Assembly: GCF_020524085.2 (NCBI RefSeq)
Contig: NZ_CP129016.1
Location: 1,606,001 to 1,670,000 of the forward strand
DNA: 64,000 nucleotides
Source of the DNA: Halobacillus litoralis
GTDB lineage: Bacteria > Bacillota > Bacilli > Bacillales > Halobacillaceae
Direction of reading: 5' to 3'
The notes beneath the pieces were generated by a model that had not been told where the DNA came from, ran no database searches, and saw nothing but the letters and a program-made list of their open reading frames with translations. The position numbers and the translations under genes are program-made. Shown one piece after another: positions 1-64,000 of the stretch. The stretch's first letter is position 1. Every line of letters starts with the position of its first letter.

Positions 1-1
1 A

Positions 2-169
2 GGTGGTGACGTAGATCAGGTGAAAGAAGATACGTTTAAGAAAAGTGTGCCTCTAGGGGAGTTGGTGACTCCTGGAGATATCGCGGAAGCGGCCCTTTAT
101 TTGAGTTCTGACGGTGCACGGATGGTGACAGGAAGTGTTCTGAACGTTGACGGCGGACGAGGACTTTAA
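2..169 (+). CDS. Short-chain dehydrogenase/reductase, C-terminal part
   Basis: The window opens inside a reading frame ending in TAA at 167-169. Its 55 residues match the end of classical SDR oxidoreductases: a PLGELVTPGDIAEAALYLSS segment followed by VTGSVLNVDGG, the usual cofactor-proximal and C-terminal motif of glucose dehydrogenase/FabG-like enzymes. The Rossmann fold and catalytic Ser-Tyr-Lys lie upstream of the window, so the substrate cannot be told. It ends 21 bases before the aldehyde dehydrogenase and probably shares its transcript, suggesting alcohol-to-aldehyde-to-acid oxidation. Confidence 0.85.
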   Translation, partial: GGDVDQVKEDTFKKSVPLGELVTPGDIAEAALYLSSDGARMVTGSVLNVDGGRGL

Positions 170-190
170 TAAGAGGAAAGGGATGAAGGT

Positions 191-1627
191 ATGAAGCACA
201 TGTATGTTGGTGGTGAATGGGTAGAAAGTGAGGATAAAAGAACGGTAGCTACGAAAGATCCAGCGACCCAAGAAGTCATTGCAGAAGTACCAAGGGGTGG
301 CAAAGACGATGTTCATCGAGCTGTATTGACCGCACGACATACCTTTGAATCGGAGGAATGGCAGGACTTTGCCGCTGAAGAGCGCGGGAGGATTCTTTTT
401 GACATGGCAAGAAGGATCAGAGCATCGGCTGAAGAGTTCGCTCAACTGGAAACAAAGGATACAGGAAAGCCGATTTCTCAAGCCCGAGGGGATGTGGAAG
501 CTGCTGCCCGTTATTTTGAATATTACGCAGGCATGGCTGATAAGATTTTTGGAGAAACGATCCCGGTCCAGTCGGATGTATTGGATTACACGGTGAGGGA
601 GCCGGTGGGAGTGACGGCTCATATTATTCCCTGGAACTATCCGATCCAGATCACTTCACGGAGTACAGCTGCTGCCATTGCCACAGGGAATACTGTTGTC
701 GTAAAGCCGGCGGAGGATACACCTCTTACAGCCCTTAAACTCGCAGAACTTTTTGATGAAACATCTTTGCCTAAAGGTGTATTCAATGTCATTACGGGCT
801 ACGGAAAAGAAGCCGGGGATGCGTTGATTCATCATCCAGAGGTCAACCATATCACCTTTACCGGTTCTGTCCAGACGGGGAGGCTTGTCATGGAAGCAGG
901 TTCAAAGAATATTGTTCCTGTCACGTTGGAACTTGGAGGCAAGTCCCCGAATATCGTTTTTGCTGATGCCAAGTTGGACGAGGCTGCGAAGTGGATCGTC
1001 AAATCGATTGTCCAGAATGCCGGTCAGACGTGTTCGGCTGGTTCGCGTCTTCTCATTGAAGAAGGAATAAAGGGAGAATTTTTACAACGAATCCAGAAAC
1101 AAATGGAGAGCTTAAAGCTGGGGAGAGGGTTGGATGACCCTGACCTGGGTCCCGTATTGTCGCAAAAGCAATACGAACGGATTGAAATGTTTTTGGACAT
1201 TGCGAAGAAGGAACACGCATCGTTTTTAACAGGAGGGGAGCGCGTCCATGTAGATGGATGTGAAAATGGATATTTTCTTGCCCCGACCATCATTGATGGA
1301 CTTGATCCTCAAAGTGAAGTAGCGCAGGAAGAAATATTCGGACCAGTGCTCAGCGTGTTCACTTTCAAAGAAGAAAAAGAAGCCATTCATCTGGCCAATG
1401 ACACCCCTTATGGATTGGTGACAGGGGTATGGACGGAAAACATCGGACGAGCTCACCGGCTGGCTAAGAAAATAAGAGCCGGACAGGTATTCATCAATAA
1501 CTATGGAGCTGGGGGAGGCATCCAGATGCCTTTTGGTGGATACAAAAAAAGTGGCTTTGGCAGGGAGAAGGGCCTTGAAGCATTGAACAACTATACGATC
1601 CTGAAGAATGTTGCGGTCAAGATGTAA
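191..1627 (+). CDS. NAD(P)-dependent aldehyde dehydrogenase (betaine-aldehyde dehydrogenase-like)
   Basis: Full-length ALDH superfamily protein of 478 residues, the normal length. The IIPWNYP motif, the general-base Glu247 in LELGGKSPN and the catalytic nucleophile Cys281 in GQTCSAGSR are all present, as is the C-terminal PFGGYKKSGFGRE segment. It should oxidise an aldehyde to the acid in the cytoplasm. It resembles betaine/aminoaldehyde dehydrogenases, which would suit a halotolerant cell, but no choline transporter or choline oxidase is adjacent, so the substrate is open. The start follows an AAAGGGATGAAGGT Shine-Dalgarno stretch. Confidence 0.9.
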   Translation: MKHMYVGGEWVESEDKRTVATKDPATQEVIAEVPRGGKDDVHRAVLTARHTFESEEWQDFAAEERGRILFDMARRIRASAEEFAQLETKDTGKPISQARGDVEAAARYFEYYAGMADKIFGETIPVQSDVLDYTVREPVGVTAHIIPWNYPIQITSRSTAAAIATGNTVVVKPAEDTPLTALKLAELFDETSLPKGVFNVITGYGKEAGDALIHHPEVNHITFTGSVQTGRLVMEAGSKNIVPVTLELGGKSPNIVFADAKLDEAAKWIVKSIVQNAGQTCSAGSRLLIEEGIKGEFLQRIQKQMESLKLGRGLDDPDLGPVLSQKQYERIEMFLDIAKKEHASFLTGGERVHVDGCENGYFLAPTIIDGLDPQSEVAQEEIFGPVLSVFTFKEEKEAIHLANDTPYGLVTGVWTENIGRAHRLAKKIRAGQVFINNYGAGGGIQMPFGGYKKSGFGREKGLEALNNYTILKNVAVKM

Positions 1628-1711
1628 ACGTACTTTTTTTATTACCTTATGAATCAATGAAAACTTCTAACGTTGGAGTTTTTTAACTCTATATGAAAAG
1701 GAGATGGGGGC

Positions 1712-1999
1712 TTGGAAAAAGAAAGGAAGAGAAAACAGGATGATCGGTTCAGGATTGCCAACAGGGAAGCACTGATTGGGGTCGCTCTTGCTGTGTTCAA
1801 TTTCATTTGGTGGTTTGCTTTCGCTTACGGTCTCGGAGATCGAACACCCGAAGACTACTCCTATGTCTTCGGGTTACCTTCCTGGTTCTTTTACAGTTGT
1901 GTGTTAGGATTCATCATTATGACTTTACTCGTCATTTTTGTGGTGAAGGTCTGGTTTGTGGAAGTGCCTTTTGATGAAGAGGATGGTGAACGGACATGA
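1712..1999 (+). CDS. YhdT/DUF997-family small membrane protein
   Basis: 95-residue protein with two hydrophobic segments (about residues 18-39 and 52-77) separated by a short loop, and charged termini. The TTG start is chosen because AAGGAG stands 8 bases before it. It overlaps the following symporter by 4 bases (ATGA). DUF997 proteins are usually encoded directly upstream of PanF-type sodium/solute symporters, so it is probably an accessory subunit of that permease; its biochemical role is not established. Confidence 0.8.
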   Translation: MEKERKRKQDDRFRIANREALIGVALAVFNFIWWFAFAYGLGDRTPEDYSYVFGLPSWFFYSCVLGFIIMTLLVIFVVKVWFVEVPFDEEDGERT

Positions 2000-3468
2000 A
2001 CACACCGGTCATAATCTCACTCGCTATTTTCCTGGTTGTGATTTTTGCCATCGGTTTCTGGTCAAGTCGTTCCCTTAAACATGCGACGGGCGATTCTTTT
2101 CTACAGGAGTACTTCCTTGGAGGAAGACAGCTCGGAGGGTTCATCCTCGCCATGACGATGATCGCTACATATGGAAGTGCGAGCAGTTTTATTGGCGGAC
2201 CGGGCGTGGCTTATACTCAAGGCTTCGGCTGGGTGCTCCTTTCCATGTCCCAGGTAGCTACCGGTTACTTTGTCTTGATGATTCTAGGTAAAAAGTTTGC
2301 CATCATGGCGCGTCGATATAAGGCGGTCACGCTCATCGACTATTTGAAAGGTCGCTATCAAAGTAAGTGGGTCGTACTGACAGCAGCTTTTAGTATCATT
2401 GTCTTTCTTTTTTCTGCAATGGCTGCCCAGTGGGTCGGGGGAGCGCGTTTGATTGAATCGCTTACCGGGTTGAATTATACGACGGCCTTGTTCACCTTTG
2501 CTGTCTCCGTTCTTGTTTATGTCATTATCGGTGGATTCAAAGCCGTCGCTCTTACTGATACGGTCCAAGGAGTTGTCATGTTCGGAGGCACGCTTATCCT
2601 GCTGATTGCGACCATCATGGCAGGTGGCGGAATCGACAACATCATGGCAGACCTTACGGCAGAGAACCCGAACCTCATCACTCCGTACGGCGCAGATGGT
2701 GGATTAAGTCCGACTTATGTCTCCTCCTTTTGGATTCTCGTCGGTGTTGCTGTCGTCGGTTTGCCACAGGTAACCGTTCGTGCTATGGCTTATAAAAATT
2801 CTCGTTCCATGCACCGTGCTCTCATTATCGGGACGATTGTTGTAGGTTTCATCATGTTGAACATGCATTTGATTGGAGTATTCGCCCGACCAATCCTTCC
2901 TGGTATTGAAGTTGGAGACAAAGTGATGCCTTTGATTGCCCAGGAAGTTCTGCCGCCATGGCTTGCCGGTATTGTTTTAGCTGCTCCTATGGCAGCTATC
3001 ATGTCCACAGTGGACTCCTTGCTGCTCCTTGTCAGCTCTGCTGTTGTGAAAGATGTGTATTTAAATTACATTAAGCCGGATGCATCGCATACACGAGTGA
3101 AGCGGATGAGTTTTGGTGTTACGGCCATCCTTGGAATTTTAGTTTTTCTTATGGCCTTGAGTCCGCCGGATTTACTGATCTGGCTGAACCTATTTGCATT
3201 CGGGGGTCTTGAAGCGACCTTTATTTGGCCGGTTGTGCTAGGACTTTACTGGGATGGCGGGAATAAATACGGCGCGCTTGCATCGATGGTCGTCGGTATT
3301 GTCTCTTATATCATTGTCGACCAATTTTTCCCGAGCCTGTTTGGAATGCATAACGTCGTCGTCCCGATTCTCCTTTCATTTGTTGCTTTTGTCACCATTA
3401 GTTTATTGACCAAATCGCGCATTCAAAGCCAAGCCATTTCTCATGACCAATTAGAGAGGAGCATGTGA
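1996..3468 (+). CDS. panF: PanF-like sodium:solute symporter
   Basis: 490-residue polytopic membrane protein of the SSS family, with about 13 predicted hydrophobic segments. The N-terminal GRQLGGFILAMTMIATYGSASSF region is the conserved Na+-binding stretch, and the MAAIMSTVDSLLLLVSS motif is the TM8 signature. PanF imports pantothenate, but homologues beside amidohydrolases and dehydrogenases may carry other organic acids. It is translationally coupled to the upstream DUF997 protein, and the M20 hydrolase starts 3 bases after its stop, so the three form one transcript. The symbol is by similarity and the substrate is unproven. Confidence 0.8.
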   Translation: MNTPVIISLAIFLVVIFAIGFWSSRSLKHATGDSFLQEYFLGGRQLGGFILAMTMIATYGSASSFIGGPGVAYTQGFGWVLLSMSQVATGYFVLMILGKKFAIMARRYKAVTLIDYLKGRYQSKWVVLTAAFSIIVFLFSAMAAQWVGGARLIESLTGLNYTTALFTFAVSVLVYVIIGGFKAVALTDTVQGVVMFGGTLILLIATIMAGGGIDNIMADLTAENPNLITPYGADGGLSPTYVSSFWILVGVAVVGLPQVTVRAMAYKNSRSMHRALIIGTIVVGFIMLNMHLIGVFARPILPGIEVGDKVMPLIAQEVLPPWLAGIVLAAPMAAIMSTVDSLLLLVSSAVVKDVYLNYIKPDASHTRVKRMSFGVTAILGILVFLMALSPPDLLIWLNLFAFGGLEATFIWPVVLGLYWDGGNKYGALASMVVGIVSYIIVDQFFPSLFGMHNVVVPILLSFVAFVTISLLTKSRIQSQAISHDQLERSM

Positions 3469-3471
3469 CTT

Positions 3472-4690
3472 ATGCCCAATACACAAATCGAAACGAGAAA
3501 AATACGTGATCGAAAAAGGGTCATCTCTCTGACTCAAGAGCTTGTCCGTATCCCGAGTGTGTACAGTACCTGGAGTGGAGGGTGGTAACGAGGAGAAAGC
3601 GGCTCATTATGTTGCCGACCATCTAAAAAAACTTGGCATCGAAGTTCATGTGGAGGAAGTGGAGCCGGGGCGTCCGAACGTCATCGGTGTCATTGACTCT
3701 GGAAAGCTAGGACCAACGCTTTTATTCGAAGGACACACAGATGTCGTGACAGAAGGAGATCATGGGTCTTGGACATATGATCCTTTTGGTGCTGAGATTG
3801 TCGGTGGCCGGATGTACGGGCGGGGAACCAATGATACGAAAGGAAATCTCTCCTGCATGATTACAGCTGTCCAATCTCTTATAGAAGACGAAGAAGAATG
3901 GTCCGGAAAAATCCTTTTATGTATTCCTTGTGATGAAGAAGGAATGATGATTGGAATCAAACACTTTATCGAGCGAGGATGGGCTGATGAAGTAGATGGA
4001 GCCATCATTTGTGAACCTGAAGAGAATCAAGTGTGCATCGCCCAGCGTGGAGCCATGAGAGTGGTAATGAATGCCTATGGGAAAATGGCACATGGAGCAA
4101 TTTCATGGAGCGGCATTAATCCGAACTGGCGGATGGCGAAGATCATCGTCGAATTAGAGAAACTGGAGAAACGGGAGCAGGAGCGGCTTGGGAAGCATTC
4201 AACCCTGGGATGGCCTAGTATCACCCCAACCATCCTACAATCTCCGGCCAAAGGGGATGCCCAGATCAATGTCATCCCGGAACAGTGCATGACAACACTG
4301 GATATTCGCACCGTTCATGGTCAGGACCATGAGGTATTGAAAGAAGAACTCCAGCAAATATTAGATCGGCTTGCGAAGGATGATCCGGATTTCAAAGCCG
4401 ATTTCACTGTCATTGAGGATCGCCCTTGGACATCGACGGAGAAAGATGAACCTGTCGTCACCGCTATTTCAGAAGCAGTCCGCACGGTTTTGAAAAAAGA
4501 ACCAGTGTATAACGGCGTCCCTGGTGCAACAGACGGTACGTTTTTACATGTAGCAGGTGTTCCAATCGTTACGATTGGAGCAGGGGACCGCGAAGTTCCG
4601 CATCAGATTGATGAATATGTGGATCTCGATGAACTCGCAGAGACCACTGAAATCTATAGGCAAGCCGCTTTGAATTTCTTGAACTCATAA
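3472..4690 (+). pseudogene. M20-family metallo-hydrolase (ArgE/DapE type), frameshifted near its start
   Basis: The natural ATG at 3472 gives 31 residues ending VRIPSVY and then runs into TAA at about 3586. The M20 sequence continues one frame over from about 3565, with GVEGGNEEKAAHYVADHL onward. Dropping the T at 3567 restores an unbroken 405-residue enzyme reading SVYRPGVEGGNEE. Zinc-site motifs are intact: EGHTDVV, RGTNDTKG, and the CDEEG catalytic Glu pair; the C-terminal GATDGTF and PHQIDEYV motifs are present. The family deacylates N-acyl amino acids or cleaves peptides. A TTG start at 3542 could give a truncated protein, but this would lose a conserved helix. Either a sequencing insertion or a recent mutation. 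Confidence 0.8.
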
Positions 4691-4732
4691 AAAGTAGAGC
4701 CCTGGACCTATTGGTCCCAGGGCTCCACTTTT
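4690..4732. terminator. Bidirectional intrinsic terminator
   Basis: A GC-rich hairpin (GAGCCCTGG-ACC / GGTCCCAGGGCTC, loop TATT) is flanked by an A-run on the left and a T-run on the right. It can therefore stop both the M20 gene on the plus strand and the convergent gene ending at 4755 on the minus strand. Confidence 0.85.
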
Positions 4733-4754
4733 ATTAAATATTAAGGTGCATTTA

Positions 4755-5630
4755 TTATTGGATATTAAATTCGGCAGCCAATCCTTCTTCCACTTCTGTA
4801 TCGGAAACACTCAGACGCTTGATGATTCGGTGTTTTCCTTTTTCAAGATCGTAGGATTCTAGTTTGACAGTATAGGTGGTTGATTCCTTTGGTAGCAGAA
4901 TATATTCCATAGCTACGACTGCTTCTGGTCCTTCGACAGTCTTCCATGCCTCATTCTCATAAGATTGAATGATGAACCTGACTCCATAACTTAAACTGGA
5001 AGGACCGAAATTGGTGATTCTGAAATCCATGGTGTCGGTGGGAGAGTAGGAAGTCTTGTCGATAGAAACTTCTGCATTCACTTCAGGCTCGGGTGGTACA
5101 TAGACAATACCAACAGAAGTATCGATGACCTCTCCATTCCCGTTGATCATCTCGGCACTTAGGGAATAAAGTTGGTCTCTTTTATCCGGAAGGGTGGTGA
5201 CGAGTCCTTTTTCGCCTTCTTCGTACGTCACTTCTTTTACCTTATTTATTTCTGCTAATTCTTTCGTCCGTTCAATCAGTTCTACCTTGACTGTATGACC
5301 TTCGGGGACCCCTTCAATGTATGTCCCTTGTTCTTCTCCAGGCTGGTTGATTTGGAAATCAGCCATTGGGGAGATCATATTACTGCTGTTAAACCCTTCT
5401 CCTGTTTTAGGGCCATATCCTGTTTTTTCTAAGATTTCTTCTTCTGTGTAAGGAAAGCGTTCCGTGAACATATATTCACTGGAATCAGGTTCTCCCATTT
5501 GACTGGGAATCGTTTCACTATATGGATTGCCTGAAGTTTCTTTAGTCGTCATGCTTTCATAGATCCATAACCCAAATATGGCAAAGGTGCAGATGGTTAT
5601 GATGCTTAGTAGGGTTTTTAGCACAGACAA
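4755..5630 (-). CDS. Membrane-anchored or secreted protein with C-terminal Ig-like domain, function unknown
   Basis: 291 residues from a TTG start at 5630, chosen because a GGGGGG ribosome-binding stretch lies just before it; an upstream ATG at 5660 has no such site. One N-terminal hydrophobic segment (about residues 4-22) should anchor or export the protein. A middle region of about 150 residues is acidic and unrecognised. The last about 100 residues (from VSIDKTSYSPTDTMDFRITN) look like the beta-sandwich of bacterial Ig-like/intracellular-proteinase-inhibitor domains. No enzymatic motif was seen. It is a single gene transcribed divergently from the histidine kinase. Confidence 0.7.
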   Translation of the reverse strand: MSVLKTLLSIITICTFAIFGLWIYESMTTKETSGNPYSETIPSQMGEPDSSEYMFTERFPYTEEEILEKTGYGPKTGEGFNSSNMISPMADFQINQPGEEQGTYIEGVPEGHTVKVELIERTKELAEINKVKEVTYEEGEKGLVTTLPDKRDQLYSLSAEMINGNGEVIDTSVGIVYVPPEPEVNAEVSIDKTSYSPTDTMDFRITNFGPSSLSYGVRFIIQSYENEAWKTVEGPEAVVAMEYILLPKESTTYTVKLESYDLEKGKHRIIKRLSVSDTEVEEGLAAEFNIQ

Positions 5631-5869
5631 ATCCCCCCCTTTATTAATTAATTGTATCATATGGAATATATTACTAGGTTAGGAGTATCATATGGGATAT
5701 TATGTTAAAAAACTTAAATGTAAGGCGCCATAATATTAGAGAGGATAAAGAATGCCTGGATGTTTCTTTCTCCTTTTTTATGAGGAAAAATGAGTATAGG
5801 AGTTTTCAGAAGATGAAAAATTCAGAATTTAGCAATCTCTAAAATCTTCTCCTATGTTACGATAGATTG

Positions 5870-5883
5870 AGATAACGTTTTCA
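5870..5883 (-). promoter_or_regulatory. cre-like site before the two-component genes
   Basis: Read on the reverse strand the site is TGAAAACGTTATCT, close to the Bacillus cre consensus TGWAANCGNTNWCA with a mismatch at the last base. It lies just upstream of the histidine-kinase start, where CcpA binding would repress the citrate-type sensor when preferred sugars are present. Confidence 0.5.
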
Positions 5884-5892
5884 TAGGTGGAG

Positions 5893-7503
5893 ATGTCATT
5901 GAAAGTTTCCCTGCGCACGAAAATTATGGTGTTGATTCTTTCCTTACTTGTTTTAGTGATCGGGTTGTTATCCGGTGTTTTTGCCTATATGGAAAAAAGA
6001 GATGTCGAAGACCAAATGGGACAGCTCGCCCTTCAGGTCGCCAGTACGGTCTCTTTTATGCCTTCCATTAAAGAAGCGTTTGACACAGAGAACCCATCTG
6101 AAGTCATTCAGCCGATTGCTTTGAGTGTGCAGGAGGAGGCCGGGGCGGAGTTTGTTGTGATCGGAAATAAGGACAGCATCCGCTATGCCCATCCCGACGA
6201 GTGGAAAATCGGCAGGCGTATGGTTGGTGGTGACAACGAACGAGCGCTGAAGAATGGAGAATATTACATATCAAAAGCAGAAGGTACGCTTGGTCCTTCC
6301 TTGAGAGGGAAAGCGCCGATTATTGGTGAGAACGGGGATATTATTGGCATCGTGTCGGTCGGATTTTTGCTGGAGGACGTTCGCTCCATTGTGTGGAATA
6401 AGCTTGAGAACGTTTTTGGTGTCGCGGTCCTTGTATTGGTGGTCGGGGCTGTCGGAAGCCTTTTACTGGCGCGGAGTATAAGGAAAGATACGCTCGGCCT
6501 CGAACCTTATGAAATCACCTCCTTTTACCAAACGCGTGAAGCCATTCTTTCTTCTATAAAAGAAGGGATCATATCCATTGATGCAGCGGGCCGGGTGACG
6601 ATGATCAATCAGTCTGCGATCGATCTTTTGAACTTGTCAGAGGGAGCCGAGGGGCGTATGATTTCTGAGGTCTTTCCGAATACGCAAATGCTGAAAGTGC
6701 TTGAAACAGGAAAGGCGACAAGGGACGAAGAGATGATTCTACTCGATAAGGTCGTCATCGTCAATCGGACTCCGATTATGCATGAAGGACAGGTAGCCGG
6801 AGTCGTTTCCAGTTTTCGTGATAAGACAGAGGTCAGGAACATGGTCCAGACTTTATCGGAAGTAAAAAGGCATTCGGAAAGTCTGCGCTCCCAAACACAT
6901 GAGCATGCCAACAAGATGTATGTGCTGCTTGGGCTTTTGCAGTTAGGCAAACAGGAAGAGGCGATGGGAATGATCGAAGAAGATTTCCATATGTCGCAAA
7001 AGCATCAAACTATGATTTTTGACCGGATCCGGGATGAAACGGTTCAGGCAATCCTTACGGGGAAAATGAGCACGGCTTCTGAGCAGAAAGTGGAGTTCAT
7101 TATTCAAGAAGATTCGGAGTTAGGACGAGTTCCTCCACATATCACAAGGACAGAGTTAGTCACGATGTTAGGAAACATGATCGACAATGCTTTTGAAGCA
7201 GTGAGTGGTCAAAAGGAGAAGCGAGTCGAGTTTTTTGTGACGGATGTTGGCCATGATATCGTTTTTGAAGTGTCAGATAACGGACCGGGAATTCCTGAAG
7301 ATGTGTACACTTCTTTGTTTGTTCGAGGTTTCTCTACGAAAGAAGGAAATCATCGGGGGTATGGTCTTCATAATGTGAGGGAGATTGTCGAGCGGTTGTC
7401 TGGAACGATGGAAGTGGATAACAGTGCCGATGGTGGTGCTGTGTTCTCGATTTTTTTACCAAAACATACAGGAGGTGGACCTGATGAAGGTGATGATCAG
7501 TGA
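5893..7503 (+). CDS. CitA/DcuS-family sensor histidine kinase for a carboxylate
   Basis: About 536 residues: TM1 (about 10-30), an extracytoplasmic sensor domain with the RYAHPDEWKIGRRMVGGD signature of CitA/DcuS carboxylate receptors, TM2 (about 173-195), a cytoplasmic PAS domain, the phospho-acceptor His in SQTHEHANKMYVLLGL, and a HATPase domain with MIDNAFEAV and DNGPGIP. It should sense a di- or tricarboxylate outside and phosphorylate the adjacent response regulator. The start is uncertain: GTG 5887, ATG 5893 or TTG 5899, the last having the best spacing from GGTGGAG. Its 3' end overlaps the regulator by 20 bases. Confidence 0.85.
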   Translation: MSLKVSLRTKIMVLILSLLVLVIGLLSGVFAYMEKRDVEDQMGQLALQVASTVSFMPSIKEAFDTENPSEVIQPIALSVQEEAGAEFVVIGNKDSIRYAHPDEWKIGRRMVGGDNERALKNGEYYISKAEGTLGPSLRGKAPIIGENGDIIGIVSVGFLLEDVRSIVWNKLENVFGVAVLVLVVGAVGSLLLARSIRKDTLGLEPYEITSFYQTREAILSSIKEGIISIDAAGRVTMINQSAIDLLNLSEGAEGRMISEVFPNTQMLKVLETGKATRDEEMILLDKVVIVNRTPIMHEGQVAGVVSSFRDKTEVRNMVQTLSEVKRHSESLRSQTHEHANKMYVLLGLLQLGKQEEAMGMIEEDFHMSQKHQTMIFDRIRDETVQAILTGKMSTASEQKVEFIIQEDSELGRVPPHITRTELVTMLGNMIDNAFEAVSGQKEKRVEFFVTDVGHDIVFEVSDNGPGIPEDVYTSLFVRGFSTKEGNHRGYGLHNVREIVERLSGTMEVDNSADGGAVFSIFLPKHTGGGPDEGDDQ

Positions 7504-8158
7504 AGATGATTTCAGGGTGGCTGAACTGCATGCGCAATTTTTGCGAGTGGTGGATGGTGTAGAAGTTGTCGGAAAGGCTTTGAATGCTGAAGAAACTTTA
7601 GAGATGCTTGAGGAACAACAGCCGGATCTTCTTTTGTTGGATGTGTATATGCCTGATCAGCTCGGCGTCGACCTCCTGCATGATATTCGTTCCAATGCAC
7701 CACAAACGGATGTAATCATGATCACGGCCGCGCAAGAAAAAGAAGTCGTGGAAAAGGCGCTGAAGTATGGCGTGTTCGATTATATCATCAAGCCGATCAC
7801 AATGGAGCGTTTCCAGAAGACGATTGAAAGCTATCAGGAACGGAAGAATCGTATGTCTCAAATCGATACCTTTGATCAAGCGACCGTCGATCAGTTGATC
7901 AAATCTTCCAATGAAACGGCTGCCACTTCCATAACTGTTCCAAAAGGGATAGATCCGCTGACTCTTGAGAAAGTAGAAGGGATGCTTTCGAATGCTGGGG
8001 GAAGCGGATTGACAGCGGAACAGGCAAGCGCTCAAATGGGGGCATCTAAGACGACTGCTCGAAGATACCTTGAGTACTTGATCAGCATTGGGAAAGGCAA
8101 GGCAGAGATGAACTACGGAAAAGTCGGCAGGCCTCAGAGAAAATATTATAAAAGGTAG
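7484..8158 (+). CDS. CitB/DcuR-type response regulator
   Basis: 224 residues from the ATG at 7484, placed 6 bases after GGAGGTGG. The N-terminal receiver has the acidic pocket (SEDD), the phosphorylated Asp in LLLLDVYMPD, the conserved Thr in MITA and the Lys in YIIKPI. The C-terminal part contains a helix-turn-helix (TAEQASAQMGASKTTARRYLEYL), as in CitT/DcuR/MalR. It most likely activates the downstream tctCBA transporter on receipt of phosphate from the kinase. Translational coupling and the shared order support the pairing. Confidence 0.85.
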   Translation: MKVMISEDDFRVAELHAQFLRVVDGVEVVGKALNAEETLEMLEEQQPDLLLLDVYMPDQLGVDLLHDIRSNAPQTDVIMITAAQEKEVVEKALKYGVFDYIIKPITMERFQKTIESYQERKNRMSQIDTFDQATVDQLIKSSNETAATSITVPKGIDPLTLEKVEGMLSNAGGSGLTAEQASAQMGASKTTARRYLEYLISIGKGKAEMNYGKVGRPQRKYYKR

Positions 8159-8168
8159 AGCGCGGAGA

Positions 8169-8198
8169 AGACTCGTCGAAATGACGAGTCTTTTTTTG
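8169..8198 (+). terminator. Intrinsic terminator of the two-component operon
   Basis: AGACTCGTC and GACGAGTCT form a perfect 9-bp stem with loop GAAAT, immediately followed by seven T residues. It stands 10 bases after the response-regulator stop. Confidence 0.9.
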
Positions 8199-8229
8199 AT
8201 TGAAATGGAGGAAAGGAAATATGGGGAAA

Positions 8230-8290
8230 GGATAAAACTGTAAGACCTGGTCACCCAAGAATTGGGTGACCAGGTCTTACAGTTTTATCC
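8230..8290. repeat. Perfect 29-bp inverted repeat (hairpin)
   Basis: Arms 8230-8258 and 8262-8290 are exact reverse complements with only a 3-base loop (GAA). They lie between the regulator terminator and the cre/promoter region of tctC. The arms end in GGATAAAACTG / CAGTTTTATCC. It is far longer than a normal terminator stem and has no T-run beyond the arm. No coding capacity and no transposase is nearby. Confidence 0.9.
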
Positions 8291-8350
8291 ATGTTAACCT
8301 CCGTGATTTTTATTTGGTTAATTGGTTTTATGCTTTTAATTTTGATTATT

Positions 8351-8364
8351 TTGAAAACGGTTAC
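8351..8364 (+). promoter_or_regulatory. cre site upstream of tctC
   Basis: TGAAAACGGTTACA matches the catabolite-responsive element consensus TGWAANCGNTNWCA. It lies 60 bases before the tctC start, in the likely promoter region, so the tricarboxylate transporter is probably repressed by CcpA when sugars are available. Confidence 0.7.
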
Positions 8365-8423
8365 ATTTTTGGGTGTTTCTTATAAACTATCATCAAATAG
8401 CAAGAAGAGAGGGGATTCATTAT

Positions 8424-9431
8424 ATGAAGAAGCATTTATGGATGATTGGAAGTTTGTTGATTGTTTTGTTCTTAGCTGCTTGTGGCGGTGACTCTTCGGA
8501 AACGAGCGGGGATGGCGGCGATGGTGAATGGACGCCAAGCAAGAATATTGAAATTGTCGCTCCTGCTGGTGCCGGCGGTGGTTGGGATACGACGGCCCGC
8601 TCTGTCGGAAAAATTCTTGAAGAAGAAGAAATCACCGAGCAGAACGTCGGGGTCGTCAACAAAGAAGGTGGCGGTGGAGCTGTGGGTTGGTCTTACATAA
8701 ACAGTACGAACAACCCACACAATATTTTCGTTTCTTCTCCTCCATTGATTTTCGTTCCATTGAATGGACAGTCGGATTTGTCTCATGAAGATTTCACTCC
8801 ACTTTCCAACATGATTGCTGATTATGCAGCATTCGCAGTCGCAGATGACGCAAAGTGGCAGGACTTGAACGAGCTATTTGAAGATATGAAAAACGATCCT
8901 TCCAGCGTAACGGTCGTTGGAACGTCTTCTCCTGACTCTATGGACCACATGCAGTTTGTCACCATCGCTAAAAAAGCAGGTGTCGACATTCAAAAAATCA
9001 AGTATGTTTCTGCTCAAGATGGCGGAGGGATGACACAGATCCTTAACGGAAGTGCAGACGTTTATTCAACTGGCATTGCTGAAACCGTCGAACAAGTGAA
9101 AGCAGGAAAAGTTCGTGTACTAGGAATTACAGCAGAAGAACGTCTGGAAGGAGAAGTTATTGAAGACTTCCCAACTGCAAAAGAACAGGGCATTGATGCC
9201 ACATTCGTTAACTGGAGAGGTTTCTTCGGACCTGGAGATATGACGGAAGGTCAAGTCGCTTATTATGAAGAAAAGCTGAAAGAAGTCAGTGATTCGGAAG
9301 CATTTGCTGAGATACGTAACAACTATGGATGGGATGAAATGTACATGGATAGTGAAGAGTACAGCCAGTTCATGGATGAACAAAGAGAGGAACTTGGCAG
9401 CTTAATGGAAGAGCTTGGGTTGAATCAATAA
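8424..9431 (+). CDS. tctC: Tripartite tricarboxylate transporter substrate-binding lipoprotein
   Basis: 335 residues. The signal sequence ends in the lipobox LAAC, so the protein is anchored outside the membrane by a diacylated Cys. The mature part is the Bug/TctC periplasmic-binding fold, with the APAGAGGGWDTTAR N-terminal motif and the ILNGSADVYSTG and VRVLGITAEERL segments. It captures a tricarboxylate or similar acid for the TctAB channel. The start at 8424 is preceded by AGAGAGGGG. Upstream of it lie a cre site and the carboxylate two-component system, supporting sugar-repressed, substrate-induced expression. Confidence 0.9.
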   Translation: MKKHLWMIGSLLIVLFLAACGGDSSETSGDGGDGEWTPSKNIEIVAPAGAGGGWDTTARSVGKILEEEEITEQNVGVVNKEGGGGAVGWSYINSTNNPHNIFVSSPPLIFVPLNGQSDLSHEDFTPLSNMIADYAAFAVADDAKWQDLNELFEDMKNDPSSVTVVGTSSPDSMDHMQFVTIAKKAGVDIQKIKYVSAQDGGGMTQILNGSADVYSTGIAETVEQVKAGKVRVLGITAEERLEGEVIEDFPTAKEQGIDATFVNWRGFFGPGDMTEGQVAYYEEKLKEVSDSEAFAEIRNNYGWDEMYMDSEEYSQFMDEQREELGSLMEELGLNQ

Positions 9432-9435
9432 TAGA

Positions 9436-9466
9436 TAGAAAGGGTCTGTACGCAGGCCCTTTTCTA
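9436..9466 (+). terminator. Hairpin between tctC and tctB
   Basis: AGAAAGGGTCTG pairs with CAGGCCCTTTTCT around a TACG loop, with a bulge and a T-rich right arm. Such a partial terminator or stabilising hairpin is common after binding-protein genes, where it keeps tctC mRNA more abundant than the membrane subunits. Confidence 0.6.
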
Positions 9467-9486
9467 TTAGATTGAAGGTGATGTTC

Positions 9487-9945
9487 TTGCTGAAAACGTT
9501 GAACCAGAAAGTGAGTATCTTTTTGATTTTGTTCGCTGCTGGTTATCTTTATTTGACCTATAACTTAAAGGAATACCCTTACGTGCCAGTCGATTCGGAT
9601 TTCGTTCCAAAGATCCTGGGCTATTTATTGATTATTCTTGCGGTCTTTTTATTCTTTGATAAATCCTCAGAGACAGAAGAGGAAAAAGAAAAACGTCAAG
9701 TACCGAAAAAAGAAATGCTCGTTTTACTCGCGGTTGGGGGCATGATCTTTCTTTATATTTTCCTATTAGAGATCATCGGTTTCGTTTTGAGTTCTATGCT
9801 ATTCATTATTGCCTGTTCCTGGTTCCTGGGGTACAGAAAGCTTGTGACCACCATCCTCGTTGCGGTTCTATTTCCACTGATTATGTACCTTTCGTTCAAT
9901 TACTTACTACAAATCCGTCTCCCACAAGGAGTTTTACCATTTTAA
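9487..9945 (+). CDS. tctB: Tripartite tricarboxylate transporter small membrane subunit
   Basis: 152 residues from TTG 9487, 6 bases after AAGGTG; an ATG at 9481 is possible but too close to that site. Four hydrophobic segments (about residues 9-28, 44-60, 79-98, 104-145 as a pair) and the VDSDFVPKILGYLL motif match TctB. It partners TctA in the membrane. The gene ends 16 bases before tctA, whose Shine-Dalgarno AAAGGAGGTG begins right after the stop. Confidence 0.8.
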   Translation: MLKTLNQKVSIFLILFAAGYLYLTYNLKEYPYVPVDSDFVPKILGYLLIILAVFLFFDKSSETEEEKEKRQVPKKEMLVLLAVGGMIFLYIFLLEIIGFVLSSMLFIIACSWFLGYRKLVTTILVAVLFPLIMYLSFNYLLQIRLPQGVLPF

Positions 9946-9961
9946 AAGGAGGTGAGTCACC

Positions 9962-11481
9962 ATGGGTGCAATGGAAGGATTAATGCAGGGAGTTCAGGTC
10001 GCGTTCAGCTGGCAGGGGATTTTGTTCGTTCTGATCGGTGTCGTAGCTCTGGTACGCTCATTGGAATGATGCCGGGACTTGGTCCAATCAGTGCGATTGC
10101 GATCATGATTCCGATCACATATGGAATGGACCCCTCTGTCGCCTTAGTGATGATGGCGGGTGTCTATTACGGGGCTGTATTCGGTGGATCGACGTCTTCG
10201 ATTCTCTTGAACGCACCAGGGATATCAGGGACAGTAGCCACATCTTTTGACGGCTATCCGATGGCACAGCGAGGGGAAGCAGGAAAAGCATTGGCGATTG
10301 CTGCGATATCATCCTTCGTCGGAGGAACGGTTTCCGTCGTCTTGCTGATGTTGTTCGCTCCCGCCTTATCTGCCGTCGCCGTTTCATTCGGTCCGCCTCA
10401 ATATTTTGCCCTCATGTTTTTAGGTCTGACTGCTATTGCAAGTCTATCCGATGGCTCAACGATCAAAGCTTTAATAACAGCTACCGTCGGTTTTATAGTG
10501 GCGACCATTGGAATCGACGGCCAAACGGGAACAAGCCGTTTTACGTTTGGCAATCCCAACTTATTGGAAGGAATCGATTTTCTAGTCATCGCGCTAGGAT
10601 TGTTTGCATTGGCTGAGATTTGTTTTCTTGTGAAAAAGCGTAAAGATCAATCACTGCAAAATCAGGGGGACATTGGAAGTTTGAAGCTTAGCAAAGAGGA
10701 CTTCAAAGAAATGCGCGGCCCTATGAGCAGGCAGTCGTTCCTCGGTTTCATTCTTGGTGTTTTGCCAGGAGCAGGCGCAACCATCGCTTCATTCATCGGT
10801 TATATTTCAGAAAAGAAAATCGCTAAAAACCCGAAAGAATTCGGGAAAGGATCGATCAAAGGGTTGTCTGCACCGGAAACGGCCAATAATGCAGCGACCA
10901 GTGGTGCCTTTGTTCCATTGCTGAGCCTTGGTATACCAGGGTCCGGAACAACAGCTGTTATGTTGGGCGCATTCCTCGTCCTAGGTATTCAGCCGGGACC
11001 ACTACTGATGGCTGATCGTCCGGAAGTTTTCTGGGGCATCATTGCTAGTATGTATATTGGAAATATCTTTTTATTGATTCTGAACTTACCACTCATTCCA
11101 TACATCGCAAAAATATTGAAAATCGCACGGCCCATGCTGATCTCCTTAGTTGCGATCTTCAGTTTGATCGGTGTTTATGCCATAAGCTTCAGTACATTCG
11201 ATTTGTATCTATTGCTGATCTTCGGTTTTGTCGGATATTTAATGAGACTATTCAGCTTCCCGGCAGCTCCGTTCATCTTAGCTTTCATTCTCGGTGGTAT
11301 GATGGAGCAGTCATTAAGACAGTCGCTTACGGCTGCAGGTGGAGACATGATGATTCTCATCTCCGACCCGGTATCTATAGGACTTTACATCGTAAGTATT
11401 CTATCGTTCGTTGTTCCGATCATTCGTAATCGAAAAAATACACAAGCGGATCATGCTGAAGAAGAGTCGAATGCTTCCTGA
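9962..11481 (+). pseudogene. tctA: Tripartite tricarboxylate transporter large membrane subunit, frameshifted
   Basis: The true start is ATG 9962, 9 bases after AAGGAGGTG, giving MGAMEGLMQGVQVAFSWQGI as expected for TctA, but this frame stops at 10070. The remainder (GTLIGMMPGLGPISAIAIMI onward) is in another frame from about 10051. Deleting two bases in GCTCTGG at 10046-10052 restores VVAGTLIGMMPG and a 505-residue protein, the family length. The rest shows the duplicated TctA architecture, including LNAPGISGTVATSFDGYPMA and a second GVLPGAGATIASFIGY repeat. Without repair the transporter should be non-functional; a sequencing error in a CT repeat is equally possible. Confidence 0.85.
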
Positions 11482-11505
11482 TACGGGAGCATTCGGCTTT
11501 TTATT
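11469..11505 (+). terminator. Intrinsic terminator after tctA
   Basis: GAATGCTTCC (11469-11478) pairs with GGGAGCATTC (11485-11494), followed by GGCTTTTTATTTTTT. The left arm overlaps the last codons of tctA. Confidence 0.85.
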
Positions 11506-11913
11506 TTTTAGGCTAAAGACGAGCTTGTATCGCTCAAATGGAATTGGAAATCCCTCAAAATAGGTAAAGGATTACTGAACCCAAGCAGGATATCAATCAA
11601 AGTCAAAAAATTACCTATTTTAGAGCCAACCCCCCTTCATTTTTCAAATATAATATGAAAATTTTTTTCAATCTATTGCAAATAAGAGTGAAAACGCTCA
11701 CACTAAGAGTATAGCCGACATACAAAGCGTCACGTTTCTCACATCGCTGAAATTAAGCCTGATGCGGATTGTGTGCCTCCTATTGCCTCTTTAAAAACAG
11801 CCGAATTTTCAGTAAAATAATTTTCATGGCCAACTACACATTTTAGACACATTTCATAAATGTGATGAATGAGGTAAACAATAAAACAGTGTTCCTGGCG
11901 TAAGCCTGTTCAC
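11506..11913. other. Intergenic region tctA-zwf
   Basis: About 400 bases without a supportable gene. It is AT-rich and holds one strong cre-like site (11689-11702) and, at its right edge, the zwf promoter. I see no RNA gene or repeat here. Confidence 0.5.
11689..11702 (+). promoter_or_regulatory. cre-like site, TGAAAACGCTCACA
   Basis: Matches the TGWAANCGNTNWCA consensus, apart from a C at the penultimate variable position. It is about 225 bases before the mapped zwf promoter and 200 after the tctA terminator, so which gene it serves is unclear; there may be an additional upstream promoter. Confidence 0.45.
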
Positions 11914-11942
11914 TTACATATTTGGTGCTCATGCTTTATACT
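11914..11942 (+). promoter_or_regulatory. Sigma-A promoter of zwf
   Basis: TTACAT (11914-11919), a 17-base spacer, and TATACT (11937-11942). The predicted transcript begins near 11949, 30 bases before the zwf start, with AGGAGGT in between. Confidence 0.65.
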
Positions 11943-11978
11943 AATAAAAGCGCAAAAGTACAGGAGGTAACACGAATC

Positions 11979-13472
11979 ATGGACCAACTCAACACGAAAA
12001 GTCATGGAATCGATACCGCAGAAATGATGGACGACATGACCTTTGTTTTATTCGGAGCAAGCGGTGATTTGGCGAAACGTAAAATCTATCCCGCTCTCTA
12101 TAATTTATATATCGAGGGGAAAATGCCGAATTCCCTTTCCGTTGTAGGCCTTGGACGTAGACAGTATTCGCAGGAAGATTTCCACAGCATCATTAAAGAG
12201 TCTCTGGAATCTTTCTCAAGAAGAGATGTAGACGAATCGAATTTGGACGAGTTCCTTGCTTCTTTCCGCTATTTCATTTTCGATGCGATGAAGGATGAAT
12301 CTTATCAAGGATTGAAAGCCTTTATTGAAGAAAGGGAAAGTGAGCTTTCGATTCCAGAAAACCGTCTTTTCTATCTTTCGGTTGCACCGAAGTTGATTGA
12401 GCCGATCGCGGCTTCTCTTCACGAAAATGGGATCACAGACACGAGTGGCTGGAAGCGTCTGATCGTTGAAAAGCCATTCGGAAGTGACTTGCATTCTGCA
12501 CGTCATTTAAATAAAAAGCTGACAAAAGTATTCCAGTAAGAAGAGATTTTCCGTATCGACCACTACCTTGGAAAACCGATGGTGCAGAACCTTGAGTCGT
12601 TGATCCGTCCGAACCCGATTTTGAAGGCCCTGTGGAATCATGAACAGATTGCGAACGTTCAGATTACAGCGAGTGAGACGGTCGGTGTTGGAACGAGAGC
12701 AGGTTATTATGACAAGGCTGGAGCCATTCGTGATATGGTACAGAACCATTTGCTGCAGCTAGTGATGATGACCGCCCTTCATCACCCGGAAAAATTGACG
12801 CCGAAACAAATTGAAGAAAAGAAAAAAGCGATCATGGAATCGCTGCGTCCTGTGGAGGAAGATGAAATCTCTAAACATGTGGTGCGTGGACAGTATGAAG
12901 CGGGTGAAATGAACGCAGAACCAATCCCAGGTTACTTAGATGAAGACGGTGTTGCGGAAAACTCGAACAACGACACGTACTTCGCTGCTCGTTTGTACAT
13001 CGACAACGATTACTGGAAAGGCATTCCTTTTTACATTCGTACAGGGAAACGCCTCGAGAAAAAATCGACACGCATCATCATTGAGTTCAAGAACGAGGTT
13101 GCTGATGATGAAGATGCGGCAGGAGCAGTGTCCAACCTGTTGATGATCGAAATCAATCCGAACGAAAGTGTCGGGCTGCGCATCAACTTGAAAGACGATT
13201 CGAATGAGAAGTTCGAACCAGCGTACATCAATTTTTCTAAAAACTTGGATGCCCAACCAGAGGCTTATGAAAACCTATTGGAAGATGCCATGCAGGGGCA
13301 CTCCACTTATTTCGCTCACTGGAGTGAGGTGGAACTTTCCTGGAAGTGGGTTCAGCCAATTTTGGAAGCATTCGAAAATGACGCTCTCCCTCTTCACGGC
13401 TATCAAGCTGGATCTGAAGGACCGGAAGCAGCTGAGAAGCTATTGAACGAAGACGGCTATACATGGTGGTAA
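11979..13472 (+). pseudogene. zwf: Glucose-6-phosphate 1-dehydrogenase with an in-frame stop
   Basis: Start ATG 11979 follows CAGGAGGTAAC. The N-terminal NADP-binding motif FGASGDLAKRKIYPALYNL and the VEKPFG motif are intact, then codon 187 (12537-12539) is TAA. The same frame continues with EEIFRIDHYLGKPMVQN, the active-site segment containing the catalytic His region, and runs to the normal C-terminus near residue 497. The expected residue is probably Glu (GAA), so one base substitution explains the stop. The enzyme would open the oxidative pentose phosphate pathway and supply NADPH together with gnd. Unless read through, the interrupted gene encodes no active enzyme. Confidence 0.9.
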
Positions 13473-13512
13473 GAACTTTTTACAGATAGAATGGAAAGGA
13501 TTTGATCGGAAC

Positions 13513-14925
13513 ATGGATAAGCAGAATATTGGAGTCATCGGTTTAGGAGTCATGGGGGCGAACCTTGCCCTGAACATCCAGGATAACGGCTACACTGTGT
13601 CTGTCTATGATTACTGGACAGACCGTGTAGACGAACTGGTCGGAAATGATGAGAATACAGGAAATATTTCTGGTGCTTACAGTGCCGAAGAATTCGTCGC
13701 TTCTCTTGAGAAACCACGTAAAATCTTGATGATGGTCAAAGCAGGCGACACAACAGACAAAGTCATCGAAAGCCTCGTCCCTCACTTAGAAGAAGGCGAC
13801 ATGCTGATCGACGGCGGAAACACGTACTACGAAGATACAGAACGCCGTGCATCATACTTAGAAGAAAAAGGCATCCACTTCATCGGTACAGGATTCTCCG
13901 GCGGTGAAGAAGGTGCCCGTAAAGGACCTTCCATCATGCCAGGAGGACCGGGTGAAGCGTATGCTGAGGTAAAACCGATCTTTGATGCGATCGCAGCGAA
14001 CGTTGAAGGTACACCATGTGCTGCTTACATGGGCCGCGGCGGTGCCGGTCACTACGTGAAAATGGTTCACAATGGCATTGAGTACGGTGATATGCAGTTG
14101 ATCTGTGAAGCGTACTTCATCATGAAGAATGTACTTGGATTGTCTGCACAAGAACTTCACGAAGTGTTTAAAGAGTGGAACGAAGGAGAACTCGACAGCT
14201 ACCTGATCGAGATTACTGCAGACATTTTCACAAAGGTGGACGAAGAAACAGGCAAGCCGCTTGTTGAAGTCATCCTTGATACGGCCGGTCAAAAAGGAAC
14301 AGGAAAATGGACAAGTAAGAGTGCCCTTGACCTTGGTGTTCCACTACCGATCATCACAGAATCCGTATTCGCTCGCTTCATCTCTGCGATGAAAGAAGAA
14401 CGCCAAAAAGCGAGCCAATACCTGAATGGTCCAGAAGTCACTTTTGATGGAAACAAAGAAGAAGTCATCGAGTCACTGCGTAAAGCGTTGTACATGAGTA
14501 AAATCTGCTCCTACGCGCAAGGTTTCGCACAGATGCGTGCACAGTCAGAAGAAAAAGGCTGGGACCTACAGTACGGCGACATCGCGATGAACTTCCGCGG
14601 CGGCTGCATCATCCGTGCCCAGTTCCTTCAGAAGATCAAAGACGCGTACGACAAAGAAGAGAACCTGACGAACCTGCTTCTTGATCCGTACTTCCAGGAC
14701 ATCGCAACATCCTATCAAAAAGAGCTTCGTGAAACTCTAGCTCTTGCGATCCAAAACGGTGTACCGGTACCTGCGTTCTCCAGTGCGCTTGCGTACTATG
14801 ACAGCTACCGTACAGCCAAGCTTCCAGCGAACTTGCTGCAAGCACAGCGTGACTACTTCGGTGCGCACACGTATCAGCGTGTGGATAAAGAAGGTACGTT
14901 CCATACGGATTGGATTAATGGTTAA
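13513..14925 (+). CDS. gnd: 6-phosphogluconate dehydrogenase, decarboxylating
   Basis: 470 residues, the normal length of the NADP-dependent long-chain enzyme. The Rossmann motif [16 protein letters not shown] is at the N-terminus, followed by [21 protein letters not shown], the catalytic Lys-containing [14 protein letters not shown], and the C-terminal FHTDWING tail. It converts 6-phosphogluconate to ribulose 5-phosphate and CO2 with NADPH formation. It lies 40 bases after zwf and probably shares its transcript. High use of C/G-ending codons relative to neighbours suggests high expression. Confidence 0.95.
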
Positions 14926-14939
14926 TCATGACGAACAAG

Positions 14940-14977
14940 AGCGCAAGCCTGTAATTTAGGGGCTTGCGCTTTTTTTA
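14940..14977 (+). terminator. Intrinsic terminator after gnd
   Basis: AGCGCAAGCC pairs perfectly with GGCTTGCGCT (14961-14970), loop of 11 bases, then seven T residues. Confidence 0.92.
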
Positions 14978-15214
14978 TTTCTGTACTTGTGCATCGTATT
15001 TTATCTTCATGCTTGTACATTTCTTATATGAATCATTCCTGTTCTAAGATGACTACTTTTCCCATTTTGTGGTATATAGTTTATAAGAGAAAAAGGTAAT
15101 TTAAATATGGACAAGCGACAACGAAGGTGTTTCTGGATTATTAATTCGTGGTACTCTCTGTCTATATTTTGGAGGCCGTGTTGAGGAATAATATCAGGGT
15201 AATTATAATGTAGG

Positions 15215-15230
15215 GTTCGTTATATAGAAA
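15215..15230. promoter_or_regulatory. Degenerate SinR-operator-like palindrome
   Basis: GTTCGTTATATAGAAA differs by two bases from the best copy, GTTCTTTATATAGAAC at 23987. It stands 103 bases before a second, better copy. Confidence 0.5.
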
Positions 15231-15317
15231 TTAAACATTGACCAGATAATTCTATATATCTAGACAACCTTTTTGCAGGAATTAAAGGTTAAGGAAAGAA
15301 GTATTACTTAATCTATT

Positions 15318-15333
15318 GTTCTTTCTTAAGAAC
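15318..15333. promoter_or_regulatory. SinR-operator-like palindrome directly before a -10 box
   Basis: GTTCTTTCTTAAGAAC has perfect inverted arms GTTCTT/AAGAAC and contains the SinR half-site GTTCTTT. TATAAA follows immediately (15334-15339), the same arrangement as at the EPS promoter. It probably controls the downstream tyrosine-phosphatase gene. Confidence 0.65.
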
Positions 15334-15521
15334 TATAAAGGGTGAGTGACAAAAGGGAAGGTTAGTGAGAGCAGGCCCTCCAAATGGAAACTGACTTCTA
15401 AAATCGCTTACCTATTTTTCGTAACATAGACAACAAGGATTACTTTCAACGTATAATCAAGTCGCGTAATGAACAGAAACTGATGAATGTAGGTTCGAAA
15501 TAAATCATAGGGGTGGATAAA

Positions 15522-16284
15522 ATGATCGATTTGAACAGTCATATTTTACCTGGACTTGATGATGGACCTCAGACGATGGATGAAAGTATTGAAATGGCGA
15601 AAGCAGCTGTCGAGCAGGGTATTGATACGATGGTTGCAACCCCTTATCACCTTCATAGAAAGTACAACAATCCAAAATCGTTAATCCTGCAGAAAACTGC
15701 TCAGTTAAATGATGAATTATTTAAACAGGGCATCGATCTGACGGTTCTACCTGGACAAGAAATAAAGGTCAATGGAGACATGGAGACTTTAAAAGATGAA
15801 GTTCTCCCTATCAATCAGAATAGTGGCTATGTGTTCCTTGAATTACCGAACCACGACCTGCCGCATTATACAAACCAAGTGATGTATGATATTCAAATGT
15901 TGGGTTATAAACCTGTGCTCGTCCATCCTGAGCGTAATAAAACTCTTCGTGAGCAACCGAACGAGCTCTATAACTTTGTTAGGAATGGAGCTATTACGCT
16001 AGTCAGCGCTGCCAGTATTGCTGGTAAGTTAGGAAGGGGAAGTCCAAAAATTTTCTTACCAAATGATTGAGTTTAATTTAGCTCACCTGGTGGCCTCCGA
16101 TGCCCGTGATACGAAAAAGCGTGGTTTTTTCATGAAAGAAGCTTACAGTAAAATTGAGAAAAAATTCGGTACGGATCTTATGTATCAATTCATGGAAAAT
16201 GCTCACGTTGTTCTAGAAGGAGAAATGGTATATACAGAGCCTCCGGAACGGATTCGAACAAAAAAGCGGCTTGGGATTTTTTGA
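15522..16284 (+). pseudogene. CpsB/YwqE-type PHP-family tyrosine-protein phosphatase, frameshifted
   Basis: ATG 15522 stands 6 bases after AGGGGTGG. The frame runs to a stop at 16070 with a garbled end, while the expected continuation (VQKFSYQMIEFNLAHLVASD) is one frame over. Removing one G from GGGG at 16036-16039 restores a 253-residue protein, the YwqE length. The family dephosphorylates bacterial tyrosine kinases such as the EPS kinase at 24824. The PHP signature normally reads DxHxH...LPGxDDG; here it is MIDLNSHILPGLDDG, so the first metal-binding His is Asn. Frameshift plus ligand loss suggest decay, or two sequence errors. Confidence 0.8.
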
Positions 16285-16416
16285 TTCACATGGAGTTTGT
16301 ATTTTAATTTTAAGAAAAAGTGGTGAAATGAATAAACTATACTATAAAAAGTCATGATCGATAAACCCCACCTTTTGTAGCTGAAATTTTGCATGGATTG
16401 CTAAGTTAATGTATAA

Positions 16417-16453
16417 AAAAAGTCATTGAAGAATTAATCTTCAATGACTTTTT
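16417..16453. terminator. Bidirectional terminator between phosphatase and protease genes
   Basis: AAAAAGTCATTGAAGA (16417-16432) and TCTTCAATGACTTTTT (16438-16453) are perfect 16-base arms with loop ATTAA, giving A and T runs on both sides. It serves the plus-strand phosphatase gene and the minus-strand protease ending at 16466. Confidence 0.9.
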
Positions 16454-16465
16454 GAGTTCTTCCTA

Positions 16466-18853
16466 TTATTTGAAAATCAAGACTTTACCAACCGTACCAT
16501 CTTCACTTTGACCAGTAACTCTGAACTTAAGTCCGTATTCAGGAACGTTACGTCCTGCATCTACAAGACCTTGGTTGGAGTAGTCTGCACTGTCATCGAA
16601 AAGAGGAGTACGCTTCGTGTAGTTATCTTTCATGGTTACACCAAGAAGATCCGTGTAGTCTAGATACATTTTTTCAGATTTATCCAAGCTGAAAGCAGCA
16701 TCATGGACTTGATAACGAGTCAACCCAAGACTACCATCACTCCATTTGTTTACGCGCTGGTCTGCATCCACAACACCTAAGAACCCGTCTCCAGGGTGGA
16801 ACCCTGTCCAGTTTTCGGAATATTGATTATCCACATACCAGACGACAAGTCCGTCATCGAATGTCATGAGACTGTCTCCACGGCGGATGTTGGCTAATCC
16901 TTCATCCACACCGTTGTGAGTACGCCATTCAAGCAGGTAGTAGTGATCAGAACGTTTGATTCCATCATTTTTCGTAAAACCATCAAGCTCGAATTCTGAG
17001 TCACCTTCTGCATCATCAAAGACAATTTCTTCCCCGTCAACGACGATTGAAAGATCATCAGCATAGAGGCCTGGGTTCGATACAGCAGCATCTGTCACGT
17101 ATTCAATGGCCACTTCAACTTCCTGACCTGCATAAGCAGAAAGGTCGAAGGAAGCATTGATCCAGCCTTCAGAACTTCCTGTAATTCCATGACCTAGGTT
17201 AGAGCCATACGGGTTAGTATCTGTTGTAATATCACTTGGGATTGGGTCCCCGTTTACAGTAACGTAGGCATAATCCCAGTCTGTTTCAATGTCATACCAA
17301 GTCTTGAAGTTGAATTCAGCACTCTCGGCGCCTGTTAAATCTACAGTAGTTGTTAAATTGTTGTGTAAGTCATCAGCACTACCAGAGAAGTATTCATATT
17401 CACCACTGGCCGGTTCGTTTATGACCGTTTCTTTTTGTGGCAAGTTGACTTTGACGACGTCATCGTTCGTGCCTTTCGTGTTGGCTTCGTCTAAGAAGAA
17501 TTCCATGCCTTCCTGTTTGACATCTTCTACATTAATTTCTGAACCAGATAACCAGTTTCCTTGGGTACCTTCACTGTCCACGACAGCAGAAGTTTGCAGC
17601 ATTTCTTTTGCATAAGGACTGAATCCTGTCGGCATCGTACCAGGGATGTCACCAGCCCAGCTTCCGCTTGACATGATGGACCAGTAGCTGACCGGCTCCC
17701 CTTTTCCTGAATACTGAGTATCGTATTCGTCTGGAAGACCAAGGTCATGTCCGAATTCGTGTGCCATAACTCCGACAGCACCATCTTCAGGCTCGATTGT
17801 GTAATCGTAGGCTGCCATAGCACCGCCCCAGTAAGGAACAGCTGCTTGTGTATCCTCAAGTGCGAAGACTCCACCAAGATTCCAACGGTGTGACCAAATC
17901 GCATCAGGACCTAGGGAACCTCCACCAGCTTCTTCACCAACCCCAGAGTGGATGACCATTAAGTGGTCGACCAATCCATCAGCCTCGAGATAGTTACCAT
18001 CACCGTCTAGGTCATAACGATCCCACTTGTCATAGTCAGCAAGCTTTACTTCTGGATCAGCAGCAGCAGCTTCAAGAGCTTCTTTGACTAGACCGCGAGC
18101 ATTAACATCACTATCATCTTCTGTTGGATAGTTCCCGCCATAGGCAGCAGCAGGTTGACTAGCCGTGTACCAGCCAGCTACTTCACCTTCGACAGAATAA
18201 CTTCCACCAGACTGCTGTTCATAATATTGTTTCATAGATACATAGTTTTCCCCGTCTGGACCTGTCCAGCCACCTGTACCGAATAGCATATCCTGATAAT
18301 GCTCACGTGAGTAGGCATCTTCGCCCTCATAATGCATATCAGTTTCCTCAGGAGATAGAGAATTGTGAGGCTTGTCTGGATAATCGACTAAAAGGACGAG
18401 AACCTTATCCGTACGCATTTCTCCGTTATAGGCTTCTTCTTTTACACCATCAGGAGTTTCAGCTTGTCCAAGTTTATTACCTTTTCCTTTCGTTAAGCTA
18501 TTATTCTCCATAGCTTTTTTCAATTCTTTCTTTGTCTCAGCTTCTTCATCATCGAACTGCCCTTTGGCTTTTTCAGCAGAAGTTTGTTTAGACTTGAGGA
18601 ATTTCTTTAACCCTTCCTCAGCTTCCGCAGGTGTGGCATCTTTGGCAATCTTACCGTTCTCTTTCAACATCTCGATCAAGCGCTCATCATTAGCAATCGC
18701 TGCATCAAATGGCATACCGCTAGGAGAATGTGAATGAGATTTATGTACGTTCTCATGCCCGGTTGTTGGCAAGTCGAATGCACTGGCGCTCATCGGTCCC
18801 ATGGTGAGGGCTAGAGCTAAAGCAGATGTTACAATCTTTGACGTCTTTTTCAA
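16466..18853 (-). CDS. Immune inhibitor A-type M6 metalloprotease, secreted
   Basis: 795 residues with a clear Sec signal peptide ending SASA (about residue 25), then a propeptide rich in charged residues. The M6 catalytic domain carries the zinc motif HEFGHDLGLPDEYD near residue 363. A C-terminal MAM/jelly-roll-like region (about 480-640) and a further beta-rich domain follow, as in Bacillus InhA proteins. It is a secreted endopeptidase; InhA relatives degrade matrix and antimicrobial proteins. The gene is monocistronic, terminated by the hairpin at 16417-16453, and preceded by AAAGGGGTCA. In B. cereus inhA genes are tied to stationary-phase control; no operator palindrome was seen here. Confidence 0.92.
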   Translation of the reverse strand: MKKTSKIVTSALALALTMGPMSASAFDLPTTGHENVHKSHSHSPSGMPFDAAIANDERLIEMLKENGKIAKDATPAEAEEGLKKFLKSKQTSAEKAKGQFDDEEAETKKELKKAMENNSLTKGKGNKLGQAETPDGVKEEAYNGEMRTDKVLVLLVDYPDKPHNSLSPEETDMHYEGEDAYSREHYQDMLFGTGGWTGPDGENYVSMKQYYEQQSGGSYSVEGEVAGWYTASQPAAAYGGNYPTEDDSDVNARGLVKEALEAAAADPEVKLADYDKWDRYDLDGDGNYLEADGLVDHLMVIHSGVGEEAGGGSLGPDAIWSHRWNLGGVFALEDTQAAVPYWGGAMAAYDYTIEPEDGAVGVMAHEFGHDLGLPDEYDTQYSGKGEPVSYWSIMSSGSWAGDIPGTMPTGFSPYAKEMLQTSAVVDSEGTQGNWLSGSEINVEDVKQEGMEFFLDEANTKGTNDDVVKVNLPQKETVINEPASGEYEYFSGSADDLHNNLTTTVDLTGAESAEFNFKTWYDIETDWDYAYVTVNGDPIPSDITTDTNPYGSNLGHGITGSSEGWINASFDLSAYAGQEVEVAIEYVTDAAVSNPGLYADDLSIVVDGEEIVFDDAEGDSEFELDGFTKNDGIKRSDHYYLLEWRTHNGVDEGLANIRRGDSLMTFDDGLVVWYVDNQYSENWTGFHPGDGFLGVVDADQRVNKWSDGSLGLTRYQVHDAAFSLDKSEKMYLDYTDLLGVTMKDNYTKRTPLFDDSADYSNQGLVDAGRNVPEYGLKFRVTGQSEDGTVGKVLIFK

Positions 18854-18961
18854 TAAAATGACCCCTTTCTTTCTTAACCTTTTTTATCCTACATTTTCTA
18901 ATTTATCAAAATAGAAGGAATAATCAATTCATTCTACAAAATATTCAGAAAAATAAGTAAA

Positions 18962-18996
18962 AAAGACTACACTTAGTATAGTCTTTGCCTTTTTTC
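18962..18996. terminator. Terminator-like hairpin upstream of inhA
   Basis: AAAGACTA and TAGTCTTT form an 8-bp stem with a 9-base loop, with T-runs on both strands. On the minus strand it could stop transcripts from the tail-spike-like gene before they reach inhA. Confidence 0.6.
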
Positions 18997-19362
18997 GACA
19001 CCAAATGATTACAAAAGAGAGCGAATCCATTTTATTTTTTAGTAAAAAATGGAAAGTTTATAAATTTTAGGATTGAAATTAGGTTGGTAAGGTTTGCATC
19101 ATAACAAAGCAAATAAAGAATGTAGTAAATTTCATGGAGACGTAAAAGTTAAATTCATTAAGGGACATAAATAATAAGTGAAATTCAGAAATTTCAAGAG
19201 AGTAGAGGTTTATAAAATTAAGTAAGTAAAAAGATATATTCAGCAGACGAAAGGACCATAGGCTATTATCCACTAGCCTATGGTCCTTTCAAAGGTAAGT
19301 TTATGATCTTACTAAGACTTTATAATTAAAATGTGCAACCTACTTGCTGTGATGGCTAAACT
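18997..19362. other. AT-rich intergenic region
   Basis: About 365 bases between the spike-like gene and the hairpin upstream of inhA. It contains the 17-bp inverted repeat at 19249-19290. A 64-codon minus-strand frame here is made of AT-rich Phe/Leu/Asn codons without a ribosome-binding site and is not credible as a gene. Confidence 0.5.
19249..19290 (-). terminator. Strong hairpin after the tail-spike-like gene
   Basis: Arms GAAAGGACCATAGGCTA (19249-19265) and TAGCCTATGGTCCTTTC (19274-19290) are perfect complements over 17 bases with an 8-base loop. It lies 73 bases after the minus-strand stop and is probably its transcription terminator, although the T-run is short. Confidence 0.6.
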
Positions 19363-22300
19363 TTATATTATGATATTGTTCTCTTCATTCACCCGATAAT
19401 GCGCATCGGGATGGTGAAGAGAGGTAGTATAACTTGCTCCATTAAAGAGGATGTTTCGAGCAAAATAAGACTCTGCTTGTGCGGCTAAGAAGTGTCTTCG
19501 GTTCCCGCGTCCGTAAAAAGTATTGTTGTAAATTCTGAAATTGTTGGTTCGGCTATATACTTGTAGGTGTGATTGATCGATGGTGTTGTCATGGAGAGCT
19601 AAACTGTTGCCAGCACTAATAATTAAGCCGTTCCTAGACGCAACGCTATTGTTCCGAAAAACGTCTCCTTGCATCGTCTCCCATCCATCTTCCCAGTCTA
19701 CATCACAAGCGGGTGTCCTGCCATTGGAGTTTTCACGAAATGAGCATCCATCTACAAGCCATCCTTCCCCTCCGGTCAAAGCTAAACCCGTACTGAAATT
19801 ATCCTCGAATGTACAATTTAGGATCTTACAATATCTTGGCATACCGACGGTTCTAATGAAAGCACAAGCGTTAAAGTTTGGATCCATCGTACTTGGTTTG
19901 TTTTCTTGGTATATTACTACACGAGCGAAGTACGCGTTCGATGGCTTATCATAATTGAAAAATTGTAGGTTATAGCTTTGTTGTTTGATGAAATTTTTAT
20001 TAATATCATAAAAATATATGGAATATAACCTTGAACGGAGATGAGGGTAGGAATAGTACCCTTGGTTATAGCCCAACATGTAATAATCCCCAAGCCCACT
20101 TATATCCAGATAACCCTGGTACCTCCATATGCCATTGGTGGAATCGATACTGTCAAAACCGTCTTCTCCAATGGATCCATCTTCCCAGCTCAAGCCGACG
20201 CTAATGGAGCGGGTTTCTTTCTTCACTAAGTTGGTACCGGTTATGACATTGAACCCCGGGGACTCATTAAAAGTGCAGTTTTTCCAAGTACATTTATAAG
20301 ACTCCTTAATTTCAAAGGTTAAACAACCTTCACTTGATTGTTCAAGTGTTGTGCTTTTCGCTTCTCCAAAAAAATGTCCATTTTCAAACGTGCAATGTTC
20401 GACATCCCCATCATAATAAAACATCGTATAACCTGAAGCAGTCTTTGTGCTGGGTTCAATGTATATCTTAGATTCGCTCCAATCTACAATCATACGCGAT
20501 GGGGGAAGAATGGTACGGGCATCTGGGGTAATACTGTAATTCCCTTTTGGAAAAACGATTTTTTTAAACTCTTGGTCTATGGCGTAATCAAAAACTGCTT
20601 GAATGCCATTTGTCGTTTGTTCTGGATTACTCCTGTCTGCATAGATTTGGAATTGCTGGATGTCAATCATGTACGTGTCTTCTCCACTTATGGTTTCTTC
20701 AGGTCCGTCCTTTACGGTGACCTCAAAACTTGCTGAATATGTCTTTGAAGAATCGTAGGCTGTGATCGTAGCTGTACCTGCTCCTCTTCCAGTCAGTACT
20801 CCATAAGGTACTGCCGCAACAGAGGCATCGGAGGTTTCCCAAATGATGTAGTTACTATCATAAACATCAAAGGGTAAGGTTGTTGCCATTAATGGAAATT
20901 CCTCCCCGACGTCAAGGGAATCAGTCTGACGGTTCAATGAAATTCCATTGATACTCCGGTTAGGTTCGGGAGGTTCAGCTGTATTTCCACCTACTTGCAC
21001 GTTAACATATTCGTAATAAGTTTCCCCTTCATACTCAAGCTTAACTGTGACTTGAGTTTCTCCTGTTGATATTCCTGTTAGAGTACCTGATTCACTAACT
21101 TTCACGAATCCTTCGTTCCCGCTTTCATAAGATAAGGTAACGTGTTCTTTATAATAGGCTGGATACGTCTGAACAGCAAGAGCCTGACTTTCTCCAACTT
21201 GCAGTAAAACGTCAACTGGGAGGACTTGGAAACTTCTGAACGGCTCGGCGTCTTTAATCGCTTGATTCTTCCTTAACATTTCTTCTTCAGTAAACGCACG
21301 ATCATACATTTCAAAACTTGAAAGGATTGTCATAGGAGTGTTTGCATTTAAATGGTTTCTTCTTAACAATAAATCTTCATTTTTAAGAGTGTTGACCCAT
21401 TCAACAAAATCAACGGCTTTATTAATCTCCGACACATAACCGTTTAGATACATCTGCCCTTCTCCATTTTCTTTTAATGTAACGATAAATACATTCTCTT
21501 CATCATCAAGAATGACATTCTCGTACCGTTCGATTATGTTGTTGTTAAGCTTATTGCCTATATCATCCGCCATTGATAAAGACTTCTCTGCACCTGTTCC
21601 ATCAATATACTTAAAATATGCATATAAAACGCTATTCACGAAAAACGAAACAACTTTTCCGGAGCTTGTTTTGTAAAAAGACCCGATGGGGTTGTATATA
21701 CTTACAACGATAGTCAGACCTCCATCGTTCATATCAAAAGATAAGGAAGAGTCTGGAGTGGGGATGGTGATAAAACTATTTGAAGTCAGTGTCACTCCTA
21801 AATCATTGATGAACCCACTTAGATCATTATGTGCAACATTATTCAATGTTGCAGGTAACTGGGAAAATTCATCAAAAATAATATTATCTACAGCCCCATA
21901 ACGGTTTCTGAAATTATAATAAAAAAGCGACGAGTCGATAATAATGTTTGCGGATGCTGTGTAACCTCCGTCTACAGTTGTTGCGGTAATTGTAACTTGC
22001 CCTTCCGTTATTGCTTTTACTTCTCCATCACTGGTGACAGTTGCAATGGCTGAATTACTTGAATCCCACTGCACCGTTTTGTTATCTGCATTCTCAGGGA
22101 GTACAATTGCTTCAAGCTGAATCGAATTTGCCACCCGCAGGTAGAAATCCGTGGTTCTAAAACTTATTCCTGTTACCGGAACTTCCTCAGGCGGAGGAGT
22201 GCCGATCGCATCCATGATTTTTTGGTCCACTTCTTCTTTTGTATAATACTCAGAATGGGTATGGTTTTTATCAGATTTTTGGTTTAATACTTCTGTAAGG

Positions 22301-22767
22301 TTTATTATATCTTCAATATTATGCAGATGAAGTGGTTCACCAAACGGATTGAAATTTTCCTGAATAGAATTACGGGATTCATCACTCACCGGATAGTTGT
22401 ATTGGTACGAGAAAGATTCAGAAACTTCACCGTTCACATACTTTGTAACAGAATTTTGAAAGTGAAAGTATTGTTCAGGGTTTGCTTTGTATTTGACTTT
22501 TACTTCTTGTTGATTCTGGATTGAGTTGAATGTTATCCATCCTGTCTCATAATTCACTAAAAATTCATTTTCTCCTGGTTCCGTATAAACTTCGGTAAGC
22601 CTTTCTCCATTTATTATTTCAATGACTATGATTGGGGAGTCACTTAAAGGTGATTCGCTAAGTTGGACGATGCCATCACTAACGATAAAAGTTTCTTCAA
22701 GATTTATCGTCAAAAGAATCCTCCTTATTTCATGATGTTTTAGAGGGAACCGATTATCTTCTTTCAA
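19363..22767 (-). CDS. Tail-spike-like modular protein with Big2 and beta-helix domains
   Basis: 1134 residues without a signal peptide. Order: an N-terminal beta-rich module, a phage-fibre-like connector (QKSDKNHTHSEYYTKEEVDQ, about 163-182), a Big2 Ig-like repeat (about 193-275), a LamG/concanavalin-like domain (about 280-500), two more Big2 repeats (about 505-590 and 605-685), and a C-terminal right-handed beta-helix (about 695-1130) resembling pectate-lyase/phage depolymerase domains. No other phage gene is nearby. Such helices usually bind or cleave polysaccharide, and the EPS operon begins 1.3 kb away, so EPS modification is a reasonable guess. How it leaves the cell is unclear. Confidence 0.7.
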   Translation of the reverse strand: MKEDNRFPLKHHEIRRILLTINLEETFIVSDGIVQLSESPLSDSPIIVIEIINGERLTEVYTEPGENEFLVNYETGWITFNSIQNQQEVKVKYKANPEQYFHFQNSVTKYVNGEVSESFSYQYNYPVSDESRNSIQENFNPFGEPLHLHNIEDIINLTEVLNQKSDKNHTHSEYYTKEEVDQKIMDAIGTPPPEEVPVTGISFRTTDFYLRVANSIQLEAIVLPENADNKTVQWDSSNSAIATVTSDGEVKAITEGQVTITATTVDGGYTASANIIIDSSLFYYNFRNRYGAVDNIIFDEFSQLPATLNNVAHNDLSGFINDLGVTLTSNSFITIPTPDSSLSFDMNDGGLTIVVSIYNPIGSFYKTSSGKVVSFFVNSVLYAYFKYIDGTGAEKSLSMADDIGNKLNNNIIERYENVILDDEENVFIVTLKENGEGQMYLNGYVSEINKAVDFVEWVNTLKNEDLLLRRNHLNANTPMTILSSFEMYDRAFTEEEMLRKNQAIKDAEPFRSFQVLPVDVLLQVGESQALAVQTYPAYYKEHVTLSYESGNEGFVKVSESGTLTGISTGETQVTVKLEYEGETYYEYVNVQVGGNTAEPPEPNRSINGISLNRQTDSLDVGEEFPLMATTLPFDVYDSNYIIWETSDASVAAVPYGVLTGRGAGTATITAYDSSKTYSASFEVTVKDGPEETISGEDTYMIDIQQFQIYADRSNPEQTTNGIQAVFDYAIDQEFKKIVFPKGNYSITPDARTILPPSRMIVDWSESKIYIEPSTKTASGYTMFYYDGDVEHCTFENGHFFGEAKSTTLEQSSEGCLTFEIKESYKCTWKNCTFNESPGFNVITGTNLVKKETRSISVGLSWEDGSIGEDGFDSIDSTNGIWRYQGYLDISGLGDYYMLGYNQGYYSYPHLRSRLYSIYFYDINKNFIKQQSYNLQFFNYDKPSNAYFARVVIYQENKPSTMDPNFNACAFIRTVGMPRYCKILNCTFEDNFSTGLALTGGEGWLVDGCSFRENSNGRTPACDVDWEDGWETMQGDVFRNNSVASRNGLIISAGNSLALHDNTIDQSHLQVYSRTNNFRIYNNTFYGRGNRRHFLAAQAESYFARNILFNGASYTTSLHHPDAHYRVNEENNIII

Positions 22768-22889
22768 GGCAGAAATATGGAATTAAATTAGCTGATATTC
22801 CTTTATATATATACGGGGGAGAAGAATGAATATTCACATATAAAATTGAGAGGTTGGTGGATTTGTCGGATTGAATTTTCTGGAAGCGT

Positions 22890-22925
22890 ATTTCATAATA
22901 TCCTAGGCCAAGGATATTATGAAAT
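22890..22925. repeat. Perfect 15-bp inverted repeat in the divergent region
   Basis: ATTTCATAATATCCT (22890-22904) and AGGATATTATGAAAT (22911-22925) with loop AGGCCA. It lies between the divergent spike-like gene and the lasso precursor promoter. It could be an operator or a transcript-ending hairpin; no T-run supports the latter. Confidence 0.6.
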
Positions 22926-23001
22926 TTATGATCTTAAATACATCTATAGCTAAATTAATGCGATTTAAATGGCTTTTGTTGGGGAAGGTATCTTCTTTGA
23001 A

Positions 23002-23031
23002 TTGACACTCTTCGTCTCTTCTTGCTATTAT
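23002..23031 (+). promoter_or_regulatory. Promoter of the orphan lasso precursor
   Basis: TTGACA (23002-23007), an 18-base spacer and TATTAT (23026-23031). A SinR-operator-like palindrome begins 7 bases downstream, at the likely start point. Confidence 0.65.
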
Positions 23032-23037
23032 AAAATT

Positions 23038-23053
23038 GTTCTTTATAACGAAA
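23038..23053. promoter_or_regulatory. SinR-operator-like site at the precursor transcription start
   Basis: GTTCTTTATAACGAAA has the intact half-site GTTCTTT and a degraded right arm. Position over the predicted start point suits repression. Confidence 0.6.
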
Positions 23054-23087
23054 ACCATTGAGGTTAGCTCACTAAAGGAGGCATATT

Positions 23088-23234
23088 ATGAAAAAGGATT
23101 GGAAACAACTCGCATTAGAAGTTTTAGACGTTACTGAAACAATGAAAGGTGGAGGAGGAAATCTTAACGATAAATGGGACAAATGGGAAGATTTCTTTGA
23201 AGATTGTTTGACGGGAGGGGAAATGGATAGCTGA
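23088..23234 (+). CDS. Lasso peptide precursor (paeninodin family), orphan
   Basis: 48 residues from ATG 23088 after AAAGGAGG. The leader MKKDWKQLALEVLDVTETM (19 residues) has the LEVLDV and penultimate Thr of Firmicute lasso leaders, with W-x2-L-x-L in place of the usual Y-x2-P-x-L. Cleavage after TM gives a core beginning KGGGGNLND, with Asp at position 9 as ring acceptor, then an acidic aromatic tail ending in Ser. If cleavage falls one residue later, Gly1 and Asp8 would give an 8-membered ring. No maturation enzymes are adjacent; those at 46-53 kb act on a leader of identical length and could serve it. The tail has one Cys. Confidence 0.8.
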   Translation: MKKDWKQLALEVLDVTETMKGGGGNLNDKWDKWEDFFEDCLTGGEMDS

Positions 23235-23253
23235 ATAGCTATCCTCTATTTTT
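23225..23253 (+). terminator. Terminator overlapping the precursor stop codon
   Basis: GGATAGCT (23225-23232) pairs with AGCTATCC (23237-23244), loop GAAT with the stop codon inside, then TCTATTTTTC. It would keep the precursor transcript short and let only some polymerase reach the acyltransferase gene. Confidence 0.75.
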
Positions 23254-23290
23254 CTCTATGGAAAGAATGACGAAGAGGAGGAAAATGGGT

Positions 23291-23839
23291 ATGTATCAGT
23301 TAGTAAAAACGAAAAAACAACAAAAGAACTTCGAACGGACATGGGAATATTTCTGCCATAAATATTGCTGGTACAATGATCCTTATGCTGAAAATGGAGT
23401 CAGATATAACCTAGTGAATAAAAGGGAAACGATAGGAACTATTGAGTTTATTCCATATATTCCTTATAGCCGAACTAGTACGGTTGAGTGGAAAACAGGT
23501 GACTTTTCGAAATTTCATAGTATAGCCAAACAAAAAGGGAAGATATGGGAAGTAGATAAATTATGTATTAAAGAACAATACCAAAGAAAAGGTTATTTTA
23601 ACCAATTCTCTGAGGTCATTCAGCATCATATATGTGAACACAAGCCCGACTATTATTTAGCCTATATAGAACAAAGGTTTTATCGAATGCTCAAAATCAA
23701 TTTCGGACTTCAAATAGAGACTTTAGGCAAACCATTGGTTGAACAAAGTACAAGGCTTATTCCCATTTCAATTAATGTTCATCAACTCATCCAAGGTCAT
23801 GATAGAGTATTGGCAGGGATAAAAACTGGCCTGAATTAG
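23291..23839 (+). CDS. GNAT-fold acyltransferase, FeeM/autoinducer-synthase-like
   Basis: 182 residues from ATG 23291, 9 bases after GAGGAGG; earlier ATGs overlap that site. The central VDKLCIKEQYQRKGYFNQF segment matches GNAT motif A (Q/R-x-x-G/A for acyl-CoA or acyl-carrier binding), and the C-terminal RLIPISINVH strand resembles N-acyl amino acid synthases of the FeeM type. It follows the orphan lasso precursor by 57 bases across a terminator, so it could acylate that peptide (the predicted core starts with Lys and has further Lys) or make a separate signal. Family assignment is by fold motifs only. Confidence 0.6.
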   Translation: MYQLVKTKKQQKNFERTWEYFCHKYCWYNDPYAENGVRYNLVNKRETIGTIEFIPYIPYSRTSTVEWKTGDFSKFHSIAKQKGKIWEVDKLCIKEQYQRKGYFNQFSEVIQHHICEHKPDYYLAYIEQRFYRMLKINFGLQIETLGKPLVEQSTRLIPISINVHQLIQGHDRVLAGIKTGLN

Positions 23840-23979
23840 AAAGAATCCTTGCGTCGTGTATGCAAAATTATCAGTCTTCAATAATATGTCCTCTATTCCT
23901 ATGAGTAGTAAATTTACAAAGGTTTTTGAATCTTATCTATTTTTTTGGAGAATAAAGTTAAAGTTTTTGCATTATTATG

Positions 23980-24008
23980 TTGACTTGTTCTTTATATAGA
24001 ACTATAAT
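23980..24008 (+). promoter_or_regulatory. Promoter of the exopolysaccharide operon
   Basis: TTGACT (23980-23985), exactly 17 bases, TATAAT (24003-24008). The spacer is filled by the palindrome at 23987-24002, so repressor and RNA polymerase must compete. The predicted start is near 24015, leaving a leader of about 90 bases. Confidence 0.8.
23987..24002. promoter_or_regulatory. SinR-operator-like palindrome in the EPS promoter
   Basis: GTTCTTTATATAGAAC: both arms are GTTCT/AGAAC and the left matches the SinR consensus GTTCTYT. It sits between the -35 and -10 boxes of the EPS promoter, the classical position for steric repression. B. subtilis eps is repressed by SinR from comparable sites. Confidence 0.75.
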
Positions 24009-24057
24009 GTTTAGTAATATAACAACATTAAATAAGTAACTATTTTTTTGTGAAAAC

Positions 24058-24073
24058 GTTCGTTATATAGCAC
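24058..24073. promoter_or_regulatory. Second, degenerate palindrome in the EPS leader
   Basis: GTTCGTTATATAGCAC, 71 bases downstream of the primary copy. A pair separated by 69 bases also occurs before the lasso cyclase gene (46295/46364), hinting at cooperative binding or looping. Confidence 0.5.
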
Positions 24074-24105
24074 TTTTTATCTTCTAATAAGAAAAGGTGG
24101 GTCTC

Positions 24106-24852
24106 ATGAGAAAGAAAACATTGGTTTACGATGATTACATGTCCAAAGATATTAACATCAAAGAGTATTTTGATGTGTTGAGAGACCGCTTTTGGCTTAT
24201 TTTTATCATTACCATCATCATGGGAGCTTTAGGGTATGGCTACAGCCAAATGAATAATACATCTCTTTATCAAACGTCAACTAGAATTATTCTTGGATCC
24301 AGTGAACAGGACATGGACATGAATACTTTAATGGTTATGATTAAAGATCCAATTATCATGAGTGAAGTACAAAAAACTATTGGCATGGAAGGGTCGCCTG
24401 AAGGGCTGGCTAATCGAATTGAAGTTTCCAGGATTGATGAATCACAAGTTGTATTAATCTCAGTTACTGATACGGATCCTGAACGAGCTGCTCAAATTGC
24501 AAACAAAACAGCCAGTGTGTATAAAAGTAAAATTGTTGACCTCTTGAATTATGAACAAGTTCAGCTCCTCTCGAAAGCTGGTATTAATCCTATTTCGATA
24601 AGTGGAAACCAAAACCGACCAATCTATATAGCTATCCTACTAGGACTAATTACCGGTGTTGGACTTGCTTACTTGATGGATTCAATTGATGGAGCTGTTA
24701 AATCAAGAAAAGAAATTGAGGATATTCTAGATCTCCCAGTTCTCGGTGAAATTTCTTATGTGAATCGGAGGAATTCGGTAACCAAGAAAGCTAAGAAAGG
24801 TTCAAATAATATGGAAGTTAGAGGTGAATCTGTTGGTATTAAGCAGAATTAG
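24106..24852 (+). CDS. epsA: Polysaccharide chain-length regulator / kinase modulator (EpsA-like)
   Basis: 248 residues from ATG 24106 after AAAAGGTGG. Wzz-family architecture: cytoplasmic N-terminus with YFDVLRDR, TM1 (about 27-47), an extracellular domain containing the repeated DTDPERAAQIANK helix, a PISISGNQNRPI segment and TM2 (about 173-192), then a short cytoplasmic tail. In Firmicutes this protein activates the separate tyrosine kinase encoded next and sets polymer length. It is the first gene of the operon and overlaps the kinase gene. Confidence 0.88.
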   Translation: MRKKTLVYDDYMSKDINIKEYFDVLRDRFWLIFIITIIMGALGYGYSQMNNTSLYQTSTRIILGSSEQDMDMNTLMVMIKDPIIMSEVQKTIGMEGSPEGLANRIEVSRIDESQVVLISVTDTDPERAAQIANKTASVYKSKIVDLLNYEQVQLLSKAGINPISISGNQNRPIYIAILLGLITGVGLAYLMDSIDGAVKSRKEIEDILDLPVLGEISYVNRRNSVTKKAKKGSNNMEVRGESVGIKQN

Positions 24853-25495
24853 AAAGCTGGCGAATAAAAACAAGAAACCATTAGTCACTTACACGAACCC
24901 TAATTCCATGATTGCAGAACAATTTCGTACCATCAGGACCAATATTCATTTTTTAACAGAACAGAACAATAGAAAGGTGTTCTTAATTACATCTCCTAAT
25001 AAACAAGAAGGTACATCCACTTCGATCGCTAACTTAGCTGTATCGATCGCTCAAAACAAAGAGAAAGTTCTCTTGGTTGATGCGAACTTACGGAGCCCTG
25101 CGTTACATCAACTATTTAAGACGTCCAACAATATTGGGTTGACCAATGTCATAAATGGCAGTACAAAATTAAACGAAGCCATTGATCAAACGGGTATTGC
25201 TCAACTAGATCTATTAACAAGTGGAACGATCTCCCCTAACCCTTCGGACACCATAGGGGACTACCGGATGGAGAATTTACTAAAGGAAGTCGGAGAAGCA
25301 TATGATCTAGTCCTGATAGACACGCCACCTGTACTTAAATCAACCGAAACGAGAATTCTGGCCAGCCTCTGTGATGGGGTCTTTATCCTCTTGAATAGAG
25401 GCAAGACGAAAGTAGAGGAAGCGGAAGAATCGAAGAAGGTTATGGATCTTGCCCAAGCCAACGTCCTGGGCATTTTATTGAACAATAACAAATAA
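24824..25495 (+). CDS. epsB: Tyrosine-protein kinase of the CpsD/CapB/EpsB family
   Basis: 223 residues. BY-kinase fold: Walker A-like region TSPNKQEGTSTSIANLAVSI (the usual GKS is replaced by GTS), Walker A' VLLVDANLRSP and Walker B LVLIDTPP. Unlike most family members there is no Tyr-rich C-terminal cluster; the protein ends LGILLNNNK. A GTG start at 24824 is given; TTG 24833, 6 bases after GAGGTG, is also possible. It phosphorylates EPS enzymes or itself and is normally reversed by a CpsB/YwqE phosphatase like that at 15522. The changed P-loop residue may weaken nucleotide binding. Confidence 0.85.
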   Translation: MNLLVLSRIRKLANKNKKPLVTYTNPNSMIAEQFRTIRTNIHFLTEQNNRKVFLITSPNKQEGTSTSIANLAVSIAQNKEKVLLVDANLRSPALHQLFKTSNNIGLTNVINGSTKLNEAIDQTGIAQLDLLTSGTISPNPSDTIGDYRMENLLKEVGEAYDLVLIDTPPVLKSTETRILASLCDGVFILLNRGKTKVEEAEESKKVMDLAQANVLGILLNNNK

Positions 25496-25508
25496 TTCAC
25501 ACCCTAAC

Positions 25509-25524
25509 GTTCTTTATAAAGAAT
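25509..25524. promoter_or_regulatory. SinR-operator-like palindrome between epsB and the EAR element
   Basis: GTTCTTTATAAAGAAT, one base short of perfect symmetry, 14 bases after the epsB stop. No -10 box follows, so it might act as a roadblock or mark an internal promoter not otherwise visible. Confidence 0.55.
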
Positions 25525-25529
25525 GATCG

Positions 25530-25663
25530 TTTGTTAAAACGTGGTGATGTCTCCTAACCGTTATCAAAGGAGGCACTCGGTCATGCTGTGGGTTACGGAA
25601 AATCCATAACCTTAGACGCTAGTCGTCAGTGGTGTGGCGTGAGGGCGGGTTGAATGCCCATTC
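25530..25663 (+). ncRNA. EAR-type processive antitermination RNA (eps-associated RNA)
   Basis: In B. subtilis the EAR element lies between epsB and epsC, is roughly 120 nt and lets RNA polymerase pass terminators farther down the operon. This 277-base gap has the same place between the same two genes, has no reading frame, and is unusually GC-rich and structured for this operon. Short helices can be drawn, such as GGGTTACGGA near 25580 with TCCATAACC, and GGGCGGG-TGAATGCCC near 25643. I identify it by position and character, not by a scored covariance match. Boundaries are approximate. Confidence 0.7.
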
Positions 25664-25719
25664 TTTTCAAATTTTTAGAAGTAGGATTGATCAGGTCCTA
25701 TTTCTAAAAACTTTGAAAA
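25664..25719 (+). other. Long hairpin between the EAR element and epsC
   Basis: Left arm 25664-25686 and right arm 25696-25719 pair over about 23 positions with one bulged base and one G-U, loop of 9. There is no T-run after it. It may be part of the antitermination structure or an RNA processing signal. Confidence 0.7.
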
Positions 25720-25772
25720 TCCTACATAATCAATCATTCAACTAGACTTAGGATAAAGAAAGGGGCAAATAT

Positions 25773-27605
25773 ATGACGTATAGACAAAGAATGTCCTTAT
25801 TCATATTCATTGATTCATGCATTATTCTCAGCTCAATTTTGGTTAGTCAATTGTTAGTAACTTCTGATGTCAATGCGCCTGTGTTACCGCTGGTCGTAAC
25901 TGTTATAGCCATCCTATTAAGCCACTTGTTTTTTGCATACAAACTAAAGCTTTATCGAAAAGCCTGGGAGTATGCAAGTATCGGGGAGTTAATCCTTATA
26001 TTAAAAACCGTAACCTACTCCCTGTTAACTACAGTCGGTCTTCATTTTCTTTTTTTCCAAATGGTTTATCCAAGAGCGGTTGTGGTCATTTGGATGATGA
26101 ATCTCTTAATCATTGGTGGTTCTCGCTTCATTTGGAGGATCTATCGTGATAATTATTTACTCCAGCCAAAAACACACAAAAGAACGTTGATTATAGGAGC
26201 AGGTGCTGCTGGAACGATGGTGGCAAGACAGCTGCAGAATAATCGTGATACGGATCTACTTCCTGTGGCTTTTATCGATGATAGTCCTAAAAAGCAACGC
26301 TTGGACATCTTTGGGATCCCCGTGGTTGGTGGAGTCGATCAAATTCAAAAGTATGTTGAAAAGTTTGACGTGGAAAACATCATCATTGCTATCCCGTCCT
26401 TAAGTCGAAAGGGTATCCAAAATATCTTTAAGGAATGCGCAAAAACGAATGCTAAAACACAGATTTTACCGATGTTAGAAGATTTAGTGACTGGAAAAGT
26501 ATCGGTGACACAATTTCGGGATGTAAAAGTAGAGGATTTGTTAGGTCGTGATCCAGTTGATTTGGATATCAATCAGATTTCAGGTTATGTGTCAGGTCAA
26601 GTTATTCTTGTGACGGGAGCAGGAGGGTCCATTGGTTCTGAAATTTCCAGACAAATTGTGAAGTTCAAACCTAGACAATTGATTTTATTAGGTCATGGTG
26701 AAAATAGTATTCATGCTATTGAAATGGAGCTGAAGGAAATTCACTCAGGGATGAACGTCGACATTCGAACAGAAATCGCAGATATTCAAGATGATCAAAA
26801 AATCATGGACATCTTCAGCTCCTATCGTCCGGATGTCGTTTATCATGCAGCTGCTCATAAGCATGTACCTCTAATGGAACGTAATCCGGAAGAAGCCGTT
26901 AAGAATAATGTCATTGGAACGTTTAATGTTGCTAAGGCAGCTAGTTGGAGTAATGCTGGAAGGTTTGTGATGATTTCCTCTGATAAAGCGGTCAACCCAA
27001 CAAGTGTGATGGGAGCAACTAAAAGGCTGGCTGAAATTATTATTCAAAACATGAATAAAGTGAGTGAAACAAAATTTGTTGCGGTCCGCTTTGGTAACGT
27101 GCTTGGAAGCAGAGGAAGCGTCATTCCTATTTTTACAAAGCAAATTGAAAAAGGTGGCCCCGTTAAAGTCACCCACCCTGATATGGTTCGCTTTTTCATG
27201 ACCATCCCTGAGGCGTCTAGTCTTGTCATTCAAGCAGGGGCGCTGACACAAGGTGGGGAAATCTTCGTGCTTGATATGGGTGAGCCTGTGAAAATCGTTG
27301 ACCTTGCCCAAAACTTGATCAAACTTTCTGGCAACAATGTGGATGAAATTGGTGTTGAATTTACAGGTATTCGACCAGGGGAAAAATTATATGAAGAACT
27401 GCTAAAAGATGAAGAAGTTGAGAGAGAGCAAGTGTATCCGAAAATTCATCTGGGAAGAGCAACAGATATGGTTATGGATGATATTGAAGATCTGATAGAA
27501 AATTATCATCATTTAGATAAACACACGTTGAGAGAGCAGTTATTAAGCTTAGCAAATAATGAAGGATTGTCTCGACCAGGATCTCCGGTTTCAATTACAA
27601 GTTGA
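25773..27605 (+). CDS. epsC: NDP-sugar 4,6-dehydratase, membrane type (EpsC-like)
   Basis: 610 residues. Four N-terminal hydrophobic segments (about 8-120), a CoA-binding-like Rossmann motif IIGAGAAGTMVARQL (about 138), and the C-terminal SDR domain beginning VTGAGGSIGSEISRQI (about 279). The SMK-type catalytic triad appears in ISSDKAVNPTSVMGATKRLAE, where Met replaces Tyr as in FlaA1/CapD. It converts a UDP-HexNAc to the 4-keto-6-deoxy sugar, the first step to the diamino-sugar made with EpsN and EpsM encoded later. The start follows AAAGAAAGGGG. Confidence 0.92.
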   Translation: MTYRQRMSLFIFIDSCIILSSILVSQLLVTSDVNAPVLPLVVTVIAILLSHLFFAYKLKLYRKAWEYASIGELILILKTVTYSLLTTVGLHFLFFQMVYPRAVVVIWMMNLLIIGGSRFIWRIYRDNYLLQPKTHKRTLIIGAGAAGTMVARQLQNNRDTDLLPVAFIDDSPKKQRLDIFGIPVVGGVDQIQKYVEKFDVENIIIAIPSLSRKGIQNIFKECAKTNAKTQILPMLEDLVTGKVSVTQFRDVKVEDLLGRDPVDLDINQISGYVSGQVILVTGAGGSIGSEISRQIVKFKPRQLILLGHGENSIHAIEMELKEIHSGMNVDIRTEIADIQDDQKIMDIFSSYRPDVVYHAAAHKHVPLMERNPEEAVKNNVIGTFNVAKAASWSNAGRFVMISSDKAVNPTSVMGATKRLAEIIIQNMNKVSETKFVAVRFGNVLGSRGSVIPIFTKQIEKGGPVKVTHPDMVRFFMTIPEASSLVIQAGALTQGGEIFVLDMGEPVKIVDLAQNLIKLSGNNVDEIGVEFTGIRPGEKLYEELLKDEEVEREQVYPKIHLGRATDMVMDDIEDLIENYHHLDKHTLREQLLSLANNEGLSRPGSPVSITS

Positions 27606-27623
27606 TAAAGGTGGAAGTAGATC

Positions 27624-28775
27624 ATGCCAAAAAAAGTCCTATTTTGCGCCACCGTCGATTACCACTTTCAATTGTTTCACTTACCATACTTAAAGTGGTT
27701 CAAGGAACAAGGATGGGAGGTTCATGTCGCAGCTAATGGAAACATGACCCTACCTTACGTCGATGTGAAATACGAGATCCCGATTCAACGATCTCCACTC
27801 GCACAGAAGAATATAGAGGCGTACAAAATCTTAAAACATTTAATAGATAAAAACCAGTATCAGATTGTTCACTGCCATACACCAATGGGAGGAACGCTTG
27901 CACGCCTAGCAGCACGGTCTGCCAGAAAAAGAGGAACCAAAGTGATCTATACCGCTCACGGGTTCCACTTTTGCAAAGGTGCTCCTTTAGCTAATTGGTT
28001 CTTGTATTATCCCATTGAATGGAAGCTCGCTTTCTATACGGATTGTTTGATTACCATTAATCAGGAAGATTATCAGTTGGCGCAGAAGAGATTTAAAACG
28101 AAACATATTGAGCATGTTCATGGTGTAGGAGTAGATACGGATGAATTCAAGCCGTTATCTCCAGTGGAGAAGATGAAAGCCAGAGAGTCATTCGGTTATA
28201 AACCGAATGACTTTTTATTGTTTTATGCGGCAGAGTTTAATAAGAATAAAAATCAAAAGCTGCTTATTCAAGCTCTAGCCTTATTGAAAAAAGATGTTCC
28301 CAAAGCACGGTTATTGCTGGCTGGTGAGGGTTGTACATGGGCTGAGTGCAAGCAACTCGCAAAAAAATTGGGAGTAGAAAATATGGTGGACTTCCTAGGA
28401 TACAGAAATGACATCAAAGAAATAGTGTCGATATGTGACGCAGTAGCAGCATCAAGCTTAAGAGAGGGACTTCCGGTTAATATTATGGAAGCTATGGCCT
28501 GTTCTACTCCGGTAGTCGCCATCGACAATAGAGGACACCGCGAATTAGTGAAGGATAATGTGAATGGGTGGGTTCTTCCGAAAAATGAGGTTATAGAGTT
28601 TTCCAAAAAGTTGAAGTTGATCGCCGAGATTGAAGATGTGAAGGAAAAACTCGGTGCAAATGCACGGAATATGATTTTGAACAAATACAGTACAAATAGG
28701 GTGATAAAACAAAACAGCCGGATTTATCAGACCTATATGGACGGAGGTGAACGGAAGCTATGGGCGGTCCGTTAA
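27624..28775 (+). CDS. epsD: Glycosyltransferase, GT4 family (EpsD-like)
   Basis: 383 residues, GT-B fold. N-terminal domain starts KKVLFCATVDYHFQLFHLPY; the acceptor-side HCHTPMGGTLARLAA motif follows; the C-terminal nucleotide-sugar domain has LLLAGEGCTWAECKQLAKKL and the E-x7-E region SSLREGLPVNIMEAMACSTP. It adds a sugar to the EPS repeat unit on the cytoplasmic side. Position right after epsC matches B. subtilis epsD. The coding sequence itself contains a perfect terminator-like hairpin at 28186-28224. The gene overlaps the next by 16 bases. Confidence 0.88.
   Translation: MPKKVLFCATVDYHFQLFHLPYLKWFKEQGWEVHVAANGNMTLPYVDVKYEIPIQRSPLAQKNIEAYKILKHLIDKNQYQIVHCHTPMGGTLARLAARSARKRGTKVIYTAHGFHFCKGAPLANWFLYYPIEWKLAFYTDCLITINQEDYQLAQKRFKTKHIEHVHGVGVDTDEFKPLSPVEKMKARESFGYKPNDFLLFYAAEFNKNKNQKLLIQALALLKKDVPKARLLLAGEGCTWAECKQLAKKLGVENMVDFLGYRNDIKEIVSICDAVAASSLREGLPVNIMEAMACSTPVVAIDNRGHRELVKDNVNGWVLPKNEVIEFSKKLKLIAEIEDVKEKLGANARNMILNKYSTNRVIKQNSRIYQTYMDGGERKLWAVR
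28186..28224 (+). terminator. Intragenic intrinsic terminator inside the EpsD-like gene
   Basis: AGTCATTCGGTT (28186-28197), loop ATA, AACCGAATGACT (28201-28212) are perfect arms, followed by TTTTATTGTTTT. It lies in sense orientation within codons about 188-201. This would stop unmodified polymerase and fits with the antitermination element upstream. Confidence 0.75.
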
Positions 28776-29881
28776 GAGTCTTGCATGTTGTGGTGAATAT
28801 GAATCGAGGCGGAGCAGAAACTTTGATTATGAATCTATACCGCAACATAGACAGATCGAAAGTTCAATTCGATTTCCTTACATGTAAAAAAGGTGTGTTT
28901 GATAAAGAAATTGAAGAAATGGGTGGGAAAATACATCGAATTCCTTACGTAACAGACGTCGGGCATAGAAAATATATCAAATCTTTACAAAAGTTCTTTC
29001 AGGAAAACCAGAACTACCGAATTGTTCATTCTCACATGGATAAAATGAGCGGGTTTGTCCTGAGAGCGGCAAAACATGCGGATATTCCAGTGAGGATCGC
29101 GCATAGTCACAATACAAGCAGTGAAGGAGGAGCGGGTGCCAAACTTTATAAATGGTATGCGGGTAAACAAGTCTCATCGGCTGCTACAGAAATGTATGCC
29201 TGTTCAAATTCTGCCGCCTACTGGCTATTTAAGAAAAAGGCGGCATCAGCACACATCTTAAAAAACGGCATTGAACAAAAAAAGTTTTCTTTTACTACTT
29301 CGGCAAGAGTAAAGGTGCGCTCATCTCTGCTTATTGATAAAGATACGTTACTTCTTGGACATGTAGGAAGGTTTTCACTTCAAAAAAATCACATGTTCCT
29401 TCTAGAAGTGTTTGCAGAATATCGAAAGCGAAATCCAGATTCTAAATTAATGCTGGTGGGAGAGGGAGATCTAAAAGAAAAGATTACTGAGAAGGTGAAA
29501 AAGTTAGGGATTGAAAACGATGTTCTAATGCTAGGAGTTCGTTCTGACATAAATGAGTTACTTCAAGCAATAGATGTATTTTTATTCCCCTCTTTCCATG
29601 AAGGGTTGCCAGTAACATTAATCGAAGCTCAAGGAGCTGGAATCCCATGTCTTATATCAGATAGGATCTCTGAAGAAGTCGATATGGGGATAGACTTAAT
29701 CAAACAATTGCCTATAAGTCCTGTCAGCATATCTAGATGGTTGGATGAAATTGATCGAACCTCTAATGGACAACGTAAACCCATTCCCTCTGATCCTTTT
29801 AATGAAAAAGGATATAACATTAACCATACCGCAGCAAATATTGAAAAGGAGTATTTGCACCTGGGGGGTGTCGGCCTTTGA
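28760..29881 (+). CDS. epsF: Glycosyltransferase, GT4 family (EpsF-like)
   Basis: 373 residues from ATG 28760. It has the N-terminal VVVNMNRGGAETLIMNLYR loop, the HSHNTSSEGGAG segment typical of EpsF, and the C-terminal VGRFSLQKNHMFLLEVF, LVGEGDLKEKI and FPSFHEGLPVTLIEAQGAG motifs with the E-x7-E pair. It extends the lipid-linked repeat. The end overlaps the next gene by 4 bases (TTGA), so translation is coupled. Confidence 0.88.
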   Translation: MGGPLRVLHVVVNMNRGGAETLIMNLYRNIDRSKVQFDFLTCKKGVFDKEIEEMGGKIHRIPYVTDVGHRKYIKSLQKFFQENQNYRIVHSHMDKMSGFVLRAAKHADIPVRIAHSHNTSSEGGAGAKLYKWYAGKQVSSAATEMYACSNSAAYWLFKKKAASAHILKNGIEQKKFSFTTSARVKVRSSLLIDKDTLLLGHVGRFSLQKNHMFLLEVFAEYRKRNPDSKLMLVGEGDLKEKITEKVKKLGIENDVLMLGVRSDINELLQAIDVFLFPSFHEGLPVTLIEAQGAGIPCLISDRISEEVDMGIDLIKQLPISPVSISRWLDEIDRTSNGQRKPIPSDPFNEKGYNINHTAANIEKEYLHLGGVGL

Positions 29882-30768
29882 CTACCTTAACCGTGTTCAC
29901 TCCCACTTATAATCGAGCTTACTGCTTGGATAAATGTTATGAGAGTTTGAAAAAGCAAACATCTCAAGATTTCGTTTGGTTGGTTATTGATGATGGTTCT
30001 ACGGATGATACGGAAGAGTTAGTGAAAAGTTGGATAGAGGAAGAGTTTATAACCATTCACTATTGCAGGCAAGAAAACCAAGGAATGCATGGTGCCCATA
30101 ATACAGCTTATCAGTTAATTGAAACAGAATTAAATGTCTGTATTGACTCAGATGACTATATGCCGGAAGATGCTGTTGAAAAAATAAACACTTTCTGGAG
30201 GGAATATGGAAATCCGTCAGTGGGAGGGATCATCGGCCTTGATGCTTACACAGATCAGAATATTATAGGCACGGAGCTTCCTAAGAAAGTCAAATGTTCA
30301 ACGCTTTTTGATCTTTACCATAAACATGGTGTACAGGGTGATAAGAAACTAGTCTATCGAACAGAACTAACGAAAAAATATCCTTATCCATTGTTTGATG
30401 GAGAGAAGTATGTAGGTTTAGCCTATAAATATTTCAAGTTGGATGAACATTATGAACTGTTGTTAATGAATGAAGTATTATGTTGTGTCGAATACCTGGA
30501 AGACGGATCATCGAGAAACATGTTAAAACAATACCGGAGAAATCCCAAGGGTTTTTCCTTTTATCGAAAAGAACTTATGAAATTATCATTTACTAGTGTT
30601 CCATTTCAATTCAGGCAGTCGATTCATTATGTATCTAGTAGTCTTCTAGAAAAAAACTGGCGGTTTCTTAGTGAATCACCGAAGAAGGGGTTAACCTGCC
30701 TAGCTATCCCATTCGGTCTTTTATTGTATTTATATATTACGAATAAAACGAAGGATGTCATCTATTGA
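29878..30768 (+). CDS. Glycosyltransferase, GT2 family
   Basis: 296 residues from TTG 29878, 8 bases after GGGGGGTG. GT-A fold with VFTPTYNRAYCLDKCYESL, the DDGSTDDTEELV nucleotide-binding loop and the metal-binding DSDDYM triad. The C-terminal region ends in a hydrophobic segment (FGLLLYLYIT). It occupies the region where B. subtilis has epsE/epsH, but similarity to a specific one cannot be judged here; I saw no evidence for or against an EpsE-type flagellar clutch role. Confidence 0.85.
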   Translation: MTTLTVFTPTYNRAYCLDKCYESLKKQTSQDFVWLVIDDGSTDDTEELVKSWIEEEFITIHYCRQENQGMHGAHNTAYQLIETELNVCIDSDDYMPEDAVEKINTFWREYGNPSVGGIIGLDAYTDQNIIGTELPKKVKCSTLFDLYHKHGVQGDKKLVYRTELTKKYPYPLFDGEKYVGLAYKYFKLDEHYELLLMNEVLCCVEYLEDGSSRNMLKQYRRNPKGFSFYRKELMKLSFTSVPFQFRQSIHYVSSSLLEKNWRFLSESPKKGLTCLAIPFGLLLYLYITNKTKDVIY

Positions 30769-30796
30769 TTGTCGTTCCTTTTGAAAGGAAATGATT

Positions 30797-31867
30797 ATGG
30801 CTCAATTATGGATGAATCTGTCCCTGGTTTTCACCTTCGCCTTTTGTGCAAGGTTTGCTGGAGTGAATATACAAACAAAAACAATGGTGCTGCCAAAGCC
30901 GAACAAGTTTTTTGTATTGTTGGCCTTAGCCACCTTGGTCATTGTATCAGGGTTAAGGTCTAACATTGGTGATACGTATTTTTACACACGTATCTATGAA
31001 ATAAACGATTTTACTTGGGAGTTTATTCAATCACAAAAAGATATCGGTTTCGGGCTTTTGCAAGACTTACTTAAAACCATATCCAGTGATCCACAGATTA
31101 TGGTTTTCACTACAGCCCTTATTACGAATACACTCATTATTTTGGTCTTTTACAAACATTCCAGATTGTTTGAGCTGAGTTTATACGTCTATATCACAGG
31201 CGGACTGTTCATCGTATCTATGAACGGAATTCGTCAAGTTCTCGCAGCTGCCATCGCCTTTACAGCACTTCGATACATTATGAATGGAAATGTAAAAAGG
31301 TATATGGTCGTCGTTTTAGTTGCGTCCTTATTTCATCTCAGTGCTTTAGTTTTACTACCTATTTATTTTCTTGTACGTTTCAAAGCATGGTCAAAAGCGA
31401 CGGTTGCCTTATTATTATTATCCGTAGTGATTGTAATTGGATTTGACCAATTTTCAGCGATCTTATTCAGTGCGATAGAAGATACGCAGTATGGTGAATA
31501 TAAAGATTTTACTGAAGGTGGAGCGAGTTTCTTAAGGGTGGTTGTTTTTGCAGCTCCTATCCTATTGGCTTATCTTGGGAGGAATAAGTTAAGAAACATT
31601 TTCCCTAAAAGTGACTATATCGTTAACTTAACCTTGGTAGGGTTGGTTTTCATGATTGTCTCTACACAAAACTGGATATTCGCGAGGTTCTCCATTTACT
31701 TTACTTTATATCAATTAATTCTTATTTCATGGGTCGTTAAGCTTTTTCGTCCAAGAGATGAAAAGCTTATTTATTTAGCCATCATCGTTTTATACTTCGG
31801 GTACTTTTATTTTGAGAATGTGATCAACTTGAATTTAGAATACCGAAGTGATTATTTAACTTGGTAA
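30797..31867 (+). CDS. epsG: EpsG-family exopolysaccharide polymerase
   Basis: 356 residues, highly hydrophobic with about 10-11 membrane segments. The conserved VSGLRSNIGDTYFYTR motif after TM2 and the GGLFIVSMNGIRQVLAAAIAF segment are the EpsG signatures. The start at 30797 is preferred because AAAGGAA ends 6 bases before it; ATG 30791 is too close. The preceding bases TTCCTTTTGAAAGGAA (30775-30790) form a palindrome that could hide the ribosome-binding site. It joins exported repeat units into polymer. Confidence 0.88.
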   Translation: MAQLWMNLSLVFTFAFCARFAGVNIQTKTMVLPKPNKFFVLLALATLVIVSGLRSNIGDTYFYTRIYEINDFTWEFIQSQKDIGFGLLQDLLKTISSDPQIMVFTTALITNTLIILVFYKHSRLFELSLYVYITGGLFIVSMNGIRQVLAAAIAFTALRYIMNGNVKRYMVVVLVASLFHLSALVLLPIYFLVRFKAWSKATVALLLLSVVIVIGFDQFSAILFSAIEDTQYGEYKDFTEGGASFLRVVVFAAPILLAYLGRNKLRNIFPKSDYIVNLTLVGLVFMIVSTQNWIFARFSIYFTLYQLILISWVVKLFRPRDEKLIYLAIIVLYFGYFYFENVINLNLEYRSDYLTW

Positions 31868-31888
31868 TAATGTGTAGGAGGTTTGTGT

Positions 31889-32986
31889 ATGACCGTTCTA
31901 GTAACAGGTGGTGCCGGGTATATCGGCAGTCACACATGTGTAGAGTTGTTGAATGCTGGTCACGAAATTGTGGTGATTGATAACTTCTCCAATAGTCATC
32001 CCGAAGCATTAAGAAGAGTAAAAGAAATTACAGGCAAGACTTTTCACACGTATCATGTCGATTTATTGGATAAAGAAGGATTAGAACGCATTTTCTTAGA
32101 GTATGAAATTACCTCTGTGGTTCATTTTGCCGGATTAAAAGCTGTCGGGGAATCCGTATCGGAACCTCTTTGGTATTACAGGAACAACGTCATTGGAACG
32201 ATTGTCTTGTGTGAAGTAATGAAGAGGAATAACGTGAAAAACCTAGTATTCAGTTCATCTGCAACCGTATATGGGGAGCCGGAAACTGTACCTATATCTG
32301 AGAGTTCTTTATTGAAAACGACAAACCCTTATGGGAGAACGAAGTATATGGTAGAAGAAATTCTAAGGGATCTTCATGTTGCAGATCCCGAATGGAGCAT
32401 AGCCCTGTTAAGATACTTCAATCCAATTGGAGCTCATGAAAGTGGAAAGATCGGAGAGGCTCCTCAAGGAACACCAAATAATCTACTTCCTTATATCTCT
32501 CAAGTTGCTGTTGGGCAGTTAGATGAATTGAAGGTGTTTGGTAATGATTATGAAACACAAGATGGAACTGGGGTGCGCGACTACATTCATGTTGTGGATT
32601 TATCTATTGGTCATGTCAAGGCTTTGGAAAAGGTGAAGAATGAAAAAGGAGTTCATACCTATAATTTAGGAACAGGCCGAGGATATAGCGTTTTTGAAAT
32701 GGTGGAAGCGTTTGAAAGAGCTTCCGGACAGAAAATTTCCTATACGGTTTTAGGAAGACGTCCTGGAGATATTCCAGTGTGTTTTGCAGATACAAGAAAA
32801 GCGTCCGAAGAACTTAATTGGAGAGCAGAGAGAGGAATCAATGAAATGTGTGAAGACGCATGGAGATGGCAATGGAGAAATCCGGAAGGCTATCCTTCTA
32901 TAGAAACAGATAAACAAACTTCGTTGGAGAAAGAACCGACGAAGTTTGTTGTTTCTCAAAAACAGGAGAAGGTTCTCAATGAATAA
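31889..32986 (+). CDS. galE: UDP-glucose 4-epimerase
   Basis: 365 residues from ATG 31889 after TAGGAGG. NAD-binding [17 protein letters not shown], the SSSATVYGE stretch and the catalytic [10 protein letters not shown] (Tyr-x3-Lys) are intact. It supplies UDP-galactose for the EPS or its initiating phosphogalactosyl transferase encoded next but one. The C-terminus carries about 25 residues beyond the normal GalE end (after NPEGYPS), encoded by the hairpin sequence at 32913-32957. The stop overlaps the start of the small gene that follows. Confidence 0.92.
32913..32957 (+). terminator. Terminator-like hairpin in the galE 3' end
   Basis: AACAAACTTCGT (32913-32924) and ACGAAGTTTGTT (32939-32950) pair perfectly over 12 bases, loop 14, tail GTTTCTC. 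The U-tract is weak, so it could be a stabiliser rather than a terminator. Confidence 0.5.
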
Positions 32987-33140
32987 AACTAACGAATTGA
33001 CCCAATTACATGTACAGCGTGTTTTGTTAAGTGTTTATAACAGAAGTCTTGCTTCCAAAGAAATTGACGCAATCGACATGATCCAAGAAATGAAAAGGAA
33101 ACTCTCCTCTACTATGTCATCCATAGATAAAAGGGGATAA
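32979..33140 (+). CDS. Small protein of unknown function in the EPS operon
   Basis: 53 residues from ATG 32979, which overlaps the galE stop by 8 bases, 5 bases after AGGAGAAGG. The sequence is helical and charged ([20 protein letters not shown], then [11 protein letters not shown]) with no membrane segment. It resembles neither SinI nor any domain I know. It ends 4 bases before the sugar transferase, so expression is coupled and a regulatory or adaptor role is possible. Confidence 0.65.
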
Positions 33141-33144
33141 TCAT

Positions 33145-33747
33145 ATGAGGAAGAGAATATTAGATTTTACTGTCTCCTTAATAATGATTGTCATTTTATC
33201 TGTTATTTTCCTGATAGTTAGTTTAATAGTGAAAATGAAAATGGGGTCTCCAATTCTATTTAAACAACAAAGACCTGGAATGAACGGCGAGCCTTTCGAA
33301 CTTTATAAATTTCGTACAATGAATAACCGAATGGATAGTCACGGGAATCTTCTTTCTGATGAAGAAAGGTTGACAGCTGTTGGTGAGTTTTTAAGGAAGT
33401 ATTCTCTAGACGAAATTCCTCAGCTATTTAATGTAGTGAAGGGGGAGATGAGTCTTGTTGGACCAAGGCCATTACTGTTGGAATATCTTCCTTTATACAA
33501 TGACTCACAAGCAGTCAGGAATCATGTCAAACTAGGAATTACAGGATGGGCTCAAATCAATGGAAGAAACGCCATTTCATGGGAGGAAAAATTCAAATTG
33601 GATGCTTGGTATGTAAACAACCGGACTTTCCTGCTCGATTTGAAAATCTTATTCCTAACTTTCTCAAAAGTTTTGAAAGGGGAAGGGATCCATCAGGATA
33701 ATCATGTGAGCATGGAAAAATTCAAAGGTTCACGGGATGTGATGTAA
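33145..33747 (+). CDS. epsL: Undecaprenyl-phosphate sugar-phosphotransferase (EpsL-like)
   Basis: 200 residues, short polyprenyl phosphate hexose-phosphotransferase. One N-terminal membrane helix (about 9-31), then FKQQRPGMNGEPFELYKFRT, the DEIPQLFNVVKGEMSLVGPRPLL catalytic segment and GWAQINGRNA. It places the first sugar phosphate on the lipid carrier. The start follows AAAAGGGG; the next gene begins at the base after its stop. Confidence 0.92.
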   Translation: MRKRILDFTVSLIMIVILSVIFLIVSLIVKMKMGSPILFKQQRPGMNGEPFELYKFRTMNNRMDSHGNLLSDEERLTAVGEFLRKYSLDEIPQLFNVVKGEMSLVGPRPLLLEYLPLYNDSQAVRNHVKLGITGWAQINGRNAISWEEKFKLDAWYVNNRTFLLDLKILFLTFSKVLKGEGIHQDNHVSMEKFKGSRDVM

Positions 33748-34380
33748 ATGGATGTGCTGTTGATCGGGGACGGTGGGCACAGCAAAGTCATTCAAGAAAT
33801 CATTCAATCTGAAGGGAAGCACAGGGTGATTGGATTGTTGGATGATAAATATGAAAGAGGTTCAATCAGAAAGAACGTCTTTGTAGGCCCTGTCGATTCT
33901 ATTTTTGAAATGATTCTGGAAAATGTGGGGATCATCCTAGCCATCGGGAATAATGGAGTTCGAAAAAAACTGGTGGAGAGATTACAAATCCACCCGAGCC
34001 AGTTCGTAACTGTTATTCATCCATCAGCCATCGTAAGCCCATCAGCCAGTATTGGGCGAGGAACGGTCGTTATGCCAAAAGTGGTCGTAAATGCAAATGC
34101 TGTTGTGAACAATCACTGCATTTTAAATACAGGATCGACAGTAGAGCATGACTGCTTTGTTGATCACTTCGTACATTTGTCTCCAACGGCTACATTAACT
34201 GGTCAGGTATATATAGAAGAGGGTGTGAACATAGGGGCTGCAGCTACTGTTATCCCGGGATTAAAAATTGGGTCTTGGGCAGTTATTGGAGCTGGAGCGA
34301 CCGTGATTGAGGACATAACGGCAAATCAAACGGCAGTTGGATGCCCTGCCAAGGTCATTTCAAAAGCATCAGTAATATAA
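33748..34380 (+). CDS. epsM: NDP-sugar N-acetyltransferase (EpsM/PglD-like)
   Basis: 210 residues. N-terminal Rossmann-like nucleotide-binding part (LLIGDGGHSKVIQEII) and a left-handed beta-helix of hexapeptide repeats, with HDCFVDHFVHLSPTATLTG containing the catalytic His region as in PglD/NeuD. It acetylates the 4-amino-sugar produced by EpsC and EpsN. Gene order L-M-N is the same as in B. subtilis. Confidence 0.9.
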   Translation: MDVLLIGDGGHSKVIQEIIQSEGKHRVIGLLDDKYERGSIRKNVFVGPVDSIFEMILENVGIILAIGNNGVRKKLVERLQIHPSQFVTVIHPSAIVSPSASIGRGTVVMPKVVVNANAVVNNHCILNTGSTVEHDCFVDHFVHLSPTATLTGQVYIEEGVNIGAAATVIPGLKIGSWAVIGAGATVIEDITANQTAVGCPAKVISKASVI

Positions 34381-34394
34381 AAGGATGTGTGCCA

Positions 34395-35561
34395 ATGACT
34401 GATTCCAAAATTTATTTATCGCCCCCACACATGACGGGAAATGAACAAAAGTATATCAAAGAAGCCTTCGATTCAAACTGGATTGCCCCTGTTGGGAAAA
34501 ATATAGATTTATTTGAACAAGATATTGCTCACTATGTAGGAGCTAAGGGAGCCGTAGCTGTCAGCTCAGGAACAGCTGCGATTCACTTAGCTCTTTCTTT
34601 ATTAGGTGTAGAAAAAGGCGACACAGTATTTTGTTCAAGTTTGACGTTCGTGGCAAGTGCCAACCCTATCCTTTATCAAGGTGCTGACCCTGTCTTCATT
34701 GATTCAGAACCAGAATCTTGGAATATGTCACCTCAAGCATTAGAACGAGCATTAGTGGAAGCAAAGAAAGAAGATAAACTACCGAAGGCTATCATTGTGG
34801 TTCACCTTTATGGGCAGCCAGCAAATTTGAATGACATCATGGGGTTGAGTGAAGCCTATGATGTCCCGGTGGTGGAAGATGCAGCGGAAAGCTTAGGTTC
34901 CACCTATCAGAAGCAAATGACTGGGTCAATCGGTAAATTTGGAGTTTTCTCTTTTAATGGGAACAAAATTATTACCACATCAGGTGGTGGGGCATTAGTA
35001 TCAGACGATTTAGAAGCGTTGGACCGTGCTAGATTTTTAGCTACACAAGCTCGAGACCCAGCTATTCATTATCAACATAGTCAACTAGGATTTAACTACC
35101 GCTTGAGCAATATCCTGGCTGGCATTGGACGTGCTCAAATGGAGGTGATTGAAGAGCGGGTCCAAAAGCGAAAGGAAGTTTTTGAAGTCTACAAAAGAGC
35201 ACTCTCTGAATATGTTGACTTTCAATGCAATGATCAAAGAGAAAGAAGTCTTTGTAGAGAGAATCGATGGTTAACAGCATTCACTTGCGTCGAGAGTTTA
35301 GAACCTCTAAAAATCATTGAGCACTTAAGAGAGCAAAATATAGAAGCACGGCCTGTTTGGAAACCTCTTCACCTTCAGCCTTTGTTTGAAAAGTATAAGT
35401 ATTATTCCCATTCTATTGTAGAAAATGTATCAGAAGAAATTTTCCGTTCCGGCTTGTGCCTTCCTTCAGGATCGAGCTTATCTAAGGAAGATCAGGTAAA
35501 AGTTATCAACATTTTACTTAAGAATCTAAGAAAAGAAAGTTTAATCGAAGAAATTGTATAG
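34395..35561 (+). CDS. epsN: Aminotransferase of the DegT/DnrJ/EryC1 family (EpsN-like)
   Basis: 388 residues from ATG 34395, 10 bases after AAAAGGATG. PLP enzyme with YLSPPHMTGNEQKYIKEAF at the N-terminus, VEDAAESLGSTY, and the Schiff-base Lys191 in SFNGNKIITT. The C-terminal RPVWKPLHLQP motif completes the sugar-binding site. It transfers an amino group to the 4-keto sugar from EpsC, giving the substrate for EpsM. Confidence 0.92.
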   Translation: MTDSKIYLSPPHMTGNEQKYIKEAFDSNWIAPVGKNIDLFEQDIAHYVGAKGAVAVSSGTAAIHLALSLLGVEKGDTVFCSSLTFVASANPILYQGADPVFIDSEPESWNMSPQALERALVEAKKEDKLPKAIIVVHLYGQPANLNDIMGLSEAYDVPVVEDAAESLGSTYQKQMTGSIGKFGVFSFNGNKIITTSGGGALVSDDLEALDRARFLATQARDPAIHYQHSQLGFNYRLSNILAGIGRAQMEVIEERVQKRKEVFEVYKRALSEYVDFQCNDQRERSLCRENRWLTAFTCVESLEPLKIIEHLREQNIEARPVWKPLHLQPLFEKYKYYSHSIVENVSEEIFRSGLCLPSGSSLSKEDQVKVINILLKNLRKESLIEEIV

Positions 35562-35579
35562 AAAATTGAGGTATGCCTT

Positions 35580-35960
35580 ATGATCGGGGAAAACATACAG
35601 AATTTGAGAAAAAAAAGAGGGATGTCTTTAACGGTATTAGCAGAATACGCGGATATATCCAAGTCTTATTTAAGCAATATTGAGAGGAACTTAAACAAAA
35701 ATCCATCTGTGCATATGATTGGTAAAATCGCTGGCGTATTAGAAGTCAGTCCTATAGAACTTCTTGGACTCGAACAAGAAAATAAGATTGAACCTGAATG
35801 GTTAGATTTTATTCATGAATTAAAAAGAATTGGAGTAGATAAAGAACGAATTAAAGAATATAAATTGTTAATTGATTTTATTAATTGGCAACACGAAGTC
35901 CAAAGGAAATCCTATCAAAAAATAGAGGTGGGCGATGAAAACAACAAAAAAGATTCCTAA
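35580..35960 (+). CDS. SinR-like biofilm regulator encoded within the EPS operon
   Basis: 126 residues. The N-terminal 65 residues form a helix-turn-helix of the Xre/SinR kind: MIGENIQNLRKKRGMSLTVL then SKSYLSNIERNLNKNPS, nearly identical in key positions to B. subtilis SinR. A C-terminal segment EPEWLDFIHELKRIGVDKER followed by IKEYKLLI matches the SinI/SinR interaction helices and is closer to SinI. SinR represses eps and matrix genes by binding GTTCTYT palindromes, which occur nine times in this window. Encoded inside the operon it would self-limit EPS expression. Alternatives are an SlrR-like antagonist. The stop overlaps the next gene by 26 bases. Confidence 0.85.
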   Translation: MIGENIQNLRKKRGMSLTVLAEYADISKSYLSNIERNLNKNPSVHMIGKIAGVLEVSPIELLGLEQENKIEPEWLDFIHELKRIGVDKERIKEYKLLIDFINWQHEVQRKSYQKIEVGDENNKKDS

Positions 35961-36675
35961 GGTGATCCATTATTGCTGGTTTGGTGGTAAAGAGAAACCT
36001 TCTATTGTGAAAGAGTGTATAGATAGTTGGCATAAGAGTCTTTCAGAATACAAAATCATAGAGTGGAATGAAACAAATTTCGATATCCATTCGAACCAGT
36101 ATATTAAAGAGGCATATGAAGCCAAAAAATTCGCTTTTGTCAGTGATTATGTAAGGCTTTATGCTCTTTTCCATGTAGGTGGTATCTATTTAGACACGGA
36201 TGTGAAGGTCTTTAAAGCATTTGATGACCTGTTATTGGAGGAAGCTTTCTGGGGATTCGAACAAGAAGAATATATTGCGACTAGTACATTTGGTGCAAGG
36301 AAGGGTTATCCATTTATAAAAGAATTCATGGAACTATACCATAAGCGGAATTTCCTGAAGAACAACGGGGATGTTGATGATTTCACGAACGTAGCAATGG
36401 TGACAAAGCTATTAACAAATAGAGGACTTGTTCGTAATGGAAAACAACAAAGTATTGAAGGAGTAGGAACTGTCTATCCTCAGGAGTATTTTTCACCTTA
36501 TGACTATATCAATTGTAGAGATTTACAAAGTGAAGGTACCTACGCGATGCACTTGTTTTATCAAAGTTGGTTGCCTAAATCCACTCGAGTAAAGAAGAAT
36601 ATTAAGAAAACATTATCAAGAGTAATTGGTGGGGAAAACGTTTATAGGATGAGGAAATTAATCCAAAAGAAATAA
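35935..36675 (+). CDS. GT32-type glycosyltransferase with DxD motif
   Basis: 246 residues. KVIHYCWFGGKEKPSIVKEC at the N-terminus and the FAFVSDYVRLYALFHVGGIY block leading to LDTDVKV (the DxD metal site) define the capsular polysaccharide GT32/Gly_transf_sug family. It would add a hexose to a branch of the EPS. It begins inside the 3' end of the SinR-like gene, so translation is linked. Confidence 0.88.
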   Translation: MKTTKKIPKVIHYCWFGGKEKPSIVKECIDSWHKSLSEYKIIEWNETNFDIHSNQYIKEAYEAKKFAFVSDYVRLYALFHVGGIYLDTDVKVFKAFDDLLLEEAFWGFEQEEYIATSTFGARKGYPFIKEFMELYHKRNFLKNNGDVDDFTNVAMVTKLLTNRGLVRNGKQQSIEGVGTVYPQEYFSPYDYINCRDLQSEGTYAMHLFYQSWLPKSTRVKKNIKKTLSRVIGGENVYRMRKLIQKK

Positions 36676-36689
36676 GGAGTAATCTTACC

Positions 36690-37310
36690 ATGATAAAAAA
36701 ATTAACCTCCACTCTAATTAAAAATTCAAGAAGTCGTGGTGGATATTTGACACTATTAATGAATTTGTCCCATGCTTGGGGAATCTTAAGGGCTCTATTT
36801 TATAAGCTCTTATATTTAAGAAATATACAATCTACGATATTCTCTCTTCAATCTAACAGCAGACTCGAGGTTTATAACAAAAAAGCTAAAATACAAATAG
36901 GGAAATTCGTTTTTATAAGGAAAAATGCAAGTTTACGTGTAGACCAAAAGGGTGAGTTATCTATAGGAGACAAAGTATTTCTCAATGATAATTGTAATAT
37001 TAATTGTGTAAATAAAATAACCATTGGCGAAAAAACAAAAATAGCTTCCGGTGTTTCAATTAATGATCATGACCATAACTTTAAAACGGAAGGTAACCAT
37101 CTTTTGGTTGGCGAAGTGCATATTGGAAAGAATGTCTGGATTGGTTCGAATGTTGTTATTTTAAAGGATACTTTCATTGGAGATCATTCAGTTATAGCGG
37201 CTGGGAGTGTTGTGAAAGGTCATGTTCCAGAAAATACGGTTTTTATAAATAAAAGAGAAAATGAATATAAAAATATTCATAAGTCAACAGGTATGCGTGA
37301 CGCTTTATGA
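36690..37310 (+). CDS. Hexapeptide-repeat O-acetyltransferase
   Basis: 206 residues. After a basic N-terminal region, repeated hexapeptides (IGKFVFIRKNASLRV, LSIGDKVFLNDNCNINCVNK, ITIGEKTKIASG) lead to the HDHNF catalytic loop and GKNVWIGSNVVILKD, the signature of xenobiotic/maltose acetyltransferase-like enzymes. It probably O-acetylates an EPS sugar using acetyl-CoA. It overlaps the next gene by 4 bases. Confidence 0.85.
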   Translation: MIKKLTSTLIKNSRSRGGYLTLLMNLSHAWGILRALFYKLLYLRNIQSTIFSLQSNSRLEVYNKKAKIQIGKFVFIRKNASLRVDQKGELSIGDKVFLNDNCNINCVNKITIGEKTKIASGVSINDHDHNFKTEGNHLLVGEVHIGKNVWIGSNVVILKDTFIGDHSVIAAGSVVKGHVPENTVFINKRENEYKNIHKSTGMRDAL

Positions 37311-38542
37311 AAAAGAGTATATTGATTTCTGTGTACAATATGGAGATAGGTGGAATTGAACGTAGTCTGATTAATTTATTGGAAAGTTTCGACTATAATC
37401 GCTTTGAAGTTGATTTATTGGTATTTGAACATACTGGGGAATTTATGGATCTAATTCCAGAACAGGTTCGTATATTGCCTGAAATCAAGAGTTATTCCGT
37501 CTTTCGTAGACCGATAAAGGACTGTGTGATAGAAGGTCATTTGATCACGTCATTCATTAGGGTGGTAAGTAAGTTTCAGGCTTTTATAAAGGCTAGAAGA
37601 ATGAAGTTAATTGAGGGATCAGGATACATTCAAATGCAGCTTGCAATAAAGAATGCTGTTCATTTTCTGCCTAAACTAAAGGCGAAATATGATGTAGCTA
37701 TTAGTTACGCTTGGCCGCATGAAATTGTGGCAGAAAGGGTTCCAGCTGATTTGAAAATTGCCTGGATCCATACAGATTACAGCAAGTTGGAAATTGACCA
37801 TAAACTTGATTTATTACAGTGGGCTAAATTTGATCACATCATATCCATATCTGAAGATGTGACAAGAACTTTTATAGATCAATATCCCAGTTTAGAAAAA
37901 AGAGTTCACTTGATGGAGAATATTTCATCCCCATCCTTTATCATGAAAAGAGCTGAGGCCACCATAAATGAATGGGACTCAGGTAATTTTAGTGTTCTAT
38001 CAGTAGGAAGATTATCATTCGTGAAAGGCTACGATCGAGCAGTGAAAGCCTTGAAAATACTTCACGACAGAGGTTACACAACAATTAAATGGTATGTTGT
38101 TGGCTATGGAGGATATCGGAAAGAACTGGTGAACCTTATAAAGAAACATAACCTAGAAGATCATTTTGTTTTGTTAGATAAAAAAATAAACCCTTATCCT
38201 TATATGAAACTTTGCGATTTATACGTTCAACCATCCAGATACGAAGGGAAAGCAGTAACGGTTACGGAAGCTATGATTTTGCAAAAACCTATCCTCCTTA
38301 CTAATTATCCTACAGCCACCAGTCAAGTAAGAGATGGTTACAATGGAATCATTTGCGGTCAAAATCCTGAAGAAATTGCATATAACATACAACTTTTATT
38401 CGAAAATGACCAATTAAGAATGAGGTTAAAGAATAATATAGATCCTATTAATTTGGGAAATACCAATGAAGTTGAAAAGTTGTACTCAATTATAGAAGGT
38501 AAAGCTTTAAATCGACACGATTTATTGACGATGAAATGTTAA
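37307..38542 (+). CDS. Glycosyltransferase, GT4 family (first of three paralogues)
   Basis: 411 residues. N-terminal SVYNMEIGGIERSLINLLES, then a KIAWIHTDYSKLEIDHK acceptor segment, SVGRLSFVKGYDRAVKALK and the C-terminal NPYPYMKLCDLYVQPSRYEG plus KAVTVTEAMIL. The same framework recurs at 40781 and 41983, so this is one of three related transferases. The exact sugar cannot be predicted. Confidence 0.88.
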   Translation: MKKSILISVYNMEIGGIERSLINLLESFDYNRFEVDLLVFEHTGEFMDLIPEQVRILPEIKSYSVFRRPIKDCVIEGHLITSFIRVVSKFQAFIKARRMKLIEGSGYIQMQLAIKNAVHFLPKLKAKYDVAISYAWPHEIVAERVPADLKIAWIHTDYSKLEIDHKLDLLQWAKFDHIISISEDVTRTFIDQYPSLEKRVHLMENISSPSFIMKRAEATINEWDSGNFSVLSVGRLSFVKGYDRAVKALKILHDRGYTTIKWYVVGYGGYRKELVNLIKKHNLEDHFVLLDKKINPYPYMKLCDLYVQPSRYEGKAVTVTEAMILQKPILLTNYPTATSQVRDGYNGIICGQNPEEIAYNIQLLFENDQLRMRLKNNIDPINLGNTNEVEKLYSIIEGKALNRHDLLTMKC

Positions 38543-38560
38543 AATAAGGCAGGTGATAAA

Positions 38561-39592
38561 ATGACTGTTAAGGTGAGTGTAGTAATTCCCGTTTATAATT
38601 CGGAAAATTATATTGAACGCTGTATCCAATCCCTGCTGAATCAACAACTTAATCATTGCGAATTTATCTTTATTAACGATGGGTCAACCGACAGAAGTAA
38701 ACAAATAATAGAGAGATATAAGAAACTGGATTCGAGAATATTATTGATTAACCAAAGCAATAAGGGGGTAAGTGCAGCAAGAAACGCAGGCTTATCCTTA
38801 TGTAGAGGTGATTATATTGGGTTTGTAGACGCTGATGACGAAGTTAAAGGTAGCATGTTTGAAATTCTATATAATAAAGCTGCGGCTGGAGACATTGATT
38901 TACTAATATCAAATTTTGAAAGTGGGAAAAATCTAAGCAATCCAACGAAATACGTGAAATATGCATTTCCTGAGTCCGTTCCGTTAAGTAAAAATATGAT
39001 TGTTTCCTATTTATTGGAAAAAGAAGATTGCAACTCTGTGTGTAACAAATTATATAAACGTAGCCTCCTCAAAAAATACAATATCAAATTCCCAAGTCAT
39101 CTTTCACACGGAGAAGATGGCTTTTTTAATTTGAATGTTTCCCTCAATTCTGTGGCTATTGAATATATAAACTTTTCTGGATACCTTTACAGAGATGTTC
39201 CAGGAAGTGCAACGAGAAACATGGTTCACAATGATTATTTCAAGAAAGCATTATCCATATATCACCATGCGGTCCCAGAGAAGTGTTTTCATACCATTAG
39301 TAAATCACAGGTAGAATTACTTCAATCGAAAAAGTTGATTAAAAACGTAATTTCCTATACTTATCTCTATTATTCTTTCTTTAAGACTGATGGATTTAAA
39401 CAGAAAAATAGGTATGTATATCAAATGATTACCCATCCAGAGGTTAGAAAAGCATTAGCGACGAGCTTTCCTTCCTATTTTAAAGAAGTCAGTAAATATG
39501 AAAAAGCATTACTAATAATGATTAAAATTAAATCAATAATAGGGATTTACGTATTAATGACCTATAGCCTAAAGAAAAACAACCAAATGTAG
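38561..39592 (+). CDS. Glycosyltransferase, GT2 family
   Basis: 343 residues, GT-A fold: VSVVIPVYNSENYIERCIQS, INDGSTDRSKQIIE and VDADDEVKGSMFE with the metal-binding Asp residues. The C-terminal half is helical and ends in a weakly hydrophobic segment. Preceded by GGCAGGTGA. Acts on the cytoplasmic lipid-linked intermediate. Confidence 0.88.
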   Translation: MTVKVSVVIPVYNSENYIERCIQSLLNQQLNHCEFIFINDGSTDRSKQIIERYKKLDSRILLINQSNKGVSAARNAGLSLCRGDYIGFVDADDEVKGSMFEILYNKAAAGDIDLLISNFESGKNLSNPTKYVKYAFPESVPLSKNMIVSYLLEKEDCNSVCNKLYKRSLLKKYNIKFPSHLSHGEDGFFNLNVSLNSVAIEYINFSGYLYRDVPGSATRNMVHNDYFKKALSIYHHAVPEKCFHTISKSQVELLQSKKLIKNVISYTYLYYSFFKTDGFKQKNRYVYQMITHPEVRKALATSFPSYFKEVSKYEKALLIMIKIKSIIGIYVLMTYSLKKNNQM

Positions 39593-39603
39593 GAGGATTA
39601 CTT

Positions 39604-40770
39604 ATGAAATGTTTACTTTTTTTTCATGGAGGAAGTCGTAATCGCGGTTGTGAAGCAATCGTCAGAACGACAAAAGACATCATTAAAGATACGATTCATG
39701 ATGCATCGGTTTATCTTGTATCGAAAGAACCTGAGACAGACAAGGTAATTGAGGGATTGGATGCTATATATGATGGATCCAATCGTTTGATAAATAAATA
39801 TTCTTATAAATGGTTTATTTCTTCTTTTAAAGTGAAGTTAATGAATGATGAATCCTATGCCTATCAAAAAATTCATGGCAATATTATTAAGCATATCAAA
39901 GATGTCGATGTCTGCTTATCCATCGGGGGAGATAATTATTGCTATGGTGAACAACCGGGAATTTATGAAGTGGATAAAGTTATTAAATCTGAAGGAAAGA
40001 AACTCGTTCTTTGGGGATGTTCCATTGGTGAAGAAGACTTATCAGAAGAAAAACTGCAAGATTTAGAGAGATTCGATTTGATCCTGGCAAGGGAATCTAT
40101 CACTTATGATCTTTTGAGGAAGCAAGGGTTGGAGAACGTAGAAATGTGCGCAGATCCTGCTTTTACTTTAGAGAAGAAAAAGTTGCCTTTACCTGAAGGT
40201 TGGAAAATTGGTGATACGATTGGATTGAATTTTAGTCCTTTGGTGTTAGGGAGGAATAAGGATTCTATGAGTTCAATTCATGAACTCGTTTCTCATATTT
40301 TAAGAACTACAGATAGCTCCATTGCACTTACTCCCCATGTAATCGCGAATGGAAACAATGACTATGAAGTATTAAAAGAGATTTATAATACATTTCAAGA
40401 TACTGGAAGGGTTCTGCTGCTCCCCGACAACTTGAATGCTACGGAATATAAAGGGTATATCTCCAGAATGAGATTTTTTATTGGGGCTAGAACACATGCA
40501 ACCATTGCTGCCTATTCCAGTAAAGTTCCCACAATGGTACTGGGTTACAGCGTGAAATCAAAGGGGATATCAAAAGACATCTTTGGAAATCAAGATTTCA
40601 TTATGGATATACAAGATTTATCTAACTCAGCTAAATTAAAAAGCACATTCGATCATTTGGTAGAACAGGAGTATTGGATTACAAGTACACTTAACCAAAG
40701 AATTCCAGAAGTGAAAAAAATGTCATATCAAGCGGCAGAACATTTGAAAAATATGTTCGCTCTAGTTTAG
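39604..40770 (+). CDS. Polysaccharide pyruvyl transferase family protein
   Basis: 388 residues. FHGGSRNRGCEAIVRTTKDI at the N-terminus, SIGGDNYCYG in the centre and the conserved MRFFIGARTHATIAAYSSKV with its essential His are those of the CsaB/EpsI/EpsO family. It would attach a pyruvate ketal to a sugar, giving the polymer negative charge. Start follows AGGAGG. Confidence 0.88.
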   Translation: MKCLLFFHGGSRNRGCEAIVRTTKDIIKDTIHDASVYLVSKEPETDKVIEGLDAIYDGSNRLINKYSYKWFISSFKVKLMNDESYAYQKIHGNIIKHIKDVDVCLSIGGDNYCYGEQPGIYEVDKVIKSEGKKLVLWGCSIGEEDLSEEKLQDLERFDLILARESITYDLLRKQGLENVEMCADPAFTLEKKKLPLPEGWKIGDTIGLNFSPLVLGRNKDSMSSIHELVSHILRTTDSSIALTPHVIANGNNDYEVLKEIYNTFQDTGRVLLLPDNLNATEYKGYISRMRFFIGARTHATIAAYSSKVPTMVLGYSVKSKGISKDIFGNQDFIMDIQDLSNSAKLKSTFDHLVEQEYWITSTLNQRIPEVKKMSYQAAEHLKNMFALV

Positions 40771-40780
40771 GTGGGATAAA

Positions 40781-41974
40781 ATGAAGAAACGCTTACTTTT
40801 TATTATGCCAAGTTTAGCTGCTGGAGGCGGAGAAAAAAGCTTAATTAATTTATTGTCCCAAATGGATTATGAAAAATATGAGATAGATTTATTTTTGTTC
40901 AACCATGAGGGGATTTTTCTTGAACTTGTCCCAGAAAAAGTTAACATTTTGCCAATCAATGATACGTTGGAAAAATTCAGCCTACCTTTGTTTCAATCGC
41001 TAAGTACTTTAAGTATTAACAAGAATTACTCTTTATTGTACAACAGATTTAAATATGCCTTAAAGAACAGAGGTCACAAGAACACTTCTGTGAAAGAGCA
41101 AATGAATTGGAGACATCTATCAGAATCCATCCCTGTCTTGGATAAAGAGTATGATGTAGCCATAGGTTTTTTGGAAAAGACTTCCACATATTTTTGTGTG
41201 GATAAAGTAAAGTCAAAGAAAAAGATAGGTTGGATTCATATCGATTATGACCATTTAGGAATGGATCCTGATTTTGATAAGGGTTATTTTGATAGTTTAG
41301 ATCATATTGTTACAGTCTCAGAAGAATGTGCTGCTATTTTAAAGAGAAGGTTTCCTACTCATAAAAGTAAAATCGAAGTTATATATAATATCGTTTCCCC
41401 AAACCTTATTACTAAAATGGCGGACATGGAACAGGATGTAATAGAAAAGGGAAGGTCTAAACAAATGAACATCTTGTCTGTAGGGCGGCTACATTATCAA
41501 AAAGGGTTTGATTTATCTATAAAAGCCTGCAGGATATTAGTGGACAAAGGTTATCCAATCATTTGGCACATAATTGGAGAGGGGGAAGAAAGAGCAAGAT
41601 TAACGGATTTAATACATGAAAATAATTTAGAAGATCACTTCAAGTTGTTAGGACTGAAACCCAATCCATACCCTTATATGAAGCAAGCGGATATTTATGT
41701 TCAAACATCTATGTTTGAGGGGAAGTCAATAGCGATAGATGAAGCAAAGATCTTAAATAAACCGATTTTAGTAACTGATTTCAGTACTGCCAAGGATCAA
41801 ATTGAAAATGGTGTGACTGGAATAATCGTTCCCAAAAAACCTGTAGATATTTCAAGCGGAATTGAAAAACTTTTGACTAATGAAGAGCTGACCAGAAGAT
41901 TGCGATATAATTTATCAAATGAAAGCCTTGGGACCGAATCGGAAATAAATAAAATTTATGCCATATGTGATTAG
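40781..41974 (+). CDS. Glycosyltransferase, GT4 family (second of three paralogues)
   Basis: 397 residues. LFIMPSLAAGGGEKSLINLL, KKIGWIHIDYDHLGMD, ILSVGRLHYQKGFDLSIKAC, then NPYPYMKQADIYVQTSMFEG and KSIAIDEAKIL with the E-x7-E pair. Closely related to the following gene, from which it is separated by 8 bases; a recent duplication is likely. Start ATG follows TAGGTGGGA. Confidence 0.88.
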   Translation: MKKRLLFIMPSLAAGGGEKSLINLLSQMDYEKYEIDLFLFNHEGIFLELVPEKVNILPINDTLEKFSLPLFQSLSTLSINKNYSLLYNRFKYALKNRGHKNTSVKEQMNWRHLSESIPVLDKEYDVAIGFLEKTSTYFCVDKVKSKKKIGWIHIDYDHLGMDPDFDKGYFDSLDHIVTVSEECAAILKRRFPTHKSKIEVIYNIVSPNLITKMADMEQDVIEKGRSKQMNILSVGRLHYQKGFDLSIKACRILVDKGYPIIWHIIGEGEERARLTDLIHENNLEDHFKLLGLKPNPYPYMKQADIYVQTSMFEGKSIAIDEAKILNKPILVTDFSTAKDQIENGVTGIIVPKKPVDISSGIEKLLTNEELTRRLRYNLSNESLGTESEINKIYAICD

Positions 41975-41982
41975 GTGATAAA

Positions 41983-43179
41983 ATGAAAAGTAAACTATTG
42001 TTTGTCATGCCATCAATGCATTGTGGTGGAGCAGAAAAGTCATTAATTTCATTGTTGGAAAGTCTGGATTACTCAAGGTATGATGTGGATTTACTATTAT
42101 TTAAACGTGAAGGGATCTTTTTAAGTAAGGTACCTAGCGAAATAAATATATTGGAAGCACCACAAGATTACACCTATTTTGATATGCCAATAAAAAGAGC
42201 GTTACAAAGTTTCTTGAAGGAGAATAAATTCCACCTTATATTTCCTAGAATCCAAGCGGGATACTTGTTTAAAACAGAGAAAAATCGTGCTAGATGTGAC
42301 CAGAAAGTTTGGCCCCACTTATCAAAGGCTTTAGGTACATTGGATAAAGAGTATGATGCAGCTATTGGTTATTTAGAACGTTCACCTATTTATTTTATTA
42401 TTGAAAAGGTGAAGGCTCATAAAAAAATTGGGTGGATCCATACCCATTATTCTAATTCTGGAATGGATGAAATGATTGATCGTCCGTACTTCAAGGAATT
42501 AGACCAAATTGTCACTGTTTCCGATGAGTGCAAGAATTCATTAGCTTTACAGTTTAATCCATTATTATCTAAGATAACCGTTATTAACAACATTGTTTCC
42601 CCGGATATTATAAAAAAGATGGCAAGCGGATCATTTAAGGATTTGCAAATTAATAAATCAGCTCTAAATATAGTGACTGTAGCAAGACTTTGTCATGTTA
42701 AGGGTATTGATTTAGCTATAGATGCTTGTAAACGGTTAGTGGAAAAGGGGATCAGTGTCAAGTGGCACGTTATCGGTATAGGGTCTACTGAGGAAAATGA
42801 AGAGTATGAAAAGATGGTAAAGGATTTGAGTCTTGAGGACTCCTTTGTTTTTTTAGGAATAAAAGAAAATCCGTATCCATACTTAAGAATGGCTGATATT
42901 TATGTTCAACCTTCAAGGTATGAAGGGAAATCTATTGCTATTGAGGAAGCTAAAATATTAGCAAAGCCTATTATTATAACCAATTTTAACTCTTCCAGAG
43001 ACCAAATTAAAAATGGTTATAATGGGATGGTGGTGGATATGACAGGAAATGACATCGCTCAGGGGATATATAAATTGTTCAAAGATGAACAGTTAAGAGA
43101 AGAGTATATCAAGAATCTTAAAAAAGAGAGTTTAGGTAACGAACGAGAAGTTGATAAATTATATCGAATATTAGCATGA
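41983..43179 (+). CDS. Glycosyltransferase, GT4 family (third of three paralogues)
   Basis: 398 residues. LFVMPSMHCGGAEKSLISLL, HKKIGWIHTHYSNSGMDE, IVTVARLCHVKGIDLAIDAC, NPYPYLRMADIYVQPSRYEG and KSIAIEEAKIL parallel the preceding gene throughout. A terminator-like hairpin begins right after its stop, so it may mark the end of the best-expressed part of the operon. Confidence 0.88.
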   Translation: MKSKLLFVMPSMHCGGAEKSLISLLESLDYSRYDVDLLLFKREGIFLSKVPSEINILEAPQDYTYFDMPIKRALQSFLKENKFHLIFPRIQAGYLFKTEKNRARCDQKVWPHLSKALGTLDKEYDAAIGYLERSPIYFIIEKVKAHKKIGWIHTHYSNSGMDEMIDRPYFKELDQIVTVSDECKNSLALQFNPLLSKITVINNIVSPDIIKKMASGSFKDLQINKSALNIVTVARLCHVKGIDLAIDACKRLVEKGISVKWHVIGIGSTEENEEYEKMVKDLSLEDSFVFLGIKENPYPYLRMADIYVQPSRYEGKSIAIEEAKILAKPIIITNFNSSRDQIKNGYNGMVVDMTGNDIAQGIYKLFKDEQLREEYIKNLKKESLGNEREVDKLYRILA

Positions 43180-43220
43180 GGGAAGGGCTTAAATATTTAT
43201 TAAGCCTTTCCCTTTTCTTT
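43180..43220 (+). terminator. Intrinsic terminator inside the EPS operon
   Basis: GGGAAGGGCTTAA (43180-43192) and TTAAGCCTTTCCC (43200-43212) pair over 13 positions with one G-U, loop of 7, then TTTTCTTT. All genes on both sides run the same way, so readthrough or antitermination is needed for the flippase to be made from the main promoter. Confidence 0.85.
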
Positions 43221-43238
43221 TACAGAAAGGAGTTTTAT

Positions 43239-44441
43239 ATGATTGTTCAATATGTAATGGCTTCATTTATGTTATTGATTATCACAATTGTTTTTATTGA
43301 CATAATTCCAAAGTGTAGTGACTGGTATAAAAGGATTCATATGGGGCGATGTGAAACACAAGTTCAGTGGAACCAATTAATTATCCGTAAAAGTCTTCAT
43401 TGGATGAAAAAGACACCAAAAATCAAAGTTACGGACAATACTAGATTGATTTTCTTGGATATGCTTAGAGGGAATTATTCAAAGGATAATATTCAATATT
43501 GGCAGGAGGCTTCTCTTTTATTAGGTGTAGGTGAGTATATAAAAAATAGCAATGATCAAATTGCGAAAAAGAGTGTGGAAGATTTCCTAAAGTATAAATT
43601 TGATGATCAGGGACAATGGAGGAAAAAACCACAAAATATTGATGCAGCTATTTTGGCATACGCTCTCATGAAGTTAGACTTTATTGATTTTACACAATAT
43701 AAGTCTGCTCTGGACTATATCGATAGCTTAATTAAACATCATATTGGTGAAGACGGAACAGTGAAATACAGAAAGAATATGGAGCAGTACCGGTACGTGG
43801 ATACGTTAGGTTTTATTTGTCCTTTCCTCGTAAAGTATGGAGCAGAATTTAATAAACCTGAATGTATTGAACTTTCTATAAAGCAGATTGAACATTACGA
43901 ACAATATGGAATGCTTCATAAAACCATGATTCCATTTCATGCCTATAACATAAAAACGAAGTTACCACTGGGTTTATGGGGCTGGGGAAGAGGAGCAGGG
44001 TGGTTTGCAATTGGTGTCATTGATACTTGGGCTGAATTACCAAAGGGAAATGAATACAAATCGAGTTTAGAAGAAATTATCCTAAGGTTCGCTGATTCAA
44101 TCTTACATTATCAACAAAACAATGGGAGCTGGAAGTGGTCTTTATTAAGAAGTGAAGCCACATCAGATTCTTCAACAACCGCTACCCTTGCTTGGTTTTT
44201 GAAGAGTGCCTCAAATATTAACGGGGCTTCCGTAGATTATGTACGTGCAGCGAATAAGGCCATGAAATATTTAAAGTTAGTAACCAGAAGAAATGGGGAG
44301 ATCGACTTTTCTCAAGGGGATACAAAGGATTTGGGAGTCTATTCTAATCAATTTAATATCCTTCCCTTCACCCAAGGTTTCTGTGTTAGAACTTTGAATA
44401 AAGAAAAAGAGGTGAATGTTCATGTTGAAAAAGCTATATAA
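43239..44441 (+). CDS. Glycoside hydrolase family 88/105-like protein
   Basis: 400 residues from ATG 43239 after GAAAGGAG. An N-terminal hydrophobic segment (about 2-24) is an uncleaved anchor or signal. The rest forms an (alpha/alpha)6-barrel like unsaturated glucuronyl/rhamnogalacturonyl hydrolases, with the GLWGWGRGAGWFAIGVIDTW motif and DSSTTATLAWFLKSA near the end. It could trim the polymer or remove lyase-generated unsaturated uronic acids, which would pair with a lyase such as the beta-helix protein at 19363. Active-site residues could not be checked against a structure. Confidence 0.7.
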   Translation: MIVQYVMASFMLLIITIVFIDIIPKCSDWYKRIHMGRCETQVQWNQLIIRKSLHWMKKTPKIKVTDNTRLIFLDMLRGNYSKDNIQYWQEASLLLGVGEYIKNSNDQIAKKSVEDFLKYKFDDQGQWRKKPQNIDAAILAYALMKLDFIDFTQYKSALDYIDSLIKHHIGEDGTVKYRKNMEQYRYVDTLGFICPFLVKYGAEFNKPECIELSIKQIEHYEQYGMLHKTMIPFHAYNIKTKLPLGLWGWGRGAGWFAIGVIDTWAELPKGNEYKSSLEEIILRFADSILHYQQNNGSWKWSLLRSEATSDSSTTATLAWFLKSASNINGASVDYVRAANKAMKYLKLVTRRNGEIDFSQGDTKDLGVYSNQFNILPFTQGFCVRTLNKEKEVNVHVEKAI

Positions 44442-44648
44442 CTTTTCTGTCCCAAGGTTAAGAAAAGCTCTTTTTCAAGAACTCTGGTTGGAAGGTTATA
44501 AAAAATGGGGTTGAAGGTAGGTGAGAATGTGAAAGGTACTATAAGAGTTCATAAAGCTGCAAGTTTACTGGGAATTAAATCCCTTACCTTGTTACTAGCA
44601 GTTGGGATCTTTCAAACTAAAAACTATGTTTTGGCGAGGATAAAATGA
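44422..44648 (+). pseudogene. Two short overlapping frames, possible gene remnant
   Basis: A 30-codon frame from ATG 44422 (ending EGYKKWG) is followed by a 47-codon frame from ATG 44505 (MGLKVGENVKG onward). Adding one A to the A6 run at 44500-44505 would fuse them into a 76-residue protein reading YKKMGLKVGENV, reminiscent of the start of acyltransferases. Its end overlaps the flippase start by 4 bases. No ribosome-binding site stands out for the second frame. It may be a decayed gene or coupled leader. Confidence 0.3.
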
Positions 44649-46192
44649 GAATAAAACATTCACTTCTCAATATAGGGGCTGGAATAGGGAACCAATTTAT
44701 TATCACACTATTGAGCTTTGTTTCTAGAACCGTTTTTATCACATACCTTGGGGTCGAGTATTTAGGCTTAAATGGTTTATTCACTAGTATCTTGGCTATG
44801 CTCTCACTAGCAGAAGCGGGCATTGGTGCCAGTATCATGTATAGCTTATATAAACCTGTCGCTGAAGATGACAAAAATAAAATGAATGCCCTAATGAGGT
44901 TGTACCGTAATGCCTATCTAATCATAGCCGGAGTAGTAATGGTATTAGGTTTGTCATTATTACCTTTTCTTCCATTTATTGTTAGTGATACAAGTATAGA
45001 TCATGTGCACATCATCTACCTTATTTTCCTGCTAAATACAGTTGCTCCATACCTTTATATGCACAAGAATTCATTTTTAAACGTTTGTCAAAAAGGATAT
45101 ATAGTAACCGGGATTTATTCTGTATCTTCTATATTAACAACAATATTGAAAATTGCTATTTTATATTACACTCAAAACTTTATTCTTTATTTACTCATTG
45201 AAAGCAGTATTACAATCATTACCAGCATTGTATTAGCGTTAGTTGTTAATAAAATGTATCCATTTTTAAAAGATAAACCCGATACAGATCTTGATCCTGA
45301 AACGAAAAAAGGTATTTTCAAAAATGTGAAAGCGATTGTTCTACAGAATATTGGTGCCTACTTAGTTTTAGGGACTGATAATATTATTATTTCGTCATTT
45401 ATAGGTCTTGTAGCTGTTGGCATTTACTCTAATTATAAAATGCTGATAGATATTAGCCGGACTTTTATAAACCAAATTTTTAACAATATCTATCATAGTG
45501 TAGGAAATTTAGTAGCCAATGAAAATAAAGAAAAAATTTACTCGATTTACAAAGTGTACAGACTCATTAATTTCTGGATTTATTCTACATTCACAATCGC
45601 CATTTATATTATGTTGGAACCATTTATCACTCTTTGGATAGGGAGTGATTTCATTATGGATAAATCCGTTTTGCTTTTATTAATGTTATTGTTTTACGAG
45701 AAAGGGATAAGAAATGCGATTACAACGGTAAAGACAACCTCAGGTATATTTCATCCGGATCGTTATGCTCCACTAATTCAAGCCGCTATAAATTTGACGT
45801 TGTCTATTACATTTGTTCAATTTTTGGGTATTGCCGGTGTGTTTCTGGGAACCTTAATAAGTTCTCTAGCCGTTCCTTTTTGGACAACCCCTTATTTGGT
45901 CTATAAGAAAGTTTTCAATCTTCATATCCTTAAATATTATTATGTGTATGGACTGTATATTCTTATTGGTACAGGAGTCTACTTTATAACAAAATATTCT
46001 ACAAGTCCTATTTTAGCTGATAGTTACTTCTCGTTATTACTTAAAGGGTTACTTTGTATTATTATACCGAGCCTAATTTACACGGTGATTTTTTATAGGT
46101 CTGATGAGTTTAAGTATATATTTTCTATAAGTAAAAGGGTTTTCTATAAATTTAGAACAATTAAAGTTTCTCATACTACAAACCGTTTATGA
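44645..46192 (+). CDS. Wzx-type polysaccharide flippase (EpsK-like)
   Basis: 515 residues with about 14 membrane segments, MATE/MOP superfamily. FVSRTVFITYLGVEYLGLNGLFTSI near the N-terminus and TDNIIISSFIGLVAVGIYSNY are typical of RfbX/Wzx proteins from Firmicutes. It moves lipid-linked repeat units to the outer face for EpsG. It is the last recognisable gene of the EPS operon and follows the internal terminator at 43180. Confidence 0.88.
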   Translation: MRIKHSLLNIGAGIGNQFIITLLSFVSRTVFITYLGVEYLGLNGLFTSILAMLSLAEAGIGASIMYSLYKPVAEDDKNKMNALMRLYRNAYLIIAGVVMVLGLSLLPFLPFIVSDTSIDHVHIIYLIFLLNTVAPYLYMHKNSFLNVCQKGYIVTGIYSVSSILTTILKIAILYYTQNFILYLLIESSITIITSIVLALVVNKMYPFLKDKPDTDLDPETKKGIFKNVKAIVLQNIGAYLVLGTDNIIISSFIGLVAVGIYSNYKMLIDISRTFINQIFNNIYHSVGNLVANENKEKIYSIYKVYRLINFWIYSTFTIAIYIMLEPFITLWIGSDFIMDKSVLLLLMLLFYEKGIRNAITTVKTTSGIFHPDRYAPLIQAAINLTLSITFVQFLGIAGVFLGTLISSLAVPFWTTPYLVYKKVFNLHILKYYYVYGLYILIGTGVYFITKYSTSPILADSYFSLLLKGLLCIIIPSLIYTVIFYRSDEFKYIFSISKRVFYKFRTIKVSHTTNRL

Positions 46193-46294
46193 TAAGAAAT
46201 TCCTTGAGATAAAAACTCAAATATCTACAAATAGTACAAACGAATCTTCTTAAAATTATAAAATATCCTTGCAATAAGTAGATAAATGTAGTAC

Positions 46295-46310
46295 GTTCTA
46301 TATAGAGAAC
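46295..46310. promoter_or_regulatory. SinR-operator-like palindrome before the lasso cluster
   Basis: GTTCTATATAGAGAAC, with the SinR half-site GTTCTCT on the reverse strand and GTTCT/AGAAC arms. About 100 bases upstream of the cyclase start. Confidence 0.7.
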
Positions 46311-46363
46311 GAAACGGGCAGGAAAAAATAAAATTTAAGGATAGTTATATTTTTTATCCTTTT

Positions 46364-46379
46364 GTTCTTTATTAAGAAT
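46364..46379. promoter_or_regulatory. Second palindrome before the lasso cluster
   Basis: GTTCTTTATTAAGAAT, 69 bases after the first. TATAAG starts at its last base, as a -10-like element does after the copies at 15318, 23987 and 53303. A small hairpin, AAGGATA/TATCCTT (46337-46361), lies between the two copies. Confidence 0.65.
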
Positions 46380-46393
46380 ATAAGTGGGGCGGG

Positions 46394-48347
46394 GTGATAA
46401 CCATAAGTGCTATAGCAGGGATTTATCAACTGGATAGTTATCATGATGAACAAACACACTTTACTAATATGATGAAGAGTTTTGAAAAGTACCCGGCTGA
46501 TGACATCGGTGTCTGGAAGAATACTAATGTTTTATTGGGTACTCACGCGCAGTGGATCACACCTGAATCAATAAATGAACCTTTACCTTTTTATGACTCT
46601 GAAAAGCAACTTACCATAACTGCTGATGCGATTATTGATAACCGGAAAGAACTTTTTGATCAATTACAAGTAGCAAAGAAAAATAGAAAAGGTATTCCAG
46701 ATAGTCAGTTGATTCTGATGGCTTATAGTAAATGGGGAGAAGAATCCCCGAAGTATTTAGTCGGTGAATTTGCTTATATGGTATGGGATGAGAGAAATAA
46801 TAAGTTATTTGGGGCTCGAGATTTTTCAGGAAGCCGCACTCTTTATTACTATAAGAACCATTGTATATTTTCCTTCTCTACAACTATACAGTCTCTTCTA
46901 ACCTTACCTTATGTAGAAAGAAGATTAGATGAGAAATGGCTGGCTGAATACTTAGCGATACCAGGAATGAATGAGGCTGTGGATATGTCAATCACCCCAT
47001 TTCATGAAATCTGTCAACTTCCTCCATCTCATAAGGTTTCAGTCTCAAAAAATAAAGTGAAAACAACTAGATATTGTACGATAACACCAGGCAGAACCAT
47101 TAATTATAAATCTGATCAAGATTATATAGAAGCATTCCAAAGTGTATTTGAGAGGGCTGTGAACGATCGTTTAAGAACCCATAAAAATATTGGAGCTCAC
47201 TTAAGTGGAGGATTAGATTCAGGGGCCGTGGCAAGTTTTGCCTCTCACTCTTTGAAAAAAAAAGTCTAGTAAGTTGTACACCTTCAGTCATGTACCTCCT
47301 AAGGACTTTGAAGATTGGACACCTATAAACAGAGTGGCAGATGAGAGGCCTTACATTCAATCGACTGTAAACCATCTTGGAAATGTTTCTGATTACTACT
47401 TAGATTTTGGTAGTGTCTCTCCGCTTGATGAAATTGATGAATGGTTAGACATAATGGAAATGCCTTACAAATTTTTCGGAACCTCCAATTGGATTAAAGG
47501 GATATATGAAGAAGCTCACTCAAGAGATATAGGAATCTTATTAAACGGTGGAAGAGGCAATTTAAGCGTTTCATGGGGGACAACCATTAATTATTACGCC
47601 TCATTATTAAGAAAAATGAAGTTATTAAAATTACTTTCAGAGTTGGATGCTTACAGTAAAATTACACATGGAAATAGAATGAGATTGTTACCATTATTAA
47701 GTCGAATAGCTTTTCCGGCTATAAATAAAGTTTTCTATTCAGAACAACCATATAACTTCCCTCAATTAATAAGTCCTGATTTAGCCAGAAAAACAAGTGT
47801 CTATCAAACTTTAAATAAACATGGTATTAAAACAACAAAAAGCAAATACGACTTGACAGACCTGAAAGTGAGAAACCGACATTTTAAGGAAATATTCCCT
47901 TGGAATGCTACAGGTACTTTGGGTACTAAACTTTCTCTTCGGCATTCGCTTTGGAAAAGAGATCCTACAAATGACTTACGCGTAATCGAATTTTGCTTAT
48001 CGTTGCCGGAAGATCAATATGTGAGAAATGGTATGGATAGGTCCTTAATTAGAAATGGTACAAAACATTATTTACCAGATAAGGTAAGGTTGAATAATCG
48101 TGTTAGAGGAGCACAAGGGGTAGAGTTTATTCATAGAATCCAACCTCATTGGGATTCTTTTCTCGAAGAGATTACAAAAATCTCAAGAGACTCTCTATCA
48201 CCCTCTTTTTTTAATATTCCACAACTGGAAGAATCAATTCTATCCATTAAAAATCAAGGACCAAAACCTGAATTAGCTTTAGATCCTGATTTCTGGATTC
48301 TAATGAGGAGTATCATATCTTATAGATTTATCAAGAATTTCAATTGA
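46394..48347 (+). pseudogene. Lasso peptide cyclase (asparagine synthetase homologue, C protein), frameshifted
   Basis: GTG 46394 after GGGGCGGGG gives SAIAGIYQLDS, an AsnB-type glutamine amidotransferase domain whose nucleophilic Cys is missing, as in lasso C proteins. The ATP-pyrophosphatase motif HLSGGLDSGAVAS follows, then the frame ends at 47269 within LKKK. The expected SSKLYTFSHVPPKDFEDW continues in the next frame. Removing one A from the A9 run at 47255-47263 restores a 650-residue enzyme. This enzyme adenylates the acceptor Asp and closes the macrolactam ring. If truly broken, no lasso peptide can form, but a homopolymer sequencing error is more likely. Confidence 0.88.
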
Positions 48348-48362
48348 AAGGGGGTGAATCAT

Positions 48363-48506
48363 ATGAAGAAGGAATGGAGTACACCAGAGTTGTTAACTTT
48401 GGATGTTCATCAAACAATGGCTAGTGGTGCATTTGGTGAGTTTGATGAAGGTTACAACGATGACTTACCGCACGATGGTCAGACTGGCTATCATCACGTC
48501 TCCTAA
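48363..48506 (+). CDS. Lasso peptide precursor (A), paeninodin family
   Basis: 47 residues from ATG 48363 after AAAGGGGGTGA. Leader MKKEWSTPELLTLDVHQTM (19 residues) has the W-x2-P-x-L recognition motif for the B1 protein and Thr at -2. The core begins ASGAFGEFD, so Ala1 and Asp9 can form a 9-membered macrolactam as in paeninodin, leaving a 19-residue tail that ends GYHHVS. The terminal Ser is the known site of phosphorylation by PadeK-type kinases, and such a kinase is encoded next. A strong hairpin follows the stop. Confidence 0.9.
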   Translation: MKKEWSTPELLTLDVHQTMASGAFGEFDEGYNDDLPHDGQTGYHHVS

Positions 48507-48520
48507 TAAAGTACTTAGAA

Positions 48521-48557
48521 AGAGTCTAAAATTCCTTGTTTAGGAATTTTAGACTCT
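48521..48557 (+). other. Perfect hairpin between precursor and kinase genes
   Basis: AGAGTCTAAAATTCCT (48521-48536) and AGGAATTTTAGACTCT (48542-48557), 16-base exact arms, loop TGTTT, no T-run. It probably protects the 3' end of precursor mRNA or attenuates the downstream genes so that precursor exceeds enzymes. Confidence 0.8.
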
Positions 48558-48597
48558 AATATATTCTAAGATTCATTCACTGGTGAAGAGGTGGAGT

Positions 48598-49530
48598 ATG
48601 AGAAAAACACTCAAAAAAGGTTACCATGTTTTTGGCTTACATGTAAGTAGTGAGATGTCATTACCTGAAGTTCCTCAAGCAAACTTGTCTAATACTTATG
48701 CTGATGTAACTATTAGACAAATAAACTTAGAAGATCAATGGGAAAAGGTATCTGGCAATGGCAAGTCCTTTTATATAGAAGAGAATTTATGCATGTTTAA
48801 AGTTACAGAAGTGTGTGTTTGCCTCATTAGAAATGGCAATGAAATATTATTCACTCCTCTTCCGGGTTCTGTTAGAAGCCATGTTCGGTTGTATATTTTA
48901 GGAAGTTGCATGGGCATCATCCTTATGCAAAGGAAAATCCTCCCCTTACACGGCAGCGCCATTTCCATCGACGGAAATGCCTATGCCATCGTTGGAGACT
49001 CAGGAGCAGGAAAATCAACCTTAGCCTCAGCATTCCTAAAGCGCGGATATAAATTATTAAGCGATGATGTCATCCCCGTCTCATTTTCCGATGAACGAGT
49101 TCCGATGGTTACACCAGCCTATCCGCAACAAAAGTTATGGCAGGAAAGTATGGATCATTTTGGTTTTGAATCCGGAGAATATGAGCCGATTATCGATCGT
49201 GAAACAAAATTCAAAGTTCCAGTCGGCGATCAATTCGAAGAACGTCAGTTACCTTTAGCGGGCATCATTGAATTAACAAAAACAGATGACGAACAGGTTC
49301 ATATCGAACCAATACAGGATTTATATCGTTTCAGCACTTTATTCAAGCATACGTATCGGAATTTTATTATTCGACGTGCCGGGCTGATGGATTGGCATTT
49401 TAATACTTCAACAAAGATCTTGCCCCATGTGGATATGTTTCACATGAGGAGACCAGTTTCACAATTTACAGCTAATGAATTAGTAGACAAGGTTCTACAG
49501 GCCATTGGTAAGGAGGAATCTGTAGTATGA
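48598..49530 (+). CDS. HPr kinase-like lasso peptide kinase (K protein)
   Basis: 310 residues from ATG 48598 after GAAGAGGTGG. The P-loop GDSGAGKSTLASAF (about residues 139-152) follows the GSAISIDG strand, and LLSDDVIPV supplies the Mg-binding Asp pair, as in HprK and the PadeK/ThcoK kinases that phosphorylate the C-terminal Ser of lasso precursors. Both lasso precursors in this window end in Ser. It overlaps the B1 gene by 4 bases. Confidence 0.88.
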   Translation: MRKTLKKGYHVFGLHVSSEMSLPEVPQANLSNTYADVTIRQINLEDQWEKVSGNGKSFYIEENLCMFKVTEVCVCLIRNGNEILFTPLPGSVRSHVRLYILGSCMGIILMQRKILPLHGSAISIDGNAYAIVGDSGAGKSTLASAFLKRGYKLLSDDVIPVSFSDERVPMVTPAYPQQKLWQESMDHFGFESGEYEPIIDRETKFKVPVGDQFEERQLPLAGIIELTKTDDEQVHIEPIQDLYRFSTLFKHTYRNFIIRRAGLMDWHFNTSTKILPHVDMFHMRRPVSQFTANELVDKVLQAIGKEESVV

Positions 49531-49814
49531 GTCAATCGGTAGCTTTAGTACAAATGGTTCAGCAAAAAGAAGGAAATATTGTGAGTGATATGGATGGGGA
49601 GCGTGTGATGCTCAGTATTGAAAATGGGAAGTATTACAATTTAGGAGAGCTTGGCGGGGAGATATGGGATAAGATCGAAAACCCGAAACCTGTAAGTGAA
49701 TTGATTGATGAGTTGCTTGAGGTCTATGAAGTGGAACGGGGTGTTTGTGAAGAGCAAGTTCAAGCGTTTCTTAAGCACCTTCGTGATGAGAATTTAATAG
49801 AAGTGAAGAAATAG
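49527..49814 (+). CDS. PqqD-like leader-binding protein (B1, RRE)
   Basis: 95 residues. GERVMLSIENGKYYNLGELG and IWDKIENPKPVSELIDELLE are the winged-helix PqqD/RRE pattern. In split Firmicute lasso systems it holds the precursor leader and presents it to the B2 protease. Start is coupled to the kinase stop (ATGA). Confidence 0.9.
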   Translation: MSQSVALVQMVQQKEGNIVSDMDGERVMLSIENGKYYNLGELGGEIWDKIENPKPVSELIDELLEVYEVERGVCEEQVQAFLKHLRDENLIEVKK

Positions 49815-49850
49815 ACTTCAAAAGAACAGTCTTGGAAAGGAATTAAGCTC

Positions 49851-50342
49851 ATGAGGAAGTTGATGACTTTTTTGACCTTGAGTAGGGAATCGAAAAGATT
49901 GTTGTTGGAGTCTTTTTTTTATTTGGGTTGGGCGAGAATCCAAAAGCGCCGTCCTTTTTCTAATTTAGCTCCTTCATTAGGGAAACATATGCAGGAAACA
50001 GGGATGGACGATGAGTGTACAGATCGTAGAACACTAGCGAAAGTTTCTCAAGCTATTCAAATCATGAGTAAATACACTTTTTGGGAAAGTCGTTGCCTTG
50101 TCCAAGCTCTTGCTGCAAAGAAGATGCTTGAAAAACGAGGTGTCGGAAATACTCTTTACTTGGGGACGGCAAAAGAAGACAACGGAGAGATGGTTGCTCA
50201 TGCCTGGTTGAGAAGCGGTCCTTATATTGTCACAGGAGCGAAGGGAATGGAGCGGTTTACTATTGTCAGTACCTTTGCGGGTCCTGTAGGAGGTGAATCA
50301 CATGAGCAAAGCTACAAACCTTCAATTAGCGAACGTACCTAA
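49851..50342 (+). CDS. Transglutaminase-like leader protease (B2)
   Basis: 163 residues. The catalytic Cys in WESRCLVQALAAKKML, the His in MVAHAWLRSG and the downstream VTGAKG segment match lasso B2 cysteine proteases, which cut the leader after the T-x dipeptide. ATG 49851 follows GGAAAGGAATTAAGCTC. It overlaps the next gene by about 40 bases. Confidence 0.88.
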   Translation: MRKLMTFLTLSRESKRLLLESFFYLGWARIQKRRPFSNLAPSLGKHMQETGMDDECTDRRTLAKVSQAIQIMSKYTFWESRCLVQALAAKKMLEKRGVGNTLYLGTAKEDNGEMVAHAWLRSGPYIVTGAKGMERFTIVSTFAGPVGGESHEQSYKPSISERT

Positions 50343-51480
50343 AGAGGTTCACTTGATTCTTCAGTTGCTGAAGTCAGATAAACAACAAGATATTGATGCA
50401 CTTTCAAGAAGTTCGTTTGAGGACATCGACTGGAATTTGTTTATCAAACAATCGTTACATCACCGTGTTTACCCGTTACTCTACTCCAAAGTAAAAATGG
50501 TTGAAAGCGGACGTATACCAGAGTTTGTCGAAGAAAAACTTTGCTTTGAATATAAGCGTAATACCTTTCAAATGTTGCAATTGAGTGGAGAGATGGAACG
50601 GATGAGTCGTTTGTTTTCCTCTAATGAAATTCGGTTGCTTTTTTTGAAAGGCCCTATGCTATCACATGAACTATACGGGGATGTTTCATTGAGAACTTCG
50701 GGTGATTTGGATGTGATGATTTCGATTGAAGATCTTCAGAAAGCTGAACATCTACTAGCAAGTCACGGATATCAAAAAGATGATTACATCGAAACCGTGT
50801 TAGAAGATTGGAAGTGGAGGCATCATCATGTGACCTACTATCATCCCCGGAAGAAAGTGAAAATCGAGCTGCATTGGCGTTTGAATCCCGGTCCGTGCAA
50901 AGAGCCAGGATTTGAACACTTATGGAAGCGAAAAGAGGTTAGCTCGATTTCAAAAACCCCTATCTACATTCTGGGGAAAGAGGAATTATTTTTGTTCTTA
51001 GCTGCACATGGAGCGAGGCACGGGTGGTCCAGGTTACGGTGGTTGGTAGATATAGACCGTTTGGTGGATCAGTCCATTGATTGGAAGAACCTTAAGCGAT
51101 TATTGATTCACAATCACTTCCACCTCGCTGGAGCTCAAGCTCTTTACTTATCTTCCGTCCTTTTGGAAACTCCTGTTCCATTGGAAATGCCAGTTAATAA
51201 AAGGTCACGTGTTTTGGCACAACAAGCGATATTCTATTTAGAGTCTATGATCAACCTCCACTCAGAGCCTTTGCCGCAGGAGGTTGCAGACTATCATAAG
51301 CGTCATTTATTTTCTCTAATGTCATGGAATCAAAAGTTCTTTTTTATCCTGAGCTTTTTGTATCCTTATCCCGAGGATGCCGAGCTTTTGCCATTGCCTA
51401 AAAGACTTCACTTTTTATATTTTCCTCTACGCCCTTTTCTGTGGGGGTGGAGAAAGACTAGAAAGCACGCAATCACATAG
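50302..51480 (+). CDS. Nucleotidyltransferase-family protein of the lasso cluster (N)
   Basis: 392 residues from ATG 50302, after GGAGGTG. The minimal nucleotidyltransferase core is KGPMLSHELYGDVSLRTSGD leading into LDVMIS (GxG...DxD type), followed by KIELHWRL and the ELFLFLAAHGARHGWSRLRW block conserved in the family. Equivalent to PadeN of the paeninodin cluster, whose exact role is unknown; tailoring of the phosphorylated tail has been suggested for such proteins by association only. Confidence 0.85.
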   Translation: MSKATNLQLANVPKEVHLILQLLKSDKQQDIDALSRSSFEDIDWNLFIKQSLHHRVYPLLYSKVKMVESGRIPEFVEEKLCFEYKRNTFQMLQLSGEMERMSRLFSSNEIRLLFLKGPMLSHELYGDVSLRTSGDLDVMISIEDLQKAEHLLASHGYQKDDYIETVLEDWKWRHHHVTYYHPRKKVKIELHWRLNPGPCKEPGFEHLWKRKEVSSISKTPIYILGKEELFLFLAAHGARHGWSRLRWLVDIDRLVDQSIDWKNLKRLLIHNHFHLAGAQALYLSSVLLETPVPLEMPVNKRSRVLAQQAIFYLESMINLHSEPLPQEVADYHKRHLFSLMSWNQKFFFILSFLYPYPEDAELLPLPKRLHFLYFPLRPFLWGWRKTRKHAIT

Positions 51481-51494
51481 GGGGACGCGAAATT

Positions 51495-53285
51495 ATGAAG
51501 CATGTCCTTTATTTTTTGAATGAGATTCATAGTTATTCAGGAAAAGTCTTGTATATCAATTTGTTTGCTATGACCGTAATCGGGCTCCTGGAAGGCATCG
51601 GAATCCTATTGCTTGTCCCTTTGATTAGCTTAAGTGGAATCGTGGATTTAGGCACCCAGGGTTTACCTTTTATGGAAGCTTTTCAGTTTGTGGAGAAAAT
51701 TCCGCCTGAAATCGGGCTTCCAACAATTCTTCTATTTTATGTAGGAATTGTTATTACTCAAAATTTACTTCAACGGAGGATTACTGTAAGAAATGCAGTG
51801 ATTCATCAGGGATTTATGAGGCATTTACGAATGAAAACGTATGATTCACTCCTTCATGCGAAGTGGCAGTTTTATTTGAACAAGAGAAAGTCAGATTTAG
51901 TAAATATTATGACTGGGGAAATTGCCCGTGCAGCCAGCGGTACACAGTCTTTCTTACAGTTTGCAGCATCATTAGTGTTCACTTTGATCCAGATTTGTCT
52001 CGCTTTTGCTCTATCACCAAACATTACGACCTTCGTCATTACATGCGGATTTATTCTCATCCTTTTTAACCGGAAGTTCTTAAAGAGGTCGCTTGAGTTA
52101 GGCAATCGCAGTTATAGTCTGAATCGACGGTATCTTTCTGGGGTAACGGATCAGATGAATGGAATGAAAGACTTAAAAAGCAATACACTGGAAGAATCCA
52201 GAGGCCATTGGCATGCCACGATTACAAAAGGGATGCAGGATGAGCAGGTTGAATACACAAAATTGAAAGCTACATCAAGGCTCTATTACAAAATTGCTTC
52301 GTCAATTCTGATTGCTGCTTTTATATTCATTGCCATTCAGTTATTCAATGCTCAATCAGGTCAATTGATGCTGGTCATTGTCATCTTTTCTCGGTTGTGG
52401 CCGCGAGTGACAGGCATTCAAGCGTCTATGGAACAAATTGCAAAAGTAATACCTTCTTTAGAGGCTGTGAACAGAGTAAGGCATGAAAGTGAACAGGATC
52501 GTGAGTTTATGGAGGAAAGTCAACGGAATGAGCCCTTGAAGGTTAATGAAGCCATCGAATGTCGGAATCTTTCTTTTCAATATAAAAAGGAAAGTCGTTA
52601 TGCTCTGAAGAATATTAATATTACTATTCCTTCTCAGCAGATGACGGCTGTTGTCGGTCGCTCCGGGGCAGGGAAGAGTACATTGATTGATATGTTAATG
52701 GGATTAAATTATCCAGACCAGGGAGAAGTTCTTGTTGATGGTGATTCCATATCCGACGAGAAGATTAGGTCTCTGCGTAAAGCGATCAGTTATGTTCCTC
52801 AAGATCCTTTTCTTTTCAATGAGAGCATTCGTGACAATTTAATGTTAGTGGATCCTGAAGCGAATGAAGAAGCAATTTGGGAAGCCTTGGAATTTTCATC
52901 GGCAGCAGAATTTGTTCGAGAGCTCCCTCAAGGACTTGATACGCTTATTGGTGACCGGGGAATTAAGTTATCTGGAGGAGAAAGGCAGCGTTTAGTGTTA
53001 GCCCGCGCCATCTTAAGGAAACCTCCCATTCTCATCTTGGATGAAGCTACGAGTGCGTTGGATTCAGAAAATGAGAAAAAAATACAAGAAGCGATTGAGC
53101 AGTTGAAAGGTAGAATGACCATTATAGTCATTGCGCACCGGTTGTCGACGATTCGAAATGCGGATCAGGTTATTGTTTTGGAAGAAGGAGAAGTGGTTCA
53201 AAAAGGGGATTTTCATCAACTGGCTAATGATAAGAAAAATGTCTTCAGCCATTTGTTGAGCCACCAGATGAAAGTTGTTCGTTAA
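51495..53285 (+). CDS. ABC exporter of the lasso peptide (D)
   Basis: 596 residues: six membrane segments in the first about 320 residues, then an ATPase domain with Walker A VVGRSGAGKSTLID, Q-loop YVPQDPFLFN, signature LSGGERQRLVLARA and Walker B ILILDEATSALDSE. No C39 peptidase domain is present, so it exports already processed peptide and should give self-immunity. Ends the canonical C-A-K-B1-B2-N-D gene order. Confidence 0.92.
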   Translation: MKHVLYFLNEIHSYSGKVLYINLFAMTVIGLLEGIGILLLVPLISLSGIVDLGTQGLPFMEAFQFVEKIPPEIGLPTILLFYVGIVITQNLLQRRITVRNAVIHQGFMRHLRMKTYDSLLHAKWQFYLNKRKSDLVNIMTGEIARAASGTQSFLQFAASLVFTLIQICLAFALSPNITTFVITCGFILILFNRKFLKRSLELGNRSYSLNRRYLSGVTDQMNGMKDLKSNTLEESRGHWHATITKGMQDEQVEYTKLKATSRLYYKIASSILIAAFIFIAIQLFNAQSGQLMLVIVIFSRLWPRVTGIQASMEQIAKVIPSLEAVNRVRHESEQDREFMEESQRNEPLKVNEAIECRNLSFQYKKESRYALKNINITIPSQQMTAVVGRSGAGKSTLIDMLMGLNYPDQGEVLVDGDSISDEKIRSLRKAISYVPQDPFLFNESIRDNLMLVDPEANEEAIWEALEFSSAAEFVRELPQGLDTLIGDRGIKLSGGERQRLVLARAILRKPPILILDEATSALDSENEKKIQEAIEQLKGRMTIIVIAHRLSTIRNADQVIVLEEGEVVQKGDFHQLANDKKNVFSHLLSHQMKVVR

Positions 53286-53302
53286 AAAATTTTTACACTC
53301 AT

Positions 53303-53318
53303 GTTCTCTATTAAGAAT
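53303..53318. promoter_or_regulatory. SinR-operator-like palindrome before the second RiPP cluster
   Basis: GTTCTCTATTAAGAAT followed directly by TATAAG, with TTTACA 5 bases before it (53292). The half-site GTTCTCT is an exact SinR match. The following AAGGAGG overlaps the -10-like element, so a promoter here would give an almost leaderless message. Confidence 0.65.
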
Positions 53319-53335
53319 TATAAGGAGGAAGAAAA

Positions 53336-53509
53336 ATGAAAAAAGTCTATGAAGCACCGGAAGTTCTTGATCACCGTCCGATTAAATTTGAAACATCTCA
53401 AAGTTGGAACAAAGGACATGGTCCTGTATCCGGAGATGACGGCAACAGTAATGGCCAAAACTACCCCCATGATCCATATCAACCTAAAAAGCCACACACG
53501 CATAAGTGA
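53336..53509 (+). CDS. RiPP precursor of the second cluster, non-lasso
   Basis: 57 residues from ATG 53336 after AAGGAGG. The leader MKKVYEAPEVLDHRPIKFET keeps the Y-x2-P-x-V/L recognition pattern of lasso leaders. The rest (SQSWNKGHGPVSGDDGNSNG, then a Pro- and His-rich basic tail ending PHTHK) is rich in Gly, Asn, Asp and His. If cleavage followed the lasso rule after Thr-Ser, positions 7-9 would be His-Gly-Pro, with no Asp or Glu acceptor, so a lasso ring is not expected. It does not end in Ser. The product type is unknown. Confidence 0.75.
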   Translation: MKKVYEAPEVLDHRPIKFETSQSWNKGHGPVSGDDGNSNGQNYPHDPYQPKKPHTHK

Positions 53510-53518
53510 GAGATATGG

Positions 53519-54292
53519 ATGGAGAGTATGCTTACTAAGGTTGGCGAACATACATTTGAATTCTATGGAGATATGGAGACGGTAGAAAAGCTATATGGGG
53601 CGTTCATCCATAAAAAATCACAAACAAGAGACATGGGTGTTTTTTTAGAGTCTGGTTTTGGTAAATCCTTTGATAGTTATGAAGTCACCCATTTCATGGG
53701 AAATGGGTGGAATTATCTTAAGCGGACAGATTTTCTCATAGAGTTCAGTCTGAAGTTAAAAACAGCTAAAATTCAATACTTCGATGAATTAGCTTTGAAG
53801 CATGCTTTTATGACATTATACAGCACATTTATAACAGAAATAGAATGGGGATTATTGGTTCATTCTTCGTGTATGACGGAGGGGGAGGTGGCTCACTTAT
53901 TTGCAGGGGAGTCGGGGGCAGGGAAATCAACGGTTGCTCATTTATCATCTCCCAGAGTACTGCTTTCAGATGAAGCTGCGATTCTAAAGGTAGAGGATAC
54001 AGGAATCAAAGTCTTTGATTCACCGTTCAGAAGTGATCAGGCATCGTTTGGTGTGGACAAATCTTTCCCATTAGCAAGTATTGATTTTTTGAATCAGGCT
54101 CAATTGAATCAAAGGGAACCACTCAAAGATAGAGAGTCATTAATAGAAATGATGGATAAGGTTTTTTCATGGTATCCTGGTCCATTATATACTTTGAAGT
54201 TGATCAAACTTATCAAGTTAACTGTAAAGCAAGTCCCAGTGTACAATCTTTACTTTAAAAAAGATCCTACGTTTTGGGAGTTGATCTCATGA
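53519..54292 (+). CDS. HPr kinase-like protein of the second cluster (K2)
   Basis: 257 residues (alternative start ATG 53528). The P-loop is FAGESGAGKSTVAHL and a LLSDEAAIL strand provides the Mg-binding acidic residues, as in the K protein of the first cluster. It is shorter, lacks part of the N-terminal domain and is quite divergent. Probable role: phosphorylating a Ser/Thr of the precursor at 53336, although that peptide has no terminal Ser. It overlaps the PqqD-like gene by 4 bases. Confidence 0.8.
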   Translation: MESMLTKVGEHTFEFYGDMETVEKLYGAFIHKKSQTRDMGVFLESGFGKSFDSYEVTHFMGNGWNYLKRTDFLIEFSLKLKTAKIQYFDELALKHAFMTLYSTFITEIEWGLLVHSSCMTEGEVAHLFAGESGAGKSTVAHLSSPRVLLSDEAAILKVEDTGIKVFDSPFRSDQASFGVDKSFPLASIDFLNQAQLNQREPLKDRESLIEMMDKVFSWYPGPLYTLKLIKLIKLTVKQVPVYNLYFKKDPTFWELIS

Positions 54293-54558
54293 GACCTTTA
54301 TTAAAACGAAAAAAACAGCATGAAATAGTGGAAATGGACAAAGAGTGGATGGTTTTAGATTTAGAAGCATATACCATTACGACTCTAAATGAAGTAGGAA
54401 GCTTTTGTTGGTCTATACTCCATGAGGATAAATCATTAGAAGATATTGTGAATATTGTTGCCGATGAGTATCAGATGGAACCAAGAGATGTAGAACATGA
54501 TGTAACCCTCTTTATATACAAAATGGAGGATGTTGGATTGATTGAACATGTCTGTTGA
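54289..54558 (+). CDS. PqqD-like leader-binding protein of the second cluster
   Basis: 89 residues from ATG 54289, coupled to the kinase stop. KEWMVLDLEAYTITTLNEVG, FCWSILHEDKSLEDIVNIVA and a final IYKMEDVGLIEHV show the winged-helix RRE fold. It presumably binds the precursor leader at Y-x2-P. It overlaps the peptidase gene by 11 bases. Confidence 0.85.
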   Translation: MRPLLKRKKQHEIVEMDKEWMVLDLEAYTITTLNEVGSFCWSILHEDKSLEDIVNIVADEYQMEPRDVEHDVTLFIYKMEDVGLIEHVC

Positions 54559-54994
54559 TTCTCCAAGCCGATTAGTTATTGCGAAGGTGCTTATATCAAA
54601 AGGAAGGATCGATCTGCCTGCTACGGGTACCAGCATGTATCCGTTAATCCGTGAAGGGGATATATGCCGTTTTGTCTCCTTGGATTATGAAAATCTTAAG
54701 AAAGGAGATATTCTGCTGTATCAATCGGATCACGGGCAGTTGATTGCTCATCGCTTGATTTATAAGTCAGGAGATTCTTATCTTTGTAAAGGAGATTCTA
54801 ACCTTGGCAATGATGATTGGGTGTATTCAGATCAGCTTATAGGAAAAATGTTGTACGTCAGTAAAAATCATAAGATCTTTTACCTCAACGGTCTATTAGG
54901 AAAAACATGGACTTGGTCTATCCTTACGTTTCCTTCGGTTTCTAAACTATGGAGAAGGTTCTTAGCATTCCAAGAGAGTCAAATCAGATCATGA
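54548..54994 (+). CDS. S24/S26 signal-peptidase-like protein in place of lasso B2
   Basis: 148 residues. The catalytic Ser stands in LPATGTSMYPLIREGDICRF (S-M motif of S26 peptidases); downstream LIAHRLIYKSGD and LCKGDSNLGNDDW follow the archaeal/SipW pattern with His in place of the general-base Lys. There is no clear transmembrane anchor, unlike secretory signal peptidases. It sits exactly where a B2 leader protease would be, between RRE and exporter, so I infer that it removes the leader of the 53336 precursor. Start ATG 54548; TTG 54542 is possible. Confidence 0.75.
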   Translation: MSVDSPSRLVIAKVLISKGRIDLPATGTSMYPLIREGDICRFVSLDYENLKKGDILLYQSDHGQLIAHRLIYKSGDSYLCKGDSNLGNDDWVYSDQLIGKMLYVSKNHKIFYLNGLLGKTWTWSILTFPSVSKLWRRFLAFQESQIRS

Positions 54995-54998
54995 AGCG

Positions 54999-56801
54999 GT
55001 GAGTATATTGAATTTTACGGATTGTAAAAACTACTTTTCATTATATGAAATCAAGCGGACGTTTTCCTTATTAGCTCCTTATATTAAAAGGCATAAAATT
55101 CCTTATCTGGGGTTATTTATTTTGATGTTTGTAGACATTGCGCTTGTCATTGCATTCGCCTGGTTCTTCGGGAATATCATAGACGCTGCGGTTCAGAGTG
55201 ATTTTGATCGCCTTCAAAAAATGATTGTAGCGGGGATTGGAATATCAGTAGTAAGTATGAGTGTGAACTTTATCGATACTTTATTGGAAACGAAAGCCTT
55301 GAATGCTGTGAAAAGAGATTTGAATGTGGATCTTTACAGCCATGTCTTGAAAATAAATGGAAAGGACTTTTCTCATTATCATTCGGGTGAGTTAATGTCT
55401 CATTTTACGAATGACCTTCACCAGATTGACGGTGTTATAGGGAGGGGGTTAATCAATTTAGTTCGACTCCCTTTAATTGCCTGTGCTGCTCTTATATATC
55501 TTATTCATATTAACTGGACCCTATCTCTGCTCGTTCTTTTAGTAGCGCCTTTGGCTGTCATAGGAGGTGCTTTATTCGGCTTCTTATTAAAAAATAACAG
55601 CCGCAAAATCCATGAATTAATTGGTGGAATCACAAAAAACTTGAACGAAACGTTTCAAGGAATCACGGTTATTCGCTCGTTTACTTTGGAACAACTCTTT
55701 TTGAAAAATTATAAGAAAAAGAATGATGATTTGTATGAGCTTGAAATGAAAGATGCAAAATTACGAGGGTGGTTTTATACGGGAGGAGAAGCTGTAGGGA
55801 CCATTACATTCTTGATCAGCGTACTTGTAGGGGCTTTTTTTGTGACGGATCAAGTCTTGACGGTGGGTGCATTGCTCACATTCATCAATTTGGTGAACCA
55901 TTTAGTTTATCCGTTGACAGGGCTTGCCGGCCAGTGGGCTGGTTATCAACGCTCTGCTTCAGCATTGGAACGAATCCTTCACCTGCTTGATCGGGCACAA
56001 GAAACTTCAGGAACGGCCATACCTTTCATAAACCATTCAACCCAATATCCTATTTCTTTTCATAACGTTAACTTCAGTTATGACGGGAAGTCGAACGTAA
56101 TTAGAGATATGGATCTTGATTTACCTACAGGAAAAATGACGGCGATTGTCGGACCAAGCGGAGCGGGTAAGTCCACGATGTTTCAGCTTCTACAAGGATT
56201 TTATCAACCGACTTCAGGGTCCATAATTTTCAACGGACAACCGATTGATCAAATGAATTTATCAGAATGGAGACAAATGATCGCCTATGTTCCCCAGGAA
56301 TCTTTCCTATTTAGTGGTTCTTTAAAGAAGAATCTAATATATGCCCGTCCCGATGTAACACAAACGGAAATGATCCAGGCGGCTAAAAATGCGAATATCC
56401 ATGATTTTATAGAGTCATTACCCGATGGTTATGATACAGAAATAGGAGAGCGGGGAATTAAACTCTCTGGTGGACAAAAACAGAGAGTAGCCATTGCCCG
56501 AGCTTTCTTGAAGGATTCCCCTATTCTTCTGTTAGATGAAGCTACTTCGTCCTTGGACCATGAAACAGAGTTTATGGTTAAAGAAGCTCTTGATCGTTTA
56601 ATGGTCGGGAGAACAACTTTAGTCATTGCCCACCGATTGTCTACGATAAGACATGCTGATCATATGGTTGTTTTGGACAAAGGAGAAATCGTACAGCAGG
56701 GAAATCATGAGCACTTGATTGCAAAAGACGGGTTGTATAAGGATTTGTATCAGAAACAGTATTTCATTAAAGAGGGACATGCATGGAAGGCTCATGCATA
56801 A
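54999..56801 (+). CDS. ABC exporter of the second RiPP cluster
   Basis: 600 residues: six-helix membrane domain (first about 330 residues), then Walker A IVGPSGAGKSTMFQL, Q-loop YVPQESFLFSG, signature LSGGQKQRVAIARA and Walker B ILLLDEATSSLDHE. No peptidase domain. A paralogue of the exporter at 51495 with clear differences, so it probably carries its own peptide. GTG start at 54999, 4 bases after the peptidase gene. Confidence 0.9.
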   Translation: MSILNFTDCKNYFSLYEIKRTFSLLAPYIKRHKIPYLGLFILMFVDIALVIAFAWFFGNIIDAAVQSDFDRLQKMIVAGIGISVVSMSVNFIDTLLETKALNAVKRDLNVDLYSHVLKINGKDFSHYHSGELMSHFTNDLHQIDGVIGRGLINLVRLPLIACAALIYLIHINWTLSLLVLLVAPLAVIGGALFGFLLKNNSRKIHELIGGITKNLNETFQGITVIRSFTLEQLFLKNYKKKNDDLYELEMKDAKLRGWFYTGGEAVGTITFLISVLVGAFFVTDQVLTVGALLTFINLVNHLVYPLTGLAGQWAGYQRSASALERILHLLDRAQETSGTAIPFINHSTQYPISFHNVNFSYDGKSNVIRDMDLDLPTGKMTAIVGPSGAGKSTMFQLLQGFYQPTSGSIIFNGQPIDQMNLSEWRQMIAYVPQESFLFSGSLKKNLIYARPDVTQTEMIQAAKNANIHDFIESLPDGYDTEIGERGIKLSGGQKQRVAIARAFLKDSPILLLDEATSSLDHETEFMVKEALDRLMVGRTTLVIAHRLSTIRHADHMVVLDKGEIVQQGNHEHLIAKDGLYKDLYQKQYFIKEGHAWKAHA

Positions 56802-56815
56802 GGAGGAACAGGGGT

Positions 56816-57885
56816 ATGATTCACACATTTATCAATCATCTTTATTCAAAGGATTCTCTTAGTGTGTTGAATTATCAAACCTTGATTGAAGAGGTAGAGA
56901 AGGACGGAGTAGCTCCGCAAATTTATGGGATATTGGTTCACCAGGGGAGGCTGGAAGAGACCCCACTTTTCTTTCAAGTGCGTTTACTGGAGAAGGTGAA
57001 TCATAACAGGTATTCATCTGTTTTTATTAAATGTGAAACAGACCGAATCCTTAACCACTGTGAAAAACTTCAATATGAGCTTATTCCATTGAAGGGTGTT
57101 TATTTCGCGGAAGAATATTTTGGCAATTTCACACACCGAACCACCAGTGATATTGACATTTTGGTAAGAAAAGAAAGGGTGGATGATCTCATTCAGTTAG
57201 TGAAAGAGTTAGGATTTGTAGAGGAAGAATCCTATATAGCCGGTCATTTCCATCGCTCTTTCAGTAAACCTTTGCCCCATTCAGATATACCTTTGACGGT
57301 AGAAATCCACTGGGAACTGATGAGACCTGATACTTCTTCTGTCGATACAGAGCTTTTATGGTCTCACGCTGTACCATTTAAAAACTACGCCAGTATAAAA
57401 AAAGCTCTCTCCTACACACACTTTTTATTTTATGTGCCTTCATGCCTGGAGACATAATCTTGACTCAATAAAACATGACCTGGATGTTATTCAGACTATG
57501 AACCATATGCCGGTGAATGTAGCAGAGGTATTACATCTAGCCAGACGTCATCAGACCTATAAACGCATAACCCGGACGTTAGCCATTTTATATGAACGAT
57601 ATCCTATACTTCGTGAAAAATATCCTTCTCCCCAGGTTAAAGGTCTTTGGTTCAATAAAATTGAAAAATTCAGTTGGAGTAAACCAGTGATTTTTTTTTG
57701 ATTATCAAGTGTTGAGTTATGATACGTGTAAACATCGAGTGAAAGAAACAGGAAGGTTGTTTCTCTCACCTGAAAGCAATCAATATGTTCAATGGAAACT
57801 AAAAGTCATCAAGAATAGATTGTTCGATCTATATGTATGGCATAAGCAGCAGGTACTCAATATGATTAAGATCATTAAGTTATAG
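56816..57885 (+). pseudogene. Nucleotidyltransferase-family protein of the second cluster, two frameshifts
   Basis: ATG 56816 follows AAGGAGG. KGVYFAEEYFGNFTHRTTSD leading into IDILVR is the same GxG...DxD core as in the protein at 50302. The frame ends at 57457 just where YTHFLF should join LHAWRHNLDSIKHDLDV in another frame; a surplus T in the runs 57422-57431 explains it. A second surplus T in T9 at 57691-57699 ends that frame at 57701, after which DYQVLSYDTCKHRVKETGRL continues to a stop at 57885. Corrected, the protein has 355 residues. Two surplus T residues in T-runs point to sequencing error. Confidence 0.85.
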
Positions 57886-57903
57886 TTTCGGAGGGAATGA
57901 CGG

Positions 57904-58881
57904 GTGAAAAAAATGATCCTCTTATTTATGATAGCCACTACTCTTTTAATCATTTTAGTCATTCCTTATACCATTTGGGATAACAAGAGGGTAAAAATAG
58001 TTAATGAAGCAATCGCTGTAGAAGGATTACCAGATGCGCTTCAGGGTTTTAAAATATTACAGGTGTCTGACCTTCACGAGAAGACCTTTGGTAAGAATCA
58101 GGAAAAACTAATTAGTACAATAAATTCTTTGGATTATGATCTGATCCTCTTTACTGGAGACATGATGGATGGGGTAAACAGTGAAAACACAGCGCCTTTT
58201 TTTAATCTGATCGATGGAATTAATAATAAACAACATGCCTACTATGTCGCTGGTAATACAGACCCGGCCAATTATGATATAGAGGAAGGCACTTTGGTTA
58301 AAAGTCATTTTATTCAGGAAACAGAAAAACGAGGGGTGAAACTCCTTGAATCTATTGAAGTCATTGAGCACCAAGGGGAACAACTTAACCTCCTTGACTT
58401 CGAACTTTCTATTCTGAAACCTGAGAATGGATTTGTTGTTGCAAATGGGAGAGTGAAACCCAAGTATTCTAAAACAGAGCCTTATATCCAATACCATAAT
58501 CAATTATTGCAAGAAATAAATCAAATGAATGATGAAGGGATTACAATAGCGCTCAATCACTATCCCGTTTCTGATCCACGAATCGATCAAATCAATAAGA
58601 CTTCTTATTATAATTTTGGGGAATACGATTTAATTATTGCTGGCCACTATCATGGCGGGCAAATCCGCTTACCTTTTTTGGGTGCGCTTTTTATTCCGGA
58701 GCCTTTTTATGAGAATGGAGGGTTTATGCCCCCTAGAAATCGTGTGAAAGGACTTTGGGAATACAGAGGAACAAAACAATATGTAAGTGCGGGCTTAGGA
58801 AGTAGTGATGCTATAAATCTCCTGAACTTTCGTCTGTTAAACACTCCAGAAATCAATAGGATTACCTTGAAAAAAGATTAG
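57904..58881 (+). CDS. Membrane-anchored metallophosphoesterase
   Basis: 325 residues from GTG 57904, 8 bases after GGAGGG. N-terminal membrane helix (about 3-23), then metal motifs VSDLHEKTFG, FTGDMMDG, AGNTDPAN, LNHYP and AGHYHGGQIR. The usual GNH(D/E) is GNTD here, so the catalytic His is Thr, an odd substitution. YkuE/YpbG-like enzymes hydrolyse lipid or nucleotide phosphates at the membrane surface. It follows the RiPP cluster by 18 bases and might be on the same transcript. Confidence 0.85.
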   Translation: MKKMILLFMIATTLLIILVIPYTIWDNKRVKIVNEAIAVEGLPDALQGFKILQVSDLHEKTFGKNQEKLISTINSLDYDLILFTGDMMDGVNSENTAPFFNLIDGINNKQHAYYVAGNTDPANYDIEEGTLVKSHFIQETEKRGVKLLESIEVIEHQGEQLNLLDFELSILKPENGFVVANGRVKPKYSKTEPYIQYHNQLLQEINQMNDEGITIALNHYPVSDPRIDQINKTSYYNFGEYDLIIAGHYHGGQIRLPFLGALFIPEPFYENGGFMPPRNRVKGLWEYRGTKQYVSAGLGSSDAINLLNFRLLNTPEINRITLKKD

Positions 58882-58944
58882 TAATCTAAGTTTCAAAATT
58901 ATATAATAGGTATAGATTGCTATAAAGATGGAGTGAATTGGAAG

Positions 58945-59886
58945 ATGAGTCGTTCTAAAAAACACGAGAAGAAAAAAGGTCGATGGTGGAAGGTATCCCT
59001 TGTTTTATTAGTGTTGTTGTTATTACCAGTAGGTGTTTATGCTTACTCTGTATATAGCGGGGCTAAAAATACGGTGGATTCGAAAATGCATCAACAAGTT
59101 GCATCCATTGATCATGAATTGACAGAGAAAAAGCGAAAAGAAAAAGAACCGCTCAACATTTTGCTGATGGGCGTTGATGAAAGAGCTGGAGATTCCGGGC
59201 GTTCTGACGCTTTAATGGTGTTGTCTGTTGATCCAAACGAGAATCGCAGCCAAATCATCAGTATCCCTCGTGATACACGCACGGAGATGGTCGGCGATTC
59301 TTCTCAAGCGGGAAATCTAGATAAAATCAATCATGCTTACGCTTTCGGTGGAGCAGATATGGCCATTCAAACGGTTGAGAATTTTCTTGATATCGATCTC
59401 GACTACTATGTTCAAGTGAACATGGAAGGTTTGGAAGAAATGGTGGATGCTGTTGGTGGAATTACCATCCAGAACGATATTGAATGGTATGGGAAGGATA
59501 ACTTCCATTATAAAAAAGGTGAACTGACCATGGATGGGGAAGAAGCTTTAGGCTATGTTCGTATGCGTTATGACGATCCTAAGGGTGACCTTGGGCGTAA
59601 CGAACGCCAACGTAAAGTCATCCAAGGAATTGTAGATAAAGGGATGAATGTCGGATCCATTAATAAAATTGGTAATGTCATGGACGTTCTTGGTAAGAAT
59701 GTTGCTACCAATATGGATTTTAGTACGATGCAGGATTTGATGAAGAACTATAGTGGGGCGAGAGAAAATCTTTCCACTTATCAGATGACGGGGACAGGCA
59801 CTAAGATTAATGGAATTTATTATTTGGAAGTTCCGAATCAGGAAGTAGAAGATGTACGAGAAATGATACTTGATTTTAATTCGTAA
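58945..59886 (+). CDS. LytR-CpsA-Psr family protein
   Basis: 313 residues from ATG 58945 (GTG 58933 possible). Short basic cytoplasmic start, one membrane helix (about 14-35), and an extracellular LCP domain with LLMGVDERAGDSGRSDALMV, IISIPRDTRTEMVG and YVRMRYDDPKGDLGRNERQR, the pyrophosphate- and lipid-binding residues. Such enzymes attach teichoic acids or capsule polymers to peptidoglycan, so it may anchor the EPS made by the cluster upstream or serve general wall polymers. Confidence 0.9.
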   Translation: MSRSKKHEKKKGRWWKVSLVLLVLLLLPVGVYAYSVYSGAKNTVDSKMHQQVASIDHELTEKKRKEKEPLNILLMGVDERAGDSGRSDALMVLSVDPNENRSQIISIPRDTRTEMVGDSSQAGNLDKINHAYAFGGADMAIQTVENFLDIDLDYYVQVNMEGLEEMVDAVGGITIQNDIEWYGKDNFHYKKGELTMDGEEALGYVRMRYDDPKGDLGRNERQRKVIQGIVDKGMNVGSINKIGNVMDVLGKNVATNMDFSTMQDLMKNYSGARENLSTYQMTGTGTKINGIYYLEVPNQEVEDVREMILDFNS

Positions 59887-59918
59887 GCTACTCTTTTATA
59901 GGGGAGCTTTTTTTTTGC
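59885..59918 (+). terminator. Intrinsic terminator after the LCP gene
   Basis: AAGCTACTC pairs with GGGAGCTT (one mismatch), followed by a run of nine T residues. Confidence 0.85.
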
Positions 59919-60042
59919 GGAATTTGATGGGAAGTGGCGAGATTGTATTATTACCTGGGAAATATACGTCGGATTTTGTGAAATAATTTAAGGTAAGTTC
60001 ATCTATGGAAATGTCCATACTGTTTGCTAAAGGGGTGATGGT

Positions 60043-60147
60043 ATGGAGGAACATGAAGGTAACTTTTTCAAAGGACTTTTATGGGCTAGTCTTCTTTCTC
60101 TTCCAATTTGGGGAATCATTGTTATAGTTGCTTATTTCATTTGGTAA
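60043..60147 (+). CDS. Small single-pass membrane protein, function unknown
   Basis: 34 residues: an acidic start MEEHEGNFFKGLLWASLLSL then an uninterrupted hydrophobic stretch ending FIW. AAGGGGTGATGGT precedes the ATG. Its size and single helix resemble small membrane regulators or sporulation peptides of Bacillaceae; nothing specific can be said. It stands alone between two convergent terminators. Confidence 0.5.
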   Translation: MEEHEGNFFKGLLWASLLSLPIWGIIVIVAYFIW

Positions 60148-60191
60148 AAGAAACCTCTCCAATTAAACTTCACAAGAGCAATCATAAGATA

Positions 60192-60224
60192 AAAAAGGGG
60201 AAACCTCCAATATGAAGGCCTCCC
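60192..60224 (-). terminator. Terminator of the glycerate operon
   Basis: On the minus strand, GGGAGGCCT pairs with AGGTTTCCC (two G-U) and is followed by CTTTTTT. It lies 7 bases beyond the GntP stop. Confidence 0.75.
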
Positions 60225-60230
60225 TTAGAT

Positions 60231-61589
60231 TTATACCAGTATAAACCATAGAAATGAAGTGACAATGATCGCCGTAAGTCCTTGAAGCAACGTTCCCATC
60301 GTTTGAGCTTTGTAGGCTTGCGTGATGGACATTCCGCTGAATTCTTTTACGACCCAGAAATAGCTGTCGTTGACGTGGGAGACGACCATAGCGCCTGCAC
60401 CGACGGCCATGACGACGAGTGCCAGCGGGACAGCTCCTTCGATTCCGATTTGCGGAAGAAGGGGAGCAATTAATGTTGATGTGATGACAATGGCTGCTGT
60501 AGACGATCCTTGAGCACTCTTCAAGGCGGCTGCGATGATGAATGGAATGAAGATGAATACAGCTCCAACCGCTACTTCATTCCCAGCGATTCCTTTAATG
60601 AGATCAGCGATGCTTGTGGAGCTGATGACAGACCCAAACGCTCCACCTGCTCCTGTAATCAACAGGATAGGAGCGGCCTCTTTAATCCCGATTCCGACCC
60701 ATTGGGTCAGCGTTTCTTCATCATATTTTGGAAGAAGAGCGAAGGCGAATAACACACCAACGAGAAGAGCGACAACAGGCGAACCTAGGAATAGGAAGAA
60801 TGAAAATAGCGGACTTTCCCATCCAGCGAAAGTGATGACAGAGCTGAATCCGATCAAAAGAATCGGAACTAAAATAGGAGCGAATGATTTAGTGGCTGAA
60901 GGCATATCGCCAAAACTGCTGACGACCTCGTCGTAATCATAGAGAGCGTCCTCTTCACTTTGGTCAATATGAATTTTAGTGCCGGCTTTGACCGCCCAAA
61001 GGTATCCAACCAGGATAGCAGGAATGGCAACGATGATACCGAATAAAATGACCGTTCCTAAATAATTTTGGGCACCGATATTTCCTGCGGCTGCGATAGG
61101 TCCAGGAGTAGGTGGCACTAAGGTGTGCGTGGCGAACAGACCTGTGGATAAGGCAATCGCCATAGAGGCGACTGTAACTTTTGTTTTATTTGCAAGCGCT
61201 TTCTTTAATGAGGATAAAATAACATACCCTGAATCACAGAAAACGGGGATACTGACGATACTTCCGATGGCGCTCATCGCGAGCTGTGGTCTTTTTTCCC
61301 CGACGATTCTTAAGACGACTTCAGCCATACGTAAGGCAGCGCCTGATTTTTCTAAAATGACACCGATGATTGTACCGAATACGATGACGAGTCCTATACC
61401 TCCCATCAATCCTCCGAACCCGCTATTGACAGCCTCTACGACATCTCCAAGTGGCATACCAGATAATATTCCGATAGCAAAAGCAGAAATCAAAAGGGAA
61501 AGGAAAGGGTGGAGGTTGAATTTTGCCGTGGCTAAAATGACGAATAAAACACCGAGTAAAATAATAAGTACAAGTCCGAAACCTTCCAT
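60231..61589 (-). CDS. GntP-family gluconate/glycerate:H+ symporter
   Basis: 452 residues, about 12-14 hydrophobic segments. The LVIVFGTIIGVILEKSGAAL, CDSGYVILSSLKKALA and ALSTGLFATHTLVPPTPGPI motifs are those of GntP transporters. Beside a glycerate kinase and a CdaR-type regulator, D-glycerate is a more probable substrate than gluconate. It follows the kinase by 17 bases and ends the operon. Confidence 0.9.
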   Translation of the reverse strand: MEGFGLVLIILLGVLFVILATAKFNLHPFLSLLISAFAIGILSGMPLGDVVEAVNSGFGGLMGGIGLVIVFGTIIGVILEKSGAALRMAEVVLRIVGEKRPQLAMSAIGSIVSIPVFCDSGYVILSSLKKALANKTKVTVASMAIALSTGLFATHTLVPPTPGPIAAAGNIGAQNYLGTVILFGIIVAIPAILVGYLWAVKAGTKIHIDQSEEDALYDYDEVVSSFGDMPSATKSFAPILVPILLIGFSSVITFAGWESPLFSFFLFLGSPVVALLVGVLFAFALLPKYDEETLTQWVGIGIKEAAPILLITGAGGAFGSVISSTSIADLIKGIAGNEVAVGAVFIFIPFIIAAALKSAQGSSTAAIVITSTLIAPLLPQIGIEGAVPLALVVMAVGAGAMVVSHVNDSYFWVVKEFSGMSITQAYKAQTMGTLLQGLTAIIVTSFLWFILV

Positions 61590-61606
61590 ATACTTCTCAC
61601 TCCTTT

Positions 61607-62734
61607 TTATTGTTTGGTGATGATTAACCTTGCGATTTGTCTTGTTGTCTCAAATAAATATTCTTCTGCGTTCTTCAGGCAGTTCTCCAACGACACAGGA
61701 CCTGGAGCTATGGAGTAACAACTCGTGAATCTCTCATTTAATGCTCCATAGTTTGTACCTAAACTCCCTGATAGGAGAATGACGGGCGTATGGTTATCTT
61801 TTGCCAGTTCAGCTACATACCCTGGCGCTTTTCCATAAAGAGTCTGTTCATCACTTTGTCCTTCTCCAGTAATGACATAATCAGCATCACGGATGGCGTC
61901 GTGGAGCTTGATGGCTTCGCCAACTAACTTTGCACCTGATTCAAGAAGCGCACCAATGGTAAGAAAAGCAAAACCAAGGCCGCCGGCTGCGCCAGCGCCC
62001 GGCGTGTTCATGATGTTCTTGCCAAGCACTTCTTCAATGAGTTTTCCATAATGGTCTAAAGCATGATCATAAGCATATACTTGCTGCTCGGTCGCTCTTT
62101 TTTGTGGGCCATAGATATGACTTGCTCCACGGTTCCCAGTCAGTGGATTGTCTACATCAGAAGCAACACGGATGGTAACGTCTTTGAGACGAGAGTCCAG
62201 TTTAGAAAAGTCCACCCGTTTCACGGCATGCAGGTCCTTTCCGTACATCCCTGTCTCCTGGTTATTTTCATCATAGGTCTTCATCCCAAGTGCCTGTAAC
62301 ATTCCGAGCCCACCATCATTCGTTGAGCTTCCCCCAATAGCTACGATCAAGTTCGTGCATCCCTCGTCTAACGCATGATGGATGGCCTGCCCGATGCCAT
62401 AGCTTGTTGTGTGATCAGGATTGCGTTTTTCTGTTGGGACCAGTGGTAAGCCGGCAATCTCTGCTCCTTCAATCACCGCCAGACCATCCTCCAGTTTTAC
62501 ATACCAGCTTTCCCGCTCTTCCCCTAACGGCCCTTTGCATGAAAAATGAACTTTTTCGTGCGGCACAGAAGTAGAAAATACTTCTAACGTGCCTTCTCCA
62601 CCATCGGCCATTGGTTTCATGATATTTTCTGAATCCGGGATGACTGAATGCCAAGCCTTTTTCATGATTTCAGCGACTTGAATGGAAGACAAACTCCCTT
62701 TGTAAGAATCAGGGGCAAAAACGACCTTCATCAT
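61607..62734 (-). CDS. glxK: Glycerate kinase (type I, GlxK/GarK family)
   Basis: 375 residues, the family length. VVFAPDSYKGSLSSIQVAEI, MADGGEGTLEVF, VAIGGSSTNDGGLGMLQALG and GAAGGLGFAF are the diagnostic segments. It phosphorylates D-glycerate (2-phosphoglycerate in this class), feeding lower glycolysis. Start ATG follows AAAGGAGGGGGA. Confidence 0.93.
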   Translation of the reverse strand: MMKVVFAPDSYKGSLSSIQVAEIMKKAWHSVIPDSENIMKPMADGGEGTLEVFSTSVPHEKVHFSCKGPLGEERESWYVKLEDGLAVIEGAEIAGLPLVPTEKRNPDHTTSYGIGQAIHHALDEGCTNLIVAIGGSSTNDGGLGMLQALGMKTYDENNQETGMYGKDLHAVKRVDFSKLDSRLKDVTIRVASDVDNPLTGNRGASHIYGPQKRATEQQVYAYDHALDHYGKLIEEVLGKNIMNTPGAGAAGGLGFAFLTIGALLESGAKLVGEAIKLHDAIRDADYVITGEGQSDEQTLYGKAPGYVAELAKDNHTPVILLSGSLGTNYGALNERFTSCYSIAPGPVSLENCLKNAEEYLFETTRQIARLIITKQ

Positions 62735-62854
62735 TCCCCCTCCTTTTCTAAAAGTGGTTACTTTCTATTCAACAGGAAATAAGAAGCGATAACAATTGAT
62801 GAGATATACAAAATATCAGAAAACTGTAAGCGTATTCTTGTGCAGTTGCACAAA

Positions 62855-63901
62855 TCAATGGTTTATTAGAATGGCTTGCAGGATGATCGCATCTTTGAAA
62901 TTCCGTGCATCCAGTCCTACTTTTTTATGGACTTGATCCAGCCGGTAATGAAGCGTATTTCGATGGACATGCAAATCATCAGCTGTCCGACTCATTTTCA
63001 AATCGTTATTGAAAAAAGTATGGAGCGTTTCCAAATAGGGTGTTTCTAATCGATCCAGACGGATGGCATAAGGTTCTGTGATTTCTATGTACGTGTCCTT
63101 TGTAATGCTTGAAAGAAGCCGTTCCACCTTAAGTGTCCCACTGTGAATGATTTCTCCGGCTTTTCCTGCAATGTCGATCGTCTGCGCTGCTTGTTGGAAA
63201 GATGTATAAATCCCTTTTGCACTATACCCTGGTTCACCAACAGCGGCAGGTCCATCTGTTTTGATTGGTGGGGTCTGCTCTTGAAATGGAAGAGGCATGA
63301 CCACTAAATTCTCGTGAAAAGGAAGAATGAAAAGCGGTTTGAGTTGCAGCTGTTCTGACTGTGTGCGCAGTCGCTCGACGAAATCAAAAGGTGCGTTTGT
63401 TTGGAAAACGAAGACCTGCCATGCCTTCTTAAGGTCTGCACGTAAAGAATAGCGGGCTTCTTTCTCCAGGTCTTCGGTTTCTTCGTCTGAAATGAGCCGA
63501 TGAAACCAGTGGTTCCACTGTCTTTCCTGATAAAAACTCTGCTTCTGGATATAGAGTTGTTCGAGCGCAATTTCGACCGATCCTTGAGTCATACCTGCTG
63601 CTTGATACACTTGATCTGGGTCTCCTGTTAAACCGACGACACCTGCGAGTTCGCCTTTATGAAAAATGGGAAGGTTGACTCCGGGTTTGGTGTTTGAAAA
63701 TTGGTCCACCATTTTGCTTGTAATTTGTTGGGCTTTCAGTGTTTTTATCACCTGTTGAGCTCCACCGTGTGTTTGGTAAATGCGCTCGGGATCGGTGCTG
63801 GCGACAATTTTTCCGGTAGGGTCCATGAGGTTGATCGGCACGTCGATGTATTGAGAGAGACGGTAAATAATTTCCTTTCCTAACTGAGCGGTGAGTTCCA
63901 C
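62855..63901 (-). CDS. cdaR: CdaR-family sugar-diacid/glycerate regulator
   Basis: 348 residues from GTG 63901, 11 bases after GGAGG. N-terminal sugar-diacid-binding domain (ELTAQLGKEIIYRLSQYIDV and INLMDPTGKIVASTDPERI), a middle GGDEF-like/CdaR domain and a C-terminal PucR-type helix-turn-helix (MSRTADDLHVHRNTLHYRLD). It should activate the kinase-permease pair in response to glycerate or a related acid. The 120-base gap after it holds the operon promoter. Confidence 0.88.
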   Translation of the reverse strand: MELTAQLGKEIIYRLSQYIDVPINLMDPTGKIVASTDPERIYQTHGGAQQVIKTLKAQQITSKMVDQFSNTKPGVNLPIFHKGELAGVVGLTGDPDQVYQAAGMTQGSVEIALEQLYIQKQSFYQERQWNHWFHRLISDEETEDLEKEARYSLRADLKKAWQVFVFQTNAPFDFVERLRTQSEQLQLKPLFILPFHENLVVMPLPFQEQTPPIKTDGPAAVGEPGYSAKGIYTSFQQAAQTIDIAGKAGEIIHSGTLKVERLLSSITKDTYIEITEPYAIRLDRLETPYLETLHTFFNNDLKMSRTADDLHVHRNTLHYRLDQVHKKVGLDARNFKDAIILQAILINH

Positions 63902-64000
63902 GGGTATCCATTCCTCCTTTTTGTATTATTTTATCAAATTCTGACTTAGTAGAAATTAAATGATTGGTGATAGATATAAGACCACTTCATTTTCTTCGAG
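63902..64000. promoter_or_regulatory. Upstream region of cdaR
   Basis: About 100 AT-rich bases at the window edge containing the minus-strand Shine-Dalgarno GGAGG (about 63912-63916) and presumably the cdaR promoter. No clear hexamer pair was confirmed. Confidence 0.35.

Follow-up and report, generated by a model that had tools for sequence, protein, structure and literature searches.

The gene cluster and its neighbourhood

The window, i.e., the whole stretch of 64,000 nucleotides of Halobacillus litoralis DNA that was analysed, contains six consecutive genes at 53336-57885, all on the + strand: a precursor peptide is followed by an HprK-like kinase, a PqqD-type RiPP recognition element (RRE), an S26 peptidase, an ABC exporter and a NTP transferase (Table 1). 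ORF calls and family searches thus bear out the gene order given in the original prediction. As also predicted, neither a macrolactam cyclase nor a B2 protease lies within 53336-57885. Both are found only in the lasso cluster upstream, and the six genes therefore lack the cyclase and B2 of their own that belong to the paeninodin-type lasso class, with which they have the HprK-like kinase, PqqD-type RRE, NTP transferase and ABC exporter in common.

The cluster directly adjoins this lasso set, which matches NF033524, NF033536 and NF033537 above cut-off (its precursor matches NF033524 at 4.1e-8) and in which the cyclase frame is broken near 47263-47274. Among the 15 ORFs scanned in the exopolysaccharide locus further upstream, one encodes a helix-turn-helix protein, and the first (23258) yielded no family match.

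Table 1. Position and characteristics of the features in the window
Feature	Position	Strand	Characteristics
Exopolysaccharide locus	23258..46192	+	Wzz, AAA_31 ATPase, Polysacc_synt_2, glycosyltransferases, Bac_transf, Polysacc_synt_3
Paeninodin-type lasso cluster	46394..53285	+	cyclase (frame-broken), precursor 48363-48506, kinase, RRE, B2, NTP transferase, ABC exporter
Putative LPP precursor (LppA-like), 57 aa	53336..53509	+	leader MKKVYEAPEVLDHRPIKFET, core SQSWNKGHGPVSGDDGNSNGQNYPHDPYQPKKPHTHK
HprK-like kinase (LppK-like)	53519..54292	+	P-loop GESGAGKS at residue 130
PqqD-type RRE (LppB-like)	54289..54558	+	PF05402 1.7e-13
S26 archaeal-type (SipW-like) signal peptidase, putative leader peptidase (LppS-like)	54548..54994	+	TIGR02228; S29/H68/D89
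MsbA-like ABC exporter (LppD-like)	54999..56801	+	PF00664, PF00005
NTP transferase (LppN-like), three ORFs in assembly	56783..57885	+	PF14907 3.4e-22, first piece
Calcineurin-like phosphoesterase	57904..58881	+	PF00149 3.2e-13; N-terminal hydrophobic helix (membrane anchor)
LytR-CpsA-Psr family protein, downstream border	58933..59886	+	PF03816 1.1e-48

Precursor, kinase, recognition element and peptidase

In May 2026, Popov et al. published the family of linear polyphosphorylated peptides (LPP), whose gene set, gene order, leader motif and cleavage enzyme are identical in kind to those of the cluster described here (PMC13381572). Only for the genes of Paenibacillus alginolyticus are there experiments in which Ser3 becomes phosphorylated, LppS cleaves in dependence on the RRE, and the RRE binds the leader.

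Compared with the LPP consensus YxxPxVLxHQxIxFETxxS, the precursor reads YEAPEVLDHRPIKFETSQS, the single departure being R instead of Q; the predicted Y-x2-P motif of the leader is thus present. F18, E19, T20 and S23 are invariant in 18/18 precursors gathered by sequence search, and equally in 25 selected precursors, where this is partly due to construction, since the pattern demanded FE[TS]..[ST]. All 17 candidate homologues scored E<=2.4e-17, which, with the 43 of 68 loci that combine peptidase, kinase and RRE (see below), goes beyond what chance would give. The presumed phosphorylation site, Ser3, and the presumed cut-site residue, T-1, are accordingly among the conserved positions. If the cut is taken to occur after FET, the core begins with SQSWNKGHG, has no Asp/Glu at positions 7-9 and ends in a tail rich in His, Pro and Lys, just as had been described. 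Small ORFs beside the LPP gene set in six Paenibacillus loci (L041-L046) have FGT for FET and a residue other than Ser at core position 3, which means that the FET/Ser3 motif is not universal there. A calcium-binding, EF-hand-like loop in the core was considered and dismissed, as position 35 is D in only 12/18 precursors (position 37 is N in 16/18).

The kinase has the P-loop and, when aligned with its counterpart from P. alginolyticus DSM 5050, is identical in 105 of 262 columns; it matches TIGR04249 and TIGR04352 far below cut-off. The RRE finds its closest PDB match in LppB (9X8Z, 2.9e-15) and, by alignment, keeps N33, D70 and F74. The RRE of the upstream lasso cluster is closest to PbaB1 (9x90, 9.5e-30) and has a Gly aligned with N33; PMC13381572 explains how LppB and PbaB1 exclude each other. 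The peptidase reaches 59.6 bits with TIGR02228 (cut-off 51.85), while Pfam S24 matches only below cut-off. All 42 sequences in its alignment (the window plus 41 of 47 matches) retain Ser29, His68 and Asp89, and D93 of LppS is aligned with its second Asp.

A coupling between the leader Tyr and RRE position 70 is a trend at most: E occupies this position in 4/8 loci without Tyr at the YxxP position, L027 and L028 among these four being near-identical, and in 2/29 loci with Tyr (Fisher p 0.013, or 0.04 minus one of L027/L028, kinship being ignored). N33 is retained in all eight loci without the leader Tyr; in the whole RRE alignment it is replaced by S in L016 and L017.

The assignment to linear polyphosphorylated peptides

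Leader motif, FET site, Ser3, the RRE residues N33/D70/F74, the Ser/His/Asp of the peptidase and the gene order all agree, and the cluster is therefore almost certainly a biosynthetic cluster for a linear polyphosphorylated peptide, as judged from its sequence. The order A-K-B-S-D-N is common to the lpp cluster of P. alginolyticus DSM 5050 (PMC13381572), as are the leader motif, the cleavage site, Ser3, the key residues of RRE and peptidase and the proximity of a paeninodin-type lasso cluster and of polysaccharide genes. The cores are 43% identical. The lasso cluster, however, lies upstream in H. litoralis and downstream in P. alginolyticus, and only in the H. litoralis assembly is the NTP transferase frame-broken. 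Speaking against the assignment are the R in the leader, the broken NTP transferase and the loci L041-L046 without FET/Ser3.

The original prediction had seen in the cluster an undescribed system. From the databases alone novelty is indeed suggested: the precursor matches no Pfam or NCBIfam family at E<=0.1 and no PDB chain at E<=10. Yet the same genes, in the same order and with the same leader motif and cleavage enzyme, are reported in PMC13381572, and the tested features of the sequence agree. The claim of novelty thus falls: the system is already known and belongs to a characterised RiPP class, an outcome that the prediction itself had named as its refutation, and an undescribed class is hardly credible. 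The chemistry proposed in the same prediction, an uncyclised, linear, phosphorylated peptide released by an S26 serine peptidase, is what has been demonstrated for the orthologous lpp cluster (PMC13381572).

The 57 aa peptide might also be a second precursor of the adjacent lasso pathway, to be cyclised by the upstream cyclase. The lasso cluster ends just 50 bases upstream, and both leaders share an aromatic-x-x-P motif. The peptide, however, is accompanied by an LPP-type RRE, with N in place of G, and a peptidase of its own, its leader has YxxP instead of WxxP, the precursor does not match NF033524, and its core is devoid of Asp/Glu where a ring would close (positions 7-9). Moreover, the published RREs discriminate (PMC13381572), and 25 of 43 LPP loci show no lasso set in the flanking DNA covered, which was at most 10 kb on each side. 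This possibility can practically be dismissed.

For the LPP reading, conserved residues and gene order suggest that the same Ser3 phosphorylation, RRE binding and LppS-type cleavage would take place in the H. litoralis strain. The RRE would bind the YxxP leader and present the precursor, the kinase would place one or more phosphates on Ser3 of the core, and the SipW-like peptidase, aided by the RRE, would cut after FET to free the 37-residue core. The ABC exporter would then take the core out of the cell; its best NCBIfam matches are MsbA-related models, under their equivalog cut-offs. The phosphate probably receives a further group from the NTP transferase.

Frame breaks

The predicted nucleotidyltransferase gene starts at 56783 and shows the R..SDID motif and PF14907, but is split in the assembly over three ORFs, which end at 57457, 57701 and 57885 and together match a single ORF of 357 aa in the relative L003, with two frame-changing differences. 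The final LPP step may consequently be missing. That the frame breaks are genuine mutations in a decaying cluster that yields no mature product is unlikely, if still to be reckoned with. Compared with H. litoralis SL-4, both the lasso cyclase and the NTP transferase have frame-changing differences; among L003-L056, 43 loci match with an undivided NTP transferase ORF of 301-397 aa; and L003 has a split exporter of its own, so that breaks in the island occur elsewhere too. On the other hand, the five genes from precursor to exporter have unbroken frames in the window, each difference amounts to one base, an error that can arise in long-read assemblies, and deletion of lppN left all detected products unchanged (PMC13381572).

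Relatives and the neighbouring phosphoesterase

Of the 68 loci fetched with the peptidase alignment, 43 have kinase and RRE within 4 kb. In all 43 an ABC gene comes after the peptidase, while an NTP transferase is present in 40 and lasso genes in 18. P. alginolyticus DSM 5050, the strain of the published experiments, is among them (L007), with the same gene order. Within the order, 9 of 150 genomes carry LPP clusters, and these carriers are enriched for lasso clusters (8/9 versus 32/150 overall).

The phosphoesterase downstream was considered as a further LPP gene. In the window's family the association appeared perfect: it occurs in 9/9 carriers of LPP or lasso B2 and in 0/35 others, one weak paralogue (2e-26) aside. 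Across 150 genomes of the order, however, 14 of its 15 carriers have lasso B2, while the figure for LPP is 2/9 (Fisher p 0.22), and the link to LPP was therefore withdrawn. Strong matches (>=242 bits) number seven in 398 genomes of the class: three in a lasso/LPP cluster, one beside a lasso exporter remnant and three elsewhere; most lasso carriers of the class are without it (present in 3/57). It has the calcineurin-like fold in common with the pyrophosphatases LpxH and LpxG, an N-terminal helix like LpxG (PMC4807358), and a replaced His in the third block like LpxH, which has Arg there (PMC3087551). The lasso epimerase MslH is also calcineurin-like (PMC10406935) and was the only subject related to lasso enzymes among the literature matches listed; it was not found among the fold matches listed. 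Because of the membrane helix, we consider an epimerase unlikely. In following the lasso clusters of Bacillaceae, the protein is a candidate for an as yet unassigned step in phosphorylated lasso peptides.

Conservation of the core and its possible role

What is new in this analysis, apart from a phosphoesterase that tracks lasso clusters and not LPP, is a subgroup with a near-fixed core. In the window's subgroup, which spans at least four genera and was sorted by core type, the core is 68-86% identical, compared with 33-50% for kinase, RRE and peptidase, and 8-11 of its 12-13 fourfold sites differ. In eight loci of other core types, core identity is only 27-46%. Instead of an arms race, such conservation hints at a fixed partner.

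A secreted bacteriocin would fit a RiPP-type cluster with exporter and a patchy distribution in which the cluster has been gained and lost many times (PMC13381572; 9/150 genomes), but not a core kept across genera despite changed fourfold sites. Further, the lasso cores of the three loci of the same subgroup with a pattern match (the window, L019 and L023) are mutually unlike; this contrast is weak, since other lasso cores are alike (L030 and L056; L004 and L008). A bacteriocin thus appears rather improbable. Since the core is more constrained than its enzymes in the window's subgroup, we prefer a conserved cell-surface or matrix peptide as the putative role. A more specific version, in which the Halobacillus-type core would be a fixed glycan-linked matrix or wall peptide, joined to the exopolysaccharide of the flanking locus by way of the NTP transferase and a phosphate chain on Ser3, and not a diffusible antibiotic, is speculative and has a low probability.

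The subgroup with the near-fixed core offers a concrete handle on LPPs: one synthetic peptide would stand for several genera, and the conserved core positions point to the residues that matter.

Assignment to a published peptide family

The six-gene cluster with an S26 peptidase is a real cluster of the linear polyphosphorylated peptides (LPPs), a RiPP family that is already in print (PMC13381572; Popov et al., Nat Commun, 20 May 2026). Its genes, lppA-K-B-S-D-N, encode the precursor, an HprK-like kinase, a PqqD-type recognition element (RRE), the peptidase, an ABC exporter and an NTP transferase. The original prediction of an undescribed system is thus overtaken, since these genes and the leader motif, YxxPxVLxHQxIxFETxxS, are described in that paper. 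According to the same source, the SipW-like LppS, acting with LppB, cleaves the precursor after T-1, LppK polyphosphorylates Ser3, and N33 and D70 of the RRE decide the choice of leader. The C termini are variable, and the clusters often adjoin paeninodin clusters and capsule loci. Literature searches by the family name, and by RiPP, signal peptidase, HprK and lasso combined, yielded nothing beyond this paper.

The predicted gene order holds for all six genes, with the correction that the NTP transferase is broken: it is split into three ORFs, as compared to a single one of 357 aa in H. litoralis SL-4 (L003), and the alignment reveals two one-base frame-changing differences. Window and L003 are 90.2% identical across 15.4 kb. 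An exopolysaccharide locus precedes the lasso cluster, and an LCP-family gene follows the island.

Features of the island (window positions)
Feature	Position	Remark
Paeninodin-type lasso cluster	46394-53285	upstream of LPP genes
Lasso cyclase	46394-48347	split by one one-base frame change; intact 650 aa ORF in L003
LPP cluster	53336-57885	plus strand
Calcineurin-like phosphoesterase	57904-58881	with membrane helix

Leader and cut site of the window, YEAPEVLDHRPIKFET/SQS (the slash marks the cut), fit the LPP consensus with one departure, R for Q. The RRE finds LppB (9X8Z, 2.9e-15) as its best match in the PDB, followed by 5V1U (2.8e-7) and a lasso RRE (9X90, 0.0041), while the upstream lasso RRE best matches 9X90 (9.5e-30). 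By alignment, N33 and D70 are both present in the window RRE; the upstream lasso RRE has Gly at the position of N33. By family, the peptidase is an archaeal-type signal peptidase I (TIGR02228, with 59.6 bits above the cut-off of 51.85). No variation is seen at Ser29, His68, Asp83 or Asp89 across 42 aligned sequences (the window and 41 of 47 matches), and D93 of the published LppS aligns with Asp89, the second of the two invariant Asp. All 18 precursors from a sequence search share F18, E19, T20 and S23, the last of which corresponds to Ser3 in the core. The same holds for a second alignment (n=25), whose members were picked with the pattern FE[TS]..[ST]; this fixes F and E and leaves free just the choice of T and of S at the two bracketed positions.

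Most likely, the window cluster works as in PMC13381572, where leader binding, Ser3 phosphorylation and cleavage are shown for P. alginolyticus genes only. The RRE would bind the precursor leader, Ser3 would be phosphorylated, the peptidase would cut after FET, the peptide would be exported, and the NTP transferase would perform the last step. The originally proposed linear, perhaps phosphorylated peptide released by a serine protease matches this published family, for the window genes by analogy. As to the P. alginolyticus DSM 5050 core, its start reads AQSWNK in the genome (L007, 8644-8862); the LysC fragment AQSNWK in PMC13381572 is probably a misprint.

Distribution

A species-level genome collection, scanned once for related peptidases, yielded 68 loci; in 43 of them a kinase gene and an RRE gene lie no more than 4 kb away. 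In these 43 LPP loci the ABC gene always follows directly; the NTP transferase is found in 40, lasso genes in 18 (at most 10 kb covered on each side) and the phosphoesterase in 8. A precursor was detected by pattern in 29. Of the remaining 14, a looser listing provided candidates in 12 (L010, L016, L017, L030, L031, L039, L041-L046); L048 and L051 gave none by either approach. In L041-L046, six Paenibacillus loci, the small ORF beside the same kinase, RRE and peptidase reads FGT, not FET, and lacks Ser3. In eight LPP leaders (L013, L014, L022, L025, L027, L028, L030, L033) the YxxP motif lacks its Tyr. N33 is retained in the RREs of these loci, and residue 70 is D in four of them and E in the other four. 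Such leaders may fall outside the recognition rule of PMC13381572.

Precursor profile matches occur in 5/44 genomes of the window's family, 9/150 of its order and 7/398 of its class; an in-frame stop interrupts two of these seven. Among the genomes of the order, the lasso protease B2 is present in 8/9 LPP genomes versus 32/150 overall (Fisher p 1.5e-5, shared ancestry ignored), 3.4 to 671 kb from the LPP genes on one contig.

The neighbouring phosphoesterase

Close relatives of the phosphoesterase come after paeninodin-type lasso clusters in 14 of 15 carriers (150 genomes) and miss the usual GNH histidine. Our literature searches turned up no description of a partner of this kind for lasso clusters. 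In two genomes (L105; L006, identical to L108, one contig), a 140 aa C-terminal piece of the lasso exporter is the only lasso remnant in front of the LPP genes and phosphoesterase, a picture that would fit loss of the lasso cluster.

Apparent constraint on the core peptide

Six genomes, grouped by sharing the window's core type, were compared: Halobacillus halophilus (L006), two of the window's genus (L073, L075), Rossellomorea aquimaris (L019), Pseudalkalibacillus caeni (L023) and Neobacillus niacini (L024, whose peptidase lies away from the other LPP genes and which is not among the 43). L003 was excluded as too close (core 92%, enzymes 77-89%). Identity to the window is 68-86% for the core, 58-80% for the leader, 44-46% for LppK, 33-44% for LppB, 39-50% for LppS and, in four of the six, 52-63% for LppD. 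Of 12-13 fourfold sites in the core, 8-11 differ. Because the enzymes have diverged and fourfold sites have changed while the core stays alike, its likeness looks to be kept by selection, not by recent transfer. Two points speak against this reading: the six were grouped by core type, and cores of other types (eight loci) are just 27-46% identical to that of the window, which fits the C-terminal variation stated in PMC13381572. Besides the window, lasso cores were found by pattern only in L019 and L023 among the six loci, and these three are mutually unlike; elsewhere some lasso cores resemble each other. In the window's subgroup, the LPP core appears more constrained than its enzymes, a hint from sequence comparison that it may have a fixed partner there.
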